Shown: piece by piece, positions 1-64,000 of the stretch
Layout of the letters: every line of letters begins with the position of its first letter
Numbering within the stretch: the stretch's first letter is position 1
The notes under the pieces: model-generated
The model's input: only the letters and a program-made list of their open reading frames with translations
Databases searched by the model: none
What the model was told of the DNA's origin: nothing
Source of the DNA: a marine actinobacterium PHSC20C1
GTDB lineage: Bacteria > Actinomycetota > Actinomycetes > Actinomycetales > Microbacteriaceae
Reading direction: 5' to 3'
DNA length: 64,000 nucleotides
Assembly: GCA_000153145.1 (NCBI GenBank)
Contig: CH672415.1
Location: forward strand, 7,835 to 71,834
Program-made: the position numbers and the translations under genes

Positions 1-67
1 TAGGCCCCGAAATCGCACACCAACGCGATAAGCTCGACCGACAACCCGGTCCGACGTATTGGAACAC

Positions 68-1096
68 ATGGCAAAGAAGGCTCAAGCCCTCACGGGTGTG
101 TCATATGTTATGCCCGTGCTCAACGAAGTTGAGCACATCGAGGCAGCCATAGACAGCCTCACAGCGCAAGACTACGAAGGCCCCTTCGAAATTATTCTTG
201 CGCTCGGCCCCAGCGTCGACGGAACTAATGACGTCATCGACGAAATGGCGCGCCACGATCCGCGCATCCGTCACATCAGCAACGAACTTGGTTCGACCCC
301 CGGCGGGCTCAACGCTGCAATTCGTGCCTCGACCCACCCCATCGTGGTGCGCGTTGACGCGCACTCGGTGCTCCCCACCGACTACACCCGAATCGCCGTC
401 GAAACCCTCGAACGAACCGGTGCAGACAACGTCGGCGGAATCATGAAAGCCGAAGGTCGCACACCATTCGAACGTGCCGTCGCGCACGCGTACGGATCAC
501 CGGAAGGCCTCGGCGGCACCCAACACCACACAGGCGGCAAAGAAGGCCCGGCAGATACCGCCTACCTCGGAGTCTTTCAGCGCGACCGCCTCACTGACGT
601 CGGCCTGTTTGACGAAGACATCAAGCGAGGCCAAGACTGGGAACTTAACCGCCGCCTGCGCGCGAGCGGTGGCACCGTCTGGTTCACTCCCGCACTCGAA
701 GTCGTCTACCGACCACGCTCTAGCCTGCGCAAACTCATCCGCCAGTTTGTGGCAACAGGAATATGGCGTGGAGAGCTTGCGAGACGCTTCGGCACAGCAA
801 ACTCGCTGCGTTACTTCGTGCCGCCACTGGCGGTACTCGGCACGGTAATCGGCCTCATCCTTGGCATCATCGGCAGCACAACGAGTGCCGGATGGTTGAG
901 CATCGCCTATATCGCCCCTGCCATCTACGGTCTTTTCGTTGTCGCAGCCTCAGGCATAGCGGCAGCCAAAGAGGGACTACGATCAGGTTTCTGGTATCTG
1001 ATCGTGCTGCCGTGCATCCACTTCGGTTGGGGCACTGGCTTTATTCTCGGGTTCCTCAAACTCACTAAAAACATCACTGCGCACACGGGAAGGTAA
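68..1096 (+). CDS. Family 2 glycosyltransferase, ExoA-like, membrane-bound
   Basis: Probable transferase that adds a sugar from an NDP-sugar to a surface polysaccharide at the inner face of the membrane. The N-terminal GT-A fold opens with VMPVLNEVEHIEAAIDSL, followed by a VDAHS segment in the DXD position and GQDWELNRRLRASGG near residue 195, the acid-base region typical of ExoA-type enzymes. The last 95 residues form about three hydrophobic helices. An in-frame TTG nine bases upstream is possible, but the ATG gives the natural start MAKKAQ. The next gene starts four bases after the stop, and a second GT2 gene follows, so this is the first visible gene of a three-gene operon. The acceptor and sugar cannot be read from sequence. 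Confidence 0.85.
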   Translation: MAKKAQALTGVSYVMPVLNEVEHIEAAIDSLTAQDYEGPFEIILALGPSVDGTNDVIDEMARHDPRIRHISNELGSTPGGLNAAIRASTHPIVVRVDAHSVLPTDYTRIAVETLERTGADNVGGIMKAEGRTPFERAVAHAYGSPEGLGGTQHHTGGKEGPADTAYLGVFQRDRLTDVGLFDEDIKRGQDWELNRRLRASGGTVWFTPALEVVYRPRSSLRKLIRQFVATGIWRGELARRFGTANSLRYFVPPLAVLGTVIGLILGIIGSTTSAGWLSIAYIAPAIYGLFVVAASGIAAAKEGLRSGFWYLIVLPCIHFGWGTGFILGFLKLTKNITAHTGR

Positions 1097-1100
1097 CAGC

Positions 1101-1919
1101 GTGTCCAACCACACACCACCACAGCCCGCAAAACGCCCGCAAAGCATTGTGCAGCTACGAGAAATAACCCAGCCACCAGAGGTGCGGATGCGCGCCAATG
1201 CCGAACACTGGACGGCGTCCCTGTACCTGCGTGACATCTCGCCCTATCTCACGTGGATGTTGCTCAAGACCTCCATTAGCGCTAACGGTGTCACCGGCCT
1301 CATGATCCTCACCGGCTGGCTCACCGCGGCAGCGCTCCTCATCCCCGGATTCACCGGTGCCGCACTTGCGCTTGTGCTCGGCCAAATGCAGATGCTCGTT
1401 GACTGCAGCGACGGCGAAGTGGCGCGCTGGCGCAACACTCGTTCACCGGCAGGTGTGTTTCTCGACAAGGTCGGGCACTACAGCACAGAAGCACTAATCC
1501 CGATTGCGCTTGGCATTCGCGCCGCAGGCTGGCCTCTTGATTTCCCGGCAGACTTTGCCTGGACCACTGCAGGATTTGCTCTCGCGTTGCTCATTGTGTT
1601 GAACAAAGCACTCAACGACATGGTTCATGTAGCTCGCGCGAACGCGGGCCTTGAGAAGCTGAGCGACCGCAAGGGCGAAGCTGAGCCGAGTCACAGTCTC
1701 GTTGCCAAGCTGCGTCGGTTTGCTCGATTCGTTCCGTTCCACCGCCTGTATCACTCAGTTGAACTCACCATGATCGCGTTCGCAACTGCGATCGTGGCGC
1801 TGTTTGTTCCCGCGCTTGCTGCCGAACGCACGGTGCTTCTTATTCTGCTCCCGCTTGCGGCACTCGCACTTGCCGGTCACTTCGTGGCCATCATGGCGTC
1901 AAAACGCGTTCGCTCATGA
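1101..1919 (+). CDS. CDP-alcohol phosphatidyltransferase family membrane protein
   Basis: Integral membrane enzyme expected to transfer a phospho-alcohol from a CDP-activated donor to a lipid or sugar acceptor. The family signature lies at residues 101-126: Asp101, Asp104, Gly105, Ala108, Arg109, Gly118 and Asp122. The fourth acidic position, normally Asp and proposed to be the general base, is His126 here. Several hydrophobic helices surround the motif. The start is GTG, with GGAAGG just upstream inside the previous gene's end. The stop overlaps the next start as ATGA, indicating translational coupling. The flanking glycosyltransferases and the teichoic-type genes nearby suggest a role in a surface glycopolymer or lipid anchor rather than bulk phospholipid synthesis; that is inference. 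Confidence 0.82.
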   Translation: MSNHTPPQPAKRPQSIVQLREITQPPEVRMRANAEHWTASLYLRDISPYLTWMLLKTSISANGVTGLMILTGWLTAAALLIPGFTGAALALVLGQMQMLVDCSDGEVARWRNTRSPAGVFLDKVGHYSTEALIPIALGIRAAGWPLDFPADFAWTTAGFALALLIVLNKALNDMVHVARANAGLEKLSDRKGEAEPSHSLVAKLRRFARFVPFHRLYHSVELTMIAFATAIVALFVPALAAERTVLLILLPLAALALAGHFVAIMASKRVRS

Positions 1920-2782
1920 CCATCAGCATCGGTGTCGTTTCGCTCACTCAGGGAAAGCGTCCGGATGACCTAAATCGCGGTTTGGCCTCGCTGCAGGCGC
2001 AGCACGATGTTGACCTCGATATCGTCGTTGTCGGAAACGGCTGGGAGCCAACCGGGTTGCCGGATGGCGTACGAGGCCTCCATCTGAGTGAGAACCTGGG
2101 CATTCCAGCAGGCCGCAATCGCGGCGTTGAGCACGTGCAGGGTGACTGGATCTTTTTCCTCGACGACGATGCCAGTATCCCGTCACCGACCTTCCTTCGC
2201 GACGCGGTCGCCAAGATGGTTGCAGACCCAACGATCGGGCTCGTGCAGCCGCGCGTTGAGGACGCAGAGGGTAAAGAGAACCCCCGTCGGTGGATTCCAC
2301 GCATCCGCAAGGGTGATCCCCGGCACCCGAGTGAAGTGTTCTCGGTCTGGGAAGGCGCGGTATTGATGCCGCGCTCACTCTTTGACGAGATTGGCGGCTG
2401 GGGCGATCCCTATTTCTATGCCCACGAAGGTATAGAGCTCGCGTGGCGAGTGTGGGGCGCGGGAAAACGTGCCTGGTATGCCGGTGACCTAGTCGCGAAT
2501 CACCCCGCAATCGACCCCGCGCGGCACAGCTACTATTACCGACTCAACGCCCGCAATCGCATCTGGTTAGCCAAACGCAATCTGCCGGTGCTGCTTGTGC
2601 CTGTTTACGTCGCCAGCTGGACCGCAATTCAAATCTTGAGGTCAGCCCGCAATCCCGTCGGCATGCGTGCCTGGTGGGGCGGCTGGGTGGCTGGATGGCG
2701 TGAGAACCCTGGCGGTCGCCGCAGCATGAGCTGGGCGGCAGTCGGTCGGATGACGCGTGCCGGGCGCCCTCCTGTCATTTAG
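1916..2782 (+). CDS. Family 2 glycosyltransferase
   Basis: GT-A glycosyltransferase of 288 residues. The N-terminal half carries a nucleotide-binding fold with NLGIPAGRNRG and the metal-binding WIFFLDDDAS (DXD) near residue 83. The C-terminal half has HEGIELAWRVWGAG, the equivalent of the ED/QXXRW acceptor region of rhamnosyl- and galactofuranosyl-transferase-like enzymes. No long membrane helix is obvious apart from a hydrophobic stretch near residues 225-240. It overlaps the preceding gene by four bases and is followed by a strong bidirectional terminator, so it closes the operon. Substrate is not determinable from sequence. Confidence 0.85.
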   Translation: MTISIGVVSLTQGKRPDDLNRGLASLQAQHDVDLDIVVVGNGWEPTGLPDGVRGLHLSENLGIPAGRNRGVEHVQGDWIFFLDDDASIPSPTFLRDAVAKMVADPTIGLVQPRVEDAEGKENPRRWIPRIRKGDPRHPSEVFSVWEGAVLMPRSLFDEIGGWGDPYFYAHEGIELAWRVWGAGKRAWYAGDLVANHPAIDPARHSYYYRLNARNRIWLAKRNLPVLLVPVYVASWTAIQILRSARNPVGMRAWWGGWVAGWRENPGGRRSMSWAAVGRMTRAGRPPVI

Positions 2783-2814
2783 ATTCACCACGCACACATA
2801 GTGGCTTAACTGAC

Positions 2815-2856
2815 TCAACGGCAGCCTCCACATTTCTGCGGTGAGGCTGCCGTTGA
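2815..2856. terminator. Bidirectional terminator between convergent genes
   Basis: Perfect 14-bp inverted repeat (arms 2815-2828 and 2843-2856, beginning TCAACGGCAGCC) with a 14-base loop. It lies exactly between the end of the plus-strand glycosyltransferase operon and the end of the minus-strand helicase gene. Confidence 0.85.
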
Positions 2857-2868
2857 GGCGTGAACTAG

Positions 2869-4785
2869 CTAGTAGCGTGGCTTGCGCGTCGGGCGGTCTT
2901 CGTAGCGGCTGCCGCTGTCACGCGGTGCGTCGTCACGAGGGGCTGAATCGCGCTTGTTGTATCCCCGTGACTCTTCACGTTCGCGGTTGGCGCGGGCGCC
3001 ACCTTCGAATGATCGATCGCGGCTCGGGTATTTGCCGTCGGCGCCACGTGCTCCGCCGCCATTTGCTTTGCGGTCAGGGCTAATTTCGATGAGCTTGCCG
3101 CTGATGCGAGTGTCGCGCAGTCGCTCCAGCACGTCTTTTGACATGTCGGCAGGCAACTCGACGAGCGAAAAATCTGGACGAATCTGGATGTGACCAAAGT
3201 CATCACGGCTGAGTCCACCCTCGTTTGCGAGAGCTCCCACAATTTGGCGAGGCTCGACGCGTTGCCGCTTGCCAACCTCGATGCGGTACGCCGTCATGGG
3301 CTTGGTGGAGCGGGGGCGACGCTCGGGGCGATCTCCACCACGGTCTCCACCACGGTCTCCGCCACGCTCGGGACGATCGGTGCGCGAGTTGCGCTCTTCA
3401 CGTTCGCTGAAGCGCTGGGCGCGTTCTTCCTCGGCCGACAGAAGCAGGGGAGTATCACCCTGAGCGACAACCGCCAGTGCAGCGGCGACATCAGTCTCGG
3501 GAATATCGTGGTGCTCAACGTAGTGAGCAATGATGTCGCGGAATGCCGAAATGCGTGGCTGCTGGTTAAGAGCTTCGGTGATGGCGTCATCGAAGCGAGT
3601 CAATCGCGTCGAGTTGACGTCTTCAACCGACGGAAGCTGCATCTGGGTGAGCGGCTGGCGCGTAGCCTTCTCGATAGCGGTGAGCAGTCGACGCTCGCGA
3701 GGAGTGACAAAGCTGATTGCTGAACCGCTGCGACCGGCACGACCGGTGCGACCGATGCGGTGCACGTACGACTCGGTGTCTACCGGGATGTCGAAGTTGA
3801 CGACGTGGCTGATGCGGTCGACGTCGAGACCTCGAGCAGCAACGTCAGTTGCTACGAGGATGTCTAGCTTGCCCGATTTGAGCTGGTTTACCGTGCGCTC
3901 ACGCTGGGCTTGAGCAACGTCGCCGCTGATTGCAGCAGCTGAGTAGCCGCGCGCGCGCAGCTTCTCAGCAAGATTTTCAGTCTCGCTCTTCGTACGAACG
4001 AAGACGATCATTCCTTCGAAGTTCTCGACTTCGAGGATGCGGGTGAGCGCATCAACCTTCTGAGGGTACGAAACGACCAGGTAACGCTGGCTGGTGTTAG
4101 CCGAGGTTGTGGTCTGCGACTTGACGGTGATTTCTTCAGCATCACGCAAGTACTTCTTGGAGATGCGACGAATCTGGGCAGGCATCGTGGCCGAGAAGAG
4201 AGCAACCTGCTTGTCTTCGGGAGTGTCCGCGAGAATCGTCTCAACGTCTTCGGCGAAGCCCATCTTGAGCATCTCGTCTGCCTCGTCAAGAACGAGGTAC
4301 TTGAGTTCGGAGAGGTCGAGGGTGCCTTTGGCGAGGTGGTCCATGATGCGGCCGGGGGTACCGACAACAACGTGAACGCCACGGCGAAGTGCCGACAGCT
4401 GAACGCCGTAAGCCTGTCCGCCATAAACGGGCAAGACGTGAACGCCGCGCATGTGGGTAGCGTACTTTTCGAACGCCTCGCACACCTGCAACGCGAGTTC
4501 GCGTGTAGGGGAGAGAACGAGCGCTTGCGGCTTGCTCTGGGAAACATCGAGGCGCGAGAGAATCGGCAGCGCGAACGCTGCAGTCTTTCCCGTGCCGGTC
4601 TGCGCGAGGCCGACAACGTCGCGCCCCTCGAGAAGAGTAGGAATTGTAGCGGCTTGAATCGCAGAAGGCGTCTCATAGCCGATTTCACGAACCGCTTTCA
4701 GTACCGCATCGCTGAGCGCGAGGTCGGAGAAAGTGATCGCGGTCTCGGTGGTGTCAGACGTTGCGGTTGAATCAGAATCGGTCAT
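2869..4785 (-). CDS. deaD: DEAD-box ATP-dependent RNA helicase (CsdA/DeaD type)
   Basis: RNA helicase of about 638 residues, probably acting in ribosome assembly and RNA turnover, notably at low temperature. Order of domains: Q motif (FSDLALSD..ETPSAIQ), Walker A AQTGTGKT, PTRELA, DEAD within VLDEADEML, SAT, then helicase C with HRIGRTGRAGR, an acidic/Arg-rich linker with RGGD repeats, and a DbpA-like RNA-binding domain (AYRIEVGKRQRVEP to GKLIEISPD). The C-terminal tail is again Arg/Asp/Gly-rich and disordered. The ATG at 4785 is chosen because GGGAGG lies upstream of it; an upstream in-frame TTG overlaps that ribosome-binding site. It stands between surface-polymer genes but is functionally unrelated to them. 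Confidence 0.95.
   Translation of the reverse strand: MTDSDSTATSDTTETAITFSDLALSDAVLKAVREIGYETPSAIQAATIPTLLEGRDVVGLAQTGTGKTAAFALPILSRLDVSQSKPQALVLSPTRELALQVCEAFEKYATHMRGVHVLPVYGGQAYGVQLSALRRGVHVVVGTPGRIMDHLAKGTLDLSELKYLVLDEADEMLKMGFAEDVETILADTPEDKQVALFSATMPAQIRRISKKYLRDAEEITVKSQTTTSANTSQRYLVVSYPQKVDALTRILEVENFEGMIVFVRTKSETENLAEKLRARGYSAAAISGDVAQAQRERTVNQLKSGKLDILVATDVAARGLDVDRISHVVNFDIPVDTESYVHRIGRTGRAGRSGSAISFVTPRERRLLTAIEKATRQPLTQMQLPSVEDVNSTRLTRFDDAITEALNQQPRISAFRDIIAHYVEHHDIPETDVAAALAVVAQGDTPLLLSAEEERAQRFSEREERNSRTDRPERGGDRGGDRGGDRPERRPRSTKPMTAYRIEVGKRQRVEPRQIVGALANEGGLSRDDFGHIQIRPDFSLVELPADMSKDVLERLRDTRISGKLIEISPDRKANGGGARGADGKYPSRDRSFEGGARANREREESRGYNKRDSAPRDDAPRDSGSRYEDRPTRKPRY
3333..3368 (-). 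repeat. Tandem 12-bp repeat coding RGGD units in the helicase linker
   Basis: Three 12-base units (TCTCCACCACGG, twice exact, then one variant) encode successive Arg-Gly-Gly-Asp repeats between helicase core and RNA-binding domain. Copy number could change by slippage without frameshift. Confidence 0.8.
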
Positions 4786-4977
4786 TCTATCAATCGTACC
4801 TCCCAATTGCGCAAAAACCTGCGGATCTTGCTAGTCTGCCCCCGCGGACGACCCTAAAGAGCGGGGCGAGTACTATCGAAAGTGCGGCCCAATCTCATAC
4901 CACCGCAGCAGCATCGTCTCGATAACAGAGTGGTGGGTATCGCGTTTCACCGGCCCTCCACTGATTTGATTGAGAAC

Positions 4978-6270
4978 ATGGCGCTACTGAAAGACTTCAC
5001 GACAGCTCGCAAAGTGGTGCGCTCAATGCTGCGTTCCCGCCGCAATAGGCGTCAGGTCGCAAAACAGGTGGGCGGGCATCCACTGCCTACTCCCGGCTCA
5101 GTAAGCATCGCCGTCTATTTTGCCGACACGAAAGTAAATCTCTATCAAATGCGCCAGTGGTATGCGCCTCTCGCGGAGCTGTCGAAGCGTTTTCCCGTTG
5201 CGATTATTGCTCGTTCGCCGAGCACAGTTCTTTCGCTGTGGGAGGAGTCGCCGGTTCCGACGGTGTACTTGCGGCGGGTTTCAGAACTCGAGCAGTTTGT
5301 GTCAGAGCAGCCGCTCAAGATTGTGTTCTACGTCAATCAGAATGCTAGAAATTTTCAGATGTTCCGGTACGGGCGCATGTGGCACGTTTTCATCAACCAT
5401 GGTGAGAGCGACAAGATGTACATGACCACAAACCAGTTCAAAGCGTACGATTTCAGCTTTGTTGCAGGTGAGGCCGCGATCGATCGGCTGCGGCACAAGT
5501 TGTGGGATTTTGATCTTGAGAAGCGCGCAATTCCGATCGGTCGTCCGCAGGCAGATCACTTTGCGGGCGGACTCCCATATACGCCCGACGATCGAACCGT
5601 TGTTTTGTATGCGCCCACTTGGGAAGGTGACCGCGAGGCGGCGGAGTACGGTTCAATAGCCACCCATGGCGTCGCCTTGGCCCGTGCCGTCCTCGCGAGC
5701 GAGAAGCACCGGCTAATTTACCGGCCGCATCCCCGCAGTGGAGTCGTCGATCCAGAATATAAGCGCGCCAACATCGCCATCATTGCCGCAATTGCAGAGG
5801 CGAACGAAACTGATCCTTCGGTCCAGCACATCTACGACGATGGCAAAGAGCTCGGCTGGCAACTTGTGGCAGCAGATGTCGCGATCACTGACGTTTCGGC
5901 GATGGTTTATGACCGACTCGCAACGGGTAAGCCGCTGATCGTTGCACGCCCGGTTTCACCCGAGGCAGACATCGATGAGGCAGGCTACCTAGGATCGTGT
6001 GAATGGTTGCGCGCTGACCAGGCGGACGACATCCTTGCGATTGTTGATCGTGTTCAGTACGACATTGAGGCGAAAGAGCGTCTGGGGTACTGGGCCGAGC
6101 GCCACTTCGGAGACACTACGCAGGGGGCTGCGACTGCTCGTTTTCATGACGCGGTCGAATCGCTTATTGCGCGGTGGCACCGACACGCTCAAATTCATAT
6201 TGGCGATCGGCAGGGAATCGAAGTTGACCCTTTTGAGGATGACGAAGACGAATCGCCTGGCGCCGACTAG
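4978..6270 (+). CDS. CDP-glycerol glycerophosphotransferase family protein (TagB/TagF-like)
   Basis: Likely transfers a polyol-phosphate unit, such as glycerol-phosphate from CDP-glycerol, during synthesis of a teichoic-acid-like polymer on the cytoplasmic membrane face. The body (about 430 residues) has the family's C-terminal catalytic landmarks: NHGESDK near residue 140, PIGRPQADH, YAPTWEGDREAAEYGS, RPHPRSG and TDVSAMVYDRLATGKP. Basic residues at the N-terminus (RSMLRSRRNRRQ) may sit on the membrane. Start at ATG 4978 follows TTGAG; the open frame continues 32 codons upstream but that stretch does not look coding. The C-terminus is acidic (DDEDES). It is convergent with the next gene, with only five bases between them. 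Confidence 0.85.
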   Translation: MALLKDFTTARKVVRSMLRSRRNRRQVAKQVGGHPLPTPGSVSIAVYFADTKVNLYQMRQWYAPLAELSKRFPVAIIARSPSTVLSLWEESPVPTVYLRRVSELEQFVSEQPLKIVFYVNQNARNFQMFRYGRMWHVFINHGESDKMYMTTNQFKAYDFSFVAGEAAIDRLRHKLWDFDLEKRAIPIGRPQADHFAGGLPYTPDDRTVVLYAPTWEGDREAAEYGSIATHGVALARAVLASEKHRLIYRPHPRSGVVDPEYKRANIAIIAAIAEANETDPSVQHIYDDGKELGWQLVAADVAITDVSAMVYDRLATGKPLIVARPVSPEADIDEAGYLGSCEWLRADQADDILAIVDRVQYDIEAKERLGYWAERHFGDTTQGAATARFHDAVESLIARWHRHAQIHIGDRQGIEVDPFEDDEDESPGAD

Positions 6271-6275
6271 GTGAG

Positions 6276-7217
6276 CTAGGGCCGTTCGTCGCTTTCGCCC
6301 GTGAGCTCGAGATCAGCGGTACTATTGTCCGTTGTTATGGCATCGATGTCGACGTGGTTGTCTAGTTCCGCGAAACTCTCGAGCTCGACCCAGCCGTGAC
6401 GTTTGCGCAGCTTCGGTAAGTTCGGCAGTCGAGGCAATCGCTTTCGAGTGCCTAGCTCATTGCGGTCACCACGCGGCTTCCGTGTTTTTGGTGCTTTGAG
6501 AGCCTTGACCACAATTACAGGTTCGAGCCACGCGGGAAGTGTTGCGGGCGCAGGGCCGAAGCCTTGGCGGGCGGTGCGAATTATCTGGCGCCCCAGGATG
6601 TGGTTGCCGCCGCCGCCGATTACGGCACCGATTCCGAATGGCACGAGTCGGCCGACGATGTTGGTTCCTTGAGCCGCCGCGAATTTTTTCAAGAACGTGT
6701 GCTTGATGCGGTCAGCGATGGGGCCGATGAGCGCCGAGGGAACGCCTTTGGCAAGAGTCTCTCCCCAATAGGCCGAACGAGCAGGGCCGGAGCCAGTGGC
6801 TTGAGCGGCGAGCTGTTTTACGAGGTCGCTGCCGGCAGTGCCGAGCACCATGGTCATCACGAGCGCCCGCGCGCGATCGGGGTCGTCGACGACAATGCCG
6901 TGAACTTCGGTTACCGATTGAGCAAAGAGTGCACTGGCTTCGAGAAAGCCCGCTGTTTCAACACCGGACAGCGCAAGCGATGCACCGGTACCGACGGCAG
7001 GGATTGCGGCGCTTGCGCCCACGAGCGCGCCTCCCGTGGTTACGGCAGAGAGATAGCGCCGTTCCAGAACTGCAATGATCTCGTCTGGAGTGGCCTGCGG
7101 CTTGCTGCGACGGATGCTGCGAATGTGGGCCAGCACAACGGGCCGCTGCACGGTGAGCACACGGTCTATCCCGCGCACCACCATCGGGTGCGACGTGCTT
7201 GCTTCGCTTGAGGCCAT
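6276..7217 (-). CDS. Conserved hypothetical protein with glycine/alanine-rich hydrophobic core
   Basis: Protein of 313 residues that I do not assign to a named family with confidence; it resembles EcsC-like actinobacterial membrane proteins. Visible parts: a basic N-terminal region, an amphipathic Gly/Ala-rich hydrophobic stretch around residues 58-95, a second around residues 140-215 ending in GRLVPFGIGAVIGGGGNHILG, a basic proline/arginine segment (KAPKTRKPRGDRNELGTRKR) and an acidic C-terminus. It follows the ABC exporter ATPase on the same strand after a 53-base gap, so it may belong to that transcript. No ribosome-binding site is obvious at the chosen ATG; a second Met lies 12 codons in. 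Confidence 0.6.
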   Translation of the reverse strand: MASSEASTSHPMVVRGIDRVLTVQRPVVLAHIRSIRRSKPQATPDEIIAVLERRYLSAVTTGGALVGASAAIPAVGTGASLALSGVETAGFLEASALFAQSVTEVHGIVVDDPDRARALVMTMVLGTAGSDLVKQLAAQATGSGPARSAYWGETLAKGVPSALIGPIADRIKHTFLKKFAAAQGTNIVGRLVPFGIGAVIGGGGNHILGRQIIRTARQGFGPAPATLPAWLEPVIVVKALKAPKTRKPRGDRNELGTRKRLPRLPNLPKLRKRHGWVELESFAELDNHVDIDAITTDNSTADLELTGESDERP

Positions 7218-7270
7218 GGTTTTAAGCGTACCGGAGGTCTCTGACGCTAGCCCGGGAGTATGGCAGTCGT

Positions 7271-8011
7271 TCAGGAACCGTAATCGTCGTTGTAGCGAGC
7301 AAGGACATCATTGATCGGGCCGTCGAGCACAAGTTCGCCTTTGTCGAGGTAGAGCCCTCGTGAGCAGAATCGGCGCAGATCCCGTTCGTTGTGCGACACG
7401 AAGAACAGGGTGCGTCCGCCCTGGAGTAGTTCTTCTATGCGGCGGTAGCACTTCTCACGAAAGGCCTTGTCTCCGACCGCAAGTACTTCATCCACAAGGA
7501 TGATGGGTTCTTCAAGCCGTGAGATCACGGCGAACGCAATACGTACTTTCATGCCGCTGGAAAGGTGCTTGTACGGAGTATCAATGAATCGCTCGATTTC
7601 GGCGAAGCTGATGATCTCGTCGAATCGTTCGCTGATCTCGCGCTTTGTCATTCCGTGCAGTCCAGCAGTGAGGTAGACGTTGTCGCGCACGCTGAGATCT
7701 TCGACGAAGCCGCCCGTAATTTCGATGAGGGGAGCAACGCCGAGCGCAACGTGGACGTCGCCTTCGTCGGCCAGCATTACTTCGGCAACTAGTTTGAGAA
7801 GCGTTGATTTTCCTTGGCCGTTGCGGCCAACAACGCCGATCGCTTCGCCAGCGGTCACGTCGAAGTTCACGTTCCGCAGCGCCCAGAATTCGTCTGATCG
7901 GGCGCGTCGTTTTCGCCCGGCGAAGAGGTCTTTAAAACTGCGACGTGATCGCCGGTTGAGCCGAAAGCGGATTCCCGCATCCCGCACTTGAATTACGAAA
8001 TTGTTGTCCAC
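7271..8011 (-). CDS. Polysaccharide/teichoic-acid ABC exporter, ATP-binding subunit (TagH/Wzt type)
   Basis: ATPase that powers export of a lipid-linked glycopolymer together with the permease encoded just upstream. Walker A is VVGRNGQGKST near residue 60, the Q-loop region lies in PLIEITGGF, the signature is LSSGMKVR, Walker B IILVDEVLAVGD, and the switch His is in FFVSHNERDLRRF. The GGF-V-x-DLSVRDN stretch is characteristic of the Wzt/TagH/RfbE subfamily. There is no extra C-terminal carbohydrate-binding domain (246 residues). The GTG start overlaps the permease TAG by one base, indicating coupled translation. Confidence 0.9.
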   Translation of the reverse strand: MDNNFVIQVRDAGIRFRLNRRSRRSFKDLFAGRKRRARSDEFWALRNVNFDVTAGEAIGVVGRNGQGKSTLLKLVAEVMLADEGDVHVALGVAPLIEITGGFVEDLSVRDNVYLTAGLHGMTKREISERFDEIISFAEIERFIDTPYKHLSSGMKVRIAFAVISRLEEPIILVDEVLAVGDKAFREKCYRRIEELLQGGRTLFFVSHNERDLRRFCSRGLYLDKGELVLDGPINDVLARYNDDYGS

Positions 8012-8811
8012 TAGATCTCTTTCAGCACGGCACGTTCAGTGCGCACGAAGACGAGGATGCCGATCGCGACGAGGATGCAGCTCATCAGCGCCCCGATAAG
8101 CACCGCATACCAGTCGAGCTGGTCAGGAAAGAATGCGGCGCGGTAGAGCGAGAAGATTCCGGCGAGCGGGTTGAACGCGGCCCAGCCGTCGAGTTCCAAC
8201 TCCGCAAGGTCGGGGATGCCATAAATGATGGGGGAGGCGTAGAAAAGAAAGCGGAGGGCGAGCTTCGTTGCCCGCTCAAGGTCGCGGAAAAAGACCACGA
8301 GGGGAGCAACGATGAGGCCGACACCCACGGTCAGGATCGCTTGAATTACCACTCCGAGCACAAAGTACACCGCTTCCCAGTGCAGCACAGCGCCGGTGGC
8401 GATGGCGAAGAAGGCGAGCACCGGAAGGCTCGCGATGAATTCGATTCCCTTGGAGAGCACGAGTCGCGCCACCCAGATGGTGCGAGGGATCTTGGTAGAC
8501 CGGATGAGCTTGGCCTCACGCAAATAGGCGCGGGTCGCATCCGACACAGCGCCGTTGAACCACATCCAGGGCAATAGGGCCGTGAGGAGAAACACGATGT
8601 ATGGCTGTTCGCCAACGGTGCGATCGAAAATCTGGGTGAACACGAACCAGTAAATGCCGGCCATGACCAGAGGGTCGAGGATGCTCCACACATAGCCGAG
8701 GGCTGAGGTGGAGTAGCGCACACGCAGGTCGCGAACAGTGAGCAACCAGAGAGTGCGGCGGTATCGGGTTACGGGTGACCATGCGGGTCTGCCCAGTGCT
8801 GTGTTCGCCAC
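8011..8811 (-). CDS. Polysaccharide/teichoic-acid ABC exporter, permease subunit (TagG/Wzm type)
   Basis: ABC-2 type membrane protein with about six helices, partner of the TagH/Wzt-like ATPase with which it shares one base. The characteristic amphipathic N-terminus (YRRTLWLLTVRDLRVRYSTSALGYVWSILDPL) precedes the first helix. An upstream extension of the frame to 8850 would begin inside a perfect 15-bp terminator hairpin, so I choose the GTG at 8811. A TACTAT hexamer at 8818-8823 ends six bases before this GTG, so a leaderless transcript is possible; there is no normal ribosome-binding site. TTG at 8832 is an alternative. Together with the glycosyltransferases and the nucleotidyltransferase it forms a surface-polymer locus. 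Confidence 0.85.
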   Translation of the reverse strand: MANTALGRPAWSPVTRYRRTLWLLTVRDLRVRYSTSALGYVWSILDPLVMAGIYWFVFTQIFDRTVGEQPYIVFLLTALLPWMWFNGAVSDATRAYLREAKLIRSTKIPRTIWVARLVLSKGIEFIASLPVLAFFAIATGAVLHWEAVYFVLGVVIQAILTVGVGLIVAPLVVFFRDLERATKLALRFLFYASPIIYGIPDLAELELDGWAAFNPLAGIFSLYRAAFFPDQLDWYAVLIGALMSCILVAIGILVFVRTERAVLKEI

Positions 8812-8835
8812 GCCCCTATAGTAGGCGGGCAAATG

Positions 8836-8879
8836 ATGAAACGTCGGCACTACGCGGATGCGCGGTGCCGACGTTTCAT
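8836..8879 (-). terminator. Terminator hairpin after the nucleotidyltransferase gene
   Basis: Perfect 15-bp inverted repeat (arms 8836-8850 and 8865-8879, core AAACGTCGGCAC) with a 14-base loop, 34 bases past the nucleotidyltransferase stop and immediately upstream of the exporter permease. It separates the two transcription units. Confidence 0.8.
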
Positions 8880-8912
8880 GTCTGTGGGCGTTCGCGCCCA
8901 GACAAAATTTGT

Positions 8913-9605
8913 TTAGACGAAGAGGTTTGCGCGCTCGAGGTCCTCGGCAAAGTCAACCTCAATCGCGTAGAGGTCTGAAATGTCGATGGGCTCGATGAGC
9001 AGGCGGTCTTCCTCGATAGCGAGTTCAATTCCGCGTTCGAAGTAGTCCTGGTCGCCGACCTTCTTGAGGTGACGAACGAGGGTCGCCTTGGCGTCGCGCG
9101 AGATGTAGTTGATGCCGACAGCCTCGCCGAGGCCGCCCTTGACGGTCTTGGAGAGTTCCTTGATGAAACCCTCTGCGTCGGTTGTGTACTTGACTTCCTC
9201 GTCAGAGACCTTTGCGGTGTTTACGCTCACGAATGACTGGTCGCGCGCAACCATGGCTGCAGCGCGCTCAAGTGCGGTCGGGTCAAACACAACGTCGCCA
9301 TTCATCCACAGCACTCCGCCGGGAGCGGATGCCTGCAGTGCCCGCATCAGGCTCTTGGAGGTGTTGGTCTGGTCATACTGCTCGTTGTAAACGAACGACG
9401 CTTCGGGGAAGGCCTCGATGATGTGCTCAAGCTTGTAGCCGACAACGATCGTGACCTTGACGTTCTTGCCAAAAGCGTGGTGGATGTTGTCAAACTGCTG
9501 CTGCATGATGGTGCGTCCGTCGCTGAGCTCAGTGAGCGGCTTCGGAAGCGAACGGCCCAAACGGCTGCCCATTCCGGCAGCTAAAATTACGACTTGCGTA
9601 GTCAT
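8913..9605 (-). CDS. Sugar/alditol-phosphate nucleotidyltransferase (LicC-like)
   Basis: Cytoplasmic nucleotidyltransferase of 230 residues expected to activate a phospho-alcohol or phospho-sugar with a nucleoside triphosphate. The N-terminus shows the pyrophosphorylase signature ILAAGMGSRLGRSLPKPLTEL; WMNGDVVFD near residue 105 supplies the metal-binding Asp; AVEVDFAEDLERA-like residues lie at the C-terminus (IEVDFAEDLERANL). LicC-like choline-phosphate cytidylyltransferases share this size and layout. Start at ATG 9605 follows GAGGAG by six bases. Neighbouring CDP-alcohol-using enzymes make CTP use attractive, but this is inference from context. Confidence 0.8.
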   Translation of the reverse strand: MTTQVVILAAGMGSRLGRSLPKPLTELSDGRTIMQQQFDNIHHAFGKNVKVTIVVGYKLEHIIEAFPEASFVYNEQYDQTNTSKSLMRALQASAPGGVLWMNGDVVFDPTALERAAAMVARDQSFVSVNTAKVSDEEVKYTTDAEGFIKELSKTVKGGLGEAVGINYISRDAKATLVRHLKKVGDQDYFERGIELAIEEDRLLIEPIDISDLYAIEVDFAEDLERANLFV

Positions 9606-9807
9606 GGTGGTCTCCTCAGTGGTTCTGGGATCCGGGGACGAGGCTGTGTGGTTCACCTACTGTTCACCCGAGATTGGGAAAATCGACACACCTTTGTGCG
9701 ATAGTCAGGCTAACTGTGCCCGCCGAGAACTCCATAGATTTTGCGGGGTTGTTGTGTATTTGTGATACTCGCTCATGCTCGCGGCATCTGATTGGTAGGT
9801 TTGGACA

Positions 9808-11337
9808 GTGGAAAACGCCCAAACACCCGACGAGGGCAAGAAGTCTGTTAAACCGCCGGTAGTTAAGCCCGCAACGAGCACCCGAAAGCCTGCTGCGGCA
9901 CGGGTGTCTCAAGCGAAATCGACTACAGCGAAGCCAACTTCTTCTGCTTCTCGGAAACCTGCCGCACCGAAGCCCGCAACCAAGAAACCGGCCTCGACGA
10001 CGAGTGCCACAGCTAAGCCGACGGCACCCAAGCGAACTGCAGCCTCACCGTCTGTTGCGAAAGCAGCGACAACGAGGCCTCCTGCGACGAGGGCAACTCC
10101 GGCCAAAACGACTACGCCGAAGACTGCTACGCCGAAGCCGAATGCGCCAAAGACTGCCGCAAGCCGGGCCGCTGGGCCGAAGCCGGGTGCGCCCAAGGCG
10201 CCTGTACCCAAGGCGCCTGTACCCAAGCAGCCTGAACCCACGTCGAGCGCGCCTGGGCCAATTGCGTCCGAGGCTGCTGAACTACCGCTGGACGTGCCTG
10301 ACGCGGAGTCGTCTAAGCCTGTCTCAAAGCCGGATGCCGTACTGGCGGGCCTTGCCAGACTGCGAGCACTCGCAGCACAATTTGCGACCCAAGCTCCCTC
10401 TGTCGAACTCGCAGAGTCCGCAGTCGAACTCGAGCCTCAAACAGAGCCAGCGCCAGCGGCCGAACCGCTAGTAGAGCCCGAGCCCGAGCCCAAGCCCAGC
10501 CCAAAGTCTGAGTCCGCGAGCGATGCCGTTGTTGCCGTGCGACCGACACTTTCGCACGATCTTGAAGCGGCATCCGGCGACATTGTTCTTGAGGTGAGAG
10601 GCCTTTCGAAGGGCTTCGGCGACACGGTCGCTGTCAACGACATCCATCTGAATGTTCGCGCCGGAGTCTTTTACGGCATTGTCGGCCCCAATGGTGCAGG
10701 TAAAACAACCACGCTCTCGATGATCACCGGTCTTTTGCGGCCAGATTCTGGCACCGCGAGCGTCAACGGCGTCAACGTCTGGGATTCCCCCGAGGTTGCC
10801 AAGCGGTCGATCGGTGTACTTCCCGATAGATTGCGTATCTTTGACCGTCTCACCGGTTCACAATTGCTCTACTACTCGGGAGTGCTGCGCGGCCTCGACG
10901 CACCTGAAGTGCGGAAGCGGTCTGCAGACCTCGCGACAGCGTTCGGGCTTGACGATGTGATGGGGCGTCTCGTGAGCGACTACTCCTCAGGCATGCTCAA
11001 GAAGGTGGCGCTCGCCGCGGCCATGATCCACTCACCGCGATTGCTCGTCCTTGACGAACCGTTCGAATCCGTTGACCCCGTTTCAGCGGCCACGGTGACG
11101 CGCATCCTCAAGCAGTACGTAGACGCTGGCGGAACGGTCTTGCTGTCCAGCCACCGAATGGAACTCGTTCAGCGCGTCTGCAGTCACGTCGCCGTGATTG
11201 TCGAAGGAACTCTTCTGGCTGACGGCACAATCGATGAAGTTCGAAACGGCATGTCGCTCGAAGACCGCTTTGTGCAGCTGACCGGAAAGAATTCCAGCGG
11301 GGGAGGGCTCGAGTGGTTGAGCAGTTTCTCCGACTGA
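9808..11337 (+). CDS. ABC transporter ATPase with long Lys/Ala/Pro-rich N-terminal tail
   Basis: ABC ATPase of an ABC-2-type exporter; the permease gene overlaps its end by 25 bases. The C-terminal 250 residues are a normal ATPase: GPNGAGKTTTLSM, YSSGMLKKVALAAAM, LLVLDEPFESVDP, SSHRMELVQRV. The first 240 residues are unusual. Residues 1-150 are almost entirely Lys, Ala, Pro, Thr and Ser in a histone-H1-like pattern, and roughly 150-235 shift to an acidic, Pro-rich stretch (EPEPEPKPSPKSES). Start GTG lacks a ribosome-binding site; a TAGGTT hexamer lies six bases upstream, so a leaderless transcript is possible. A shorter protein starting inside the tail cannot be excluded. What is exported is unknown. 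Confidence 0.85.
   Translation: MENAQTPDEGKKSVKPPVVKPATSTRKPAAARVSQAKSTTAKPTSSASRKPAAPKPATKKPASTTSATAKPTAPKRTAASPSVAKAATTRPPATRATPAKTTTPKTATPKPNAPKTAASRAAGPKPGAPKAPVPKAPVPKQPEPTSSAPGPIASEAAELPLDVPDAESSKPVSKPDAVLAGLARLRALAAQFATQAPSVELAESAVELEPQTEPAPAAEPLVEPEPEPKPSPKSESASDAVVAVRPTLSHDLEAASGDIVLEVRGLSKGFGDTVAVNDIHLNVRAGVFYGIVGPNGAGKTTTLSMITGLLRPDSGTASVNGVNVWDSPEVAKRSIGVLPDRLRIFDRLTGSQLLYYSGVLRGLDAPEVRKRSADLATAFGLDDVMGRLVSDYSSGMLKKVALAAAMIHSPRLLVLDEPFESVDPVSAATVTRILKQYVDAGGTVLLSSHRMELVQRVCSHVAVIVEGTLLADGTIDEVRNGMSLEDRFVQLTGKNSSGGGLEWLSSFSD
10192..10236 (+). repeat. Tandem 15-bp repeat encoding PKAPV units
   Basis: Two identical units of CCCAAGGCGCCTGTA plus a degenerate third encode Pro-Lys-Ala-Pro-Val repeats within the tail of the ABC ATPase. 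In-frame length variation between strains is likely here. Confidence 0.8.
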
Positions 11338-12884
11338 AACTGACCCTCCTCGCGAACACATTCCGTCGAGGGCCTCTCATCGCATCGAGCATGGCCTTGG
11401 TGATGCTTTACAGCGCTGTGCTGTTCATTATCGCCATCGTTGCCGTCGCAAGCTTGCGCGAAACTACGCCGGAGATCGCAGGCGTCACGCTCGTCGTCTT
11501 CGGCTCCATAGTGCTCTTCGGGTTCCTCATCATGCCGCTGGGCTGGAATGCGGATGACCCACTAGACCCTCGGCGGTTCTCCTACCTCCCGGTGTCTAGG
11601 CTTCATCTTGCGCTTCTCCTTCTGCTCGGTGGCGCTGTGAGCATCCCGACGATAATGCTGATCGGCCTCGGAGTCGCGCAAGTCGTTGCGTGGTCGGGTG
11701 GGGCAGCATCCGCCCTGATCGCGGTTCTGTCTGCGCTGATCGTGATCCTGACAGCAGTGGTGGGCGCTCGATTGTCTAGCCTGATTGCAGCCCGGTATCT
11801 CAGCACGCGTCGACTTCGTGAAGCTTTCGGCATCATCGCCGTCACGGTGGTCATCGCTTCACTTCCTCTCGTTGTATTTCTTGCGCTCTCCGACTACCAG
11901 TCACAGGTACTTCCCGCATTGCGTCGCGCCGCTGCCGTACTTGAGTGGACCCCACTCGGTGCAGCATTCAGCGCGCCGGCGGCCAGCGCGGCAGGCGATT
12001 CCGGCGAAGTGCTTGCCAAACTTTCCATTTCGCTCGGGTTCCTTGCCGTGCTCGCAGCGGGTTGGTATTTGTTGATCGGTTACGTTCTCTCGCGTCCGGA
12101 ACGTAGCGCCGTAGAAACCTATCGCTCCGGTTTGGGTTGGTTCCGCCTCATGCCGGCGACGCCTCTGGGCGCGATCGCTGCGCGTAGCCTCAGCTATTGG
12201 GCTCGTGATGCGCGCTACTTTGTTGCGCTCGCCGCCATCCCCATAATTCCGATCGGAATGGTCGCAGCGCTTCTCGTTGGTGGCATCGGCGCTGACGTAA
12301 TCGCGTGGATACCCGTCCCCGTCATGTGCCTGTTCTTGGGCTGGAGCGCTCACAACGACGTTGCCCATGACAACACCGCGCTCTGGACGCACGTCTCGGC
12401 TCACACCCACGGTGCCGACGACCGCTGGGGTCGAATCGTTCCAGGACTGCTGGTGGGAATTCCGCTTGCAATTGTCGGAAGCATCATCACGGTGACCGTC
12501 GTCGGTAATGTCGTGGCGCTACCGGGACTCATCGGCTTGAGCCTGTGTGTGCTCTTTGCCGGGTTGGGCGTATCAAGCGTCAGCTCCGCAGCTTTCCCCT
12601 ATGCGGCACCATTGCCGGGTCACGGTGCGTTTATCCAACCCCAGGCCCTTGTCTCTAACGCGGCAACCGTGCAGTCGTTTACCTTTGCGTTGAGCGCTCT
12701 CTTTGCTGTTCCTGTTTTGGGCGTTGTTTTCTTTAACCCGTTCACCGAACTCCAGCCGAACTGGGCCGCGTTCCTCGTCGGAGTGCCGCTCGGGCTGATT
12801 GTTTTGGTTATTGGCGTTTACTGGGGCGGCCGCATCATGGTGCGCCGCGGACCAGAATTGCTCGCCCTATCTTCACAGAACTAA
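11313..12884 (+). CDS. ABC exporter membrane subunit
   Basis: Large integral membrane protein (523 residues) with roughly ten to twelve hydrophobic helices. The pairing and the 25-base overlap with the preceding ATPase identify it as the permease of the same ABC-2-type exporter. The GTG start (MVEQFLRLKLTLLANTFRRG) gives the short amphipathic N-terminal helix usual before the first membrane span. Hydrophobic stretches start near residues 22, 60, 105, 140, 170, 225, 295, 385, 410, 455 and 485. Substrate unknown; no catalytic motif is present. Confidence 0.8.
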   Translation: MVEQFLRLKLTLLANTFRRGPLIASSMALVMLYSAVLFIIAIVAVASLRETTPEIAGVTLVVFGSIVLFGFLIMPLGWNADDPLDPRRFSYLPVSRLHLALLLLLGGAVSIPTIMLIGLGVAQVVAWSGGAASALIAVLSALIVILTAVVGARLSSLIAARYLSTRRLREAFGIIAVTVVIASLPLVVFLALSDYQSQVLPALRRAAAVLEWTPLGAAFSAPAASAAGDSGEVLAKLSISLGFLAVLAAGWYLLIGYVLSRPERSAVETYRSGLGWFRLMPATPLGAIAARSLSYWARDARYFVALAAIPIIPIGMVAALLVGGIGADVIAWIPVPVMCLFLGWSAHNDVAHDNTALWTHVSAHTHGADDRWGRIVPGLLVGIPLAIVGSIITVTVVGNVVALPGLIGLSLCVLFAGLGVSSVSSAAFPYAAPLPGHGAFIQPQALVSNAATVQSFTFALSALFAVPVLGVVFFNPFTELQPNWAAFLVGVPLGLIVLVIGVYWGGRIMVRRGPELLALSSQN

Positions 12885-12913
12885 ATCGGCTTTCACGGAA
12901 GTAGAATTGACCC

Positions 12914-13174
12914 ATGGCTGACACCGATCACACTGGCGGCGGAACCGACACGCTCGACCGCGAACTTGAAGAACTGCTCAATCAAGAGCAGGTTGAAGAG
13001 GGCGACCACGAACGCTTCTCTCACTACGCGCCCAAGAACAAAATCATGGAATCAGCGCTCTCAGGCAAACCCATCCGCGCACTCTGTGGAAAGCTGTGGA
13101 CGCCGGGGCGCGACCCTGAGAAGTTTCCCGTCTGCCCCACGTGCAAAGAAGTGTACGAGAAGCTCAAGGGCTAG
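12914..13174 (+). CDS. DUF3039 family small protein
   Basis: Acidic 86-residue protein matching the actinobacterial DUF3039 pattern: acidic N-terminus, HYAPKNKIMESALSGKPIRALCGK, then FPVCPTCKEVYEKL. Three cysteines (LCGK, CPTC) could form a zinc-ribbon-like site, although only three are visible. Function is not known. It stands alone between an exporter operon and convergent pncB. No strong ribosome-binding site is seen before the ATG (GGAAGTAG lies further upstream). Confidence 0.85.
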   Translation: MADTDHTGGGTDTLDRELEELLNQEQVEEGDHERFSHYAPKNKIMESALSGKPIRALCGKLWTPGRDPEKFPVCPTCKEVYEKLKG

Positions 13175-13204
13175 CCCCTAGCCCCTAGCCCTAGCGCCGT
13201 GCGG

Positions 13205-14497
13205 CTAGCGGTAGAGGGTCGGCAAGACAGGTTCTCCGCGCGACAGCCGGAACGCGTTCTGGGGTAGCTCAGCGAGGGCATCTTCGCGGTGGTCGCGCGC
13301 GGTCAGCGTTCCCGAGTCACCGAGCCATCGAGCATCCGCAGTTCCCCCGGTCATGAGCGGAACGATCAAATCACGCCCCGTGGCGGTGGGCGTCTTTTCC
13401 TCGGTTTGGTAGAGCAATTCTGTCGTCGCAACACCGTTGTCGAGGGTTCTAATTGCGCCCTTGTGTCCGCCGACGGTCACTTTGCCTGTGGACTTCTTGG
13501 CAACCGACACCCACGCACCGCTGTCGTCTTGGTGGGCCACCAATTTGTAAACCATGCCAGCGGCGGGATGACCTGAACCGGTTACCACCGAGGTTCCGAC
13601 GCCAAATGAATTGACAGGCGAAGCACTGAGCGCTGCAATCGCGTGCTCGTCAAGATCATTGGTGACCGTAATGCGGGTGCTTGTGGCACCTAAGGCATCC
13701 AATTGTGCTCGTACCGCGGCAACCTGCACCGTCAGGTCGCCAGAGTCGATGCGTACAGCGCCAAGTTTGGTTCCGGCGACCTTCACCGCTATCGCGACGC
13801 CGCGCTCAATGTCGTACGTGTCAACGAGCAGTGTTGTTGACGGGCCGAGCGCGTCTACCTGAGCTTGGAATGCTTCTTCTTCCGAGTCGTGCAACAGCGT
13901 GAAGGAGTGGGCGGCCGTTCCCATGGTTGGTACGCCCCAACTGCGGCCAGCTTCCAGATTGCTAGTCGCACTGAAGCCGGCAATGTAGGCGGCGCGGGCG
14001 GATGCCACGGCTGAGCGTTCGCCAGTGCGTCGTGACCCCATCTCAGCGATGGGTCGCGAGTCGGCCGCCGACACCATTCGCGCAGCAGCGGAGGCGACGG
14101 CGGAGTCGTAATTCAGCACGCTCAGCGCCAAAGTTTCGAGGATTACTGCCTCGGCAAATGAGCCTTCAACAATGAGAACGGGGGAGCCAGGAAAGTAGGC
14201 GTCGCCTTCTTGATACCCGGTGATGTTTCCCGAGAAGCGGTAGTTCGCGAGCCAGTCGATGGTCTCAGGGCGAACGATCGCGTTACGCGAAAGAAAGGAG
14301 AGTTCCTCGTCGCCGAAACGAAACTGCTCAACCAGCTCGAGCAATCGCCCGGTACCGGCGACAACACCGTAGCGGCGGCCATCAGGAAGCCTGCGGGCGA
14401 AGACTTCAAATACGCAGGCCCGTTCGTGGCGGCCACTGCCGATTGCGGCATCGAGCATCGTGAGCTCGTATTGGTCAGTTAGGAGAGCGGTACTCAC
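13205..14497 (-). CDS. pncB: Nicotinate phosphoribosyltransferase
   Basis: Enzyme of the NAD salvage pathway that joins nicotinate to PRPP, giving nicotinate mononucleotide with ATP hydrolysis. The N-terminus [22 protein letters not shown], the GSRRTGE segment near residue 153 and [22 protein letters not shown] (substrate/His region) are diagnostic, as is [10 protein letters not shown] and RIDSGDL. Length of 430 residues is normal for the family. Translation starts at GTG. It is divergent from murI, with about 70 bases between, and convergent with the DUF3039 gene. Confidence 0.95.
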
Positions 14498-14569
14498 CCG
14501 ACCAGCGTACGCGACAGACCCTCAACGCTGTCAGGGAGTGTGCGCGCATCCACCACTACGATTGGTGAC

Positions 14570-15406
14570 GTGACTGATGCACCCATTGGCGTTTTCGATT
14601 CCGGAGTCGGCGGCCTTACCGTCGCCCGAGCCATCATCGACCAGTTGCCCCACGAATCAATCGTTTATGTCGGTGACACTCTGCACTCGCCGTATGGTCC
14701 CAAACCGATAGCGGATGTTCGGCGCTACGCCCTCGAAGTGATGGACCGTCTTGTCGACGACGGCGTGAAGCTGCTCGTCATCGCCTGCAACACCGCGTCT
14801 GCTGCAATGCTGCGGGATGCCCGTGAGCGGTACACCGAGGCGTATGGCATCGAGGTTGTCGAAGTGATCCAGCCCGCCACGAGGGCGGCAGTGCGTCAGA
14901 CCCGCAATCGTCGCGTCGGAGTGATTGGCACCGAGGGCACGATCAAGTCGCGTGCTTATGAGGATGCTTTTGCTGCAGCATCCGATATTGAATTGTTCAC
15001 GCAGGCTTGCCCGCGGTTCGTTGAGTTTGTGGAAGCGGGAGTCACTACTGGCCCTGAAGTGCTTGCAGTGGCCGAAGAGTATTTGGCTCCGCTCAAGAAG
15101 GCCGAGATTGACACTCTGGTGCTCGGCTGCACTCACTACCCGCACATTTCGGCAGCAATTCAGTACGTGATGGGTCGCGAAGTTACCCTCGTCTCGAGTG
15201 CTGAAGAGACCGCGTACGACGTGTACAGCACGCTCGTGGCCCACGACCTGCTGCGCGATCCCTCGCAACCTGCAAATCACACCTTCGAGGCCACGGGGCC
15301 GGACAAACACGGCTTCACCCGGTTGGCGAGCCGCTTCATGGGCCCCAACGTTGTTCGCGTCGAAACTTTTGATACTGGCGTGATTAATCTCCCGCCGCTG
15401 CCCTGA
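14570..15406 (+). CDS. murI: Glutamate racemase
   Basis: Provides D-glutamate for peptidoglycan. The start [20 protein letters not shown] is typical of the family; I prefer the GTG at 14570 over one 30 bases upstream because the extra residues do not match family N-termini. The two catalytic cysteines are visible in IACNTASA (near residue 72) and LGCTHYPH (near residue 184), and the acidic/His partners are in the usual places (DSGVGG, GCTHYP). It is the first gene of the murI-rph-rdgB cluster; rph begins 43 bases after it. Confidence 0.95.
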
Positions 15407-15449
15407 GCAGCACCCCCCCCTAGCCAGAAATACCGATAGAGAGAAGAAC

Positions 15450-16217
15450 ATGACACGTCACGACGGCCGCGAAAACAACGAACTGCGCAAAGTAACAATT
15501 GAGCGCGGTTGGAGCGACCAGGCGGAAGGTTCTGCACTGATCTCATTCGGCAAAACCAAAGTGCTGTGCACCGCATCCTTCACCAATGGCGTTCCGCGGT
15601 GGATGGCGGGCAAGGGTAAGGGCTGGGTCACCGCCGAGTACTCGATGCTTCCCCGCAGCACAAATAGCCGCATGGACCGCGAAGCCGTGAAGGGCAAGGT
15701 CGGCGGCCGCACCCACGAGATTTCGCGTCTCATCGGTCGCAGCCTGCGTGCCGTTGTCGACATGAAAGCCCTTGGCGAGAACACAATCGTGATTGACTGC
15801 GACGTTCTACAGGCCGACGGCGGAACCCGCACGGCAGCAATCACGGGTGCCTACGTTGCGCTCGCTGACGCGATCGAGTGGGGCCGCGAGAAGAAGTTCA
15901 TCGGCAAGAACTCGAAGGCTCTCTTCGACTCGCTCGCTGCCGTGAGCGTCGGAATCATTGATGGTGAGCCCATGCTCGACCTCGCCTACGTCGAAGACGT
16001 TCGCGCCGAGACCGACATGAACGTTGTCGTCACCGGCCGCGGTCTCTTCGTCGAAGTTCAAGGCACAGCCGAAGGTGCACCCTTCGACCGTCGCGAACTC
16101 GACTCCCTGCTCGACCTTGCGCTCGCCGGAGCCGTCGACCTCACCGCAATGCAGGTCGCATCGCTGGCTGAAGGCGCTGAAGGCGCTGACGGCGCTGCCG
16201 GAGCTGTCGCGAACTAA
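15450..16217 (+). CDS. rph: Ribonuclease PH
   Basis: Phosphorolytic 3'-5' exoribonuclease that trims tRNA precursor 3' ends. Typical landmarks: [19 protein letters not shown], the phosphate-binding and active-site region [29 protein letters not shown], the [20 protein letters not shown] block and [17 protein letters not shown]. The length of 255 residues is standard, with an extra Gly/Ala-rich C-terminal tail. AGAGAGAAGAAC upstream serves as ribosome-binding site. Its stop overlaps the rdgB start in TAATG. Confidence 0.96.
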
Positions 16218-16822
16218 TGCAGGTAGTCCTCGCCACCCACAACGCCCACAAAGTCGCAGAACTGCGCCGCATCCTCGGCCCAGCGCTCGACGGCCTCGAA
16301 CTCGTCGCCTACGACGGACCAGAGCCGGTGGAGGATGGCGACACGTTTCAGGCGAACGCGCTGATCAAGGCGCGGGCAGCATCCGCCCACACGGGGTTGC
16401 CGGCGCTCGCCGACGACTCCGGGATTTGTGTCGATGCGCTTGGTGGGGCTCCCGGCATCCATTCGGCTCGGTATGCAGGCACGCGCAATGACACCGACAA
16501 CCTCGAACTGTTGCTGAAAAACATGGCGGGCGTGGATGATCGTGCAGCGCAATTTGCGTGTGCCGCGGCTTTTGTGGTTCCGGCCGACGTCGCCGGTGCT
16601 GTGCCTCGTGAGTTCGTTGAACTCGCGCTCTGGCCTGGGACGATCGCAACCGAACGCAGTGGTGCTGAGGGTTTCGGCTATGACCCCATTTTTTGCCCGG
16701 ATGGGCAATCAGGTACGTCCGCCGAACTGACGGCAGGGCAGAAGGATTCACTCAGCCACCGCGCTCAAGCGTTTGGCGCAATCATGCCCACTGTTCGCGC
16801 TCAACTGCTGGGCAAAAACTAG
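16217..16822 (+). CDS. rdgB: RdgB/HAM1 non-canonical purine NTP pyrophosphatase
   Basis: House-cleaning enzyme that hydrolyses dITP/XTP to monophosphates. Landmarks are VLATHNAHKVAELRRIL at the N-terminus, LADDSGICVDALGGAPGIHSARYAG near residue 67, and GFGYDPIFCPDG with a SHRAQAF stretch at the C-terminus. Translational coupling to rph through TAATG is visible, an arrangement common in actinobacteria. Length (201 residues) is normal. Confidence 0.95.
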   Translation: MQVVLATHNAHKVAELRRILGPALDGLELVAYDGPEPVEDGDTFQANALIKARAASAHTGLPALADDSGICVDALGGAPGIHSARYAGTRNDTDNLELLLKNMAGVDDRAAQFACAAAFVVPADVAGAVPREFVELALWPGTIATERSGAEGFGYDPIFCPDGQSGTSAELTAGQKDSLSHRAQAFGAIMPTVRAQLLGKN

Positions 16823-16871
16823 GGAACGGGCTTCGGTCCGCACCCTCAGCGCAACAACGTAGTCTTGAGGC

Positions 16872-17414
16872 GTGTCTGTACATGATGATCCCCACGCAGT
16901 AGATCTAAAACTCCCCATCGCAGCCCGCATTGCGGCAGCTAGCGAGCGGCATGGCGAAGCTGTCATTGTCGAGCGCGCAGTGTCGTTGATCGAGGGCAAT
17001 AACGAAGGCAAAGAGTTTCTGCTGATCGTCGGTGGTGAGCACGCTCAGGGCATCCTCGACGGAGCTCCTGTGCTGTACTGGCCCGAGTTGTGGGGAACGC
17101 GCGCGCTATTGCACGCCTGGAACGATAGTGCTGCGGATGCCGTGCGCTCCGCGCTCAGCAACCAAGCGTGGCGTGTGCGCGAGATGGCGACCCGTGTCGT
17201 GGCCACTCGTCGTATTGACGCGCGCGAGCAACTTGTGAAGCTTCTCGAGGATGAGACTCCTCGTGTCCGTGCTGGCGCGGCGCGTGCCTTGGGTACCGTC
17301 GGAATTATCGAGGACATCGAGTTGATCGCGCCGCTCGTAAAGGACGCTGAACTTGAAGTTCGTCGCGGAGCCCAACTGGGCATGGACGCAATTCGTAAAC
17401 GTACGACTAGCTAG
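16872..17414 (+). CDS. HEAT-repeat domain protein
   Basis: Small protein of 180 residues. Residues 75-180 form about three helical HEAT/PBS-lyase-like repeats, recognisable from WRVREMATRVVA, PRVRAGAARALGTVG and LEVRRGAQLGMDAI. The first 70 residues are a different domain, with no recognised motif. Likely a scaffold or regulatory binding protein; no enzyme residues are visible. GTG start. It is the last plus-strand gene before a hairpin terminator and the convergent dedA-like gene. Confidence 0.75.
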   Translation: MSVHDDPHAVDLKLPIAARIAAASERHGEAVIVERAVSLIEGNNEGKEFLLIVGGEHAQGILDGAPVLYWPELWGTRALLHAWNDSAADAVRSALSNQAWRVREMATRVVATRRIDAREQLVKLLEDETPRVRAGAARALGTVGIIEDIELIAPLVKDAELEVRRGAQLGMDAIRKRTTS

Positions 17415-17416
17415 TA

Positions 17417-17439
17417 GGGCTACCCGTTGCGGGCAGCCC
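17417..17439. terminator. Hairpin terminator after HEAT-repeat gene
   Basis: Inverted repeat with 10-base arms (17417-17426 and 17430-17439, GGGCTxCCCG / CGGGxAGCCC, one mismatch) and a three-base loop, directly after the stop codon and before the convergent dedA-like gene. Confidence 0.7.
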
Positions 17440-17472
17440 CTTCACCAATGAACGCCACTCGAGCGCTCGTGA

Positions 17473-18210
17473 CTAGTCGTCGAGGTTCTGGTCGAAGTCT
17501 TTCGGCTTGAGGGCAAGCTTCTCGGCTTCCTCGTCATTGAGCTCTGCTGCCCGGCCGGCTTCGCGCGACTTCTTCGCCTTATAGGACGAGCGGAAGTAGT
17601 GGTACGCCGTTGGCAGTACAGAGACGGTGACTGCTCCGAGCAGGATCAGGTCGATGTATTCGACGATGAAATCGCGAAGCGGCGGAATATAGCCAAGCAG
17701 GTATCCGGCGTACGTGAGCCCAGAACCCCAGATGACGGCGCCGATGGCGTTGTACAGGGAGTACTTGCGGTAGTCCATGTGCCCAACGCCGGCAGCCACC
17801 GGAGCGAAGGTGCGCACTACGGGTACGAAGCGCGCAAGAATAACGGCTAGTCCGCCGAAGCGGGAGAAGAAGGCGTTGGTGCGCTTAACGTTTTCGACGC
17901 TAAACAACCCGGTCTCTTTGCGCTCGAATATCCGTGGCCCCACTTTGTGCCCAATCAGGTATCCGACTTCTCCTCCGAGGAAAGCGGCGATGCTGATTGC
18001 GAGACATACCCACCAGATGTCGAATCCGATAACTCCGGTGAACGTAAGGATGCCCGCAATGACGAGCAGTGTGTCCCCGGGAAGCAAGAAGCCCACGAGC
18101 AGGCCGGTCTCCGCAAACACGATGAACGCGACACCGAGCAGCGCAAACGCTCCAAAACCCTCGATGAGGTTATTGGGGTCTAGCCAAGGGATAAGGGCGG
18201 TGCCTACCAA
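17473..18210 (-). CDS. DedA family membrane protein
   Basis: Integral membrane protein of 245 residues from the DedA/VTT family, members of which act as lipid scramblases or flippases linked to membrane homeostasis. Family marks: an ETGLLVGFLLPGDTLLVIAG segment near residue 35, GGEVGYLIGHKVGPRIFERK, and ILARFVPVVRTFAPVAAGVGHMDYRKY, including the F/Y-R-x-x-P-x-x-R signature. The C-terminus is charged and cytoplasmic (RSSYKAKKSREAGRAAELNDEEAEKL). The start is TTG, supported by GGAG six bases upstream. Confidence 0.9.
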   Translation of the reverse strand: MVGTALIPWLDPNNLIEGFGAFALLGVAFIVFAETGLLVGFLLPGDTLLVIAGILTFTGVIGFDIWWVCLAISIAAFLGGEVGYLIGHKVGPRIFERKETGLFSVENVKRTNAFFSRFGGLAVILARFVPVVRTFAPVAAGVGHMDYRKYSLYNAIGAVIWGSGLTYAGYLLGYIPPLRDFIVEYIDLILLGAVTVSVLPTAYHYFRSSYKAKKSREAGRAAELNDEEAEKLALKPKDFDQNLDD

Positions 18211-18524
18211 TAGGTTCTCCAGAATCGTCGGCTAGGTGCGCGTAGTCGGCGACGTTAGCAATGAACTAGAGAAGAGTATCGCGTGTTGACGGGTCGCCGC
18301 TGTGGGGATTACCCCCGAAATGTCGTCAGGCTACAGTTCGTCGTCATTCAGAGAGTCGTAATCGAGATGTCCACCCATGTATTTGAGGCATCTGCCGAGC
18401 GATCACGGCAACGTTGTCGCTGCACCCTGTCCCCGTCGTGACCGCAAACGGCGCAGCCGCGAACTAAATGGCGGGAGCCGGGATGGCACGCAGGGCAGTG
18501 CACTGCGTGCCATCCGCCCGCTTG
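18211..18524. other. Intergenic stretch with promoter side of dedA and terminator of the ThDP operon
   Basis: No convincing gene. The right end holds the operon terminator listed separately. The left part should hold the promoter of the minus-strand dedA-like gene; I see no clear -35/-10 pair. Confidence 0.6.
18481..18515 (-). terminator. Terminator of the ABC/dehydrogenase/ThDP operon
   Basis: Perfect 13-bp inverted repeat (arms 18481-18493 and 18503-18515, GGATGGCACGCAG) with a nine-base loop, ten bases beyond the ThDP enzyme stop on the minus strand. Confidence 0.85.
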
Positions 18525-20243
18525 CTACATTTTGTGGATTGACGAACGATCCAGGTGGGTCGGAGCGAAGAGCTCGAGTCTGGTCTCGACGAGCACGACA
18601 TGGGGGCCTCCGGCTGCGAGCCCGGCGGCGACAGCGGCCGGTGCATCCTCGATCGATACCTTTTGTGCTGAGATTCCGAATGACTGTGCGAGCGCGACAT
18701 AGTCGGGTCGAGCAAGCTCGGTCGCCGTTGCGGCACCAAACTCGGCGACCATGTATTCCCGAAGGATGCCATAGCCGCCGTCGTCAATGATCAACCAGGT
18801 GACGTCTAGATTGTGTTGGGCGAGCGTGGCGAGCTCCGCGATCCCGTACAGCGAACCACCATCGCCGCTGACGGCGAGCTTGGAGGTGCCACCGTCGGTG
18901 TGCGCTACAAGCGCCGCCCCAATGGCTGCCGGAAGCCCGTAGCCGAGCCCTCCAGCTCCCTGTCCTGAAGCTGAAATTCCCTTCTGGGGATTCCACGCCG
19001 ACCACGCCCAGTACGCGAGTATGGTCATGTCCCAGAACGTGTCCGTGTGCGCTGGCACCGCTGCGCGCAGGTCGGCCATGAGCTTCATTTCTTTTTCGAG
19101 CGGCTGAGCGTCAAGACGTGCGGCGATCTTGTCTCGCAGCTCTGCAGCACGTGCGGCGTTTGCAGCGAGCTCCGACTCGCTAGCTTTTCCGTCTGGCAAT
19201 GTTGTGAGAATTGCCTTCAGCGCATCGCGGGCGTCGGCGTGGATTCCTAAGCCTCGGTGGTTGGCGGTGAGCTGACCGAGGTCAGCATCTATGTGGATGA
19301 CCGTTCCGCGCGGAGCGAGCGTGAAGTAGTTGCTCGACAGCTCACCGAGACCGGTTCCCACGACCAAGAGAACGTCGGCGTCCTCCAAGAATTCAGTTGT
19401 GTGCATGTCTTCTGCCCACGATTGCAAGCTCAACGGGTGCTCCCACGGGAACACTTCTTTGCCACCGAACGTGGTCGCTACTGGTGCGGCGAGTCGTTCG
19501 GAGAGCTGGAGCAGTTCGGCAGTGGCGGCGGAGGCACGAACGCCTCCACCGGCGTAGATGACGGGGCGCTTAGCTGCGGCGAGCAACTCGGCAGCGCGTT
19601 CGATAAGGGGCTGGGAGAGGTGCGGGATCCGCCCCTGAACCGACAGCACGGATGGCGCGGGGTAGAGGTCGTCGCTGATGCGTTCGAGCAGTACATCCTG
19701 CGGTAGTTCGAGCAGCACTGGCCCGGCGGGGGCATCGAGGGCGTGCTGCCAGGCTTCAATCACGGCGGGCACGATCTGTGACACGTGTCGAACCGTGAAG
19801 GTGTTTTTGACCACTCCGGTGAATGATGCTGCCTGGTCGGGCAATTCGTGCAGATAGCCGTGGCGACCACCGCCAAGTCCGTGCACCGGTATTTGGGCTG
19901 CGACGGCGAGAACGGGAATCGATGACGCTGCCGCTTCCTGAAGCGCAGCGAGTGACGTTAGTGCGCCTGGGCCGGCGGAGAGGAAGAGGGGCGCGACGGT
20001 GCGAGTTGCTCGTGCAAGGCCATCGGCCATGAATCCGGCATTGTTCTCGATGCGCGAGCTGAGGTAATGCAGGTCGCTGCGCCGGATCGCGTCAAAGAGC
20101 CCGAGCGCGTGCTGGCCAGGTAGCCCGACGACGTGTCGCCCACCAAGCGCTTGGATTGTTTCCAGCACAAGGTCGCCGCCGATTCGCTCGCTCGTGCTCT
20201 CAGCGGCGGGAGGAGTGCTTTCGGATGAGTTTGTGGAATTCAT
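18525..20243 (-). CDS. ThDP-dependent enzyme, acetolactate synthase/benzoylformate decarboxylase-like
   Basis: Thiamine-diphosphate enzyme of 572 residues with three domains: N-terminal Pyr domain with the cofactor-activating Glu (IENNAGFMADGLARA, Glu66), central domain (PVIYAGGGVRASAATAELL), and C-terminal PP domain with GDGG near residue 460. The Mg-binding segment reads LIIDDGGYG, so the usual first Asn of the NN/ND pair is Asp. It likely decarboxylates or condenses a 2-oxo acid. The reaction cannot be fixed by reading alone. It is the last gene of an operon with an amino-acid-type importer and a 2-hydroxyacid dehydrogenase, which suggests catabolism of an imported 2-oxo or amino acid. ATG 20243 follows TTGAGAT. 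Confidence 0.8.
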   Translation of the reverse strand: MNSTNSSESTPPAAESTSERIGGDLVLETIQALGGRHVVGLPGQHALGLFDAIRRSDLHYLSSRIENNAGFMADGLARATRTVAPLFLSAGPGALTSLAALQEAAASSIPVLAVAAQIPVHGLGGGRHGYLHELPDQAASFTGVVKNTFTVRHVSQIVPAVIEAWQHALDAPAGPVLLELPQDVLLERISDDLYPAPSVLSVQGRIPHLSQPLIERAAELLAAAKRPVIYAGGGVRASAATAELLQLSERLAAPVATTFGGKEVFPWEHPLSLQSWAEDMHTTEFLEDADVLLVVGTGLGELSSNYFTLAPRGTVIHIDADLGQLTANHRGLGIHADARDALKAILTTLPDGKASESELAANAARAAELRDKIAARLDAQPLEKEMKLMADLRAAVPAHTDTFWDMTILAYWAWSAWNPQKGISASGQGAGGLGYGLPAAIGAALVAHTDGGTSKLAVSGDGGSLYGIAELATLAQHNLDVTWLIIDDGGYGILREYMVAEFGAATATELARPDYVALAQSFGISAQKVSIEDAPAAVAAGLAAGGPHVVLVETRLELFAPTHLDRSSIHKM

Positions 20244-20295
20244 GGTTATCTCAATTTTCGATAATTGCGTCCCAGCGTGACGCTGAGGAAAGTTG

Positions 20296-21279
20296 TTAGT
20301 GGGAAGATGTCGCTGTTGTGGGGCTGCCGACCACACACGCTGTGGGCGCGCCCGTCACAAACCAGTCGACGATGTAGCTCGCCGGGTCGGTTTCGTAGTG
20401 TCGCAATGCCGCATCGGAGAGGAACGCCGTGTGTGGCGTTACTACTGCGCGAGCATGATTGCGCAGCGCATGGTTCGCAGTCGGTGGTTCGCCGTCAAGC
20501 ACGTCGAAGCCGACGGCTGACAGCTCTCCGCTATCGAGTGCCTTCGTGCAGGCTTCAAGATCGACAAGCTCACCGCGAGAGACATTGAGGAGCACGGCGC
20601 CGCGGCGCATGCTGGACAGCTCACGTGCGCCGATGAGTCCGCGTGTGTCTGGCGTCAGGGGGAGATGGAGCGACACAACATCCGACTCCGCGAGCACGAC
20701 GTCAAGGGAGGCGGGCTCAGCTATGTCATCAGTAGAGGAGCGGAAGGGATCGAACGCGATGATGCGGCCGAACAGGGGAGCCGCCATGCGGGCAAATTCT
20801 GCACCAATCCGACCATACCCAACGACGCCGAGGGTGAGCGTGCTGAGGCGACGCGGCACAACGGTGAGGTCGTCTGTCCAGCCACCTTCTTTGACTGTCT
20901 GAGCCATTGCCGGGTACTCACGTAGGGCGACAAGCGCGAGCATCAAGGCGTGTGCTGCCACCTCTTCTGTCGCTGCGTGACCGACGTTTGTGACCCAGAT
21001 TCCTTGGGATGTCGCAAAGGCCACATCGATCATGTCGGTGCCGTTGCTAGTCGCCGCGATGATTCCGAGCTGCGGCAATTGACGAAGGAGGGCAGCGTCG
21101 ACGTTTGAGTAGCCAGCGATGAGGCCGATTGCGTGAGTTTGAGAATCGTCGATAGCGCCGTGGGCGTCAAGTCGCATGAGCTCGGTAGCAATACCGTGCT
21201 GCTTGAGTAACTGTGTCGCGGGTTCGGGGTCGAGATCGGTGTACTCCGAAAAGAGCACTAGGGGAGTGGTGGCAGACAT
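20296..21279 (-). CDS. D-isomer-specific 2-hydroxyacid dehydrogenase
   Basis: NAD(P)-dependent oxidoreductase of 327 residues interconverting a 2-oxo acid and a D-2-hydroxy acid. The cofactor fold shows LGVVGYGRIGAEFARMAAPLFG near residue 150. The catalytic set is visible: Arg in LLNVSRGELVD, Glu within LDGEPPTA, and His in VVTPHTAFLSDAA. AGAGGACAGCC lies before the ATG. It sits 68 bases after the ABC ATPase gene and 52 before the ThDP gene on the same strand, consistent with one operon. Confidence 0.88.
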   Translation of the reverse strand: MSATTPLVLFSEYTDLDPEPATQLLKQHGIATELMRLDAHGAIDDSQTHAIGLIAGYSNVDAALLRQLPQLGIIAATSNGTDMIDVAFATSQGIWVTNVGHAATEEVAAHALMLALVALREYPAMAQTVKEGGWTDDLTVVPRRLSTLTLGVVGYGRIGAEFARMAAPLFGRIIAFDPFRSSTDDIAEPASLDVVLAESDVVSLHLPLTPDTRGLIGARELSSMRRGAVLLNVSRGELVDLEACTKALDSGELSAVGFDVLDGEPPTANHALRNHARAVVTPHTAFLSDAALRHYETDPASYIVDWFVTGAPTACVVGSPTTATSSH

Positions 21280-21347
21280 GGCTGTCCTCTCGTTGGGGCC
21301 GTCGCGCGGCCAAAATTTGGGAGAAGCATCGCTAGCAGGATGCTCGT

Positions 21348-22142
21348 TTACAGCACCTTGGAGAGGAAGGACTGTGTGCGCTCATGCTGTGGATTGCCGA
21401 TCACGTCGACCGGTTTTCCCTGCTCAACGACTTGGCCGTCGTGCAGGAACGCAACTTGATCGCAGACCTCCCGCGCAAATCCGATCTCGTGCGTGACCAC
21501 GATCATCGTCATTCCGCTGTCGGCAAGGCCGCGCATGACGTCGAGCACTTCGCCCACGAGTTCAGGGTCTAGTGCGCTTGTCGGTTCGTCGAAAAGCATG
21601 ATCTCAGGGTCCATGGCAAGAGCCCGAGCAATAGCGACCCGCTGTTGCTGTCCGCCGGAGAGCTGCATGGGGTAGTGACCGTGGTGCGACGCGAGCCCAA
21701 CTCGCTCTAGTAGTTCACGCGCACGCGTAATTGCTTCTTTACGAGTTCGGCCGAGCACGTTGATGGGCGCTTCGATGATGTTCTCGAGCACTGTCATATG
21801 GGCAAATAGGTTGAACTGCTGAAAAACCATGCCAGTGCGAATGCGCTGCTTAGTGATTTCAGCTTCAGTCATGTCGTGAAGCTTGCCGTTCTTCTCTTTG
21901 TAGCCGACAAGCTCGCCGTCGATCCAAATGCGACCGCCGTCGATCTTTTCTAAGCTGTTGATGCAGCGAAGGAAAGTCGATTTGCCGCTACCGCTTGCAC
22001 CGAGCAGAGACACGACGCTGCCGCGCGGTACCTCCATGTCGATGCCCTTGAGTACCTCGTTGTGTCCGAATGACTTGTGAACGTTCTTCGCGACGACCAT
22101 GGGGAGTTCGTTGGCGTACTGAGGTGAAAGTTCGTTAGTCAT
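21348..22142 (-). CDS. Amino acid ABC importer, ATP-binding subunit (GlnQ type)
   Basis: ATPase energising uptake through the adjacent permease. Walker A is LLGASGSGKSTFLRCINSLE, signature LSGGQQQRVAIARAL, Walker B MLFDEPTSALDPELV, switch VVTHEIGFAREV. The N-terminus KNVHKSFGHNEVLKGIDMEV and the length of 264 residues fit the polar amino acid uptake subfamily. It overlaps the permease gene by four bases (ATGA). Confidence 0.93.
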   Translation of the reverse strand: MTNELSPQYANELPMVVAKNVHKSFGHNEVLKGIDMEVPRGSVVSLLGASGSGKSTFLRCINSLEKIDGGRIWIDGELVGYKEKNGKLHDMTEAEITKQRIRTGMVFQQFNLFAHMTVLENIIEAPINVLGRTRKEAITRARELLERVGLASHHGHYPMQLSGGQQQRVAIARALAMDPEIMLFDEPTSALDPELVGEVLDVMRGLADSGMTMIVVTHEIGFAREVCDQVAFLHDGQVVEQGKPVDVIGNPQHERTQSFLSKVL

Positions 22143-23098
22143 TCTTTGCTCTTTTCCTGCACGACTTGCAATAACTCGGTGTTGGTAACGCGGCCGGGGC
22201 GCAGGTTTTTTGCTAGTCGCTTTCCTACCCTGGGGCTGGTGGTGCTGAAACCTCGGTCGAAGCGCTTCTCGAGCTGCATCTGAATGATTGTGAAAATCGT
22301 GGTCATTAGCAGGTACCAGACTGTTGCCACGATCAGCATTTCGAACACGTAGAAATTCTTAGCGCTGATTGCTTGAGCCCGGTTGAGCAGGTCGGGCACG
22401 GCGATGACGCTGACAAGTGATGTCATCTTCAACATGGTGATGAGGTTGTTTCCGATTGGCGGAATGATGACTCGCATGGCTTGCGGAAGAACGATTCGCC
22501 AGGTCACATGACGCTGTCTCATGCCGAGCGCCGCCGCTGCCTCGATCTGGCCACGATTGACAGATTGGATGCCACCGCGCACGATCTCGGCCATGTACGC
22601 GCCCTCATTGAGCCCAAGCCCGAGAATCGCTGCACCAAACGCGGTGATGATGACGTTGGTGTCGACCGAGAGCTCACCGAAGCCGAGCCGCGGAAAGAAC
22701 AGAGCCAGATTGAACCAGAGCAAGAGTTGAACGAGCAGCGGTGTACCGCGGAACAGCCAGATGTAACCCGAGGAAACTGTTTGCATTACGCGGTTTTTCG
22801 AGAGCCGCGCAATGGCAAGCAGCACACCAAGAGTGAGGCCGATCAGCATTGCGATTGCGGTCAGCAGCAGCGTTGTGCCAAGCCCGCGAAGGATCGTCGC
22901 ACCGGTGAGGTTCTCGAATACGATTTCCCACCGGATGTTGTCGTTGGTGATGACGGACCAGATTAGCGCGCCAAGAGCCACAACGATTAGCGCTCCGGCG
23001 ACTGCTTGACCCGGATGCCGCACGGGCACCGAATGGATGTCTCCGGTGCCGTGCGCCGCTTTCTCTAGGTCGTCGATGCGAGGGTTGGGAGTGCTCAT
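22139..23098 (-). CDS. Amino acid ABC importer, permease subunit (HisM/GlnP type)
   Basis: Membrane subunit of about 319 residues. A cytoplasmic N-terminus of some 40 residues precedes five or six helices. The EAA loop reads EAAAALGMRQRHVTWRIVLPQAMRVIIPPIGNN, exactly as in polar amino acid permeases, and GTPLLVQLLLW is also typical. One permease gene is present, so it probably acts as a homodimer. Four-base overlap with the ATPase gene and six bases from the binding-protein gene. Confidence 0.93.
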   Translation of the reverse strand: MSTPNPRIDDLEKAAHGTGDIHSVPVRHPGQAVAGALIVVALGALIWSVITNDNIRWEIVFENLTGATILRGLGTTLLLTAIAMLIGLTLGVLLAIARLSKNRVMQTVSSGYIWLFRGTPLLVQLLLWFNLALFFPRLGFGELSVDTNVIITAFGAAILGLGLNEGAYMAEIVRGGIQSVNRGQIEAAAALGMRQRHVTWRIVLPQAMRVIIPPIGNNLITMLKMTSLVSVIAVPDLLNRAQAISAKNFYVFEMLIVATVWYLLMTTIFTIIQMQLEKRFDRGFSTTSPRVGKRLAKNLRPGRVTNTELLQVVQEKSKE

Positions 23099-23104
23099 CG
23101 CGGG

Positions 23105-24022
23105 TTACGGGATCTCGTTGATTTCGGACTGCGTGATTGCTCCGACGGAGAGGCCGTGTGCGTCGAGAACTTCTTCATATACTCCGGATTCGATGAGGTC
23201 GTTGATTGCTGCCTGGACCGCGTCGCGCAACTGTGAGTCGTCTTTGCGGAACACTTCGCCGAGCAAAGAAGGCCCGAACGAGGCGTCGCTGATGGCGGTA
23301 AAGATCTTGCCGTTGCCGAAGTTCGCGGCGCTAAACGCTGCAACAGGGTATTGAGAGATGCTGGCATCCGCACGCCCTGATTGCAGTTGCTGGAGTGCAT
23401 CTGCATCAGAGGTGAAGGCAGTGATGGTCATCTCGTTGTCTGCGCAGAGGTCAGCGTTCATGGCTTCGAGCAGCGACAGTTGGTGTGATGCGTCGAGTAC
23501 TGCAACGTTGAGTCCGCAGAGGTCGTCGCGCGTCTTGACGCCCTTGGGGTTGTCAGCGGGAACGGTAATTCCCTGAGGAGTGTTGAAGTACGTGACGAAG
23601 TCGTATTTCTCGACGCGGTCGGCATTGATCGTCAATGCAGCGCTGACGATGTCGAGTCGCTTTGCGTCCAGGGCGGGAAGTAGGCCGTCAAATGCCATGT
23701 TCTCGAGCTTGATCTCTACTCCAAGAACGTCACCGATTGCGTGGAGGAGGTCGGGGTCTAAGCCGATGATTGTGGAGTCGTCGTCGGCGAATGATTCGTA
23801 GGGCGGGTAGTACGCCTCGGTGCCTACCGTGATGACACCTGACTCCTGGATGCGATCGGGCAGCATTGCTTGGACGTCGGTGTTGAGGCTGGCAGTGGGG
23901 CGTTCCTTGCCGGGTACTTCTTGGCTGACCTCATCGGTGGCCGAGCATCCGGCGAGAAATAGTGCGGCGGCGGCAAGTGCGGCAGCGGCGGTGAGCGCCG
24001 GGTGGCGTGGCTGGGGGGACAT
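23105..24022 (-). CDS. Amino acid ABC importer, substrate-binding lipoprotein
   Basis: Family 3 periplasmic-type binding protein, 305 residues, anchored by a lipidated Cys: signal peptide with LAAAALFLAGCSATDE places the Cys near residue 26. The mature part has the family layout: ITVGTEAYYPPYESFADD near residue 64, IGLDPDLLHAIGDVLGVEI, and DIVSAALTINADR. First gene of the operon and expected to be the most abundant product. Ligand cannot be read; the downstream dehydrogenase and ThDP enzyme suggest something converted to a 2-oxo acid. Confidence 0.92.
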   Translation of the reverse strand: MSPQPRHPALTAAAALAAAALFLAGCSATDEVSQEVPGKERPTASLNTDVQAMLPDRIQESGVITVGTEAYYPPYESFADDDSTIIGLDPDLLHAIGDVLGVEIKLENMAFDGLLPALDAKRLDIVSAALTINADRVEKYDFVTYFNTPQGITVPADNPKGVKTRDDLCGLNVAVLDASHQLSLLEAMNADLCADNEMTITAFTSDADALQQLQSGRADASISQYPVAAFSAANFGNGKIFTAISDASFGPSLLGEVFRKDDSQLRDAVQAAINDLIESGVYEEVLDAHGLSVGAITQSEINEIP

Positions 24023-24090
24023 GGGATTCTCCTCGTCATTGAGTGAAATGCATCAAGTGTGGGCTGTGGCCTGCCCACGACAGTACAGCA

Positions 24091-24101
24091 TTGGTGACCA
24101 A
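24091..24101. promoter_or_regulatory. Candidate GntR operator upstream of importer operon
   Basis: Perfect 11-base palindrome TTGGTGACCAA, 69 bases before the binding-protein start and downstream of the GntR gene. FadR-subfamily regulators bind short palindromes of similar TGGT/ACCA type, so this is a reasonable operator candidate; it has not been tested here. Confidence 0.4.
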
Positions 24102-24226
24102 AAAACTTCGACATGGCACGAATAGGCCAACAACGACGGGGAAATTGCGCGCAATATGGCACAATTCCGAACCAAGGCACCCCAGATACCGCTCGCGATG
24201 CGGTGATTCGTGGACGCGTGCTGCGA

Positions 24227-24895
24227 CTAGTGAGCGTCGAGACCAGCCAGTAAGTTCTGCTCGTGACGGTCAACATGGTCGGTAATCAACCGTTGTGCTT
24301 CCCAACCGTCTCGATGCACGAGAGCGTCGCGGATGGCACGGTGCTCGGCGACAATCGTCGTAACGTCGCGCTGAAGAGCAACGTCGGTATCCTGGGCGAG
24401 AGTAATGACCCGAACAACCTGCTGCGCGATAGATGCATAGAACTCGCTAAAGCGGGGGCTCTCAAGCAGTGCGATAACAGAGCCGTGGAATGCGGCATCA
24501 GCTTTCGCCAATTCAACCGAGGTGAAACCCTGTTGCGCCGCTAGCTCTAACGCATCGCAGGCTTCATCAATCCGATCGAGTAGGTCGGAGCTCACCGTCG
24601 GAGCGCATCGGGCCGCCTCAGACTCCAACAAACGGCGCACCCGGTACAAGTCTCGAACATCCTGACGTTCATACTTTCGCACCGAAGCACCCTGATTGTG
24701 CTTGTGGGTCACCAGGCCGTCAGCGGTGAGAGCCAAAAGGGCCTCACGAATCGTGCGCCGCGAGACGCTAAATCGCGCGGCGAGACTCACTTCGCGCAGT
24801 GGCGAACCCTGCCTGAAGGAGTCGTTGAGGATCTCGTCACGAATTGCGTCAGCAATGACAGAGGCCGAACGATTTGAGTTAGCTTCGTTCGACAT
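24227..24895 (-). CDS. GntR family transcriptional regulator, FadR/FCD subfamily
   Basis: Probable repressor of the importer-dehydrogenase-ThDP operon that follows on the same strand. The N-terminal winged helix is clear: IADAIRDEILNDSFRQGSPLREVSLAARFSVSRRTIREALLALTADGLV. The C-terminal FCD ligand domain begins near residue 78 (DVRDLYRVRRLLESEAARCA) and contains the Asp/His positions for metal-assisted effector binding (DAAFHGSVI; EHRAIRDAL; HVDRHEQNL). ATG follows GAGGGG by about five bases. Confidence 0.9.
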   Translation of the reverse strand: MSNEANSNRSASVIADAIRDEILNDSFRQGSPLREVSLAARFSVSRRTIREALLALTADGLVTHKHNQGASVRKYERQDVRDLYRVRRLLESEAARCAPTVSSDLLDRIDEACDALELAAQQGFTSVELAKADAAFHGSVIALLESPRFSEFYASIAQQVVRVITLAQDTDVALQRDVTTIVAEHRAIRDALVHRDGWEAQRLITDHVDRHEQNLLAGLDAH

Positions 24896-24971
24896 GCGAC
24901 CCCTCGTGCTCGTGAGCGACGATTCGCGCCCGTGCTTTAACGTACTCGATGAGTGACGGCATGCGATGTTG

Positions 24972-25053
24972 TGCGGAAGGCGGGACTTGAACCCGCACGC
25001 TCGAAAGCACAGGAACCTAAATCCTGCGTGTATACCAATTTCACCACTCCCGC
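24972..25053 (-). tRNA. tRNA-Leu (anticodon UAG)
   Basis: On the minus strand the acceptor arms GCGGGAG and CTTCCGC pair (one G-U), followed by discriminator A. The anticodon arm is CAGGA-TTTAGGT-TCCTG, giving anticodon TAG (reads CUA/CUG leucine codons). The long variable arm (GTGCTTTCGAGCGT region) is as expected for class II tRNA, and the T arm is GCGGGTTCAAGTCCCGC. CCA is not encoded. Confidence 0.95.
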
Positions 25054-25203
25054 TGGCGAAATAATCTTATCGCGAGATGCGGCCGATGGGATTCACCTCT
25101 CCGATTGCTTTATCTTTGCTGTGCACGGCCCCGTTTGTCCCTAGTTCCCCTTACTTTTGGGGCCAAAGGGTGTAATTTGAGATATGTCTTCCCTATGGAG
25201 ACG

Positions 25204-26262
25204 ATGTCCGCGATCGCGCCTTCCAAGAGCCATTTGAGCAACAGCTTGCGCGTCGCACGAAGCAAGGAGAGCGACATTACCGTTCACGAGCTCCAATCGA
25301 GCCTTTTCACCCTCGACTCGGCTAGCGCCGAAGCGATTCATACTGCTGCAGAGCGAATTACCGCTCACCCTAATGAGAACCCTGACGACTTTGGTCGCCA
25401 GGCTCTCGCTGCAGCCTTCAGCTTGCCTGAAGAGGTCCGTGCAGCTGTTCTGAATTTTGCTGAGGTCGGCTCTGAATCCGGCATCATGGTTGTGCGTGGT
25501 CTGTATGTCGATGAAGACTTGGCAGACACCCCGCTCGACAATAAGAGTGGACTTGGTGCTCGCACCGTTTTCGCGAAAGAGATGGCAATGCTTGCCCACC
25601 TCCTCGGAAGCATGGTTGCTTACGAGGCAGAGGGTAACGGCCACCTCATTCAAGACATGGTGCCCAACCCCAAGCTTGCTGTAACCCAGCAGTCGCAAGG
25701 CTCGAAGGTTGAGCTTGAAGCTCACACCGAGCAGTGCTTCTCTGACTTCAAGCCTGATTACGTCATCCTTGGTGCCCTCCGCGGCGACGAGAACGCCAAT
25801 ACTTATGCGTTCTCGGGTCGCAAGCTGGTGCAGCACATGTCCGCTGAAGAAGTCGCCAAGCTGCGCCAGCCGCTGTGGGCGACGACGATCGACGAGTCAT
25901 TCCAGCCGTACATTCCGAACCCGGATGACGTCCGCGGTCCGTTCCCGATCCTTACCGGACCGGAAGACGACCCGTACATTCGTGTTGACCAGGAGCTCAT
26001 GCACGGCATCACGGCTGACGCTCAACGACTGCTCCGAAAGGTCGTTGACACGTACATCGAGCACCGTGACGCACACGTGCTGCAGCCGGGTGACCTGCTT
26101 ATGCTCGACAATCTGCGCGCCATGCACGGCCGCTCAATGTTCGCGCCTCGCTTTGACGGCAAAGACCGCTTCATTGCCCGTGGTTTCGTTGTGCGTGACC
26201 GCCGCAAGCTCTGGCCCCAACTGCTCGAAGACCGCCGCACGCTCGGGGCAGTCCACAGCTAG
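25204..26262 (+). CDS. TauD/TfdA-family Fe(II)/2-oxoglutarate-dependent oxygenase (clavaminate synthase-like)
   Basis: Predicted cytoplasmic oxygenase of about 352 residues that uses Fe(II), O2 and 2-oxoglutarate, probably to hydroxylate a free amino acid or similar small molecule. The iron ligands are visible: His174 and Glu176 in EAHTEQCF, and distal His308 in LRAMHGRSMF; Arg323/Arg326 (DRFIARGF) are suited to bind 2-oxoglutarate. HxE in place of HxD is a feature of the clavaminate synthase / asparagine-arginine hydroxylase branch. Start is ambiguous: ATG 25195 or 25204; GGAG lies three bases before the second. No NRPS or antibiotic genes surround it, so its substrate is unknown. Confidence 0.85.
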   Translation: MSAIAPSKSHLSNSLRVARSKESDITVHELQSSLFTLDSASAEAIHTAAERITAHPNENPDDFGRQALAAAFSLPEEVRAAVLNFAEVGSESGIMVVRGLYVDEDLADTPLDNKSGLGARTVFAKEMAMLAHLLGSMVAYEAEGNGHLIQDMVPNPKLAVTQQSQGSKVELEAHTEQCFSDFKPDYVILGALRGDENANTYAFSGRKLVQHMSAEEVAKLRQPLWATTIDESFQPYIPNPDDVRGPFPILTGPEDDPYIRVDQELMHGITADAQRLLRKVVDTYIEHRDAHVLQPGDLLMLDNLRAMHGRSMFAPRFDGKDRFIARGFVVRDRRKLWPQLLEDRRTLGAVHS

Positions 26263-26282
26263 AAGCTAATAAGTTCGATATG

Positions 26283-26316
26283 ACGCGGGTCGTCTGCTTT
26301 GGCAGGCGGCCCGCGT
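26283..26316 (+). terminator. Terminator after the oxygenase gene
   Basis: 15-base arms (26283-26297, 26302-26316; outer ACGCGGG/CCCGCGT) with two G-T pairs and a four-base loop, 20 bases after the stop, followed by a short T-rich tract. Confidence 0.8.
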
Positions 26317-26352
26317 TTGTGCGTCGCGGGATGACTGTGAGGTCACGGGGTA

Positions 26353-26399
26353 TTCAGCCGAGCGGATGAGCCAGGTAACATCCCACCCGCTCGGCTGAA
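26353..26399 (-). terminator. Terminator after the DUF2510 gene
   Basis: Perfect 13-bp inverted repeat (26353-26365 and 26387-26399, TTCAGCCGAGCGG) with a 21-base loop, just beyond the minus-strand DUF2510 gene stop. Confidence 0.8.
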
Positions 26400-26404
26400 A
26401 ACTG

Positions 26405-27358
26405 TTACCGGCTGTGGCGGCCGCGCAAGCGGGCGAAGAGGCCACGGGGCGCGGCGGCCGGTGTCGGTGCGCCGATCTCGTCGCCACTGGCACCAGGAAG
26501 TACTCGCAGGATGTTCATGAGGCTGAGGGCCGCCACGAGCGCGTGAGCGCAGCGCGTCTCGGTGCCTGCGATCGCAGCGAGTTCCTTAGCCGAAAGTGGT
26601 GCGTGGCTCAGAATCGAGGTCATCCTCAACTGGTCTGCATCGTGCGGCAGGCTTGTGATGTTTGGCCAGCGACGCAAACGGTAGCGCGCGCCATCGGTGA
26701 GCCACGGTGCAGGAGCGTGAGCGTAGGCGTTGAGGCCGACCATCCACAGCAGCGCGCTGAGGTCGTAGCCCGCACCCGTCGGCATGATCACGTCGTCGCG
26801 TACGTGGCTGCGGATGCTGATACTGAGCGGGTTCTTGGGGAAGTCCGTAATTTCGGCCTTCCACCAGTACGACCGTTCGAACACGTCAATGACAAGCATT
26901 GGAAAACTTGATGATGTGATTGCCAGCACGGTCGGCTGCTTATTGGTTGAGGCAATCTTGATTGCCTCGGCGACTTGAGCCCACTCGGAGGTGACGACGG
27001 TGAAGTCCGAATCATCGTCAGAGGGATCGCGGTAACCAGCTGTGGGATCGCCGGCACCTGCTGAGTCGACGGCGTCCTCGGGGAGAGGAGCTTCAAGTTC
27101 GCGAAGAGTGTTTGTGACGGTCGGCTCTGGAGTGGTGCCGCCATCAACATCGGCTGCTTCAGGCTCAGCGGTCGCGTACACGGTCTCACGGTGTGACGAT
27201 TCGATTGGGTCTGCAAAGTCGACAAGCTGGTGCACGAGCGGTGCGCGTGCCCCAGAAATCTGATCTGTCCACGTGTGGTTGTCCCACCAGCGCAGCTGGG
27301 GGAGTCCAAGCGGGTCGGGGTACCAGCCGGCGGGGATGTGGGTTGTGTAAGTAGTCAT
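26405..27358 (-). CDS. DUF2510-containing protein downstream of GTPase/roadblock genes
   Basis: 317-residue protein. Residues 5-40 are a DUF2510 module (HIPAGWYPDPLGLPQLRWWDNHTWTDQ), a short actinobacterial domain of unknown role. A low-complexity acidic linker follows (to residue 125), then a globular domain (FTVVTSEWAQVAEAIKIAS to PLSISIRS) and near residue 255 a helix-turn-helix-like stretch (SAKELAAIAGTETRCAHALVAALSLMNILRVLP), ending in a basic tail. AGGAGG seven bases before the ATG supports the start. The domain pairing and position after a roadblock protein hint that it is the output or partner of the GTPase module; that is inference. Confidence 0.75.
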   Translation of the reverse strand: MTTYTTHIPAGWYPDPLGLPQLRWWDNHTWTDQISGARAPLVHQLVDFADPIESSHRETVYATAEPEAADVDGGTTPEPTVTNTLRELEAPLPEDAVDSAGAGDPTAGYRDPSDDDSDFTVVTSEWAQVAEAIKIASTNKQPTVLAITSSSFPMLVIDVFERSYWWKAEITDFPKNPLSISIRSHVRDDVIMPTGAGYDLSALLWMVGLNAYAHAPAPWLTDGARYRLRRWPNITSLPHDADQLRMTSILSHAPLSAKELAAIAGTETRCAHALVAALSLMNILRVLPGASGDEIGAPTPAAAPRGLFARLRGRHSR

Positions 27359-27547
27359 GTTCACGCCTCCTGCGTGAAATGGTGTGCGGTGCCGAGGGTG
27401 CACCGCGGTGATCCTTGCGGGTAAAAGTCCTCGATTCAGCGTGCGATCTTCGGGTTAGTCTGGCGATCGTCCGCTGTTCGTTTTTCCTGGTCCTGCTTCG
27501 GGTTGTTCGGGTTGTTCGGGTGAAGCGTTTTTCTTGGGTAGTGCTGG

Positions 27548-27973
27548 TTATTCGGGTAAATCGATGGGGCCGGTGTAGGCCGAGAGGAAGACGTTGAGCC
27601 TTCGCGCGGTTCGTCGCGCGGCAGCAAGTGATTTGCCGATGGTCTCTTTGTCGGTGAATAGGGCGGCGAGTATCAGCGGGTGGCCTTCGACTCTGACCTG
27701 CACTACGTGGCCCTGTTCGGCCGCGACTATTACAAACTCGTTGTCGCCGAGTTTGAGTTCCCGTGCGACAGCATCGGCGAGAGCCTGCGTTGAGCTGGCC
27801 ATGCTCGCGAATCGATTGCTGTCGAGTGCAGCGCCCGCAATGCTGACAACGCTGAAACCATCCTCAGTGAGGAAAGTTGCGAAGCTCAGTGACGGGGCAA
27901 GATCCTTGAGACCACTCAGGGCGAGTTCGCCGCGAGAGATGTATTTGGGGTCGAGGTGGGTTGCGATTGTCAT
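27548..27973 (-). CDS. Roadblock/LC7 family protein
   Basis: 141-residue protein of the roadblock/LC7 fold, which typically acts as GTPase-activating or scaffold partner for small GTPases (CvnB/MglB-like). Seen: FATFLTEDGFSVVSIAGAALDSNRFASMASSTQALADAVARELKLGDNEFVIVAAEQGHVVQVRV, the five-strand/two-helix pattern of the family. It overlaps the GTPase gene by four bases and lies on the same strand. The 144-base stretch after it contains short direct repeats (CGGGTTGTT) and a weak GCTTC...GAAGC hairpin. Confidence 0.85.
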   Translation of the reverse strand: MTIATHLDPKYISRGELALSGLKDLAPSLSFATFLTEDGFSVVSIAGAALDSNRFASMASSTQALADAVARELKLGDNEFVIVAAEQGHVVQVRVEGHPLILAALFTDKETIGKSLAAARRTARRLNVFLSAYTGPIDLPE

Positions 27974-28548
27974 CGTGCCCTCCCAGAACTGAGTGCACGG
28001 CTAGCCATGACAGCTTGCTTGAGTTCAACATTCGCCACCAGCGTCATGAGCAAAACGGTCATGTCAGCGTTTGATCGGGCATCCGCTGTAAAAACTGGGA
28101 TGAGCACGTCGGGCATTTCGTCGGCGAGGGCGTTCGCGTATTCCTCGATGAGCGACTCGGGCACGAGGTCGGCGCGAGTGAGTCCGATGACGATTCCGCC
28201 ACGCTCGTAGAGGGCGTAGAACTCTTTCACGTATTCGATTGCGGTCTCGACGGGATTCTCGGCATCCGCATTGACGAGCAGTAGTGCGCCCTCGGCGCGT
28301 TCCGCCAAAATCGACCACATGAAGTCAAAGCGCTTTTGGCCCGGCACTCCGTAGAGGCGCACCTTTTCTGCTGCGTTGACGTTGATCTCGCCGTAGTCGA
28401 GGGCAACGGTCGTGGTGGGCTTGTCTGAGGCGTCGCGGTCGCTGTTTGCGGCTTCGGTGCTCACGACTTCGATCTCACTGAGGGCTCGGATAGCAGTCGT
28501 CTTGCCTGCGCCCATTGGGCCGACAAAAAGTATTACGTGTTCTGACAT
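27970..28548 (-). CDS. Cvn/MglA-type small GTPase
   Basis: 192-residue P-loop GTPase of the actinobacterial conservon type. G1 is FVGPMGAGKTTAI (residues 9-21), the switch/G3 region GVPGQKRFDF matches the GxPGQxRF signature of CvnD proteins, and IGLTRADL takes the place of the usual NKxD specificity motif. ATG at 28548 is preceded by GGGAGG at good spacing; the frame continues upstream but is unlikely to be used. With the overlapping roadblock gene it forms a minimal switch. A sensor histidine kinase (CvnA) and a DUF742 protein (CvnC) expected in a full conservon are not present. Confidence 0.85.
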   Translation of the reverse strand: MSEHVILFVGPMGAGKTTAIRALSEIEVVSTEAANSDRDASDKPTTTVALDYGEINVNAAEKVRLYGVPGQKRFDFMWSILAERAEGALLLVNADAENPVETAIEYVKEFYALYERGGIVIGLTRADLVPESLIEEYANALADEMPDVLIPVFTADARSNADMTVLLMTLVANVELKQAVMASRALSSGRAR

Positions 28549-28668
28549 CTGATGCCTCCCCCCAGGAGTAATTCTTTGGTTATCGCTTACTGAAGCATGC
28601 AAGTCCCCCTTGCGAGGTCATAGCCCCCCGTCTGGGGGTCGGTAAAAAGTGCCCGCCTAAACACTGAG

Positions 28669-28680
28669 CAGAACGTTCTG
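28669..28680. promoter_or_regulatory. 12-bp perfect palindrome upstream of GTPase operon
   Basis: CAGAACGTTCTG lies 120 bases upstream of the GTPase start and 27 bases downstream of the EamA stop. A regulator site is plausible; it is not the actinobacterial LexA box (CGAAC-N4-GTTCG). Confidence 0.35.
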
Positions 28681-28707
28681 TCTGTCCCCCCAAAACGTGG
28701 TGCGCTG

Positions 28708-29592
28708 TTAGGCCACTTGGGCGGTTTGTGACCTTGTGTGAACAGTTCGCGAAGGCATTTGCCCCCCAACGATCGCCGCGAGTGCGAGCACAAATCCGAT
28801 GAGTTGCAGCGGGCTGAAGAGCTCGCCGAGCAAGAGCGCGCCGAGCGCTGCGGCGGTCAGTGGGGAGAGCAATCCGAGGACGGCAATTGATGTGATGGGG
28901 ATGCTGCGAATGCCTGAGAACCAGAGCGTGTAGGCCACGAGTCCGCCGACGATTCCGAGCCATGCGTAACCGGCGACGGCGGGGGCGTCGATGCTCGACG
29001 GAAAACCCTCAGCGAGCACGGTGATAGGGAGCAAGAACAGCCCGCCAGCAGTGAGGAGCCAGCCGGCGTATCCGACAGCTGAGACCTCTGGTGGCTTGCC
29101 CCAGTGTTTGGCAAGCGTCACTCCGAGGGCCATTGATGCGGTGCCCGCGAGCCCGGCGATGAGTCCGATGGTGTCGAGCAGCGCGCTCGCGCGGAGCACG
29201 ATGAGGCCGACGCCGAGCACCCCGACGACTCCCCAGGCGACGAGCCGCCAGGGTGCGGCCTGCCGCAGTATGAGCACGGCCAGCGCGGCGATGATGAGTG
29301 GTTGTGCGGCGCCGAGGGTTGCGGCTACGCCTCCGGGTAGGCGGTAGGCGGCAATGAAGAGGAGGGGAAAGAAGGCCCCGATGTTGAGGACGCCGAGCAC
29401 GAGTGCTTTCCACCACCACGCGCCAGTGGGGAGTTGGCGCGCGAGCGCGATGGCGATGAGTCCGGCAGGAAGGGCGCGCGCCAGTGACGCGAAGAGCGGA
29501 TGTCCGGGCGGCAGTAGCTCGGTCGTCACGATGTAGGTTGTTCCCCACGCGATCGGGGCAACTGCAGTCAGCAGGGTGGCGCGCACGTTCAT
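28708..29592 (-). CDS. EamA/DMT family transporter
   Basis: Drug/metabolite exporter-like membrane protein of 294 residues with ten predicted helices in two EamA repeats. Seen: APIAWGTTYIVTTELLPPGHPLF (repeat 1 start), RLPGGVAATLGAAQPLIIAALAVLILRQ, and ITSIAVLGLLSPLTAAALGALLLGE (repeat 2 end). It ends in a short charged tail. Divergent from a MarR regulator with palindromic sites between them, so it is probably controlled by that regulator. Substrate unknown. Confidence 0.88.
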   Translation of the reverse strand: MNVRATLLTAVAPIAWGTTYIVTTELLPPGHPLFASLARALPAGLIAIALARQLPTGAWWWKALVLGVLNIGAFFPLLFIAAYRLPGGVAATLGAAQPLIIAALAVLILRQAAPWRLVAWGVVGVLGVGLIVLRASALLDTIGLIAGLAGTASMALGVTLAKHWGKPPEVSAVGYAGWLLTAGGLFLLPITVLAEGFPSSIDAPAVAGYAWLGIVGGLVAYTLWFSGIRSIPITSIAVLGLLSPLTAAALGALLLGELFSPLQLIGFVLALAAIVGGQMPSRTVHTRSQTAQVA

Positions 29593-29607
29593 TTCGGCTC
29601 CTCAATG

Positions 29608-29635
29608 CTAAATAGTTGAACGTTGAACAATTTAG
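29608..29635. promoter_or_regulatory. Candidate MarR operator 1 (28-base imperfect palindrome)
   Basis: Outer arms CTAAAT / ATTTAG and inner GTT...AACGTT...AAC match symmetrically at 24 of 28 positions. It starts 16 bases upstream of the EamA start. Confidence 0.6.
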
Positions 29636-29661
29636 CGGGTTATGATGCTACTGTCAAACAA

Positions 29662-29673
29662 TTCAACGTTGAA
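29662..29673. promoter_or_regulatory. Candidate MarR operator 2 (12-base palindrome)
   Basis: Perfect palindrome TTCAACGTTGAA, 16 bases before the marR-like start; its core AACGTT is shared with operator 1. Two sites in a divergent promoter fit repression of both genes. Confidence 0.6.
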
Positions 29674-29688
29674 AGATCGGAGATCACC

Positions 29689-30198
29689 ATGACCGATAGC
29701 GTCGACCGCATCCTTGCTCAATGGGCCACTGTGCGCCCAGCACTCGACGTCTCCGCGATGGGCATTCTCGGTCGGCTTTCACGACTCAGCCGACTGGTTG
29801 AGCGAGCGCAGCTCGAAGTGTTCGAACCTCATGGGCTGCAATCGGGGGAGTTCGACATTCTCGCAACGCTCCTTCGATCGGATGCCGGCAGCCGCGGCCT
29901 CACCGCCGGGGCGCTAACCGCCAGTGCCATGGTCACGTCGGGCGCGATAACCAACAGGCTTGACCGACTAGTTGCCAAGCAACTGATATCTCGCGAGGTT
30001 GACCCCGAGAATCGTCGAACCATTCGAGTCGCGCTGACAGCTCGCGGAGCTGAAGTTGTCGAGGCCGCGTTGCACGATCACATCGAGAACGAGGAACGGT
30101 TACTACAATCGCTCAGTGCCACCCAACGTCGCGAACTGGAGTCGCTGCTGCGCGGGTTACTCACAATTCACGAAGCGGGCGACCCCGCTGCAGAGTAG
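29689..30198 (+). CDS. MarR family transcriptional regulator
   Basis: 169-residue winged-helix regulator. Seen: [20 protein letters not shown], then [50 protein letters not shown], the recognition helix and wing typical of MarR. GGAG seven bases before the ATG fixes the start; the frame extends upstream but into the operator. It is divergent from an EamA exporter, the common pairing for a ligand-responsive repressor and the pump it controls. Its 3' end overlaps the end of convergent xylB by 31 bases. Confidence 0.92.
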
Positions 30199-31574
30199 CG
30201 CGCATACTGGTCACGAATCACCGGACGATAGTCGGATGCTGGCTCCGCCACCAAGGTGAGTGTCCACTCGGGTCGCGCCCCGGTCAGCACCCACGCGGCC
30301 TGCACCGCAGCACCGAGTGCGACGTACTCGCCAGGTTCTGGCACCACTATGGGCACCGCAAAAACTTGAGCGGCAATGCTCGAGACGGCAGGGTTTTGCG
30401 CTGCACCACCAATGAGGAGGATGCGTTGGGCATTGACTCCCTGCTGCACGAGGGCGTCGAGACCATCAGCGAGGCCACATAGCAATCCCTCGATGGCAGC
30501 GCGTGCCAGCGACGGGCGGGTCGTCGAGGCGAGAGTCATGCCGAAGAGGGTTGCGGTGGCCTCCGGAAGGTTAGGGGTTCGTTCGCCTTCGAAGTAGGGC
30601 TGCAAGACCAAACCGTCTGCTCCAGGCTCAGCTTCGAGCGCGAGCACGCCGAGTTCGTCGTGGTTCACGCCCAGGAGGGCCGCGGTGCTGTCGAGTACAC
30701 GAGCAGCATTCATGGTGGCGACAAGCGGGAGGAAGTTTCCGCTGGCATCAGCAAAGCCGGCCACGGTGCCCGTAGCGTCAGGAAGTTGTGTGGTTGCAAC
30801 GGCAAAGACAGTGCCGCTCGTTCCGATTGACACGACAACGTCGCCGGAACGTGCGCCCAGACCGAGAGCGGCCGCAGCATTGTCGCCGGCGCCACACGCC
30901 ATCACGACAACGGAGGAGGCAACTATTCCAGCTCGGTCGCCGGGGGCAACGATTCGGGGGAGCGTGAGCGCCGACGCGTCACGGCCCAGCGCCGCACCCA
31001 GAACCTCGAGATCGTACGCATTGGTCACCGAGTTGAAGTAGCCAGTGCCGCTCGCATCCGAGCGGTCCGTAACCAACTCAGTCAGTTCAGGGTTCTCCGG
31101 GCCGAAGCCACGTAACCGCCACGTTAGCCAATCGTGCGGCAGGCACACGGCAGCAACGAGCTGAGCATTCTCGGGCTCGGCATCGCGCAACCAGCGGAGC
31201 TTCGTTGACGTGAACGAGGCAACCGGCCTCGAACCGGTGCGCTCGGCCAGATCGGGAAACTCTGCGTTGAGGGCGTCAGCGGCGGCGGCAGAGCGGGTGT
31301 CATTCCATAGCAGGGCTGGGCGGATGACCCGGCCGGCGGCATCCAACACAACCATGCCGTGTTGTTGGCCGCCCACCGAAATCGCGGAGACGTCATCCAG
31401 CCCGCCAGCCTCGGTGATGGCCTCGTTGAGAGCCACCCACCAGGCGTTCGGATCAACCTCGGTGCCTGCGGGATGAGAAGCGCGGCCAGTGCGGACTAGC
31501 GCACCGGTCGCGGCATCCACGATCACGATCTTGCAGGACTGGGTAGAGGAATCGATCCCCGCGACGAGGGTCAT
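30168..31574 (-). CDS. xylB: Xylulokinase
   Basis: FGGY-family kinase (468 residues) that phosphorylates D-xylulose to xylulose 5-phosphate. Seen: [19 protein letters not shown] (phosphate-binding loop 1), [11 protein letters not shown] near residue 70, [42 protein letters not shown], and a C-terminal [20 protein letters not shown] nucleotide-binding segment. It directly abuts xylA with no gap, and the same transcript starts at xylA. Family assignment among FGGY kinases is supported by the xylA neighbour. Confidence 0.94.
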
Positions 31575-32765
31575 TTAGCGGGCGCCCATGAGGTGCTCGG
31601 TTGCGAGCTGCTGCAGGCGAACAAAGCCGAAGCCCTTGCCGTTGAAATAGGCCCCGTGGTCGAAGTCTTCGTACGAGGCGCGGTCTGCCAACAGGTCGTC
31701 ATAGCTTTCATTCTCGCCGAGGGTGTTCTCGGCCAGTTCGAAGACGCGCGCAGCTTGCAGGGCTTCTTGCACATCGGGGTCGGCGCGGAAGGCTGCTGCA
31801 CGCTCCTTGAGTAGCAGGTAGGTGCGCATGTTGGCGGCAGCGGAATCCCAGACGCCGGTCTCGTCTTCGGTGCGGCTGGGCTTGTAATCGAAGTGACGAG
31901 GACCGGTGTAGCTCTGGCCGCCGTTGGGGCCACCATTTTCGAGCAGATCGACGAGCGAGAACGCGTTGTGGAGGTCGCCGTGCCCGAAAACGAGGTCTTG
32001 GTCGTACTTGATTCCACGCTGACCGTTGAGGTCGATGTGGAAGAGCTTGTCTTGGTAGAGAGCTTGGGCGATGCCCGATGTAAAGTTCAGGCCAGCCATC
32101 TGCTCGTGACCGACTTCGGGGTTCACGCCGAACAGTTCGGGGCGTTCGAGGGTCTCAATGAATGCAATGGCGTGACCGACGGTGGGTAGCAGGATGTCGC
32201 CGCGGGGCTCGTTGGGCTTGGGCTCAATAGCGAAGCGGATGTCGTAGTCCTTTTCAGTGACGTAGTCACCAAACAGGTTGAGGGCTTCGCGGTAGCGTTC
32301 GAGGGCGGAGCGCACGTCTTTAGCGGAGTCGTACTCTGCGCCCTCGCGGCCGCCCCACATGACGAACGTCTTGGCGCCGAGCTCTACACCGAGTTCCAGT
32401 TGACGCATTGCTTTGCGCATAGCGAAACGACGAACGCCGCGGTCGTTGGAAGTGAAGCCGCCGTCTTTGAAAACGGGAGCGCTGAAGAGGTTAGTGGTGA
32501 CCATTGGCACGATGAGACCGGTGTCGCTGAGTACTTGCTTGAGGCGGTCGATTTGCTTCTGGCGTTCGGCATCCGTAGATCCAAAGGCGAAGAGATCATC
32601 GTCGTGGAAGGTGAGGCCGTAGGCACCGAGCTCGGCGAGCTTTTCAACGCCGTGAACGACATCGAGAGGGGCGCGGGTTGGGCCTCCGAAGGGGTCGGCT
32701 CCGTTGTAGCCGATGGTCCAGAGCCCGAAGGAGAACTTGTCGGCGGGTGTGGGTTGTGTAGGCAT
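31575..32765 (-). CDS. xylA: Xylose isomerase
   Basis: Converts D-xylose to D-xylulose; 396 residues, actinobacterial class I size. Metal and substrate residues are present in order: [10 protein letters not shown] (Glu/Lys), [11 protein letters not shown] (Glu, His), [19 protein letters not shown] (Asp ligands), and HFDYKP (Asp). The catalytic His-region is in [13 protein letters not shown]. The frame extends over 100 codons upstream, but the ATG at 32765 preceded by GGAGAG gives the family start ([20 protein letters not shown]). First gene of xylAB, divergent from the xylose importer. Confidence 0.97.
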
Positions 32766-33127
32766 TGAGGCTCTCCGTTGACAGCGTTTGTAATAAGTAA
32801 TTGGAAACAACATACGTCGATAACGCCGCGACGTCAATCCCAACCCCCGCATTGAAACCGTTGTATTTACTGGCATATTCAACCAATTCGGCGAAAGTTT
32901 GAGAAAGTTGTTGCATTCAACGTATAAAGCAATATAAGTTCGCACTATCAACAAAACGGGGCGCTTGTCGCTGCCCCTCGCGATACAACGAAGTAGCGCT
33001 CCACGGCGCTGGCAAACCGGCCCGTGCACTTCGTCTCGCTCGTGAGGACCGCCGAGAGGCCCCGGCCGGTCATACCCCCGTGTGGCCTGCTTGATGCCCG
33101 GCAATCACATTTGAAAGGGACAACACG
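32766..33127. promoter_or_regulatory. Divergent xylAB / importer promoter region with candidate operators
   Basis: No gene. AT-rich centre around 32780-32945. Two inverted GTTG/CAAC elements are visible: 32860-32883 (GTTG-N16-CAAC, further symmetric bases inside) and 32907-32921 (GTTGTTG...CAAC). Further half-sites (AAACAAC at 32803) occur. They are candidate binding sites for the ROK regulator encoded downstream. TATAAAG and AATATAAG near 32925-32940 could be part of a promoter towards the importer. The right half (32960-33110) is GC-rich without features I can name. Confidence 0.5.
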
Positions 33128-34228
33128 ATGTCAATGAAGAAGATAATTGCGGCCGCAGCAGCGACCGTGATGACCCTGGGGCTCGCCGCCTGCAGCAGTG
33201 GAGCAGCCGGCGGAGGAGACAGTCTCGGCAGTGTCGGAATCTCGATGCCTACCCGCAGCCTCGAACGCTGGATCAACGACGGCGAAGGCCTCAAAGCTCA
33301 GCTCGAAGACGCCGGCTACTCGGCAGACCTGCAGTACGCGGATGACAAAGCCGACACTCAGATCAGCCAGATTCAGAACCAGATTGCTTCGGGCGTTGAC
33401 GTCATCGTCATCGCGGCAATTGATGGAGAGCTTCTCGCTCCCGTTCTTGCCGACGCGAAAGCACAAGACATCACCGTCATTGCTTACGACCGTCTGATCA
33501 ACGGCACCCCGGACGTCGACTACTACGCAACATTCGATAACTACAAGGTTGGCCAACTCCAGGGCGAGTTCATTGAAGAGCAGCTCGGACTCGCTGATGG
33601 TGCAGGCCCGTTCAACCTTGAGCCGTTCGCCGGCAGCCCCGACGACAACAACGCCAAGTTCTTCTTCTCCGGCGCCTGGGATGTTTTGCTTCCTTACGTA
33701 GAAAACGGCCAGCTTGTTGTTCCGTCGGGCAAGGCACCCGCGAGCAACGACGACTGGGCCAGCATCGGAATCCTCGGCTGGAAGTCTGACTCCGCTCAGT
33801 CAGAGCTCGATAACCGTCTGGGTTCGTTCTACACCGGTGGAGAGAAGATCGACGTGGTCCTGTCTCCCAACGACAGCCTCGCTCAGGGCATTGCCGCATC
33901 GCTTCGCAGCGCTGGTTACACCGCAGGCACGGACTGGCCTCTCTTGACCGGTCAGGATGCCGACAAGGCTAGCGTCGTCAACATCCTCGCTGGCGAGCAG
34001 TCGATGACCGTCTGGAAGGACACCCGCGAGCTGGGCAACGTCGTCTTCGGCTTCATCGAGGCGGTCATGAACGGCGACGAGCCAGAGATCAACGACACCG
34101 AAACGTATGACAACGGTGAAAAGGTTGTTCCCGCGTTCCTCATCGCACCCGAGGTCGTCGTGAAGGATGACGTGCAGTCGAAACTCATCGACTCCGAATT
34201 CCTGAAGGCCTCAGACGTAGGACTCTAG
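33128..34228 (+). CDS. Sugar ABC importer substrate-binding lipoprotein (xylose/ChvE type)
   Basis: Binding protein of 366 residues for a pentose, probably xylose from the context. Lipoprotein signal with LGLAACSSG puts the acylated Cys near residue 22. The mature domain is the periplasmic-binding-protein-like I fold of the ChvE/XylF group: VGISMPTRSLERWINDGEGLKAQLEDAGY, VIVIAAIDGELLAPVLADAK, VIAYDRLINGTPDVDYYATFDN, LLTGQDADKASVVNILAGEQSMTVWKDTRELG. AAAGGGA precedes the ATG. It is the first gene of the importer operon and is followed by an intercistronic hairpin. Confidence 0.92.
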   Translation: MSMKKIIAAAAATVMTLGLAACSSGAAGGGDSLGSVGISMPTRSLERWINDGEGLKAQLEDAGYSADLQYADDKADTQISQIQNQIASGVDVIVIAAIDGELLAPVLADAKAQDITVIAYDRLINGTPDVDYYATFDNYKVGQLQGEFIEEQLGLADGAGPFNLEPFAGSPDDNNAKFFFSGAWDVLLPYVENGQLVVPSGKAPASNDDWASIGILGWKSDSAQSELDNRLGSFYTGGEKIDVVLSPNDSLAQGIAASLRSAGYTAGTDWPLLTGQDADKASVVNILAGEQSMTVWKDTRELGNVVFGFIEAVMNGDEPEINDTETYDNGEKVVPAFLIAPEVVVKDDVQSKLIDSEFLKASDVGL

Positions 34229-34262
34229 CCCCGGCTAGATCCCAGTAATACGATTCGACGAT

Positions 34263-34290
34263 CGGGGGACGGCACAGTAGCCGTCCCCCG
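34263..34290 (+). terminator. Intercistronic hairpin after the binding-protein gene
   Basis: Perfect 11-bp stem (34263-34273 and 34280-34290, CGGGGGACGGC) with a six-base loop. Such hairpins after binding-protein genes often stabilise the upstream message or cause partial termination, giving excess binding protein. No T-run follows, favouring the stability role. Confidence 0.7.
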
Positions 34291-34316
34291 AAAGTCACTG
34301 CGAGCGGAGCACAATC

Positions 34317-35846
34317 ATGACTGCCATCCTCAGCATGAACCAGATCACCAAAGACTTCAGTGGCGGCGTGCGCGCCCTCGACGGCGTAAGCCTCGAGGTC
34401 GAGCGCGGCCACGTTCACGCCATTTGCGGCGAAAACGGCGCCGGCAAATCAACCCTCATGAAGGTGCTGAGCGGGGTGTATCCCGTCGGCAGCTATGGCG
34501 GCAGCATCACCTTTGAGAATCACGAGACCGCGTACCGGTCGATCAATGATTCCGAGGCCGACGGCATCGTCATCATCCATCAGGAGCTCGCGCTGAGCCC
34601 TTACCTCTCTATTGCAGAGAACATCTTTCTCGGCAACGAGATTGCCACGCGCGGTGTTGTCGACTGGCCCAAGACCAACCGCGAAGCAACCATGTTGCTC
34701 GCGCGCGTCGGCCTCGATGAACTGCCCAGCACGCCCGTGCTCGAACTCGGTGTGGGCAAGCAACAGCTTGTTGAGATCGCTAAGGCCCTCTCCAAGCAAG
34801 TGAAGCTGCTGATTCTGGATGAGCCAACGGCGGCTCTCAACGATGAAGACTCGGCACACTTGCTTGACCTCATCAATAGTCTTCGCGGCCAGGGTATTAC
34901 GTGCATCATCATTTCGCACAAGCTCAAAGAGATTCGTCGTATTGCGGATACCGTCACGATCATCCGCGATGGCCAGACCATCGAAACCTTCGAGATGAAG
35001 GAAGCGGATGCCACGGAAGCGCGCATCATTCGCGCGATGGTCGGCCGTGACCTCGACAGCATGTTCCCGCCGCACACTCCAGAGATTGGCGATGAGCTGT
35101 TCCGGGTGGAGAGCTGGACGGTGCATCATCCGGTCGACACCACGCGCAAGGTTGTCGATGACGCCTCGTTCTCGGTGCGGGCGGGCGAGATCGTCGGCTT
35201 CGCTGGGCTGATGGGCGCGGGGCGCACTGAGCTCGCGATGAGCATCTTCGGTCGCTCGTATGGCAGCCACATCAGCGGCACCGCCTTCAAAGAGGGCAAA
35301 GAGATCTCCGTCAAAACCGTCAGCGAGGCGATCGGCCACGGCATCGCCTACGCCACCGAAGACCGTAAACACTTCGGCCTCAACCTGATTGGCAGCATCG
35401 CGGTCAATATCTCAGCGGCAGCGCTCTCGAAGCTCTCACGCTTCGGCATCGTTGACCGCTTCGCTGAAAACAAGGTCGCGGAGGACTACCGCGGCCAAAT
35501 GAACATCAAGACTCCGAACGTGTCTGTGCTCGCCGGCAACCTCTCGGGAGGCAACCAACAGAAGGTTGTCTTGAGTAAATGGATGTTCTCCGGCCCCGAC
35601 ATCCTGATTCTTGACGAACCAACACGCGGCATCGACGTCGGCGCCAAGTACGAAATCTACGGAATCATCAACGACCTCGCCCGCCAGGGCAAAGCGGTCG
35701 TGGTGATCTCCTCTGAACTACCGGAGCTTCTCGGACTCTGCGACCGCATCTATGCGATCTCCGAAGGCACCATCACCGGCGAGATTGACCGCGCCGACGC
35801 TACCCAAGAACGACTCATGCACTTGATGACCGCGGGAAAGGACTAA
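34317..35846 (+). CDS. Sugar ABC importer ATPase, two-domain (XylG/MmsA type)
   Basis: 509-residue ATPase with two ABC domains in tandem, characteristic of pentose/ribose importers. Domain 1: [49 protein letters not shown]. Domain 2: [16 protein letters not shown] (degenerate Walker A as usual in the family), [36 protein letters not shown]. It is followed after four bases by the permease gene. Confidence 0.94.
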
Positions 35847-35850
35847 CCCG

Positions 35851-37050
35851 ATGAGCACAACAACCCCCACTCGTAAACGGCCCAAGATGCGGGTCGACCT
35901 GCGTCAGTACGGCATCCTCGCCGCGCTCGCGGTCATCGTCATCCTGTTCCAAGTGTTGACGGATGGCCGGCTCCTGCTGCCCGGAAACCTCAACAACCTC
36001 ATCCAGCAGAACGCCTATGTGCTTATTCTCGCCGTGGGCATGGTCATCGTAATTATTGCGGGACACATCGACCTCTCGGTGGGCTCCGTCGTCGCGATGG
36101 TCGGTGCTGTTGCCGCGATCTCGATGAGCCAGTGGGGGATGCCATGGTGGGCGGCCGTCATCATCTCGCTACTGCTCGGTGCAGCGGTCGGAGCGTGGCA
36201 GGGGTTCTGGGTAGCCTTCGTCGGCATTCCCGCCTTCATCGTGACGCTCGCGGGCATGCTGTTGTTCCGCGGTCTCACTCTCGTGTTCCTCACGGGGGGA
36301 ACGATCAACGCGCTTCCCGGCGAGTTCAACGCGATCGGCGGCGGTTGGCTGCCCGAGCTCTTCGGCACGATCGGTGAGGGTCGCGGCAGCCGTGACATCC
36401 TCACGATCGTCTTGGGCGTTCTGGCCGTAGCGATGCTGATCACTCAGCAGGTGCGAAGTCGCGCCAAGCAGCGCAAGCTCGATCTTCCCGTTGAGCGCAG
36501 TGTCTCGTTCTGGATCAAGAACGGCGTCGCTGCGGTCGTAATCTTGGCGCTCACTTTCCAGCTTTCTGCTTACCGCGGAACCCCGATCATCCTGATCATC
36601 CTGGCCGTGCTGATTCTGCTGTTCACGTTCGTGCTCAACCAGACGGTTTTCGGGCGCCACGTGTACGCCATTGGCGGCAACTTCTTCGCCGCGCAAATGA
36701 GTGGTGTGAAGACCTCGTGGATAAACTTCTTCGTCTTCGTCAACATGGGCGTACTCGCGGGACTCGCTGGTGTCGTCACGACGGCGCGCGCTGGTGGTGC
36801 TGTGGCATCCGCCGGTCAGAGCTTTGAGCTGGATGCCATCGCCGCCGTCTTCATTGGAGGCGCGGCCGTAACAGGTGGTGTCGGTACTGTCATCGGTGCC
36901 GTGATCGGTGCGCTCATTATGGGTGTGCTCAACATGGGCCTGTCGATCCTGTCGGTGGATGCCGCGTGGCAGCAAACCATCAAGGGACTCGTGCTGCTTC
37001 TTGCCGTGGCGTTCGACGTCATGAGCAAGCGTCGCGCCGGACGTCGCTAG
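35851..37050 (+). CDS. Sugar ABC importer permease (XylH type)
   Basis: 399-residue permease with about ten hydrophobic segments. Seen: NNLIQQNAYVLILAVGMVIVIIAGHIDLSVGS, the family signature near residue 50; GLTLVFLTGGTINALP; and GAVASAGQSFELDAIAAVFIGGAAVTGGVGTVIGAVIGALIMGVLNMGLSI near the C-terminus. Together with the ATPase and binding protein it completes one importer. A charged linker (VRSRAKQRKLDLPVERS) divides the protein in the middle, as in XylH-type permeases. Confidence 0.93.
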   Translation: MSTTTPTRKRPKMRVDLRQYGILAALAVIVILFQVLTDGRLLLPGNLNNLIQQNAYVLILAVGMVIVIIAGHIDLSVGSVVAMVGAVAAISMSQWGMPWWAAVIISLLLGAAVGAWQGFWVAFVGIPAFIVTLAGMLLFRGLTLVFLTGGTINALPGEFNAIGGGWLPELFGTIGEGRGSRDILTIVLGVLAVAMLITQQVRSRAKQRKLDLPVERSVSFWIKNGVAAVVILALTFQLSAYRGTPIILIILAVLILLFTFVLNQTVFGRHVYAIGGNFFAAQMSGVKTSWINFFVFVNMGVLAGLAGVVTTARAGGAVASAGQSFELDAIAAVFIGGAAVTGGVGTVIGAVIGALIMGVLNMGLSILSVDAAWQQTIKGLVLLLAVAFDVMSKRRAGRR

Positions 37051-37080
37051 TCTTAGCATCAACGTTTTATTGCCGATCGA

Positions 37081-38295
37081 GTGGAACCGCCCGTGAACCA
37101 GAACACCCCGTCATCGTCGTCGCTGCCGTCGTCGACCGGCACGGGTGGGCGCGGCGATCGCACTCGGCGGCACAACCTGTCGCGCGTGCTAACTCTGCTT
37201 CATCGTGGGGCTCAGCGCCGCTCGCAGTTGACCTCGCAAACAGGGCTCAATCGCTCCACCATTGCGGCGCTGGTAGCCGAGCTCAGTGAGCTGGGGTTGG
37301 CTTACGAGAGTGAACCAGATCCCACACGGCAGGTAGGTCGTCCGTCGCCGATGGTGAACGCGGATGCTCGCACGGTCGCCATTGCGGTCAACCCCGAGGT
37401 CGACGCCATCACAGTCGGAGTCGTCGGACTCGACGGTTCACTGTTGAAGCGCATCCGTTACGAGACAGAAGAACCGCCCACCGTTTCCCAATTCGTGAAG
37501 ATCTCCAGTGTGATCATCGAGAGCCTTCGAGGAGAGTACGAGACGACCGGCCGTATTGTCGGTATTGGCGTTGCAGCGCCTGGGCTCGTGCGCGTCGAAG
37601 ACGGCCTAGTGCGGTGGGCTCCTCACCTTCACTGGCGAGACGAACCCGTGAGCGAACTGCTTACCGAGGCAACCGGTTACCCGGTCTGGACCGCTAACGA
37701 TGCGAGCGTTGGCGCGCTGGCAGAACACATTTACGGTGCTGGCCGCGACATTGACGACCTGATCTACCTCAACGGTGGTGCCAGTGGAATCGGTGGTGGC
37801 ATCATCAGCGATGGGCGGCCCCTGACGGGCCGTGCCGGTTATGCCGGAGAGTTCGGACACGTGCGGGTCGACAATGGCATCGCCGACAAGGGCACTCGCG
37901 AAGAGGGCAGCCTCGAGACCGAAGTGAACCGAGCTGACCTGCTGCACGCGCTCGGGCTCACCAATGTTGATGCTGAAACTTTGGATGCTGCACTGCGCGA
38001 ATCCACCGACACCGCAGTGAGTGCGCTCGTGCACCGGCAACTGCTCGCGCTCGGCACATCGCTGCGTAACGCGGTCAACGTGTTGAATCCTGAAGTTATC
38101 GTCTTGGGCGGTTTCTTGGCATCCATTTTCGCGTTCGATCCAGAGTTTTTGGTCGAACGTGTACGCAGCCAGTCCCTCGAAGCATCGTTTGAAGGCGTGC
38201 AAATTGTGCCAGCCCAGCTCGGCGCTGACCTGCTCATGATCGGTGCTGCTGAGCTGGCGTTTGCTGCGCTCTTGGAAGACCCCGCTGCGCTCTAG
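37081..38295 (+). CDS. ROK family transcriptional regulator (xylose-type)
   Basis: Probable repressor of the xylose genes on both sides. A Ser/Pro-rich N-terminus precedes a winged helix (RRSQLTSQTGLNRSTIAALVAELSELGLAYE), then the ROK sugar-binding fold: PVWTANDASVGALAEHIYGAG, YLNGGASGIGGGIISDGRPLTGRAGYAGEFGHVRVD. The zinc-binding CxCGxxGC motif that usually follows the GHVxV segment is absent; that position reads ADKGTREEGSLETEV, with no cysteine. GTG at 37081 or at 37093 could start the protein; neither has a good ribosome-binding site. Confidence 0.9.
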   Translation: MEPPVNQNTPSSSSLPSSTGTGGRGDRTRRHNLSRVLTLLHRGAQRRSQLTSQTGLNRSTIAALVAELSELGLAYESEPDPTRQVGRPSPMVNADARTVAIAVNPEVDAITVGVVGLDGSLLKRIRYETEEPPTVSQFVKISSVIIESLRGEYETTGRIVGIGVAAPGLVRVEDGLVRWAPHLHWRDEPVSELLTEATGYPVWTANDASVGALAEHIYGAGRDIDDLIYLNGGASGIGGGIISDGRPLTGRAGYAGEFGHVRVDNGIADKGTREEGSLETEVNRADLLHALGLTNVDAETLDAALRESTDTAVSALVHRQLLALGTSLRNAVNVLNPEVIVLGGFLASIFAFDPEFLVERVRSQSLEASFEGVQIVPAQLGADLLMIGAAELAFAALLEDPAAL

Positions 38296-38361
38296 CCGCA
38301 CGTCGCCGTAACCTCGGAACTGTTTCGGCCAAATCGAAGCTCGCCGACTTAGGGTTGCAAG

Positions 38362-39771
38362 ATGAACTCCGATTACCGCGATTCTGGTCTCGTATTTCCC
38401 CTTGAATTTATCGTCGGTTCGGCGACGGCCGCCTATCAAATTGAGGGCGCTGCGCGTGATGGCGGACGCACCGAATCCATCTGGGACACCTTCAGCCACA
38501 CCCCTGGCAAAACCTGGAACGGTGACACGGGCGATGTTGCCGACGATCACTATTACCGTTTCGAGGCCGACCTCGACCTCATGGTCGAAATCGGGCTCGA
38601 TGCCTACCGCTTCTCCATCTCCTGGCCGCGCCTTCAGCCCGGGGGCTCCGGTGCGATAAACCCCGAGGGAGTGTCGTTCTACTCGAGACTCGTTGACGGG
38701 TTGTTGAGCCGCGGCATCCGCCCTATTGCCACCCTGTATCACTGGGATCTTCCGCAAGAGCTTGAAGACGAGGGTGGTTGGCCCGAGCGCGACGCTGCAC
38801 TGCGCTTTGCCGACTATGCGGAACTTGCCGCAACCGCACTCGGTGACCGAGTTCACACCTGGACGACTCTGAACGAGCCGTGGTGCTCGGCGTATCTCGG
38901 CTACGGTTCTGGCGCTCATGCTCCCGGTCGCATGGATGGTGCTGATGCGCTCGCCGCCGTTCACCACCTCAATCTGGCTCACGGTTTGGCAGTTCCGCGA
39001 TTGCGTTCTGCGTCGACAAACGAGCCTGAGGTTTCGGCGACACTCAACTTTCATGTGATTCGGGGTGAGGATTCTGAGGCTAAGCGCCGCATTGATGCGC
39101 TCGCCAATCGTGCCTTCACCAGCCCGATGCTCTTGGGCCGCTACGACGACGACCTCATTGCGGATACGAGTGAGGTCAGCGATTGGTCGTTTGTCCGTGA
39201 GGGCGATTTGGCGAGCATCCACCAGCCGCTCGATTTTTTGGGCGTCAACTATTACTCCACTGTCACGGTGAAGATGTGGGATGGCGTGAGTGAGCGGATC
39301 AATAATGATGGCCACAAAGATATGGGCGGTTCACCGTGGCCCGGCAGTCGGGCTGTTGAGTTTGTGGAGCAGCCTGGCCCGTATACCGCGATGGGGTGGA
39401 ACATTGCGCCCGATGGGCTCGAAGAGTTGCTGGTTGATCTGGGCGAACGCTTTCCCGATTTGCCGCTCATGATCACCGAGAACGGTGCCGCGTTCGATGA
39501 TGAAGTGACGGATGGTCGGGTGCACGATCCCGAGCGGGTTGACTATCTCAACCGGCACTTCACGGCAGCCCACCGAGCTATCGAGCGAGGGGTGAACCTG
39601 CAGGGCTATCTCGTCTGGTCACTGCTCGACAACTTTGAGTGGGGCTACGGGTATTCCAAGCGCTTCGGAATTGTGCGCGTCGACTATGACACCCAGGAGC
39701 GCACGGTGAAAGATAGCGGACTGTGGGTTGCTGAGGTCGCGAAGACGAAGGTGACGCCGGAGCTGAGCTAG
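38362..39771 (+). CDS. Glycoside hydrolase family 1 beta-glucosidase/beta-glycosidase
   Basis: 469-residue GH1 enzyme, retaining mechanism. Catalytic acid/base Glu is in [14 protein letters not shown] near residue 174, nucleophile Glu in [15 protein letters not shown] near residue 372. [12 protein letters not shown] at the N-terminus and [22 protein letters not shown] at the C-terminus complete the family pattern. No signal peptide, so it acts on imported disaccharides such as cellobiose or xylobiose. It follows the ROK regulator, likely under xylose/plant-polymer control. Its stop overlaps the convergent SulP gene by four bases. Confidence 0.94.
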
Positions 39772-41402
39772 CGCGCCAGCGTCGCGCGCCGAATGTGTGA
39801 GCGCGCGTGTTCGATCGCGGGAGTGAGTTCTTCGAATAGGTGATTCGGATGACGCAGCGAACGGATCACGCCTAGCCGCTGCAGCACATCCCGATGTTCG
39901 GCCCGGATGCCCTTGATGATCACGGTCACTCCGCGTTTTTCGAGGGCGGTGATGAGTTCGGTGAGGGTGTGGGCTCCGGTGGCGTCGATGAGGTGCAGTT
40001 GTGACAGGCGCACGATGACGACTTCGAGACCTTCGTGTTCGTTGATGCGGTCGATGAGGCGTTCTGCGGCACCAAAGAATAGGGAGCCGTCGATGCGAAA
40101 GAGGGCGATGCGTTCGTCGCCGGGTTCGGGGGAGCCGGGCAGTTCTTCGCGGTGAACGCCACTGGCTTTGCTCATCGCTCGGAGGGCGAAGAAGGCGGCG
40201 GCGGCAATGCCGATTCCGACAGCAACGATGAGGTCGAAGCTCACGGTGATGACGCCTGTGATGACAAAGATGGCGGCTTCAGCTTTACCGGTTCGCAGCA
40301 TGGTCTTGATCAGGGTCGGAGAGACCATGCGGGCGGCGGTCGCCATGAGAACACCTGAAAGTGCGGCTAAGGGGATGACGGCGACGACCTGAGCAGCGAG
40401 ATACACGACCACGAGAAGTGCGAGGGCGTGCACAACGGCTGACAGGCGAGTGCGACCGCCAGATCGCACGTTCACAGCGGTGCGGGCAATAGCGCCGGTG
40501 GCAGGCATCCCGCCGAAAAAGCTGGAGGCGATGGATGCGAGGCCTTGACCAACGAGTTCGCGGTCGGCGTTGTACGGCCCCGTGTCAGACATGCTCGAGG
40601 CGACTCGCGCGGAGAGTAGTGATTCGATTGCGGCGAGAGCGGCGACGGCGAACGCGGGCCCGATGAGGGTGGTGAGATCGAAATTGAATGAGGGCACGGC
40701 GGGTGCGGGCAGCGAGGCGGGCAGTTCGCCAATGGTCGCGAGCGGAAGGTTGAGTGCCTGGGCAACGATCGTGACGGCGGCGATCGCGATGAACGATGCG
40801 GGTAGGCGTCCGCTGAAGCGTGAGAGCAGCAACATGATCGCGATGACGGTGGCAACGACGGCGAGGGGTATGAGGGCGGCGGGCCAGTGGGCGGCGCCGA
40901 TGAAGGCCGCGGCGGCGAGGATGACGTTCGTGGGGTGGTCTGTGCCTTCGGTGCCGAGAGCGGATGGTAGCTGTTGCAGAAAGATGATGATGCCGATGCC
41001 AACCGTAAAGCCTTCAATCACGGGCCACGGAATGTAGCTGACGGTGCGGCCGAGTCGCAGTACGCCGGCGATCGCGACGATGATCCCTGCGAGCAGGGTG
41101 ACGATTGCGACGGCTTCAACGCCTTGGCTCACGACGATGGGGGCGAGCACGACGACCATCGCGCCGGTGGGGCCGGAGACTTGGATGTTCGAGCCGCCGA
41201 ACACGGCCGCGACGAGGCCTGCGACGATGGCAGTGATGAGCCCGGCTTCAGCGCCGACTCCGGAGCTGACCCCGAAGGCGAGTGCAAGGGGGAGGGCGAC
41301 AATCCCGACAGTGACACCGGCGAGGAGGTCTCCGCGCCAGCTCGTGCGCAGCTCGCGGTAGTCGTTAAGGCTGGGCAGGAGGGTGCGCCAGGAGCGCTTC
41401 AT
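39768..41402 (-). CDS. SulP family anion transporter with STAS domain
   Basis: 544-residue transporter: N-terminal membrane domain with 10-14 helices ([54 protein letters not shown], the SulP signature) and a cytoplasmic C-terminal STAS domain from about residue 440 ([26 protein letters not shown]). Family members carry sulfate, bicarbonate or other anions; the substrate cannot be decided here. It overlaps the upstream ArsR gene by four bases, so it is co-translated with its probable regulator. Confidence 0.93.
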
Positions 41403-41764
41403 CGGGCATCCGGAATCGCGGGAAGACTCTCGACGAGCGCGCGCTGGCTGTCGGCATCGGTGAGGATCTCACCGAGCAGCACGCGGGCGACGCGCAGCAG
41501 TTCGGCGATCTGGGGGAGTGCGAGGCGATAGTAGACGACGCTGGCTCGGCGTTCAGAAACGACGAGCCCGTAGCGCCGCAGTACCGAAAGATGTTGCGAG
41601 AGGTGGGATGCTTCGAGCCCCGTATCGGCGAGCATTTCGGTGACCGACGCTTCGTCGTTGGCTGACAGAATCTCGAGCACCCGGATGCGGTACGGATGCG
41701 CGAGCCCCTTGAAGAGGTTCGCCTTGATTTCGTAGAGCGGCCTGCGCTCGTCGAGAAGATCCAT
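41399..41764 (-). CDS. ArsR-type winged-helix regulator without cysteines
   Basis: 121-residue winged-helix protein: KANLFKGLAHPYRIRVLEILS, VTEMLADTGLEASHLSQHLSVLRRYGLVVSERRASVVYYRLA, a typical ArsR/SmtB fold. It contains no cysteine at all, so the classical alpha-3 metal-thiolate site is missing. It overlaps the SulP gene by four bases (ATGA), implying that it senses something relevant to that transporter. Inverted repeats upstream could be autoregulatory operators. Confidence 0.9.
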   Translation of the reverse strand: MDLLDERRPLYEIKANLFKGLAHPYRIRVLEILSANDEASVTEMLADTGLEASHLSQHLSVLRRYGLVVSERRASVVYYRLALPQIAELLRVARVLLGEILTDADSQRALVESLPAIPDAR

Positions 41765-41803
41765 TGCTGTGCTCCAGCTCGGTGCGTGCCATGTGGTTGC
41801 GAC

Positions 41804-41843
41804 AGCAAGCGATCGCTCACTTGCTGAATTGATGGAATCATCA
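41804..41843. promoter_or_regulatory. Candidate ArsR operators: two inverted repeats
   Basis: AGCAAG-N10-CTTGCT (41804-41825, with GCGATCGC in the spacer) and TGATG-GAAT-CATCA (41830-41843), 40-79 bases upstream of the arsR-like start. ArsR proteins bind such palindromes near their own promoters. Confidence 0.45.
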
Positions 41844-41874
41844 TATCAGCCCCCGCTCGAAGCGCGTTCTGCTG

Positions 41875-42582
41875 CTAGTCGTCGAGTTCCGCCCGTACGG
41901 CGGGGTTGAGGGTGATTAGGTGTTGCTTCACGTCATTCAGTTCGTTGCGCCAAGGTGGTGCCATGAAAATTTCGCTGTAGGCGAATAGCGCACGATAGAG
42001 GTAGCAAGTAGCGAATTCTAGCCAGTCGTAATCGGCCCGCGACGTAACCAGAGTTTCCTTTGTCTCGGGATCCCAATACTGAACCGCCGACTGGTAAGTG
42101 GCGTGGCTCTCCATGACTAGCGCGTGGTACGAGGTCAAGTCTTCTTCTCGACCGTACAGGCGCGCCCGGTGTGCAAAAGCGTGAAAGTGATCGCGCCCAT
42201 GGTCGTCGTGTTCGGTGCTCGCTAAAATCTTGGCGAACTGTTCCTCGTCGAATTGGCCACTCGCTGTCTTCCGAAGTGCTTCGAGGAACTTAATGGTTTC
42301 GTGGCCGTGCACGCTGCGCAACGGAGCCGATATTTCATCGCCCACGGCAACTAGCCATCGCAAGGCGACGACGTGCTCCAACAAACAACGTGCAAGTGGG
42401 GGGACTTCACCATCGAACCCTGCGTCGTGGAGCACCACAATTGCGTCTGCTGTGCGAGAACAGCGCGTTAGCCACCCATAAGCGATGTGTGCGACGGGCT
42501 GGTACTTCTGGCGGAAATGCCCCTCGTGGAGTTGGTCTGGCATCCGCTGCATTCGCTCTACGAGCGCCCTGAAGTCATCCAT
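41875..42582 (-). CDS. DUF5677-like hypothetical protein
   Basis: Soluble, largely helical 235-residue protein resembling DUF5677 proteins: HIAYGWLTRCSRTADAIVVLHDAGFDGEVPPLARCLLEHVVALRWLVAVGD near residue 32, with further conserved-looking polar helices containing HDDHGRDHFHAFAHRARLYG. No catalytic motif. It is a single gene between the SulP/ArsR pair and a non-coding stretch, and is a probable accessory gene of unknown function. Confidence 0.65.
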   Translation of the reverse strand: MDDFRALVERMQRMPDQLHEGHFRQKYQPVAHIAYGWLTRCSRTADAIVVLHDAGFDGEVPPLARCLLEHVVALRWLVAVGDEISAPLRSVHGHETIKFLEALRKTASGQFDEEQFAKILASTEHDDHGRDHFHAFAHRARLYGREEDLTSYHALVMESHATYQSAVQYWDPETKETLVTSRADYDWLEFATCYLYRALFAYSEIFMAPPWRNELNDVKQHLITLNPAVRAELDD

Positions 42583-42977
42583 AAGAGGGAAGCTTGGCAG
42601 AAATTGAGGATTGTCTCTTTCAGTCTCGATGCGGGGCGGGTAACGAAGTCAGCATTTCTATAGAGTCGATATGTCTGGAGCTGCCTGCGTGAATCATTCC
42701 ACAAGCAATGCTGAAGATTCGCGAACCTTGGGTTGCCTCCACCCGTGGGCGGAGCCGGACGCCCGACCGCGACAAACTCGTAGCCCCAAAGGGAACGCGG
42801 CGGTGGGCGAACGGAGGGGCTAGGGCTGGGGCCCGGCCCGTCCTCGCAAAGAAGAATTCCGGCAGGTCTCCTTCCCTCGCCGGATACACGGGCGCTGCTG
42901 GCGCGCGGCTGGGAGTGGCGGATTCCCTAACGCATGCGCGTTGGTGCTGAGGCCACTGACAGAGGAGGATGGGCTAC
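42583..42977. other. GC-rich intergenic stretch without convincing gene
   Basis: 395 bases. I find no gene with a proper start. Positions 42720-42850 are GC-rich and contain GTAGCCCC (42780-42787) flanked by GGAG and GGCGG motifs, resembling part of the 60.2-kb region. GAGGAGG at 42962-42968 is the ribosome-binding site of the next gene. Confidence 0.5.
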
Positions 42978-43715
42978 ATGAGTTCCGATCCGCTGTCGAC
43001 CCCGCTGGCCATCGCTTCGCTCGTCGTGAGCCTTGCCACATTCGTCTTGGGTGCGCTCGTATCCGTAGTTCTCTACAAGCTCGGACGACGAGTCGACTTC
43101 CGTTCGCGGATGCGTCGATGGGACGAACTCAGAGACCAGACCAACAAGCTTCACTTCCTTGGCAGTGACCAACTGCGGGAACTGATCTTGATGAATGCGC
43201 GCCGCTACGAGGATGACTACAACGGCGGGAATGACGCCAACCGACACGGGTTCGTGATGGGCAAGTACGAACTCGTGGACGCCCGCCATAATGGTATCGA
43301 GGTCATCACTCGTGTCGCTGAAACATGGACCTCGTTAGACGGAACACGGTCACTACGACCGCGCTCACGAAAGAACCCGGAACTTGGGCGCAGTGAGAAT
43401 GTGTTCGAGGTGGGCTTCGTGCCTTTCGATTTCGTCGAGCACATCAACCCTTCCGGTGACGAGTACCGCGGTGAGCCAATCTTCTTCGTCAAGCACAAAG
43501 GGCCAGGGAAGTCGCCCATCACGACGTACAGCTACGCCGAGACAAGGGGCTACCGACTCCGTGAGGAAGGTCGATTGTACTTTCACCGCGTTCCACAGTT
43601 GGGCGAGGTGCGACCTAACCGCCTGAAGGCGTTGCTCCGCTACCAGAACACTCGTTGGACCCACTGGCGAATGGACCGCGCGAGCCGCCGCCATAGAAAA
43701 GAACTCGGGTACTGA
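42978..43715 (+). CDS. Hypothetical membrane-anchored protein
   Basis: 245-residue protein with one N-terminal membrane helix (PLAIASLVVSLATFVLGALVSVVLY) followed by a basic soluble domain ending in RRHRKELGY. No family recognised. ATG 42978 lies nine bases after AGGAGG; another ATG at 42969 touches that site and is less likely. The charged soluble part has many Arg and aromatic residues (DYNGGNDANRHGF, FEVGFVPFDFVEHINPSGDEYRG). Lies in an accessory-looking stretch with other hypotheticals. Confidence 0.65.
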   Translation: MSSDPLSTPLAIASLVVSLATFVLGALVSVVLYKLGRRVDFRSRMRRWDELRDQTNKLHFLGSDQLRELILMNARRYEDDYNGGNDANRHGFVMGKYELVDARHNGIEVITRVAETWTSLDGTRSLRPRSRKNPELGRSENVFEVGFVPFDFVEHINPSGDEYRGEPIFFVKHKGPGKSPITTYSYAETRGYRLREEGRLYFHRVPQLGEVRPNRLKALLRYQNTRWTHWRMDRASRRHRKELGY

Positions 43716-43823
43716 TTCACACATCGATAACGATGTAGCCTCGGCATACTCAACGGCGAGGAGGCCATCTCGGACTATGACGCGATCTTGAGATACGTGT
43801 TGGACACTCAAGGAGTGACGGTC

Positions 43824-44120
43824 GTGGAAGTGCTCGCCCGACTAGAGCACCAGGGTGTCAACGTGGACGGCGACCTAGCGGCCTTCTACCCTTACGACCC
43901 AGTAGTGATGTGGATGGGGCTGTCGCGTGAAGCATTTGATGTGCTGGCAAGGCTCGTCGCTGAACCCGAGGTCGAAGTTCACCCGACTCCTCCCATGACC
44001 TACCTCATTGATGGGCGCATGCTCACACTCCCCGATGCCAAGGTCGACAGCGTGAACAAGCGCTACCCCTACAAAAAGGAACGATGGCTTCCGATCGTGT
44101 TCAATAAGCCTTCTAGGTGA
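43824..44120 (+). CDS. Small hypothetical protein
   Basis: 98-residue protein of unknown function, starting at GTG with AGGAG eight bases upstream; the frame stays open to 43788 but without a ribosome-binding site. Visible parts: LARLEHQGVNVDGDLAAFYPYDPVVMWMGLSREAFDVLARL, then a proline/acid-rich middle and a basic end (KRYPYKKERWLP). No membrane helix. Codon pattern looks coding, but no homologue is recognised. Confidence 0.5.
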   Translation: MEVLARLEHQGVNVDGDLAAFYPYDPVVMWMGLSREAFDVLARLVAEPEVEVHPTPPMTYLIDGRMLTLPDAKVDSVNKRYPYKKERWLPIVFNKPSR

Positions 44121-44237
44121 CAAAGGCTTCTCGAAAACGGAGCTCAGATGCGACCAGGAGAATGGTCCCCCGGCTTGCCCAGTGCCCCGAGATAGTGCCT
44201 CATTCGTGTTCTAGCGCCGCGCGATCTGCAGCACGGA

Positions 44238-44612
44238 TTACGCCGAACGCGCTTGCTCGAGGGTGGTGGCCACGGGAGACACGAAATCCCGCTGCACGAC
44301 CTCGATGACCGCAGCGGGGAAGGCGGCGACGTGCACGGCACCGACGAGCGCTGTTGCAATCAGCGGCAGCGTCGGTATCGCCCATCCGGCGAGCGGGCTT
44401 TCCTCGACAGCAGGCAGCGGGAACGGCGGCAATCCGAACGTCGGTAGCAGCGCGGCACCCACTAACCACAGCGCGCCAGCCAGGCCAGCAACGATCGCGA
44501 CCCATTGCACGATGCCGACCAGTACCCACCGCCACGAACGCTTCGCGGGCAACGGCGTGCGGGCGATTGCGAGATCGAGAGTGGCCGGTACGGTTTCGAG
44601 CGGAAGTTCTGT
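44238..44612 (-). pseudogene. C-terminal remnant of a dynamin-like/YfjP-type GTPase
   Basis: Open frame of 124 codons without a suitable start after an in-frame TGA at 44613-44615. It reads through RTPLPAKRSWRWVLVGIVQ, two membrane helices, and ends RDFVSPVATTLEQARSA. This matches the tail of actinobacterial YfjP-type membrane GTPases (basic WRW segment, two helices, then V-x-P-V-x-x-E/T-L). The GTPase domain itself is missing. It lies next to the tad genes, and the 117 bases on its right side (44121-44237) hold nothing I recognise. An independent small membrane protein starting at TTG 44552 is the alternative. Confidence 0.45.
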
Positions 44613-44739
44613 TCACACAGCGAATCAAAAATACCTAGCCGTAGGGCGCTGCTTTCGAGTCTCTTCTTCGCGGTGCGCATGCACAAGGAGGGGCTCCTGT
44701 GGACAAGAATCGAAGCGCTGGGCGCCCACTCGACACAAT

Positions 44740-45978
44740 ATGAGCATGTCCAACGCTCTGGCGACGATCGCCGACCAGGTTCGCCAACGTGTTCGTCGTG
44801 ACGGGGTCGACCTGTCGCGCGACAGCGAACTGGCATCACGCTATGTGCGCGACGAGGTGCGCCGCTATAGCGAGCGCGCTCTGGGCGGCTCAGTGCCGCT
44901 CCTCGCCGATGAGGGCCAGACTGCTCGCGAAGTTGTGGCGGCGTTGACCGGGTACGGCCCGCTCCAACCGTATTTCGATGACGACAGCGTTGAGGAACTG
45001 TGGATCAACGGACCCGAGCAGATATTTGTGGCACGCAACGGAGTACCTGAGTTCACGGGCATCCGTCTCACTGACTCTCAAGTGCGTGACCTAGTGGAGC
45101 GGATGCTGCAAACCTCGGGTCGCCGCGTCGACTTGAGTTCTCCCTTTGTTGACGCCTCGCTGCCGGACGGTTCACGATTACACGTCGTGATTCCCGATGT
45201 CACACGTCGCCACTGGGCGGTTAACGTGCGCAAGTTTAGCCAGAGCATCCGCGATCTCGATCGGCTCGTTGAACTGGGTAGCCTTCCACAGCACGCGGCC
45301 GACTACCTGCGACTGTGCGTGCTGTCGGGCCAGAACATTGTGGTGTCCGGGGCAACGCAGAGCGGAAAGACCACGATGCTCAACGCACTGCTTGCCGCGG
45401 GCAGGCCGACCGAACGCGTCGTCACTGTCGAAGAGACCTTTGAACTCAGCGTCGTCAGCCGAGACAGCGTCGGCATGCAGTGCCGCCAACCGAGCCTTGA
45501 GGGCACTGGCGAGATCAGCTTGCGACGACTCATCAAAGAGGCATTGCGGATGCGCCCCGACCGCCTCGTGGTTGGCGAAGTGCGCGACGCCGAGTCCCTC
45601 GACCTTCTCATCGCCCTCAACTCCGGCTTGCCGGGTATGTCGAGCATCCACGCCAACAGCGCGCGCGAAGCGCTCGTCAAGCTGTGCACCCTGCCACTGC
45701 TCGCCGGTCGCAACATCGACTCAAGTTTTGTGGTGCCCACTGTCGCCAGTTCAGTGGATGTGGTCGTGCACTGCGAGCTGACCGCTCGCGGAACGAGGCG
45801 CGTGGTCGAGATCCTGTCGCTCACCGGTGCGGTCAGTGACGGGGTTATCGACAGCAGTGTTCTCTTCCGGCTGTCGGAGGGTGCGCTCCTCCACACCGGC
45901 GCGGTACCAGCACGCCTCGCCAAGTTCCATGCGGCCGGTATCGACCCCGTCGCGCATCTGCTCACGGCTGTCGCATGA
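44740..45978 (+). CDS. Tad/Flp pilus assembly ATPase (CpaF/TadA)
   Basis: Secretion ATPase of 412 residues that drives assembly of Flp-type pili. Seen: ELWINGPEQIFVARNG near residue 86, Walker A GATQSGKTTMLNALL (204-218), VTVEETFELSV (Asp/Glu box), RPDRLVVGEVRDAESLDLLIALNSGLPGMSSIHANSARE (Walker B and His box). The ATG at 44740 is taken; an upstream in-frame extension back to 44263 reads like noise. No ribosome-binding site is evident. It overlaps the next gene by four bases (ATGA). Confidence 0.9.
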   Translation: MSMSNALATIADQVRQRVRRDGVDLSRDSELASRYVRDEVRRYSERALGGSVPLLADEGQTAREVVAALTGYGPLQPYFDDDSVEELWINGPEQIFVARNGVPEFTGIRLTDSQVRDLVERMLQTSGRRVDLSSPFVDASLPDGSRLHVVIPDVTRRHWAVNVRKFSQSIRDLDRLVELGSLPQHAADYLRLCVLSGQNIVVSGATQSGKTTMLNALLAAGRPTERVVTVEETFELSVVSRDSVGMQCRQPSLEGTGEISLRRLIKEALRMRPDRLVVGEVRDAESLDLLIALNSGLPGMSSIHANSAREALVKLCTLPLLAGRNIDSSFVVPTVASSVDVVVHCELTARGTRRVVEILSLTGAVSDGVIDSSVLFRLSEGALLHTGAVPARLAKFHAAGIDPVAHLLTAVA

Positions 45979-46841
45979 GCCTGATTTTGGGCATCATTCT
46001 TGCGGTAGGTGTCACCCTCGTGGCCGCACCTTTCCTCTGGCCGGCGCAGGGCGAACGTCGGGTGCGGGGCCGTTCAGCGTGGTCGCTTCGTCTGCGCGAG
46101 CGGCTGGTCCAAGCGGGCCTCCCCACTACGAGCCCCTCGATCGTGCTGATCGTCTCGGTCGTCTTCAGCGTCGCGGTCGCCGCAGTGACGTTTGTGCTTA
46201 CCTCGGTGATTGTCGTCGTCCTGTGTTCTGCCGCGCTGGCTCTCGTGCTGCCGACCCTCGCGATCAGTTGGCGGGCGCGCGCTCGTCGCACAGCAACGCA
46301 GATCGTGTGGCCAGATGTGGTTGATCAACTGGTGTCTGCGGTGCGTTCAGGCCTGGCCCTTCCCGACAGCCTGATGACGCTCTCGCAAACGGGCCCGCTT
46401 GTAACGCGGAGTGCCTTTGCGGCCTTCGCTGCCCGCTATCGCGCGACAGGAAACTTCTCCATAGCGGTAGATGAGTTGAAGGTGGCGCTCGCCGACCCGG
46501 TCGCTGACCGCATCCTCGAAACGTTGCGCATGTCGCGCGAAGTCGGCGGCAGCGAACTGACGAACGTGTTGCGCAGCCTCAGCGTCTACTTGCGCCAAGA
46601 GGCAGCGATCCGTTCTGAGATCGAAGCTCGGCAATCGTGGGTAATGAACGCCGCCCGTCTCGGGTTAGCGGCCCCGTGGGTTGTGCTGTTTCTGTTGACG
46701 ACTCGCCCCGAAGCGGCGGCTGCGTACAACTCAGCGAGTGGCGTGGCACTCATCGTCGCTGGGCTTATTCTCTCGCTTGTCGCGTACCGGATCATGGCAG
46801 GCATCGGCCGGCTTCCTCAACAGCCGAGGTGGTTCGCGTGA
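45975..46841 (+). CDS. Tad pilus inner-membrane platform protein (TadB-like)
   Basis: 288-residue type II secretion system F-domain protein. Two N-terminal helices, a cytoplasmic F domain (VWPDVVDQLVSAVRSGLALPDSLMTLSQTGP, EVGGSELTNVLRSLSVYLRQEAAIRSEIEARQSW), then two C-terminal helices. The overlaps with TadA and with the TadC-like gene (GTGA, four bases) show a tight operon. Works with the TadA ATPase to extrude pilin. Confidence 0.87.
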   Translation: MSLILGIILAVGVTLVAAPFLWPAQGERRVRGRSAWSLRLRERLVQAGLPTTSPSIVLIVSVVFSVAVAAVTFVLTSVIVVVLCSAALALVLPTLAISWRARARRTATQIVWPDVVDQLVSAVRSGLALPDSLMTLSQTGPLVTRSAFAAFAARYRATGNFSIAVDELKVALADPVADRILETLRMSREVGGSELTNVLRSLSVYLRQEAAIRSEIEARQSWVMNAARLGLAAPWVVLFLLTTRPEAAAAYNSASGVALIVAGLILSLVAYRIMAGIGRLPQQPRWFA

Positions 46842-47743
46842 GTGACGCACTCGCCTGGGCGATTGTCGCTGGCATTGCTGGGGGTCTAGGGCTCTGGTCA
46901 ATTGTGAGCCTCATCCCGCGGTTCAGTCACCCGACCCTAGCTACCCGTGTTGCTCCCTACGTGATTGATGTATCGTCCGGCGCCCGTGAGCATCTCGCTC
47001 CGCGCTCGGTTGGACCTCTTCCCGTGTTTGGTGTGCTGCTCGTACCTACTCTGCGGTGGTTACGCGAGACGCTCGCAACAGTGGTCGGCGGCGGCGAGCT
47101 AATCGCACGGCGGCTTCGGCAAGCGGGCTCCGAGCTCAGCACCGAGGCGTACCGCTCGCAACAATTGCTGGCAGTCTTGGCCGGCGCGATGCTCGGTGTC
47201 GTCTTCGATATCGCTGTCGCCAATCAACAACAGGTGCCACTAGTTGCACAGACAGTTCTCGTCGTCGTGGGCGGTGTCGTCGGCATTACCGCCCGCGACT
47301 ACCTTTTGCAGCGAGCGGCACGGGCACGCATCCGTCGCCTCACTGCTGAGCTCCCCGTTGTGTTGGAGTTCTTGGCGCTCAGCCTCTCAGCGGGCGAAGG
47401 AATCTTGGATGCGGTGCGCCGAGTCTCGCAGGTCAGCGGCGGTGAGCTCTCCAACGAACTCGCGCGCGTCGTCGCCTCGGTCAACACAGGCCTCCCGTTC
47501 GGCGAGACGCTGGGCGCGCTCGCGCGGGAGCTGGAATTGCCGCCATTCAATCGCTGCGTCGACCAAATCTTAGGTGCCCTCGACCGAGGAACTCCGCTCT
47601 CCGAGGTTCTGCAAGCCCAAGCGCAGGATGCTCGCGAAGAATCCAAGCGTGAACTGCTCGAGCTTGCCGGCAAAAAAGAGGTCGCGATGCTCTTCCCGCT
47701 CGTGTCGGGACTAAAACTCGATTTCCACCCTTCCGCCAGCTAA
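46838..47743 (+). CDS. TadC-like platform protein, C-terminally truncated
   Basis: 301-residue F-domain protein: hydrophobic N-terminus, ELPVVLEFLALSLSAGEGILDAVRRVSQVSGGELSNELARVVA, and a second F-like part with ESKRELLELAGKKEVAMLFPLV. In TadC proteins the KKEVAMLFPLV stretch enters the last membrane helix (FLILP...FPG), but here it is followed by SGLKLDFHPSAS and a stop. The last helix is thus lost, probably because foreign DNA joined at about 47700. GTG start overlaps TadB. No flp pilin, TadE or TadF gene follows. Confidence 0.75.
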   Translation: MSDALAWAIVAGIAGGLGLWSIVSLIPRFSHPTLATRVAPYVIDVSSGAREHLAPRSVGPLPVFGVLLVPTLRWLRETLATVVGGGELIARRLRQAGSELSTEAYRSQQLLAVLAGAMLGVVFDIAVANQQQVPLVAQTVLVVVGGVVGITARDYLLQRAARARIRRLTAELPVVLEFLALSLSAGEGILDAVRRVSQVSGGELSNELARVVASVNTGLPFGETLGALARELELPPFNRCVDQILGALDRGTPLSEVLQAQAQDAREESKRELLELAGKKEVAMLFPLVSGLKLDFHPSAS

Positions 47744-47906
47744 GCGTCTAGTCGACAAGATGTATGTCGTCGTGTTTCAATTCCCGGCAGCAGCCTCGTC
47801 TTCGATGGAGTTTGCGCCTCTGAACTGGCATACCAGAGGTCTGGTTCGTCAACGTTCGTCGGATCTCTAATGCTAAGAGAAGCAGCCGGTAGTTAGGATA
47901 TTGAGC

Positions 47907-48797
47907 ATGTCAGCCACTAGAGATGTTGTCGAAAATAAGGTTGGCCGGTGGCTATCCAAGCACAACGTCCCAAATTGGATGTTTCGGTCGGCAACGTTGG
48001 CTGGGATCGCCGGGGCGGTCGTGGCGCAAATGGTAGTTGGTTTTGCGGAGGTTGAACATCGCTTGCTGTTTGTCGCCATCGCAGTGGTCTCGACGCTGTT
48101 TTCAGTCGGTGCGGAGCAACTACTGAGAAAGCGTGATCTGGGGAAAGCCGCAATTAAGGATGATTACGAAGAGGGTCGCCTCACACAGTTCCGATCAGCG
48201 ATGCGCGGAGCTTTAGCACCAATCGCGATCTTCTCTGCCGATGTAGCTACCGCTAAGAGCAGCGGCCTTGATAGCAAAGACGTAATTCTTGGACGAATGT
48301 CTCAAGCGATCGTGGATGCAATAGTTCGAATCGTCGGTAATCAGAGTGAAGCTACGCTGCGAAGCGCCTACTATGCTTTCGGTCACGATTCGAACGGAGA
48401 CTACCTAGAACGAAAGACGTTCAGTGGCAGATCGGGCTCGGATCCACGCCAGTTTTTCCGAGCCGGGACTCGCGATGGAAATCACCTGATAAAGCTAACT
48501 CGCGAAGACAAAATTGTTTTTGTTCCCGACGTCAGCGAATCCCACGTCACACCGACAAACCCAGGGGAATATGCCGCAGTGATCGCGTGCTCAATTACCG
48601 CGGGCGAACGGCCATTCGGTATTTTGACCGTAGACAGCCCCGACGCAGGCGAGCTGACTGAAGATGACAAGCAACTCATTCTAGTAATTGCCCGACTCTT
48701 CGCCGCCGCACTTGCGCAATCACCAACTTTGCCGGCTCTGTCGGGGTATAGCGCTATTCTTGAGGCAAATGAACGAGGTGAACAGGATCATGGCTGA
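47907..48797 (+). CDS. Membrane protein with C-terminal GAF-like domain
   Basis: 296-residue protein. Two N-terminal helices (roughly residues 26-45 and 51-70), an amphipathic linker (KAAIKDDYEEGRLTQFRSAMRGALAPIAIF) and a C-terminal GAF-type sensor fold: MSQAIVDAIVRIVG, IVFVPDVSESHVTPTNPGEYAAVIACSITAGERPFGILTVDSPDAGELTEDDKQLILVIARLFAAALA. The last stretch matches GAF domains closely. No output enzyme is fused. The small gene after it overlaps its end. ATG 47907 with weak GGAT upstream; TTG 47901 is in frame. Confidence 0.7.
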   Translation: MSATRDVVENKVGRWLSKHNVPNWMFRSATLAGIAGAVVAQMVVGFAEVEHRLLFVAIAVVSTLFSVGAEQLLRKRDLGKAAIKDDYEEGRLTQFRSAMRGALAPIAIFSADVATAKSSGLDSKDVILGRMSQAIVDAIVRIVGNQSEATLRSAYYAFGHDSNGDYLERKTFSGRSGSDPRQFFRAGTRDGNHLIKLTREDKIVFVPDVSESHVTPTNPGEYAAVIACSITAGERPFGILTVDSPDAGELTEDDKQLILVIARLFAAALAQSPTLPALSGYSAILEANERGEQDHG

Positions 48798-48966
48798 GGA
48801 AGAAGAAGAAGGTACCGCCAACGATCTCGATATTAGGTGGGTGCGTGGGAATATCTCCGCCGATGAGTACTTTGCGCACATCCGACGTCTTAGCGAGGAA
48901 CAAAGCAAGCGAGAATACCGCAAAGCTATGGATCACCCCTCTGGGTCTGTGGCTGCTCGCCATTAG
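48790..48966 (+). CDS. Small acidic protein overlapping the GAF gene
   Basis: 58-residue protein starting MAEEEEEGTAND, rich in Asp/Glu and then mixed charge (RWVRGNISADEYFAHIRRLSEEQSKREYRKAM), probably one long helix. ATG 48790 has CGAGGTG nine bases upstream and overlaps the GAF gene end by eight bases; ATG 48769 would give 65 residues. Likely co-translated partner of the GAF protein. No family recognised. The 197 bases after it show no gene. Confidence 0.5.
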   Translation: MAEEEEEGTANDLDIRWVRGNISADEYFAHIRRLSEEQSKREYRKAMDHPSGSVAARH

Positions 48967-49163
48967 TTTGACGTGTTCAACTAAACGAGCCGAAGGGCCC
49001 GTGCCGCTGGCGAGTTGACCATATCGCCATATATTTGCCGCCTTCTTGGGTTCGTTAAGTATCTTGCCCGACCGACTGTAGGGACCGTCCATAAACATCG
49101 GCCGCTCGGTCGGTGCGGACAATCATCGGACGGGAAACTGCCTGGAGGAGGTAGGCTCGCCGC

Positions 49164-49571
49164 ATGTTTTACGCAGCACAAGACGCAGTCGTGGCCACAG
49201 GGGGCGACATCCCCACCTTATTGCTGACGGCGCTCGGTGGCGCTATTGTTGCGGCGCTGGCAGGCATTGTCGGTGCTTCTATTCAGGGGCGGCGGGAGCA
49301 TTCCAAATGGGTGCGGGAGCAACGCTTCACGGCATACACCGCATTCGCTGCGGCATTTGCCCATGTGCGCAGTTCAACTGCTGAGAATCCGCAGGTGCCG
49401 GACGCCGCGGTGATCCACGCAGCGATACAGGCGCTGGCGATTCTGGGCCCCAAATCCATGAAGGACGCCGCAATTCGGGTGGTGGACTCGGAGCGGGACG
49501 GCCCCGGCTACCCGGACGCGCTGAATGCCTACTACCTCAAAGCGAACAAGGTACTGCGAATCGGTCTGTAA
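49164..49571 (+). CDS. Small membrane protein of unknown function
   Basis: 135-residue protein with one hydrophobic helix (TLLLTALGGAIVAALAGIVGASIQG, residues 18-42) followed by a soluble helical domain (REHSKWVREQRFTAYTAFAAAFAHVRSS; AALQALAILGPKSMKDAAIRVV-like). This single-helix layout with a four-helix cytoplasmic part is common in small actinobacterial hypotheticals. GGAGGAGG lies 13-19 bases before the ATG. No partner gene is obvious. Confidence 0.65.
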   Translation: MFYAAQDAVVATGGDIPTLLLTALGGAIVAALAGIVGASIQGRREHSKWVREQRFTAYTAFAAAFAHVRSSTAENPQVPDAAVIHAAIQALAILGPKSMKDAAIRVVDSERDGPGYPDALNAYYLKANKVLRIGL

Positions 49572-49577
49572 ACCCAT

Positions 49578-49871
49578 TCAGCCCACAGTGCGTAAAAACT
49601 GGCGCGTTCCAAAGGAGGTCAGGCCGACCTGGCAAGCTGCGAAATGCTTTGCGTGCTCCACGAACGACTCAAAGGGGAACAGGTAGAAGAAACAGGTAGG
49701 GCCACCGCACGATACGGGAGTTCTTTCCCGCCCGGCAGGTCACGCGGCCGTCGACCTTAGCGGCGGCTGGGTTGCGAATATTGAAGTCAGAGTTCCAATT
49801 TGATTGACGTCCAGGGGTGGAGCCTCGGCAATGAGTTTGGTGATGTAGAGGTTGAGTTTGGTTTCAGTCAT
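49578..49871 (-). pseudogene. Decayed small gene with an internal stop
   Basis: Minus-strand frame that starts at ATG 49871 (MTETKLNLYITKLIAEAPPL) and meets TGA at 49740-49742 after 43 codons, then continues in frame without another stop for 53 codons (CGGPTCFFYLFPFESFVEHA and so on) to a stop at 49578. The first part resembles tiny actinobacterial phage/plasmid proteins containing a V/IAEAPPL motif. Either two very short genes or one gene interrupted by a nonsense mutation. Confidence 0.35.
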
Positions 49872-49995
49872 ACCGTCTCTATGCGGGCCGACATCAACCG
49901 GTGGGGATTAACTGAACTCGCCCGTCCCGAGCGTTCGTGTATCTGCACGGTCAGCTCGCTCGTTCCTCGCTCGCCGCCCCCGGAACGCTGCCGTC

Positions 49996-50211
49996 ATGCC
50001 CTCCTCCTTCCTCACAGTTGACGCACCTTCTTTTGTGTCCCCAGGTGTCATGGGTGGCGAATTGCTGGCGCGTTGTTTTCTCTGCGCCGCGGTGACTCCG
50101 TTTCGGGGCCAGTGCGGTCGTTGGGCGGCGCTGTGCGTGGCGAGTCTGGCCTTTCAGGCGGTGTGGCTGATCTGGGGTTTGTGGGTGGTTAGGGCCGCGC
50201 ACAGGGAGTGA
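49996..50211 (+). CDS. Possible small hydrophobic protein
   Basis: 71-residue open frame starting MPSSFLTVDAPS, with one hydrophobic helix in the second half (WAALCVASLAFQAVWLIWGLWVV). Its stop is immediately followed by the next start. CCTCCTTCC upstream on this strand is not a ribosome-binding site, so support is weak. Could be chance; it is retained because of the tight spacing to the next frame. Confidence 0.3.
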   Translation: MPSSFLTVDAPSFVSPGVMGGELLARCFLCAAVTPFRGQCGRWAALCVASLAFQAVWLIWGLWVVRAAHRE

Positions 50212-50529
50212 ATGCGCCAAGCCCCTACTCTCATAGCCGTACTCGGACCTGCTGTCCGCCAGGCCGACGGGGTCTACGCGGGAATCCCAGCGGTGGTCAA
50301 AGCGATCGCCCCAAATGTTGTCCCTCTTACTGCCGAACTAAACGACCTTGCGAAGCTAAATCGAAGCGCAGCATTGTGCGAAGCGGTTCGTGATCTGACA
50401 CGTGGCGATCGGCGGTTGCTCGGTGAGCTTTCGACCGCAGCGCGCAAGAGCGATGGTGATTTTCTGGCGGAGCTTGTTAGGGTCAAGCTTCTGAGCCTGT
50501 TGGTTTTACAGAGAGCGGGGAGGGGTTGA
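50212..50529 (+). CDS. Small hypothetical protein
   Basis: 105-residue, mostly helical protein (AIAPNVVPLTAELNDLAKLNRSAALCEAVRDLTRGDRRLLGELSTAARKSDGDFLAELVRVKLLSLLVLQ). The ATG follows directly after the preceding small frame. No family recognised. The next 286 bases (50530-50815) hold only a doubtful minus-strand frame. Confidence 0.4.
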   Translation: MRQAPTLIAVLGPAVRQADGVYAGIPAVVKAIAPNVVPLTAELNDLAKLNRSAALCEAVRDLTRGDRRLLGELSTAARKSDGDFLAELVRVKLLSLLVLQRAGRG

Positions 50530-50815
50530 TGCGGCGAGCCCCACTAGTTCTGTGGAGCCCGTGGACCGCGGGCTTCTCTCCCAGAAGCTGAGGCAGACGT
50601 GGCGCAGGCTGAGGGGGTCGGGCTAGGGGACTCAGGATCTCGTGGTCGTCGACGAAGCATGTGGCCGTTTCGCGAACGGCGACGCAATCCAGCTCGCAGT
50701 CTCCCCGCATGCCGGCGCCGAAGTCGCTGCTTATCGTGCATGACGGTGGATCGGCTATCGCGGCACGGGTGAATGCCGCGAACGGACGGCGCCGAGCCGT
50801 TCGCGTTCTGGGAGC

Positions 50816-51448
50816 CTACCGGCTGAGCAGTTGAAGCGCCCTTGCCGCGGAAAAGAGAGTTGGCTCTAGGCCGCGGTAGACGACTCGGCCTATCGCGATC
50901 ATTGTCCACTTCGTGTGCTCAGGGACAAAGGCTTGAGCGTCACGGAAACGAATCCGGAGTTCGGGACGATAGAACATCTCCACATGCACGCCGCCTTCGT
51001 CGTTCGCTAGCCATTTAATGAAATCGCGCGTTGAAACACAATCCAGCTCGTCGTTGCCATGACGCAGTACTTCGGATTTCAACAACTCGTCATGATTGCC
51101 CCACACCATGCTTGGGCCCAACGCTCCGACCGAGTAGCCGACCGACAGTGAGTCGAGCGCAGGGTCGAAGTGGTGACCGGAGATAATAAATTCCCAATCG
51201 TCGCCGGTGTACATGTCCCGCGACCATGAGAACTGAGGCGTCACCTGAGTGATCTTCCCTGCGGCAACAGCCAGTGGTTTCCCGTCGATGAGGAGCCGCC
51301 GCACGATCCCAGCGGCTTGGGCCGTGTCATACGTCGTCGCGGTGAGGCGACAACGGTCACGAAGGTCCTCCATCGCGTCTACGAAGTGCTGGAGCACTCG
51401 GCCCTTGGGGCTTCGGATGAAAAGGTTATCTTCGACTCGCTTAGTCAT
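50816..51448 (-). CDS. Hypothetical protein next to the restriction-modification operon
   Basis: 210-residue soluble protein of unknown function. Visible: SPKGRVLQHFVDAMEDLRDRCRL (helix), a middle part with many aromatics (PQFSWSRDMYTGDDWEFIISGHHFDPALDSLSVGYSVGALGPSMVWGNHDELLKSEV), and FRDAQAFVPEHTKWTMIAIGRVVYRGL near the end. Ends in a helical tail. No catalytic signature recognised. It lies 330 bases beyond hsdR on the same strand and is probably not in its operon. Confidence 0.55.
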   Translation of the reverse strand: MTKRVEDNLFIRSPKGRVLQHFVDAMEDLRDRCRLTATTYDTAQAAGIVRRLLIDGKPLAVAAGKITQVTPQFSWSRDMYTGDDWEFIISGHHFDPALDSLSVGYSVGALGPSMVWGNHDELLKSEVLRHGNDELDCVSTRDFIKWLANDEGGVHVEMFYRPELRIRFRDAQAFVPEHTKWTMIAIGRVVYRGLEPTLFSAARALQLLSR

Positions 51449-51753
51449 GGGTGAACGCTAGCGCTCGGATACCGTGTCTCGCAGGTCTGACCTGTCCTCG
51501 TGGGTGGTTTCAAAGCCTGACTCCCGCTCGTCGTAAGTGATTCACACTGGGTCTTGTTCCTAGTGTCTTCCGAGGACAGCGGTTGCCATCTCGCGTGATG
51601 CGGGCCCGACTTGTTCGCCATGTCGTGCTGCAAGTGGTAGCTCGCCTTGGGGCAATCAGCAAGCTACTACCCTCCTAAATTCTCACCCATTCAATTTGAG
51701 GTTGTGATGCCAGAACAGCCTGGAATATGACCGGGGACACTATCGCGGGACCG
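51449..51753. other. Intergenic stretch without gene
   Basis: About 305 bases between the hypothetical gene start and the hsdR terminator. No supported reading frame; it should contain the promoter for the gene ending at 50816, but no clear boxes are seen. Confidence 0.5.
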
Positions 51754-51780
51754 GGGAGGCGAGCATCGCAGAGGCCTCCC
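51754..51780 (-). terminator. Terminator of the hsdMSR operon
   Basis: Seven-base perfect arms GGGAGGC / GCCTCCC (51754-51760, 51774-51780) with a 13-base loop directly after the hsdR stop. Confidence 0.6.
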
Positions 51781-51781
51781 G

Positions 51782-54700
51782 CTAGTAGTGCGTCTCGATG
51801 TACTGGTAAGCACTTTCGAACGGCTCACCGGTCAGCGGAAGGCCGAACCCCTTGAATGCCTTCAACAGACTCCGACGCACAAGTTTCCGACCATCGTCCT
51901 TGGTGTTCCACCCGGTGTAGGAGACTGTGCGGGCGATCCGATCGATCTCTGTCACGATGTCGGCGATCATCACCGGAGTTCCCTCAGGGGCGAACTCTTC
52001 GAAGATCTGAGTCAGTGCTCCGACCTTGGGGTCCGGCAACAGGTCGAGACCCGCGGCACCGCTTTGGTCTTCGGCATGCTCGGCGCTCTTCACATCTTTT
52101 GCAAGGGTAAATAGCTCGCGTAGGAACTCAACAGAGACTTTGGCGCGGGACAGCTCACTTTCGCGGAGTCTGTCTAGACGGTCGGCCAATGACTGGTAAA
52201 TCGCATGATTCTGGTTCGGGCCGGCAAGGCGTCGTTTGAGGCGACCGGCAATCGAGTCGATGATCTCATCCGCCGTCTTCTGCTTTGACTCCGTGTCGTC
52301 GTCATCGAGAAGACCCTCGTCGATGAGTTTCTGGACAGTGGTTGAGTCGGCAATCTGGACGGTCAGTTGTGGGTTGCGGACCCTAATCTCGCTGATATTC
52401 GCGAACACCAGCTCGCGCGTTTTCGCACCAAACCGTTCCCACAACAGAGACGACAGATCTGTTGGCGTTACCGCCTCATAGATCTTCGCCACCCACCGGT
52501 AGTCGGACCGTCGTGCTTCGAGCTCCGGATGGGGTGCGACGGTCTCCCACAGAGACTGGGCCATCATGAACTGCTGACCGAACCGCGCCCTGCTGTCGCC
52601 CGGCGGGACCCGATCAATCGCCGACATCAGGGTGTCTGCGGAGGAGTCGGTCCTGTCAATGCCGACAAACCTATCCAGCATCGAGTCAAGCTCACCTGAG
52701 AACGCATCGATCAGCGACTCGACGTCCAACTCCCGCTGTTTCGCTTCCGGGTTGTTCGGTGTCATCGCTCGGGCGAAACCGTCACCGAGACCGATGTAGT
52801 CGACGATGAGTCCGAACTTCTTCTTCTGGCCTGTCTCTGAGTTTGTCCAGGGCCGGTTCGTTCGGGTGATCGTCTGGAACAGGGTATGCAACTTCATCGG
52901 CTTGTCCAGATACAGGACGCCCTCGATCGGGGCGTTGAATCCCGTGCCGAGTTTTGCTGTCACGAGAACGAACTTCAGCTTGTCCGTCGGCGATCGGAAA
53001 CGGTCGAGAATCTGTTCCTCCTCGCTTTCCGAAAGACGGTACGTCTCCCACTCGGTAGGGTCATCCTTCCCGGCAAGGCTCATCACGACAGCGGCTTCAT
53101 CATCGCCACGTTCGGTCAGCAGCCTGCTGAGCGTCTCGTAATAAGCCACGCAGAGCGCACGGTTATAGAGGACTATCTGTGCCTTCATACCCAGCGGATC
53201 GATCGTCGAGTAGAAGTGCTCCAAGATGTCCCGGCAGACCGCTTCGATTCGTTGCGGGTTTGCCAAGAGGGTAGCGACAGTGGAGAGGTTCGCCGCGACT
53301 TTAGCCTGCTCCGCATCAGTCAAGCCCTCGGCCTTCGCCAAGGCATCGAACTCCTCATCAAGGTTGTCCTTGTCGATCTGAAACTCGACCATCCTCGACG
53401 ACACCCTCATCGGTACCGTGGTTCCATCGGCGATTGACCGGTCTGAGTTGTAGGTGTTCAGGGCAAAATCTGGGTCAGACTCGTCACCGAACAACTTGAA
53501 CGTGTTCCGCTCTAGATCGGCAATTGGGGTACCAGTGAAACCGAACAGAAACGCGTTCGGAAGCGATGCCCGCATCTGCTGGCCGAGGGAGCCTTCCTGC
53601 GTTCGATGGGCCTCATCGACCAACACGATGATGTTCTCCCGCTCAGACAGCAGCCCTGCGTCCTTGAACTTGTGGATGGTTGTGACAACGACGCCGCGCT
53701 GGTTTGCCCTCAAAAGTTGATGAAGCTCCCGTGAGGAGCTGGCCTCCTGGAGTCTCCCGACCGAACCTGCCGCATCAAACTGCGCGAATGTTTGTCGTAC
53801 AAGCTGGGACCGGTCAGCGATCACGACGATAGTTGGATTCTTGAGACTTGGTTCGTGTATCAGACGGGTGGCCGCCCACGACATCGCCAACGTCTTACCG
53901 GAACCTTGCGTGTGATAGATCAGGCCGCGGCGAGGTGCACCAGCAACAACCCGGCTGACGATCGCCTCGACCGTCTCATGCTGGAAATAGCGGGGGACAA
54001 TCTTCGTCATCGACGGCACGCCGTTGCGTTGGCCACGCTCGAAAAGGGCGTAGTCCTCCAGCACCGACAGAAGCACCGCGGGGTTCAGTAATTCATCGAC
54101 AGCCAGACGAACGCGTGGCCAGCCGGACATGTTCGCATCAACCTGTGTGCTGCCCCATTGCTCCCAGCGGTCAATCTGGGTTCGGATTGCGGCGTACCTG
54201 AATTCACGCCCCTCAGTCGCGAACGACAACAGGTTGGGAACGAAGAAATGCGGTCGCTCAACCTCGTAGGTGCCGTAGACATCCTTGGCGCCGTGCATCC
54301 ACGAAATCTTGTGGTCTACCGGGGTCTTCGTCTCACCGACAACCAACGGGATGCCGTTCACCCAGACGACGACGTCGAACCGCGCAGCGTTGCCAGGCGT
54401 CCCGTATGTGACCTCATCCGAGACGATGAGGATATTGTTCTCAGGATGATCGAAGTCGATCAGACGAACATTTTCGTCCAACCCTGAGTCTTCAACCGAA
54501 ACGGTGCCTCTGCCGCGCAGCCACGTAGTGAATTTCTCGTTCGCCACAAGCAAGCCATCATCTGAGGAGTTCACCATGAGAAGCCGCAGCATCGTGATGA
54601 CCTGGTCGACACGGGTGTCGTCACCAGCCCATTGTGGATTCAGCCTGCGGATGGCCTCAGCCAGATCCGACTCAATCAGCACTGCTTCGTTCGAGCGGTT

Positions 54701-54790
54701 GAGCTTGCTTCCCGGGATGTGTGTCCAGCCGGCCGCGACCAAGCGAGCGATGACGTCTTTTTGAATTGTGGACGTTTCAGAGAACACCAT
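51782..54790 (-). CDS. hsdR: Type I restriction enzyme, restriction (R) subunit
   Basis: Motor and nuclease subunit of the type I system, 1002 residues. The N-terminal PD-(D/E)xK nuclease shows Asp139 and Glu153-x-Lys155 (FDVVVWVNG..VVGETK). The translocase follows: GSGKT at 296-300, VDEAHRTQ (DEAH, 392-395), GFTGTP, then helicase motif IV-VI regions (VLVTAKLGTGFNAP, ITRTNRPW). A C-terminal helical domain binds the methylase complex. The start overlaps the hsdS stop as TAATG. All key residues are present, so the enzyme looks functional. Confidence 0.95.
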   Translation of the reverse strand: MVFSETSTIQKDVIARLVAAGWTHIPGSKLNRSNEAVLIESDLAEAIRRLNPQWAGDDTRVDQVITMLRLLMVNSSDDGLLVANEKFTTWLRGRGTVSVEDSGLDENVRLIDFDHPENNILIVSDEVTYGTPGNAARFDVVVWVNGIPLVVGETKTPVDHKISWMHGAKDVYGTYEVERPHFFVPNLLSFATEGREFRYAAIRTQIDRWEQWGSTQVDANMSGWPRVRLAVDELLNPAVLLSVLEDYALFERGQRNGVPSMTKIVPRYFQHETVEAIVSRVVAGAPRRGLIYHTQGSGKTLAMSWAATRLIHEPSLKNPTIVVIADRSQLVRQTFAQFDAAGSVGRLQEASSSRELHQLLRANQRGVVVTTIHKFKDAGLLSERENIIVLVDEAHRTQEGSLGQQMRASLPNAFLFGFTGTPIADLERNTFKLFGDESDPDFALNTYNSDRSIADGTTVPMRVSSRMVEFQIDKDNLDEEFDALAKAEGLTDAEQAKVAANLSTVATLLANPQRIEAVCRDILEHFYSTIDPLGMKAQIVLYNRALCVAYYETLSRLLTERGDDEAAVVMSLAGKDDPTEWETYRLSESEEEQILDRFRSPTDKLKFVLVTAKLGTGFNAPIEGVLYLDKPMKLHTLFQTITRTNRPWTNSETGQKKKFGLIVDYIGLGDGFARAMTPNNPEAKQRELDVESLIDAFSGELDSMLDRFVGIDRTDSSADTLMSAIDRVPPGDSRARFGQQFMMAQSLWETVAPHPELEARRSDYRWVAKIYEAVTPTDLSSLLWERFGAKTRELVFANISEIRVRNPQLTVQIADSTTVQKLIDEGLLDDDDTESKQKTADEIIDSIAGRLKRRLAGPNQNHAIYQSLADRLDRLRESELSRAKVSVEFLRELFTLAKDVKSAEHAEDQSGAAGLDLLPDPKVGALTQIFEEFAPEGTPVMIADIVTEIDRIARTVSYTGWNTKDDGRKLVRRSLLKAFKGFGLPLTGEPFESAYQYIETHY

Positions 54791-55977
54791 TAAGCATGAA
54801 CCTCCAGTAAGTCGTCGTACGTGGCTGGGATCTCGTGCTCGCCGGAAAGGAGGGCGGTGAGTAGGTTGGTGCGGAGGCAGCGGAGGGCGGAGGCGTAGGA
54901 GCCGGCGTCCGAGCACAACAGCAGAAAAGCATCGAGGTAATCTGCTATTGACGCTTGATCGTCGCGGGGTGGAACGGCAATCGCTTCCGATAGGACGATG
55001 CTTTTGCTTAGGTTCGGCTGCGCAGCTCCAATTGCACGCGCCCGGAGGCTTCCGGTGCGAGAGCGAATTGCGTGCATCAGCAATCTTGGCTCGATGAGGG
55101 TTGTTTCGGGAACTAGGGCAATTACTGCTTGGTTCATGCTCATTGGGGCTCTCAGGAAACCCGCTGTTCCTTTTGTGTCACCCTGGCCATACATCGCTAC
55201 AACCGTGGATCCGGCGGGCGCAATCCATGCCGACGAGCCCGAAAGCCCGAATTCGCTAAGAGACTCGTCCGCTGTGTGAATATTGTCGTTGTTCACTTCG
55301 CCAGATTTCAACCACGGTATTGCTCCGCCGAAGTTGTCAAGATTGAGCCGCGATGGTGTTCCCCCCGCCTTTGCTTTTTTGAGGACCTCCGAGATCTCCC
55401 TGCGCGGGTGTCTGGGCCCGTCGAAATCTTGAAGCGCGGCGATGTACGCAAACGATGCTGCTTCGTGGGATTCATCTGCGACCGCAATCGCCTCATCCAA
55501 TGCACCCATCAGATCGACGATGCGACACTGCTCGGGGAGGGAGGGGAGCCATGTCTCGATCGAGAGAAAATCCTTCTCCTTGAGGCGTCTTCTTTCCGTA
55601 GTTCCTGAAGCCCGCAGTGCGGCCTCTGCCTGGAAGTCTTTGGTTTGGAGGATCAGCCCGATGAAATCCACTAGGGCCAAGTCCGTATTCGTCTCGAAAG
55701 TGGGGAAGTCGTTGGTGACTAGGCAGCCATCGACGTCTGCGCGAGCGATTCCGAAACTCGCTCTCGTTGCCCACATCCGGTTATATATGACATCGCCTTC
55801 TCTTATGCGCGCCAATTGTTTGGCCTTCACACCTTCGGGGTCGGCGACTTCACGCAAGTACACGCCACCCGCGTACCACCGGACACCTGCGTACGGCACC
55901 GATTCGACATCGGCCACCACCACGGATCGATTCACTTGCGCGAGCACGTCGCCAAGCACTCGCCAGCCCTCACTCAT
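54790..55977 (-). CDS. hsdS: Type I restriction enzyme, specificity (S) subunit
   Basis: 395-residue protein that sets the DNA recognition site for methylation and cleavage. Two target-recognition domains are visible: the first ends in a spacer helix around LPEQCRIVDLMGALDEAIAVADES; the second runs from PRREISEVLKKAKAGGTPSR with WLKSGEVNNDNI, and ends in PPRDDQASIADYLDAF helix. Two different domains imply a bipartite target; the sequence recognised cannot be predicted. It overlaps hsdM by eight bases and hsdR by one. Confidence 0.92.
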   Translation of the reverse strand: MSEGWRVLGDVLAQVNRSVVVADVESVPYAGVRWYAGGVYLREVADPEGVKAKQLARIREGDVIYNRMWATRASFGIARADVDGCLVTNDFPTFETNTDLALVDFIGLILQTKDFQAEAALRASGTTERRRLKEKDFLSIETWLPSLPEQCRIVDLMGALDEAIAVADESHEAASFAYIAALQDFDGPRHPRREISEVLKKAKAGGTPSRLNLDNFGGAIPWLKSGEVNNDNIHTADESLSEFGLSGSSAWIAPAGSTVVAMYGQGDTKGTAGFLRAPMSMNQAVIALVPETTLIEPRLLMHAIRSRTGSLRARAIGAAQPNLSKSIVLSEAIAVPPRDDQASIADYLDAFLLLCSDAGSYASALRCLRTNLLTALLSGEHEIPATYDDLLEVHA

Positions 55978-57493
55978 GGAATCCAGCCGCCTTGAGCTTT
56001 TCGTCTAAGGTCGTTTGCGCCGTCGACAGACGGCCCTGCGCCTCCCGCATGAGGGCCAGAGCTTCGTCGACGTTCGCCTCAGCAGCGGCCATACCTTTGA
56101 GGTAACGGCCTATGTTCAAATCGAAGCTGTTGGTCTCGATCTCTGAAAGGTCAACCATTCGCACCGACAAGCCGCCGTCGCCGTCAATATCCCGACCGGT
56201 TTTATAAGCACTGTCGATTGCCTCGATATTTGCGACTGACATCGTGTTCTGGTTCGTGCCTGGCACCGAGAGCGATTTCGCGTCAATAAACATCACCTTG
56301 TTGACGCGTTCAGCTAATTTGTTCTTCCGGAAAATCAGGATGCATACCTGTATGGAGGTTGAGTAGAAAAGGTTTGTCGGTAAGCCGATGACTGCCTCTA
56401 GCAGGCCAGTGCGGACGAAATGTTCGCGGATGGCAGCCTCTTTCCCGCCCCGGAACAACGCTCCATGGGGCATGATTATCCCGGCCCGTCCGGTGTCATC
56501 TTTGATCGTTGAGACCATGTGCTGGATCCAAGCCCAGTCGCCGTTAGCTGGAGGGGGAACCTCACCGCCAATCGCTCGCTTGTAGGGGTCGCGGGCCCAC
56601 ATGTCCGCGCCCCAGTTCCGCAATGAGAACGGCGGGTTAGCAATCACGACATCAAACTTTCGGAGCTGTCCGGCTTCGTCTAGGAGCTTCGGCTCTCGAA
56701 AAGTGTCGCCGCGCATGATCTGGAAGGATTCTTGCCCGTGCAAGTACAAGTTCATTCGTGCCATTGCAGCTGTGGTCAGATTGAACTCCTGGCCGTACAG
56801 GGTGAGGGTCCGGGAGTCGCCCCCGCTGGCATCTACTGCATTGACCGTCTCGACTAACATTCCGGCAGAGCCACAAGCAGGATCGCATACTGAGTCTCCT
56901 GACTGCGGCTGCAACAGCTTCACCAGCAGATGCACCACATGTCGCGGTGTGAAGAACTCACCCGCTTTCTTTCCGCTGGCCTCAGCGAACTCCCGCAGCA
57001 AGTATTCGTACCCGGCGCCGAGCATGTCTCCGCTGGCATTGTTCGGGTCAAGAGTCAGCTTGTCAAACGCGTCAAGGAGCTTAGTTAGTGCACTCTCCGG
57101 TAGCCGGTCAGTATTCGACCAGTTAACGTCGCCAAAAACGCCGTCGAGCTTGCCGGGGTTTGCCTCCTGGATACGCAGCAGTGTTTTGCCGAGCTTCGAG
57201 CCGGTGTTCACCGTGACGTCGTACACGTCGTTCCAGTGGCATTCGTCTGGGATGAGGAACGGATGGTAGTCCGCTTCGATCTCTGGTGTTAGCGCATCAC
57301 CGAAGTCCGAGACAGCCTGCCTATGTTGAAAATCCCACGAGTCACTGATCCATTTGAAGAACATGACTGGGAAGACGAAGGACTTGAAGTCGCCGGCGTC
57401 TACGGGGCCACGCAACGCATTTGCTGCGGACCAGAGAGCTGACTCCAACTGACGCTGGGTGAGGTGGCTCGGGTCGGGGGAGGCAAGCGTCAT
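55970..57493 (-). CDS. hsdM: Type I restriction enzyme, methylase (M) subunit
   Basis: N6-adenine DNA methyltransferase subunit, 507 residues. SAM-binding motif I is DPACGSAGML (204-213) and the catalytic motif IV NPPF (286-289). The N-terminal helical domain (LESALWSAANALRGPVDAGDFKSFVFPVMFFKWISD) and GEFFTPRHVVHLL are typical of HsdM. A C-terminal coiled stretch (KGMAAAEANVDEALALMREAQGRLSTAQTTLDEKL) contacts HsdS. First gene of the operon. Confidence 0.96.
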   Translation of the reverse strand: MTLASPDPSHLTQRQLESALWSAANALRGPVDAGDFKSFVFPVMFFKWISDSWDFQHRQAVSDFGDALTPEIEADYHPFLIPDECHWNDVYDVTVNTGSKLGKTLLRIQEANPGKLDGVFGDVNWSNTDRLPESALTKLLDAFDKLTLDPNNASGDMLGAGYEYLLREFAEASGKKAGEFFTPRHVVHLLVKLLQPQSGDSVCDPACGSAGMLVETVNAVDASGGDSRTLTLYGQEFNLTTAAMARMNLYLHGQESFQIMRGDTFREPKLLDEAGQLRKFDVVIANPPFSLRNWGADMWARDPYKRAIGGEVPPPANGDWAWIQHMVSTIKDDTGRAGIIMPHGALFRGGKEAAIREHFVRTGLLEAVIGLPTNLFYSTSIQVCILIFRKNKLAERVNKVMFIDAKSLSVPGTNQNTMSVANIEAIDSAYKTGRDIDGDGGLSVRMVDLSEIETNSFDLNIGRYLKGMAAAEANVDEALALMREAQGRLSTAQTTLDEKLKAAGFHE

Positions 57494-57933
57494 CGATAAT
57501 TCCTTATTTTGGGGTGCGTGGCGAGCCTATCGCGCCTCTTTGATTGACCAAACACTCAGGCGCAGAATGGAAACGTGATGGGAGCGGTCTGCGACGGAGC
57601 GGCGCACTCTAGGCCTGAATTACACTGCGACAAATACCAACCTCGGACACATCGGCAAGTTTCACGAAGGTATTCCGGAGTTTTTACAAGGGAAGCCTAA
57701 CAAGAGCAGGCTTATTGCTGAGTTAGCTCGGCGAAAGGGTCCAAGTTGATCCTAAAGATGAACCGTCACACTCCAACTAGGGGGCTCACCGCAACCCCGT
57801 CTGGCGGCGAGCGTCCTCTAAACGCCGTCGATGAGCTCCGCGTCAAGCCCCTCTCGGCGCCGCAGCCACTCCGCGTCGCCCGCTGGTTACATGCTGTCTG
57901 AGTTCTGCGGCTGATACCGCTGCCCCCTATTGG
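57494..57933. other. Intergenic stretch, possible gene fragment
   Basis: 440 bases. Should contain the hsdM promoter at its left. A plus-strand frame ending at 57749 (GKFHEGIPEFLQGKPNKSR, about 53 codons, no start codon) looks like coding remnant. Otherwise nothing recognisable. Confidence 0.4.
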
Positions 57934-58530
57934 CTAGGGAACGACATGAATCAACAGCTTGCCGGAGACCCTGTCCCAGGCAAGCTGAACGACCGCGTTC
58001 GCACCGGCAGGGACTTCAAGGTCAGCTGATCGTATCGAGGACTTGAACTTCAGCGTTCCGCCCCCCTGACGTTCACATTCGAATCTACCTTCGCGACCAA
58101 CTTCACCGATGACGATTCCCTTCCAAAAGATCTTTACACTCGGGTTTATCGCGAAGCGCTCTCGATATCCGAGAACGGTGACTTTAGTTGTGCCCTCGGG
58201 ATGGACATCGTTCTGGTCAGATTTAGTGTTCGAACGAGCTTCGACGACGGGAGCCGGGCTTTTCGTCGAAGGTCCACCGTTCCCGGTACTCACGAATTGA
58301 GTTCTAGGTGACGAGACTGTCGTATTCGAAGGTTTGGGGCGTTTGTAAAACGACATCGCAATCATGCCGACGCCAGCCCCAAAGAGCAACACGGTGTCGA
58401 GGAATCCCGCGCCGGCGTCAACTGCCCCGAGAGTTCCACCTGGGCCAGCGGGCTCGTTGCCGGAACCGAACAAGCCAAAGGTCAGTAAGACGAGTAGCGC
58501 GGTGCCAAGGATGCGAAGGAATACTCTCAT
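57934..58530 (-). CDS. Hypothetical membrane-anchored protein
   Basis: 198-residue protein. Two hydrophobic helices at the N-terminus (VFLRILGTALLVLLTFGLFG and FLDTVLLFGAGVGMIAMSFY), a Ser/Pro/Thr-rich linker, then a C-terminal beta-rich domain of about 80 residues (TTKVTVLGYRERFAINPSVKIFWKGIVIGEVGREGRFECE). The last part could be a small carbohydrate- or protein-binding fold; no family recognised. An in-frame ATG 17 codons upstream exists; the inner Met gives the better membrane-protein start. Confidence 0.55.
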   Translation of the reverse strand: MRVFLRILGTALLVLLTFGLFGSGNEPAGPGGTLGAVDAGAGFLDTVLLFGAGVGMIAMSFYKRPKPSNTTVSSPRTQFVSTGNGGPSTKSPAPVVEARSNTKSDQNDVHPEGTTKVTVLGYRERFAINPSVKIFWKGIVIGEVGREGRFECERQGGGTLKFKSSIRSADLEVPAGANAVVQLAWDRVSGKLLIHVVP

Positions 58531-58641
58531 GCTGGCACGGTAGCAGTGAGGGGGCCCGTCTTCTAGCTCGAAGTGCAACATCTCACGACCCGGCCAGGCT
58601 ACATAAAAGTAGACATTGCGGCAGCAGCGAGCCCGAGTGGC

Positions 58642-59241
58642 CTAGGGCCGCGGCACTCGTCGGATGGTTCGCGCCGAGCATCGAAGCACCTCAGCGATCT
58701 CACCTGTGGTGCGTCCAGCTTCGCGCATCCGGTTGACCTCAAGCTTCTGGGAAGTGCTGAGCGACGGTGGGCGCCCGCCAACACGACCTCTGGTGCGGGC
58801 CGCAGCCAAACCATCGCGGGTGCGTTCGATCAATTGCGCCCGCTCCATTTCGGCGATCGCGGCGATGACGCTCAGAACGAGCATCCCCGCCGCGGTGCCG
58901 GTGTCAACTCCGAGGTTCAGAATCAGAAGCGCGATCTGGCGTTCGCGTAAATCTTCCACGAGCTCAAGGAGGTTTTTGGTCGAGCGGCCCAGCCTGTCCA
59001 GGGATTGGATAACGACCGTGTCGCCAGGTCTTGCGAAGGCCAGCATCTCGTCGAGGGCCGGCCGGGATTTGTGCGACCCGGAGACTCCGTCGTCGGTGAA
59101 GATGCGCGTGCAGCCGGCATGTAGTAGCGCATCGTTCTGTCTATCGAGGTTTTGGTCAGCCTTGCTGATTCGGGCGTAACCAAGTAGATGGCCAGAAACG
59201 GACGTTGTGGCGCTTGGAGTATCGCCTAGGTTATTGTCCAT
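58642..59241 (-). CDS. Serine recombinase (resolvase/invertase family)
   Basis: Small serine recombinase of 199 residues. Catalytic Ser26 is in GYARISKADQNLDRQ, followed by VSGSHKSRPALDEML, VIQSLDRLGRSTKNLLELV (conserved Arg residues), and AEMERAQLIERTRDGLAAARTRGRVGGRPP, ending in a helix-turn-helix (GRTTGEIAEVLRCSARTIRRV) for DNA binding. This is the size of Tn3/Gin resolvases, able to resolve or invert DNA between short sites. ATG 59241 is chosen with GGTGG upstream; the frame begins 24 codons earlier. No clear transposase accompanies it. Confidence 0.92.
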   Translation of the reverse strand: MDNNLGDTPSATTSVSGHLLGYARISKADQNLDRQNDALLHAGCTRIFTDDGVSGSHKSRPALDEMLAFARPGDTVVIQSLDRLGRSTKNLLELVEDLRERQIALLILNLGVDTGTAAGMLVLSVIAAIAEMERAQLIERTRDGLAAARTRGRVGGRPPSLSTSQKLEVNRMREAGRTTGEIAEVLRCSARTIRRVPRP

Positions 59242-59336
59242 TTCACCACCCACAGATTTGTTGGGTTTCAATGATGGACTGACAGGGTGGTCTAAATCGG
59301 TCGTTTGTGTCATAGCTCAGTAGTGCGCGGATGCCT

Positions 59337-59567
59337 CTAGGGCGGGGATGTTGTTAGACATTCACTGACAACTTCGGTGAGGCTACTGGCGGCACGGGCG
59401 ACGCTAGCCAGTCTGCGCATGTTGCCGCCCAAATGGTCAAACTCCGTCGGCGATAGCCGACGGTTCGCCTCGCGGCGGTAGCCGGATGCCGGGCAGGACA
59501 TTGGCTGTGCGGGTGTCGGCCCCATATTAAGAGCTCGGCGCCGGGGCGCCTCGCGTGACTTCGTCAT
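59337..59567 (-). CDS. Doubtful small basic protein
   Basis: 76-residue frame, Arg/Ala-rich (REAPRRRALNMGPTPAQ) with a helical C-terminus (LSPTEFDHLGGNMRRLASVARAASSLTEVVSECL). It lies upstream of the recombinase on the same strand. Mobilisation accessory proteins can look like this, but no motif fixes it. Confidence 0.25.
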   Translation of the reverse strand: MTKSREAPRRRALNMGPTPAQPMSCPASGYRREANRRLSPTEFDHLGGNMRRLASVARAASSLTEVVSECLTTSPP

Positions 59568-60637
59568 GCTTCTCGTTCTGCATCGTCATGTTGCTGCTTG
59601 CTGTGCAAGTGTTCCGGGGAGCAGCCCGACGGGCAACGAGACGCCGCCATGGACCGCTGAGGTCAATGGTGGTGTCGTGGTTGTTCGGTGGGACGCGACT
59701 TGCAGTGGCTCTCTGCGTTCGCCCGGGGCTTCGCCCCGTGTGTCGTCATGTTGGTCTGTTTGCTTCGTGTTGTCTGCTTTGGGCTCTCTTCGTTCGCCGG
59801 GCTTCGCCCGCGCAACGTCTTGTCGGGTCGGTCCGCTTCGTTATGTTCGCTGTCCCCTCCACTCCACCGGTCTGTGTTCATTTAGATGGACGGTGGTCTA
59901 TTTCAATGGACTCCCGCTGTCCCGTGAAGCATCGGTGAGCATCCTCAACGTGTTCGTCACGTGAGCCCATGAAGGGGTTTCCCTGCCGGGGCAGCCTTCG
60001 GCGACGGTTGGTCAGGCGCATAGGAGCGTCACGTTGACTGGGCGTTACCGATACGGGGTCGGAGTGAAGTGGGGGTTTGGCTGCGCCTGCATGTGGGGTT
60101 GCCAGACGGTGACGTTCCGCTTCGCGAGCGCCCAGCCGACGGCGATCGGAAGGGGTGTTCAGGTCGGAGCGGATGCGGAAACCTCAAACAGGCTTGGAGT
60201 GTAGCCCCGAAGGCCAGACGACGGGTGAGCGCAGCGAACACGGAGAGCCGCCGGGGCGACGGAGCGAAGCGACGTCTTGGTGAGGTTCGGGAACGCAACG
60301 GTATGTGGCCCGGAGTCAGATCGCTGGGCGGAGCACAGATTACGGAGGGAGGCTCGGCCGTCGGCGGCCTATGGCTTGGGCGATTCACGGGACAAAAATG
60401 TTGCAGCGACTGGCGGTTTTGGGGACGGTTTCTCGCTGTCAATGCGTAGTCAACTGATGGGGCAAACAGGAACCGACTCGTCGGTCGAACACTTCAGTGG
60501 TGGCACCTTCTTCGAACCCTCACAGACAGGTAACCCTGTGGTGCATCGATCGGCATTTGTTTTCCCGCTTTTTGCCAGAGCAGCGCATCCTGCGGGATCT
60601 CGATGTCTCGATGTGCGCCACCCCTTAGTCTTGAGGT
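59568..60637. other. GC-rich stretch with hairpin repeats, no convincing gene
   Basis: About 1.07 kb. Two related repeats, each a CTCT-x-CGTTCGCC segment followed by a GGGC-TTC-GCCC hairpin, lie at 59711-59740 and 59786-59812. GAGCGcAGCGA and GAGCGaAGCGA occur at 60227-60237 and 60262-60272. The frames that cross the region (plus 60069-60449, 60277-60813; minus 60029-60442) contradict one another and lack ribosome-binding sites. A replication or transfer origin, or a structured RNA, would fit. Confidence 0.4.
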
Positions 60638-61117
60638 ATGCCCACATATTACGGTCGCAACACTGTTTCAGTTGTACTGCTCTCTATAGCTCTCGCCGGC
60701 TGCACGGCGCCCCCTCCCGTAGCGCTCGTTGGTTCGGTATCGAAAGAGGCTGCCTACGCGACGTATACCAGTATCGGCGGAGCGATGGAGCGGGAAACAT
60801 TCGGGGCAGCTGAAACCAATTTAGGTCGCTACTGCGAAGAGGTCGTAGACGGATTCAGCCTAGGCGGCCTCGATGTCAAGATCATTGATGCCAGCGGTCA
60901 GACCGTCGCACTCGCGCCTTTGACCTTCGACGCGGGGGCAACCGAGCACAACGGCGGATATCTTAACTGTGTCTGGTCTTATACCGTCCCCGATTTCGAG
61001 TCGGACTCTGAGTTCTTCACCGTCGAGATCGAGTCGGTTCCTGATAAGCAGGAATTCGCAAGAGAAGCGATGCTGGCCGGCCCGAACCTGTCCGTTATCG
61101 ACCTGGGGCGACGATAG
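60638..61117 (+). CDS. Small lipoprotein of unknown function
   Basis: 159-residue secreted lipoprotein: signal peptide with VVLLSIALAGCTAPPP (Cys near residue 22), a Pro/Ala linker, then a beta-rich domain with two further cysteines (RYCEEVV and YLNCVWSY) that may form a disulfide outside the cell. No family recognised. ATG preceded by GAGGT. Alone, convergent with the polymerase gene. Confidence 0.7.
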   Translation: MPTYYGRNTVSVVLLSIALAGCTAPPPVALVGSVSKEAAYATYTSIGGAMERETFGAAETNLGRYCEEVVDGFSLGGLDVKIIDASGQTVALAPLTFDAGATEHNGGYLNCVWSYTVPDFESDSEFFTVEIESVPDKQEFAREAMLAGPNLSVIDLGRR

Positions 61118-61287
61118 CCGCCATTTGAGAATTGCGCGGTACTGCGAAGGCAACTTAGATATCTCAGTGGAACGCCGGAATCTGGTCGTTTCTGTTGGAG
61201 GGCGCCAGTAGTTCGCTGCCCACTGCCCGCAGTTCGCTGAGCTGCCGGAAGAGGCCCGATACAGCCTCCCAACCGAAAGGTGTTACC

Positions 61288-61321
61288 CCCACGAGCCGAA
61301 AGGCCACCAACCGCTCGTGGG
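61288..61321 (-). terminator. Terminator after the family A polymerase gene
   Basis: Perfect nine-base arms CCCACGAGC / GCTCGTGGG (61288-61296, 61313-61321), 16-base loop, 59 bases beyond the polymerase stop. Confidence 0.6.
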
Positions 61322-61379
61322 AGCAACAAGCCGCAGATAGCGGCCGCGCCGGGTGCGAACCGGCGAGTATGAAGGGGGC

Positions 61380-62951
61380 TTACGTCTTGCGCCAGCTCCG
61401 CCCAATAACAACAGCAGTGCCGGTAACCGGAACACCACGGAACACCGTGTTCATCTCACGTTCCAGCACAATCCGCGCCCATTCGCTCCTATTAGCAGGC
61501 ACCGAAACCACAAGCTCATCATGGACCCCAAGGAAAAGGCTTTTCGGGCCGAGCACGGCCGCCACACGAGCGACCGCCGCCCAGAAAATATCTGCCGACT
61601 CAGCCTGAACCCGGTTATTGAGAGCAGCATGCAGCCCGCGCTTCGGTAGCGGTACTGGCCGGCCATCCTGGGTGAATGCGGGCCGACCTGCGCGCACCTC
61701 CGATTGAAGCCACAAGTCGTATGCCTGTAGGCCAGGAAACGCAGCCCACACGCTGTCCAGAAGGACTTTCGCATCCTTCGGTTCAATACCAAGCGCGCGG
61801 CCGAGAGCATTTTTGCCTTCACCATAGAAAATTCCGAGCATTAGCGTCTTTGCCCGGTCGCGCAGAAGCGGGTTCGGCTTCCCATCCGCATCATCAGCCT
61901 CCGCACCCCAAATCCGGCGGCTGAGCTCAGCATAGAGGTCTCCGGATTCAAGAGCGGCGAGCAGGTCAGGGTCTTGCGACAGACCTGCGCTGACACGCGG
62001 CTCCATCTGTGAAAAGTCCAGGCTGACCAACACCTCACCGACAGGAGCCATAAGCAGCGGCCGCAGGCCCCGGTGAATGTTCTGAAGCGCCGGACCAGTG
62101 ACAGCCCCACGACCAGTGCGTGCACGCCGGACATAGAGTGTCGAATGGGTGCGGCCATTATTCAAAGCCCGTTGAATCTCTCGCAGCTTGCCGACGCGAG
62201 ACGCGACGCTCCGAACCTCTCTGAATTTCTTCCACCGTGACTGCGCTTCGTCGGTTTCGGGAATTGAAACCCGGTCATAGAGGTCCCTTGACAGGCTCGG
62301 GGCACCCTTGGCATCAACGAGAAAGACACCCACAGGGGCGAGCCATGCATGGATTGCCTTCGAACCACGGGCCGTCGCACTATCTGTGAGGTCGATGCCG
62401 AGCTCAGCAATCGCAGCGACACGGTGCGCATCCGCCATCGCCAGCTCCCTATTCAGAAGCTCAACATCAATCGGATGCCCTTCGAGCTGGCGCGACCGCC
62501 AAAGCTGTTCCTGAGCGCATGAAGACCAGACAGCAGCGCGAGTCGCCGCCGAAGCGTCATCAGGAAGCGCCACGACGAAACGAGCCGTCGCGACAGCATC
62601 CCTGGCAGCGCCTTTCGAATTCGACTCGCGCCAGATTCCGGGATACACCACATGCCCTGCTGTGGTCGCATCAAACAGCCACGACAGCGCATCAACATCA
62701 AGTCGGAGAAGTCTGGCAAGACGCAACGATGTCTTCGCCGCTTCTTCAGCCCAGACTTTGCGCCCTGAGTTCGACAATGCAGTAACGAATTCTCCGAGGA
62801 GCTCGTCGCTTGCGACTTCGAACACCCAGCTTTCGCCTGTGGCGTCACCAATAGCGACCTGGGTGTCCGTCAGCGCAAAGCCCAAAGGGCGCTTGTCCTG
62901 GAGCCAGACGATGAGCGCCGGCAGTTCTGGCGCCGTCAGCCGGCGACTCAT
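61380..62951 (-). CDS. Family A DNA polymerase (phage/element type)
   Basis: 523-residue polymerase. C-terminal polymerase motifs: A VSLDFSQMEPR (Asp312, Glu317), B RDRAKTLMLGIFYG (Arg364, Lys368, Tyr376) and C VHDEL (Asp478). The residue equivalent to E. coli Pol I Phe762 is Leu372. The N-terminal 280 residues (QDKRPLGFALTDTQVAIGDATGESWVFEV) correspond to the 3'-5' exonuclease fold, but the metal-binding Asp/Glu set is not evident, so proofreading is doubtful. Related actinobacterial proteins are annotated bifunctional 3'-5' exonuclease/DNA polymerase. Four-base overlap with the upstream ATPase gene points to a replication operon of an integrated element. Confidence 0.88.
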   Translation of the reverse strand: MSRRLTAPELPALIVWLQDKRPLGFALTDTQVAIGDATGESWVFEVASDELLGEFVTALSNSGRKVWAEEAAKTSLRLARLLRLDVDALSWLFDATTAGHVVYPGIWRESNSKGAARDAVATARFVVALPDDASAATRAAVWSSCAQEQLWRSRQLEGHPIDVELLNRELAMADAHRVAAIAELGIDLTDSATARGSKAIHAWLAPVGVFLVDAKGAPSLSRDLYDRVSIPETDEAQSRWKKFREVRSVASRVGKLREIQRALNNGRTHSTLYVRRARTGRGAVTGPALQNIHRGLRPLLMAPVGEVLVSLDFSQMEPRVSAGLSQDPDLLAALESGDLYAELSRRIWGAEADDADGKPNPLLRDRAKTLMLGIFYGEGKNALGRALGIEPKDAKVLLDSVWAAFPGLQAYDLWLQSEVRAGRPAFTQDGRPVPLPKRGLHAALNNRVQAESADIFWAAVARVAAVLGPKSLFLGVHDELVVSVPANRSEWARIVLEREMNTVFRGVPVTGTAVVIGRSWRKT

Positions 62952-64000
62952 GAGAACTCCGGGTCGATAACTGGCGCCGGGTGACGTTCTCGTCCCGCGA
63001 GGATGAGAGTGTCACCTGTGTAGCAGGTCAGCTCATACTGGGCGGTGTTATCACGCTTCTTTTCCGCTCGCATTAGCGTGAACGTTGACCCATCAAACGG
63101 GATTGGGGTCCGGTTGATTGATTTGAATTCCTTGGCCCATTTTGAGCCAGCGTTTGCCGCATACTGCGTCCCCACCAGGTTGGTTGGGAGTTCCGGTACT
63201 TTTTCGCCTTTGAGATGTGTTTTCGCGAGCTGGACGAGCTCGGCCGCAGTTTTTAGCTCTCCCTTTGCTTTGAGCCACAGGTGGGCCAGCAGCTCTCCCC
63301 AGGCAATGGAGTTTGCGTCTCCAGTCTCCACTTCGTCGAGCCAGTCGCTGATGGCCACCTGTGCCAGAGTCTGACCCGATGCGGTGCTGATGTGGGACAT
63401 TGCGCCGAGGATGCGTTCGGCCCAGTTGTGGTTCATCGCCATTGAGTTGATTTCGTGGGCGGGTTCATTCTGGAGCGAGTGCAGGAGGACGGTGTGGAGG
63501 GCGGCTAATAGGGCGGGCCGGCTCTGGTTGATGTAGCCGATGATGTTCTTGTGCCGGAACCCCGAACGTCCGACGACGCGTACCCCGGGTGGGACGACGA
63601 TGGTGATGCCGAGGATTCGGCGGTTGAAGTCAGTGCCATACTCAACGTTCGAGCCGCAACCGGTGATTATCATGTTTGACCGCTTCACCACGTCATTACC
63701 GCCGAGGATGCGGACTTTGTCATCACCATCAATGCCGGTGATAGCTGCGGTAATGATTTTGGATTCGAGCGTTGACCCGAAAGCCACTTCATCCGCGTGG
63801 AAGTGTCGGCCGCCTTCGACCAGCAGCGAACACATTCCCTTTTGCGTTTCCTGGTCCTGACTCAGGCCAAAATAGAATCCGACAGAGTTGGGGCTGCCCT
63901 GTCCGAGAAGTCTGCCGAGCAGTGCCATCAATGACTTACCGGAGCCACGGGCTGGTGCGTTGAAGAAGAACCCGATAGAGCCATTGGTGAGCCCCCGGCC
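62948..64000 (-). CDS. P-loop ATPase/helicase-like protein (5' end outside the window)
   Basis: Partial: 350 codons visible, the gene continues past the window edge. The frame is open to the last base and includes a Walker A, FNAPARGSGKSLMALLG, at about 63910-63955. Further: FYFGLSQDQETQKGMCSLLVEGG, VPPGVRVVGRSGFRHKNIIGY, and helical C-terminal part. The pattern suits an element-borne primase/helicase-type ATPase acting with the polymerase it overlaps; I cannot name the family. Confidence 0.6.
   Translation of the reverse strand, partial: GRGLTNGSIGFFFNAPARGSGKSLMALLGRLLGQGSPNSVGFYFGLSQDQETQKGMCSLLVEGGRHFHADEVAFGSTLESKIITAAITGIDGDDKVRILGGNDVVKRSNMIITGCGSNVEYGTDFNRRILGITIVVPPGVRVVGRSGFRHKNIIGYINQSRPALLAALHTVLLHSLQNEPAHEINSMAMNHNWAERILGAMSHISTASGQTLAQVAISDWLDEVETGDANSIAWGELLAHLWLKAKGELKTAAELVQLAKTHLKGEKVPELPTNLVGTQYAANAGSKWAKEFKSINRTPIPFDGSTFTLMRAEKKRDNTAQYELTCYTGDTLILAGRERHPAPVIDPEFS

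What the first reader, a model, noticed from the sequence alone, without database searches (positions are those of the whole stretch)
59568..60637. Structured GC-rich region as possible origin or RNA
Repeated CGTTCGCC plus GGGC-TTC-GCCC hairpins and GAGCGmAGCGA motifs occur in about 1.1 kb without reliable genes, between recombinase and replication genes. This fits an oriT, replication origin or non-coding RNA of the element.
Basis: inference. Interest (0 to 1): 0.65.

Follow-up and report, generated by a model that had tools for sequence, protein, structure and literature searches.

The report
Giant structured RNA of mobile islands
A stretch of about one kilobase without genes, inside a mobile DNA island of a Salinibacterium-like chromosome, is probably the gene of a large folded RNA that no RNA catalogue lists; copies of it lie beside the island's own kind of DNA polymerase in all three places where that polymerase was found.

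Summary
In detail: 59439-60432 is a conserved, structured unit without a gene, between a resolvase and a replication module (family A polymerase, primase/helicase, serine integrase) in a ~21-kb island whose empty site I found in a relative. Six copies occur in 3 of 27 genomes of the genus. Of 7 window reading frames tested, 5 are broken in all five other copies and 2 short ones stay intact only in L015 and L016. No Rfam family matches, bar one chance-level hit at E 4.5. With Watson-Crick-only helices, energy beats 200 of 200 column shuffles and double changes 199 of 200 for + strand helices (183 of 200 for - strand helices); mismatches lean to those tolerated as G-U in a + strand RNA. All three island-type polymerase genes in 27 genomes lie 0.2-3.1 kb from a copy. 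I read it as a new family of large mobile-element RNA, like GOLLD/ROOL in kind but unrelated in sequence, probably serving replication or maintenance of the island (function inferred). A DNA-level origin is the main rival; no expression data exist. Single-sequence folding is weak evidence (11 of 54 control rows do as well).

The parts
59439..60432 (+). conserved unit without a gene (the stretch homologous to the other copies); predicted RNA gene
59444..59463 (+). short hairpin (loop GATA, GACA in one copy) just upstream of the predicted start, present in 5 of 6 copies
59525..59530 (+). TATTAA, -10-like hexamer (TATTAA or TGTTAA in 6 of 6 copies); no conserved -35
   Evidence: promoter role inferred, one search found no promoter-like site
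59531..59690 (+). 5' domain: series of hairpins with compensatory changes (model R1 covers 59520-59690)
59650..59889 (+). adenine-poor arm (at most 6% A in 140-nt windows)
59866..59874 (+). 5' strand of a 9-bp helix invariant in the alignment, spanning about 230 nt (its 3' strand is one base short in this copy)
60103..60110 (+). 3' strand of that helix
60200..60432 (+). purine-rich, uracil-poor 3' domain holding the GAGCGmAGCGA motifs; 60216-60432 is 94% identical to the second copy of this genome
58642..59313 (-). resolvase/invertase (neighbour)
61380..62951 (-). island-type family A DNA polymerase (neighbour, convergent with the RNA)
62948..64000 (-). primase/helicase-like 910-aa protein, cut by the window end (neighbour)
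   Evidence: weak PHROGs matches, one named DNA polymerase/primase; no Pfam match
47706..64000 (.). part of the island that lies in the window; it ends about 4.66 kb beyond the window, after a serine integrase

Best explanation
The unit encodes a structured non-coding RNA of about 0.9 kb, read from the + strand, carried by serine-integrase islands with a phage-type replication module. Shown by computation: six homologous copies, no reading frame kept in all of them, conserved and covarying base pairing, and constant position and orientation beside the island-type polymerase. Inferred: transcription starts just after the conserved TATTAA (59525-59530); the RNA folds into a 5' hairpin domain plus a long rod in which an A-poor arm pairs with a U-poor purine-rich arm; it accumulates when the island is active and helps its replication, copy number or maintenance, as suggested for ROOL on a megaplasmid.
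For: Six copies in 3 of 27 genus genomes. 5 of 7 window frames broken in all five other copies; no Pfam match for 9 frames. Watson-Crick-only helices predicted on the + strand: energy -116.2 against -82.2 sd 7.3 in 200 column shuffles (0 as low); 17 pairs changed on both sides against 7.9 sd 3.2 (1 of 200 as high); mismatches 29 G-U to 8 A-C as read on the + strand, fraction 0.78 against 0.63 (10 of 200 as high). Helices predicted on the - strand: energy 0 of 200 as low, the same + strand G-U lean, 0.76 against 0.59 (5 of 200 as high). 5' domain: 7 pairs with change on both sides against 3.3 in shuffles (2 of 500 as high), 93.3% of cells paired against at most 50.2% when slid. + strand folds better than its shuffles in 6 of 6 copies, z -2.3 to -6.0 (12 shuffles each). 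The 3 island-type polymerase genes in 27 genomes (my cut: over 280 bits) each lie beside a copy, same relative orientation. No Rfam match beyond chance.
Against: No transcript data. No shared terminator or -35 seen; the promoter scan found none. Single-sequence z of -2.27 or lower in 11 of 54 control rows, two of which overlap the unit's 5' part; one - strand copy (L017) also reaches -2.29. Double changes for helices predicted on the - strand are only weakly above shuffles (13 against 7.3, 17 of 200 as high). With G-U allowed the picture turns round: + strand 31 against 25.5 (5 of 48 as high), - strand 23 against 13.4 (0 of 48); with all six copies the - strand alifold energy is as far below its shuffles as the + strand's, z -4.1 and -3.9. 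Pairing between the A-poor arm and the 3' domain is stronger within a copy than with other copies' 3' domains in only 2 of 6. Three of six copies (L014, L015, L016) show no polymerase in their 15-kb loci. Found in one genus only, in sampled genomes. For the role: the ROOL authors call the copy-number effect possibly indirect (PMC5643018, passages), and a GOLLD RNA was dispensable for phage production (PMC7567579, passages).
Confidence: 0.62

Rival explanations
1. A DNA-level element: replication origin, single-strand initiation site or other cis site of the island, whose hairpins work in single-stranded DNA next to the replication genes.
For: Beside polymerase and primase/helicase in 3 of 3 cases; conserved pairing scores on both strands.
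Against: Mismatch lean towards + strand G-U (10 and 5 of 200 shuffles as high), which is modest; no iteron array; no relaxase or known initiator recognised in the island (Pfam on 17 of 17 called ORFs, PHROGs on 15 of 17). The lower + strand folding energy does not count for much, since the shuffled + strands are lower too: it is mostly composition.
Confidence: 0.22
2. A cis-acting long leader for the next gene downstream.
For: In L013 and L014 a shared reading frame follows directly, 80% identical over 156 aa.
Against: What follows differs between loci: a frame with a lipoprotein-like start in the window (by eye, no Pfam match), the polymerase on the opposite strand in L017, other sequence in L015/L016.
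Confidence: 0.08
3. A decaying repeat or selfish hairpin sequence with no function beyond being copied.
For: Patchy distribution; patch of 94% identity between the two copies of one genome amid 71-77%; HNH endonuclease gene beside L016 with a 54-aa stretch of a homologue beside L015 (63%).
Against: Compensatory changes and blocks such as TTAAGAGCTCGG in 6 of 6 copies point to selection on the fold.
Confidence: 0.06
4. A fast-evolving protein gene.
For: The A-poor sequence leaves long open frames (59566-59964, 132 aa); two short frames stay intact in L015 and L016.
Against: 5 of 7 frames are broken in all five other copies and none is intact in all; no family match.
Confidence: 0.02

Closest known systems
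GOLLD RNA
   Same: Large (many members over 800 nt), ornate, carried by prophages and phages, function unknown (PMC12286853, passages read).
   Different: No Rfam match in any copy beyond chance; no tRNA close to the window copy; the host element carries its own polymerase, and no phage structural gene was recognised (PHROGs on 15 of 17 called island ORFs).
ROOL RNA
   Same: Large structured RNA on mobile DNA; deletion of the L. salivarius lncRNA lowered the megaplasmid-to-chromosome ratio from 1.61 to 1.16 (PMC5643018, passages read), the model for the role proposed here. That this lncRNA is ROOL I take from PMC12286853.
   Different: Family not matched; about 0.9 kb predicted against 520 and 659 nt in the two papers; often near tRNA islands, unlike here.
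Abundant non-coding transcripts of phage ICP1 (about 800 nt) and of its PLE satellites
   Same: Long or abundant non-coding RNA of a phage or a satellite island (PMC7567579, passages read).
   Different: The PLE transcript lies between inverted repeats, and PLE has no dedicated replication machinery apart from RepA; here polymerase and primase/helicase are present. No sequence comparison was made.

Membership tests
GOLLD / ROOL / OLE (Rfam) | match to the family's covariance model | tested here: not met
   none at gathering score in the six copies; none at E up to 2 for five copies; for the window copy only a hit to another family at E 4.5
GOLLD / ROOL | often encoded near tRNA genes | tested here: not met
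   nearest tRNA left of the window copy 34 kb away, none in about 30 kb to its right (L019, L071); of L013-L017 only L014 has one, about 2.7 kb from its copy
GOLLD / ROOL | carried by phage or mobile DNA | tested here: met
   window copy: island with serine integrase, empty site in a relative; island borders of the other copies not determined
GOLLD / ROOL | RNA-only multimer | not testable with these tools
   needs cryo-EM
Large structured non-coding RNA (kind) | no reading frame kept in all copies, covarying helices | tested here: met
   strand assignment weaker
Large structured non-coding RNA (kind) | transcribed | not testable with these tools
   no expression data held
oriT | relaxase gene on the same element | tested here: not met
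   17 of 17 called island ORFs of 90 aa or more scanned with Pfam, none a relaxase; a mobilisable element could borrow one
Iteron-type replication origin | array of near-identical direct repeats | tested here: not met
   the only family with three members in 59300-60900 has copies 73% and 65% like the first, spaced 160 and 95 nt
Phage satellite | integrase and replication genes without structural genes, mobilised by a helper phage | tested here: inconclusive
   integrase, polymerase and primase/helicase present; no structural match in PHROGs for 15 of 17 called ORFs; helper not testable
Group I / group II intron, HEARO | Rfam model match | tested here: not met
   (that Rfam holds these families is recalled)

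The most novel reading that the evidence does not exclude
A new class of giant mobile-element RNA with a two-arm design (an arm almost without A facing an arm poor in U) that scaffolds or controls the replication of a satellite-like island with its own DNA polymerase, and that moves between islands independently of that polymerase.
Probability: 0.15. Interest if true: 0.8.

Novelty: new variant of a known kind. Interest (0 to 1): 0.5.

Why it matters
Large RNAs of phages and mobile DNA (GOLLD, ROOL) have no settled function. A family found beside a replication module, with two copies in one genome and copies without the polymerase in others, gives a setting in which a role in replication or copy number can be tested directly. 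The A-poor/U-poor arms are a feature I recall from no other RNA family (not searched).

Tried and rejected
Wider homologues. DNA search of 398 sampled family genomes gave G000 and G006 plus five matches of 25-43 nt at E about 9e-4 (G012, the source of the query, was not in that sample). R1 gave G000, G006 and one 26-bit match in G420 among 398 family genomes (that stretch was read and looks like a chance hairpin), G000 plus one 40-nt match among 396 order genomes, G000 alone among 198 phylum genomes; these three ran with stricter filters and scored 7 to 14 candidates a genome, so distant copies could be missed. In the genus, R1 also gave a weak reverse-strand match inside a G012 copy. Plasmid and phage collections: no DNA match with two copies as query. 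Viral contigs: four pattern scans with no match and two protein scans with no relative. Genome contigs: one contig, Salinibacterium sp. SWN248, the same as G006 contig 1 by length. Primase/helicase relatives in 5 plasmid and 21 phage records are distant (under 30% identity, under half of the query); none in 398 family genomes outside G000.

A-poor stretches are not unique to the unit: the window has two others, 46150-46289 and 50026-50206. The region around the second, 49572-50540, does not fold better than shuffles (z 1.49); the first was not followed. Of two T-poor places in L018 one was read and looks coding by eye. Rejected as a tRNA: the 85-nt stretch at the island's right edge is the 3' part of a tad-type gene (gene name by eye from its translation).

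Literature: searches. One search (Salinibacterium with noncoding RNA) found no paper; no title or abstract start listed in the others describes this RNA. Papers seen: PMC12286853, PMC7567579, PMC5643018 as passages only; the rest as search listing only.

Row dropped: the test of ORF 60029-60442 was clipped out of frame; it was repeated.

Full report
What is there. The stretch 59439-60432 has no Rfam match beyond a chance-level hit at E 4.5 and no reliable gene. It has homologues once more in the same genome (G000:C1 about 704.0-705.03 kb), once in G006 and three times in G012, that is in 3 of 27 genomes of the genus (3 of 27 with model R1). One search counts a fourth genome, G009, on a 33-nt match that I take as chance. 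I call the genus Salinibacterium from the title of the contig found, which by length is contig 1 of G006.

Conservation. The six copies align over about 1 kb with blocks identical in all, such as TTAAGAGCTCGG and CGCCTCGCGTGAC. Of 7 window reading frames, 5 carry stops in all five other copies; 59688-59885 (+) and 59663-59881 (-) are intact in L015 and L016 but stopped or shifted in the other three. I count none as conserved.

Structure. On single sequences the + strand folds better than dinucleotide shuffles in 6 of 6 copies, z -2.3 to -6.0, against 0.2 to -2.3 for the - strand. This alone is weak: 11 of 54 control rows of the window reach -2.27, two of them overlapping the unit. Comparative tests are stronger. 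In the 5' domain 93.3% of cells pair and 7 pairs change on both sides, 3.3 in shuffles, 2 of 500 as high. Over the whole alignment, with helices from Watson-Crick pairs only and re-predicted on each of 200 column shuffles, the observed energy is never reached; 17 double changes are reached once for helices predicted on the + strand, and 13 are reached 17 times for those predicted on the - strand; mismatches lean to G-U as read on the + strand (10 and 5 of 200 shuffles as high). Against this, when G-U pairs are allowed the + strand's count of double changes is not unusual (5 of 48 as high) while the - strand's is (0 of 48), and energies lie below all 48 shuffles on both strands; with all six copies the alifold z is -3.9 on + and -4.1 on -, with four or five copies -4.6 to -5.8 on + and -1.5 to -1.8 on -. 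I therefore hold the conserved fold as well supported and the + strand as likely, not proven.

Composition. In five copies an arm of 213-290 nt has at most 6% A in every 140-nt window (L013 is shorter there and lacks it), and the 3' domain has 13-19% U and about 60% purine. Two other A-poor stretches occur in the 64-kb window, so this is unusual rather than unique. The two arms can pair strongly, but within-copy pairing is stronger than pairing with other copies' 3' domains in only 2 of 6, so it rests on composition rather than on matched sequence.

Setting. A relative (G005) shows the empty site: the island runs from about 47706 to about 68655 in window numbering and interrupts the 3' part of a tad-type secretion gene (named by eye), with a serine integrase at its right end. 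Its recognisable genes are a GAF protein, type I restriction-modification, a resolvase, the polymerase, a primase/helicase-like protein and the integrase. No relaxase was recognised among 17 of 17 called ORFs (Pfam) and no structural gene among 15 of 17 (PHROGs). The island-type polymerase occurs at 3 loci in 27 genomes by my cut of 280 bits, every other match being 75 bits or less; all three lie beside a copy of the RNA, at 0.95, 0.2 and 3.1 kb, and convergent with it. These polymerases share only 34-53% of residues and blastn aligned no more than 221 nt of the window's gene with L017, while blocks of the RNA align at 69-94% with the window copy. So the RNA is more constrained than its neighbour or is exchanged between islands; the 94% patch between the two copies of one genome favours some exchange. 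Three copies (L014, L015, L016) show no polymerase in their loci, and their island borders were not determined.

Interpretation. The best reading is a large structured RNA of the island. A role in replication, copy number or maintenance is inferred from position and from ROOL, whose deletion lowered megaplasmid copy number, an effect its authors call possibly indirect (PMC5643018, passages). GOLLD and ROOL are nearest in kind (PMC12286853, passages) but not in sequence. A DNA-level origin remains the main rival.

Noticed in passing
window 47706 to about 4.66 kb past the window end: A ~21-kb serine-integrase island interrupts the 3' part of a tad-type secretion gene; the empty site is present in G005 (L090).
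   Followed up: yes
window 60216-60432 and L013 7818-8034: 94% identity between the two copies of one genome amid 71-77% in other blocks, which suggests recombination between copies.
   Followed up: partly
L017 6474-7070: The frame just upstream of that RNA copy weakly matches a type I restriction subunit R domain, below Pfam's cut-off; perhaps a remnant, which would echo the window's gene order.
   Followed up: no
L016 6194-7048, and L015: HNH endonuclease gene beside one copy without a polymerase, and a 54-aa stretch of a homologue beside another.
   Followed up: no
L015 3746-3810: Guanidine-III riboswitch (Rfam match) just upstream of a 107-aa ORF (3820-4143).
   Followed up: no
L013 7990-9516 and L014 5932-7135: Two shared frames beside two copies: a short unknown frame (80% over 156 aa) and a HIRAN-domain protein.
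   Followed up: partly
L013 about 6764-6950: A stretch of about 185 nt repeated in several genomes, six or more times in G012; perhaps an insertion-sequence remnant.
   Followed up: no
window 46150-46289 and 50026-50206: Two other stretches of 140 nt or more with at most 6% A on the + strand.
   Followed up: partly
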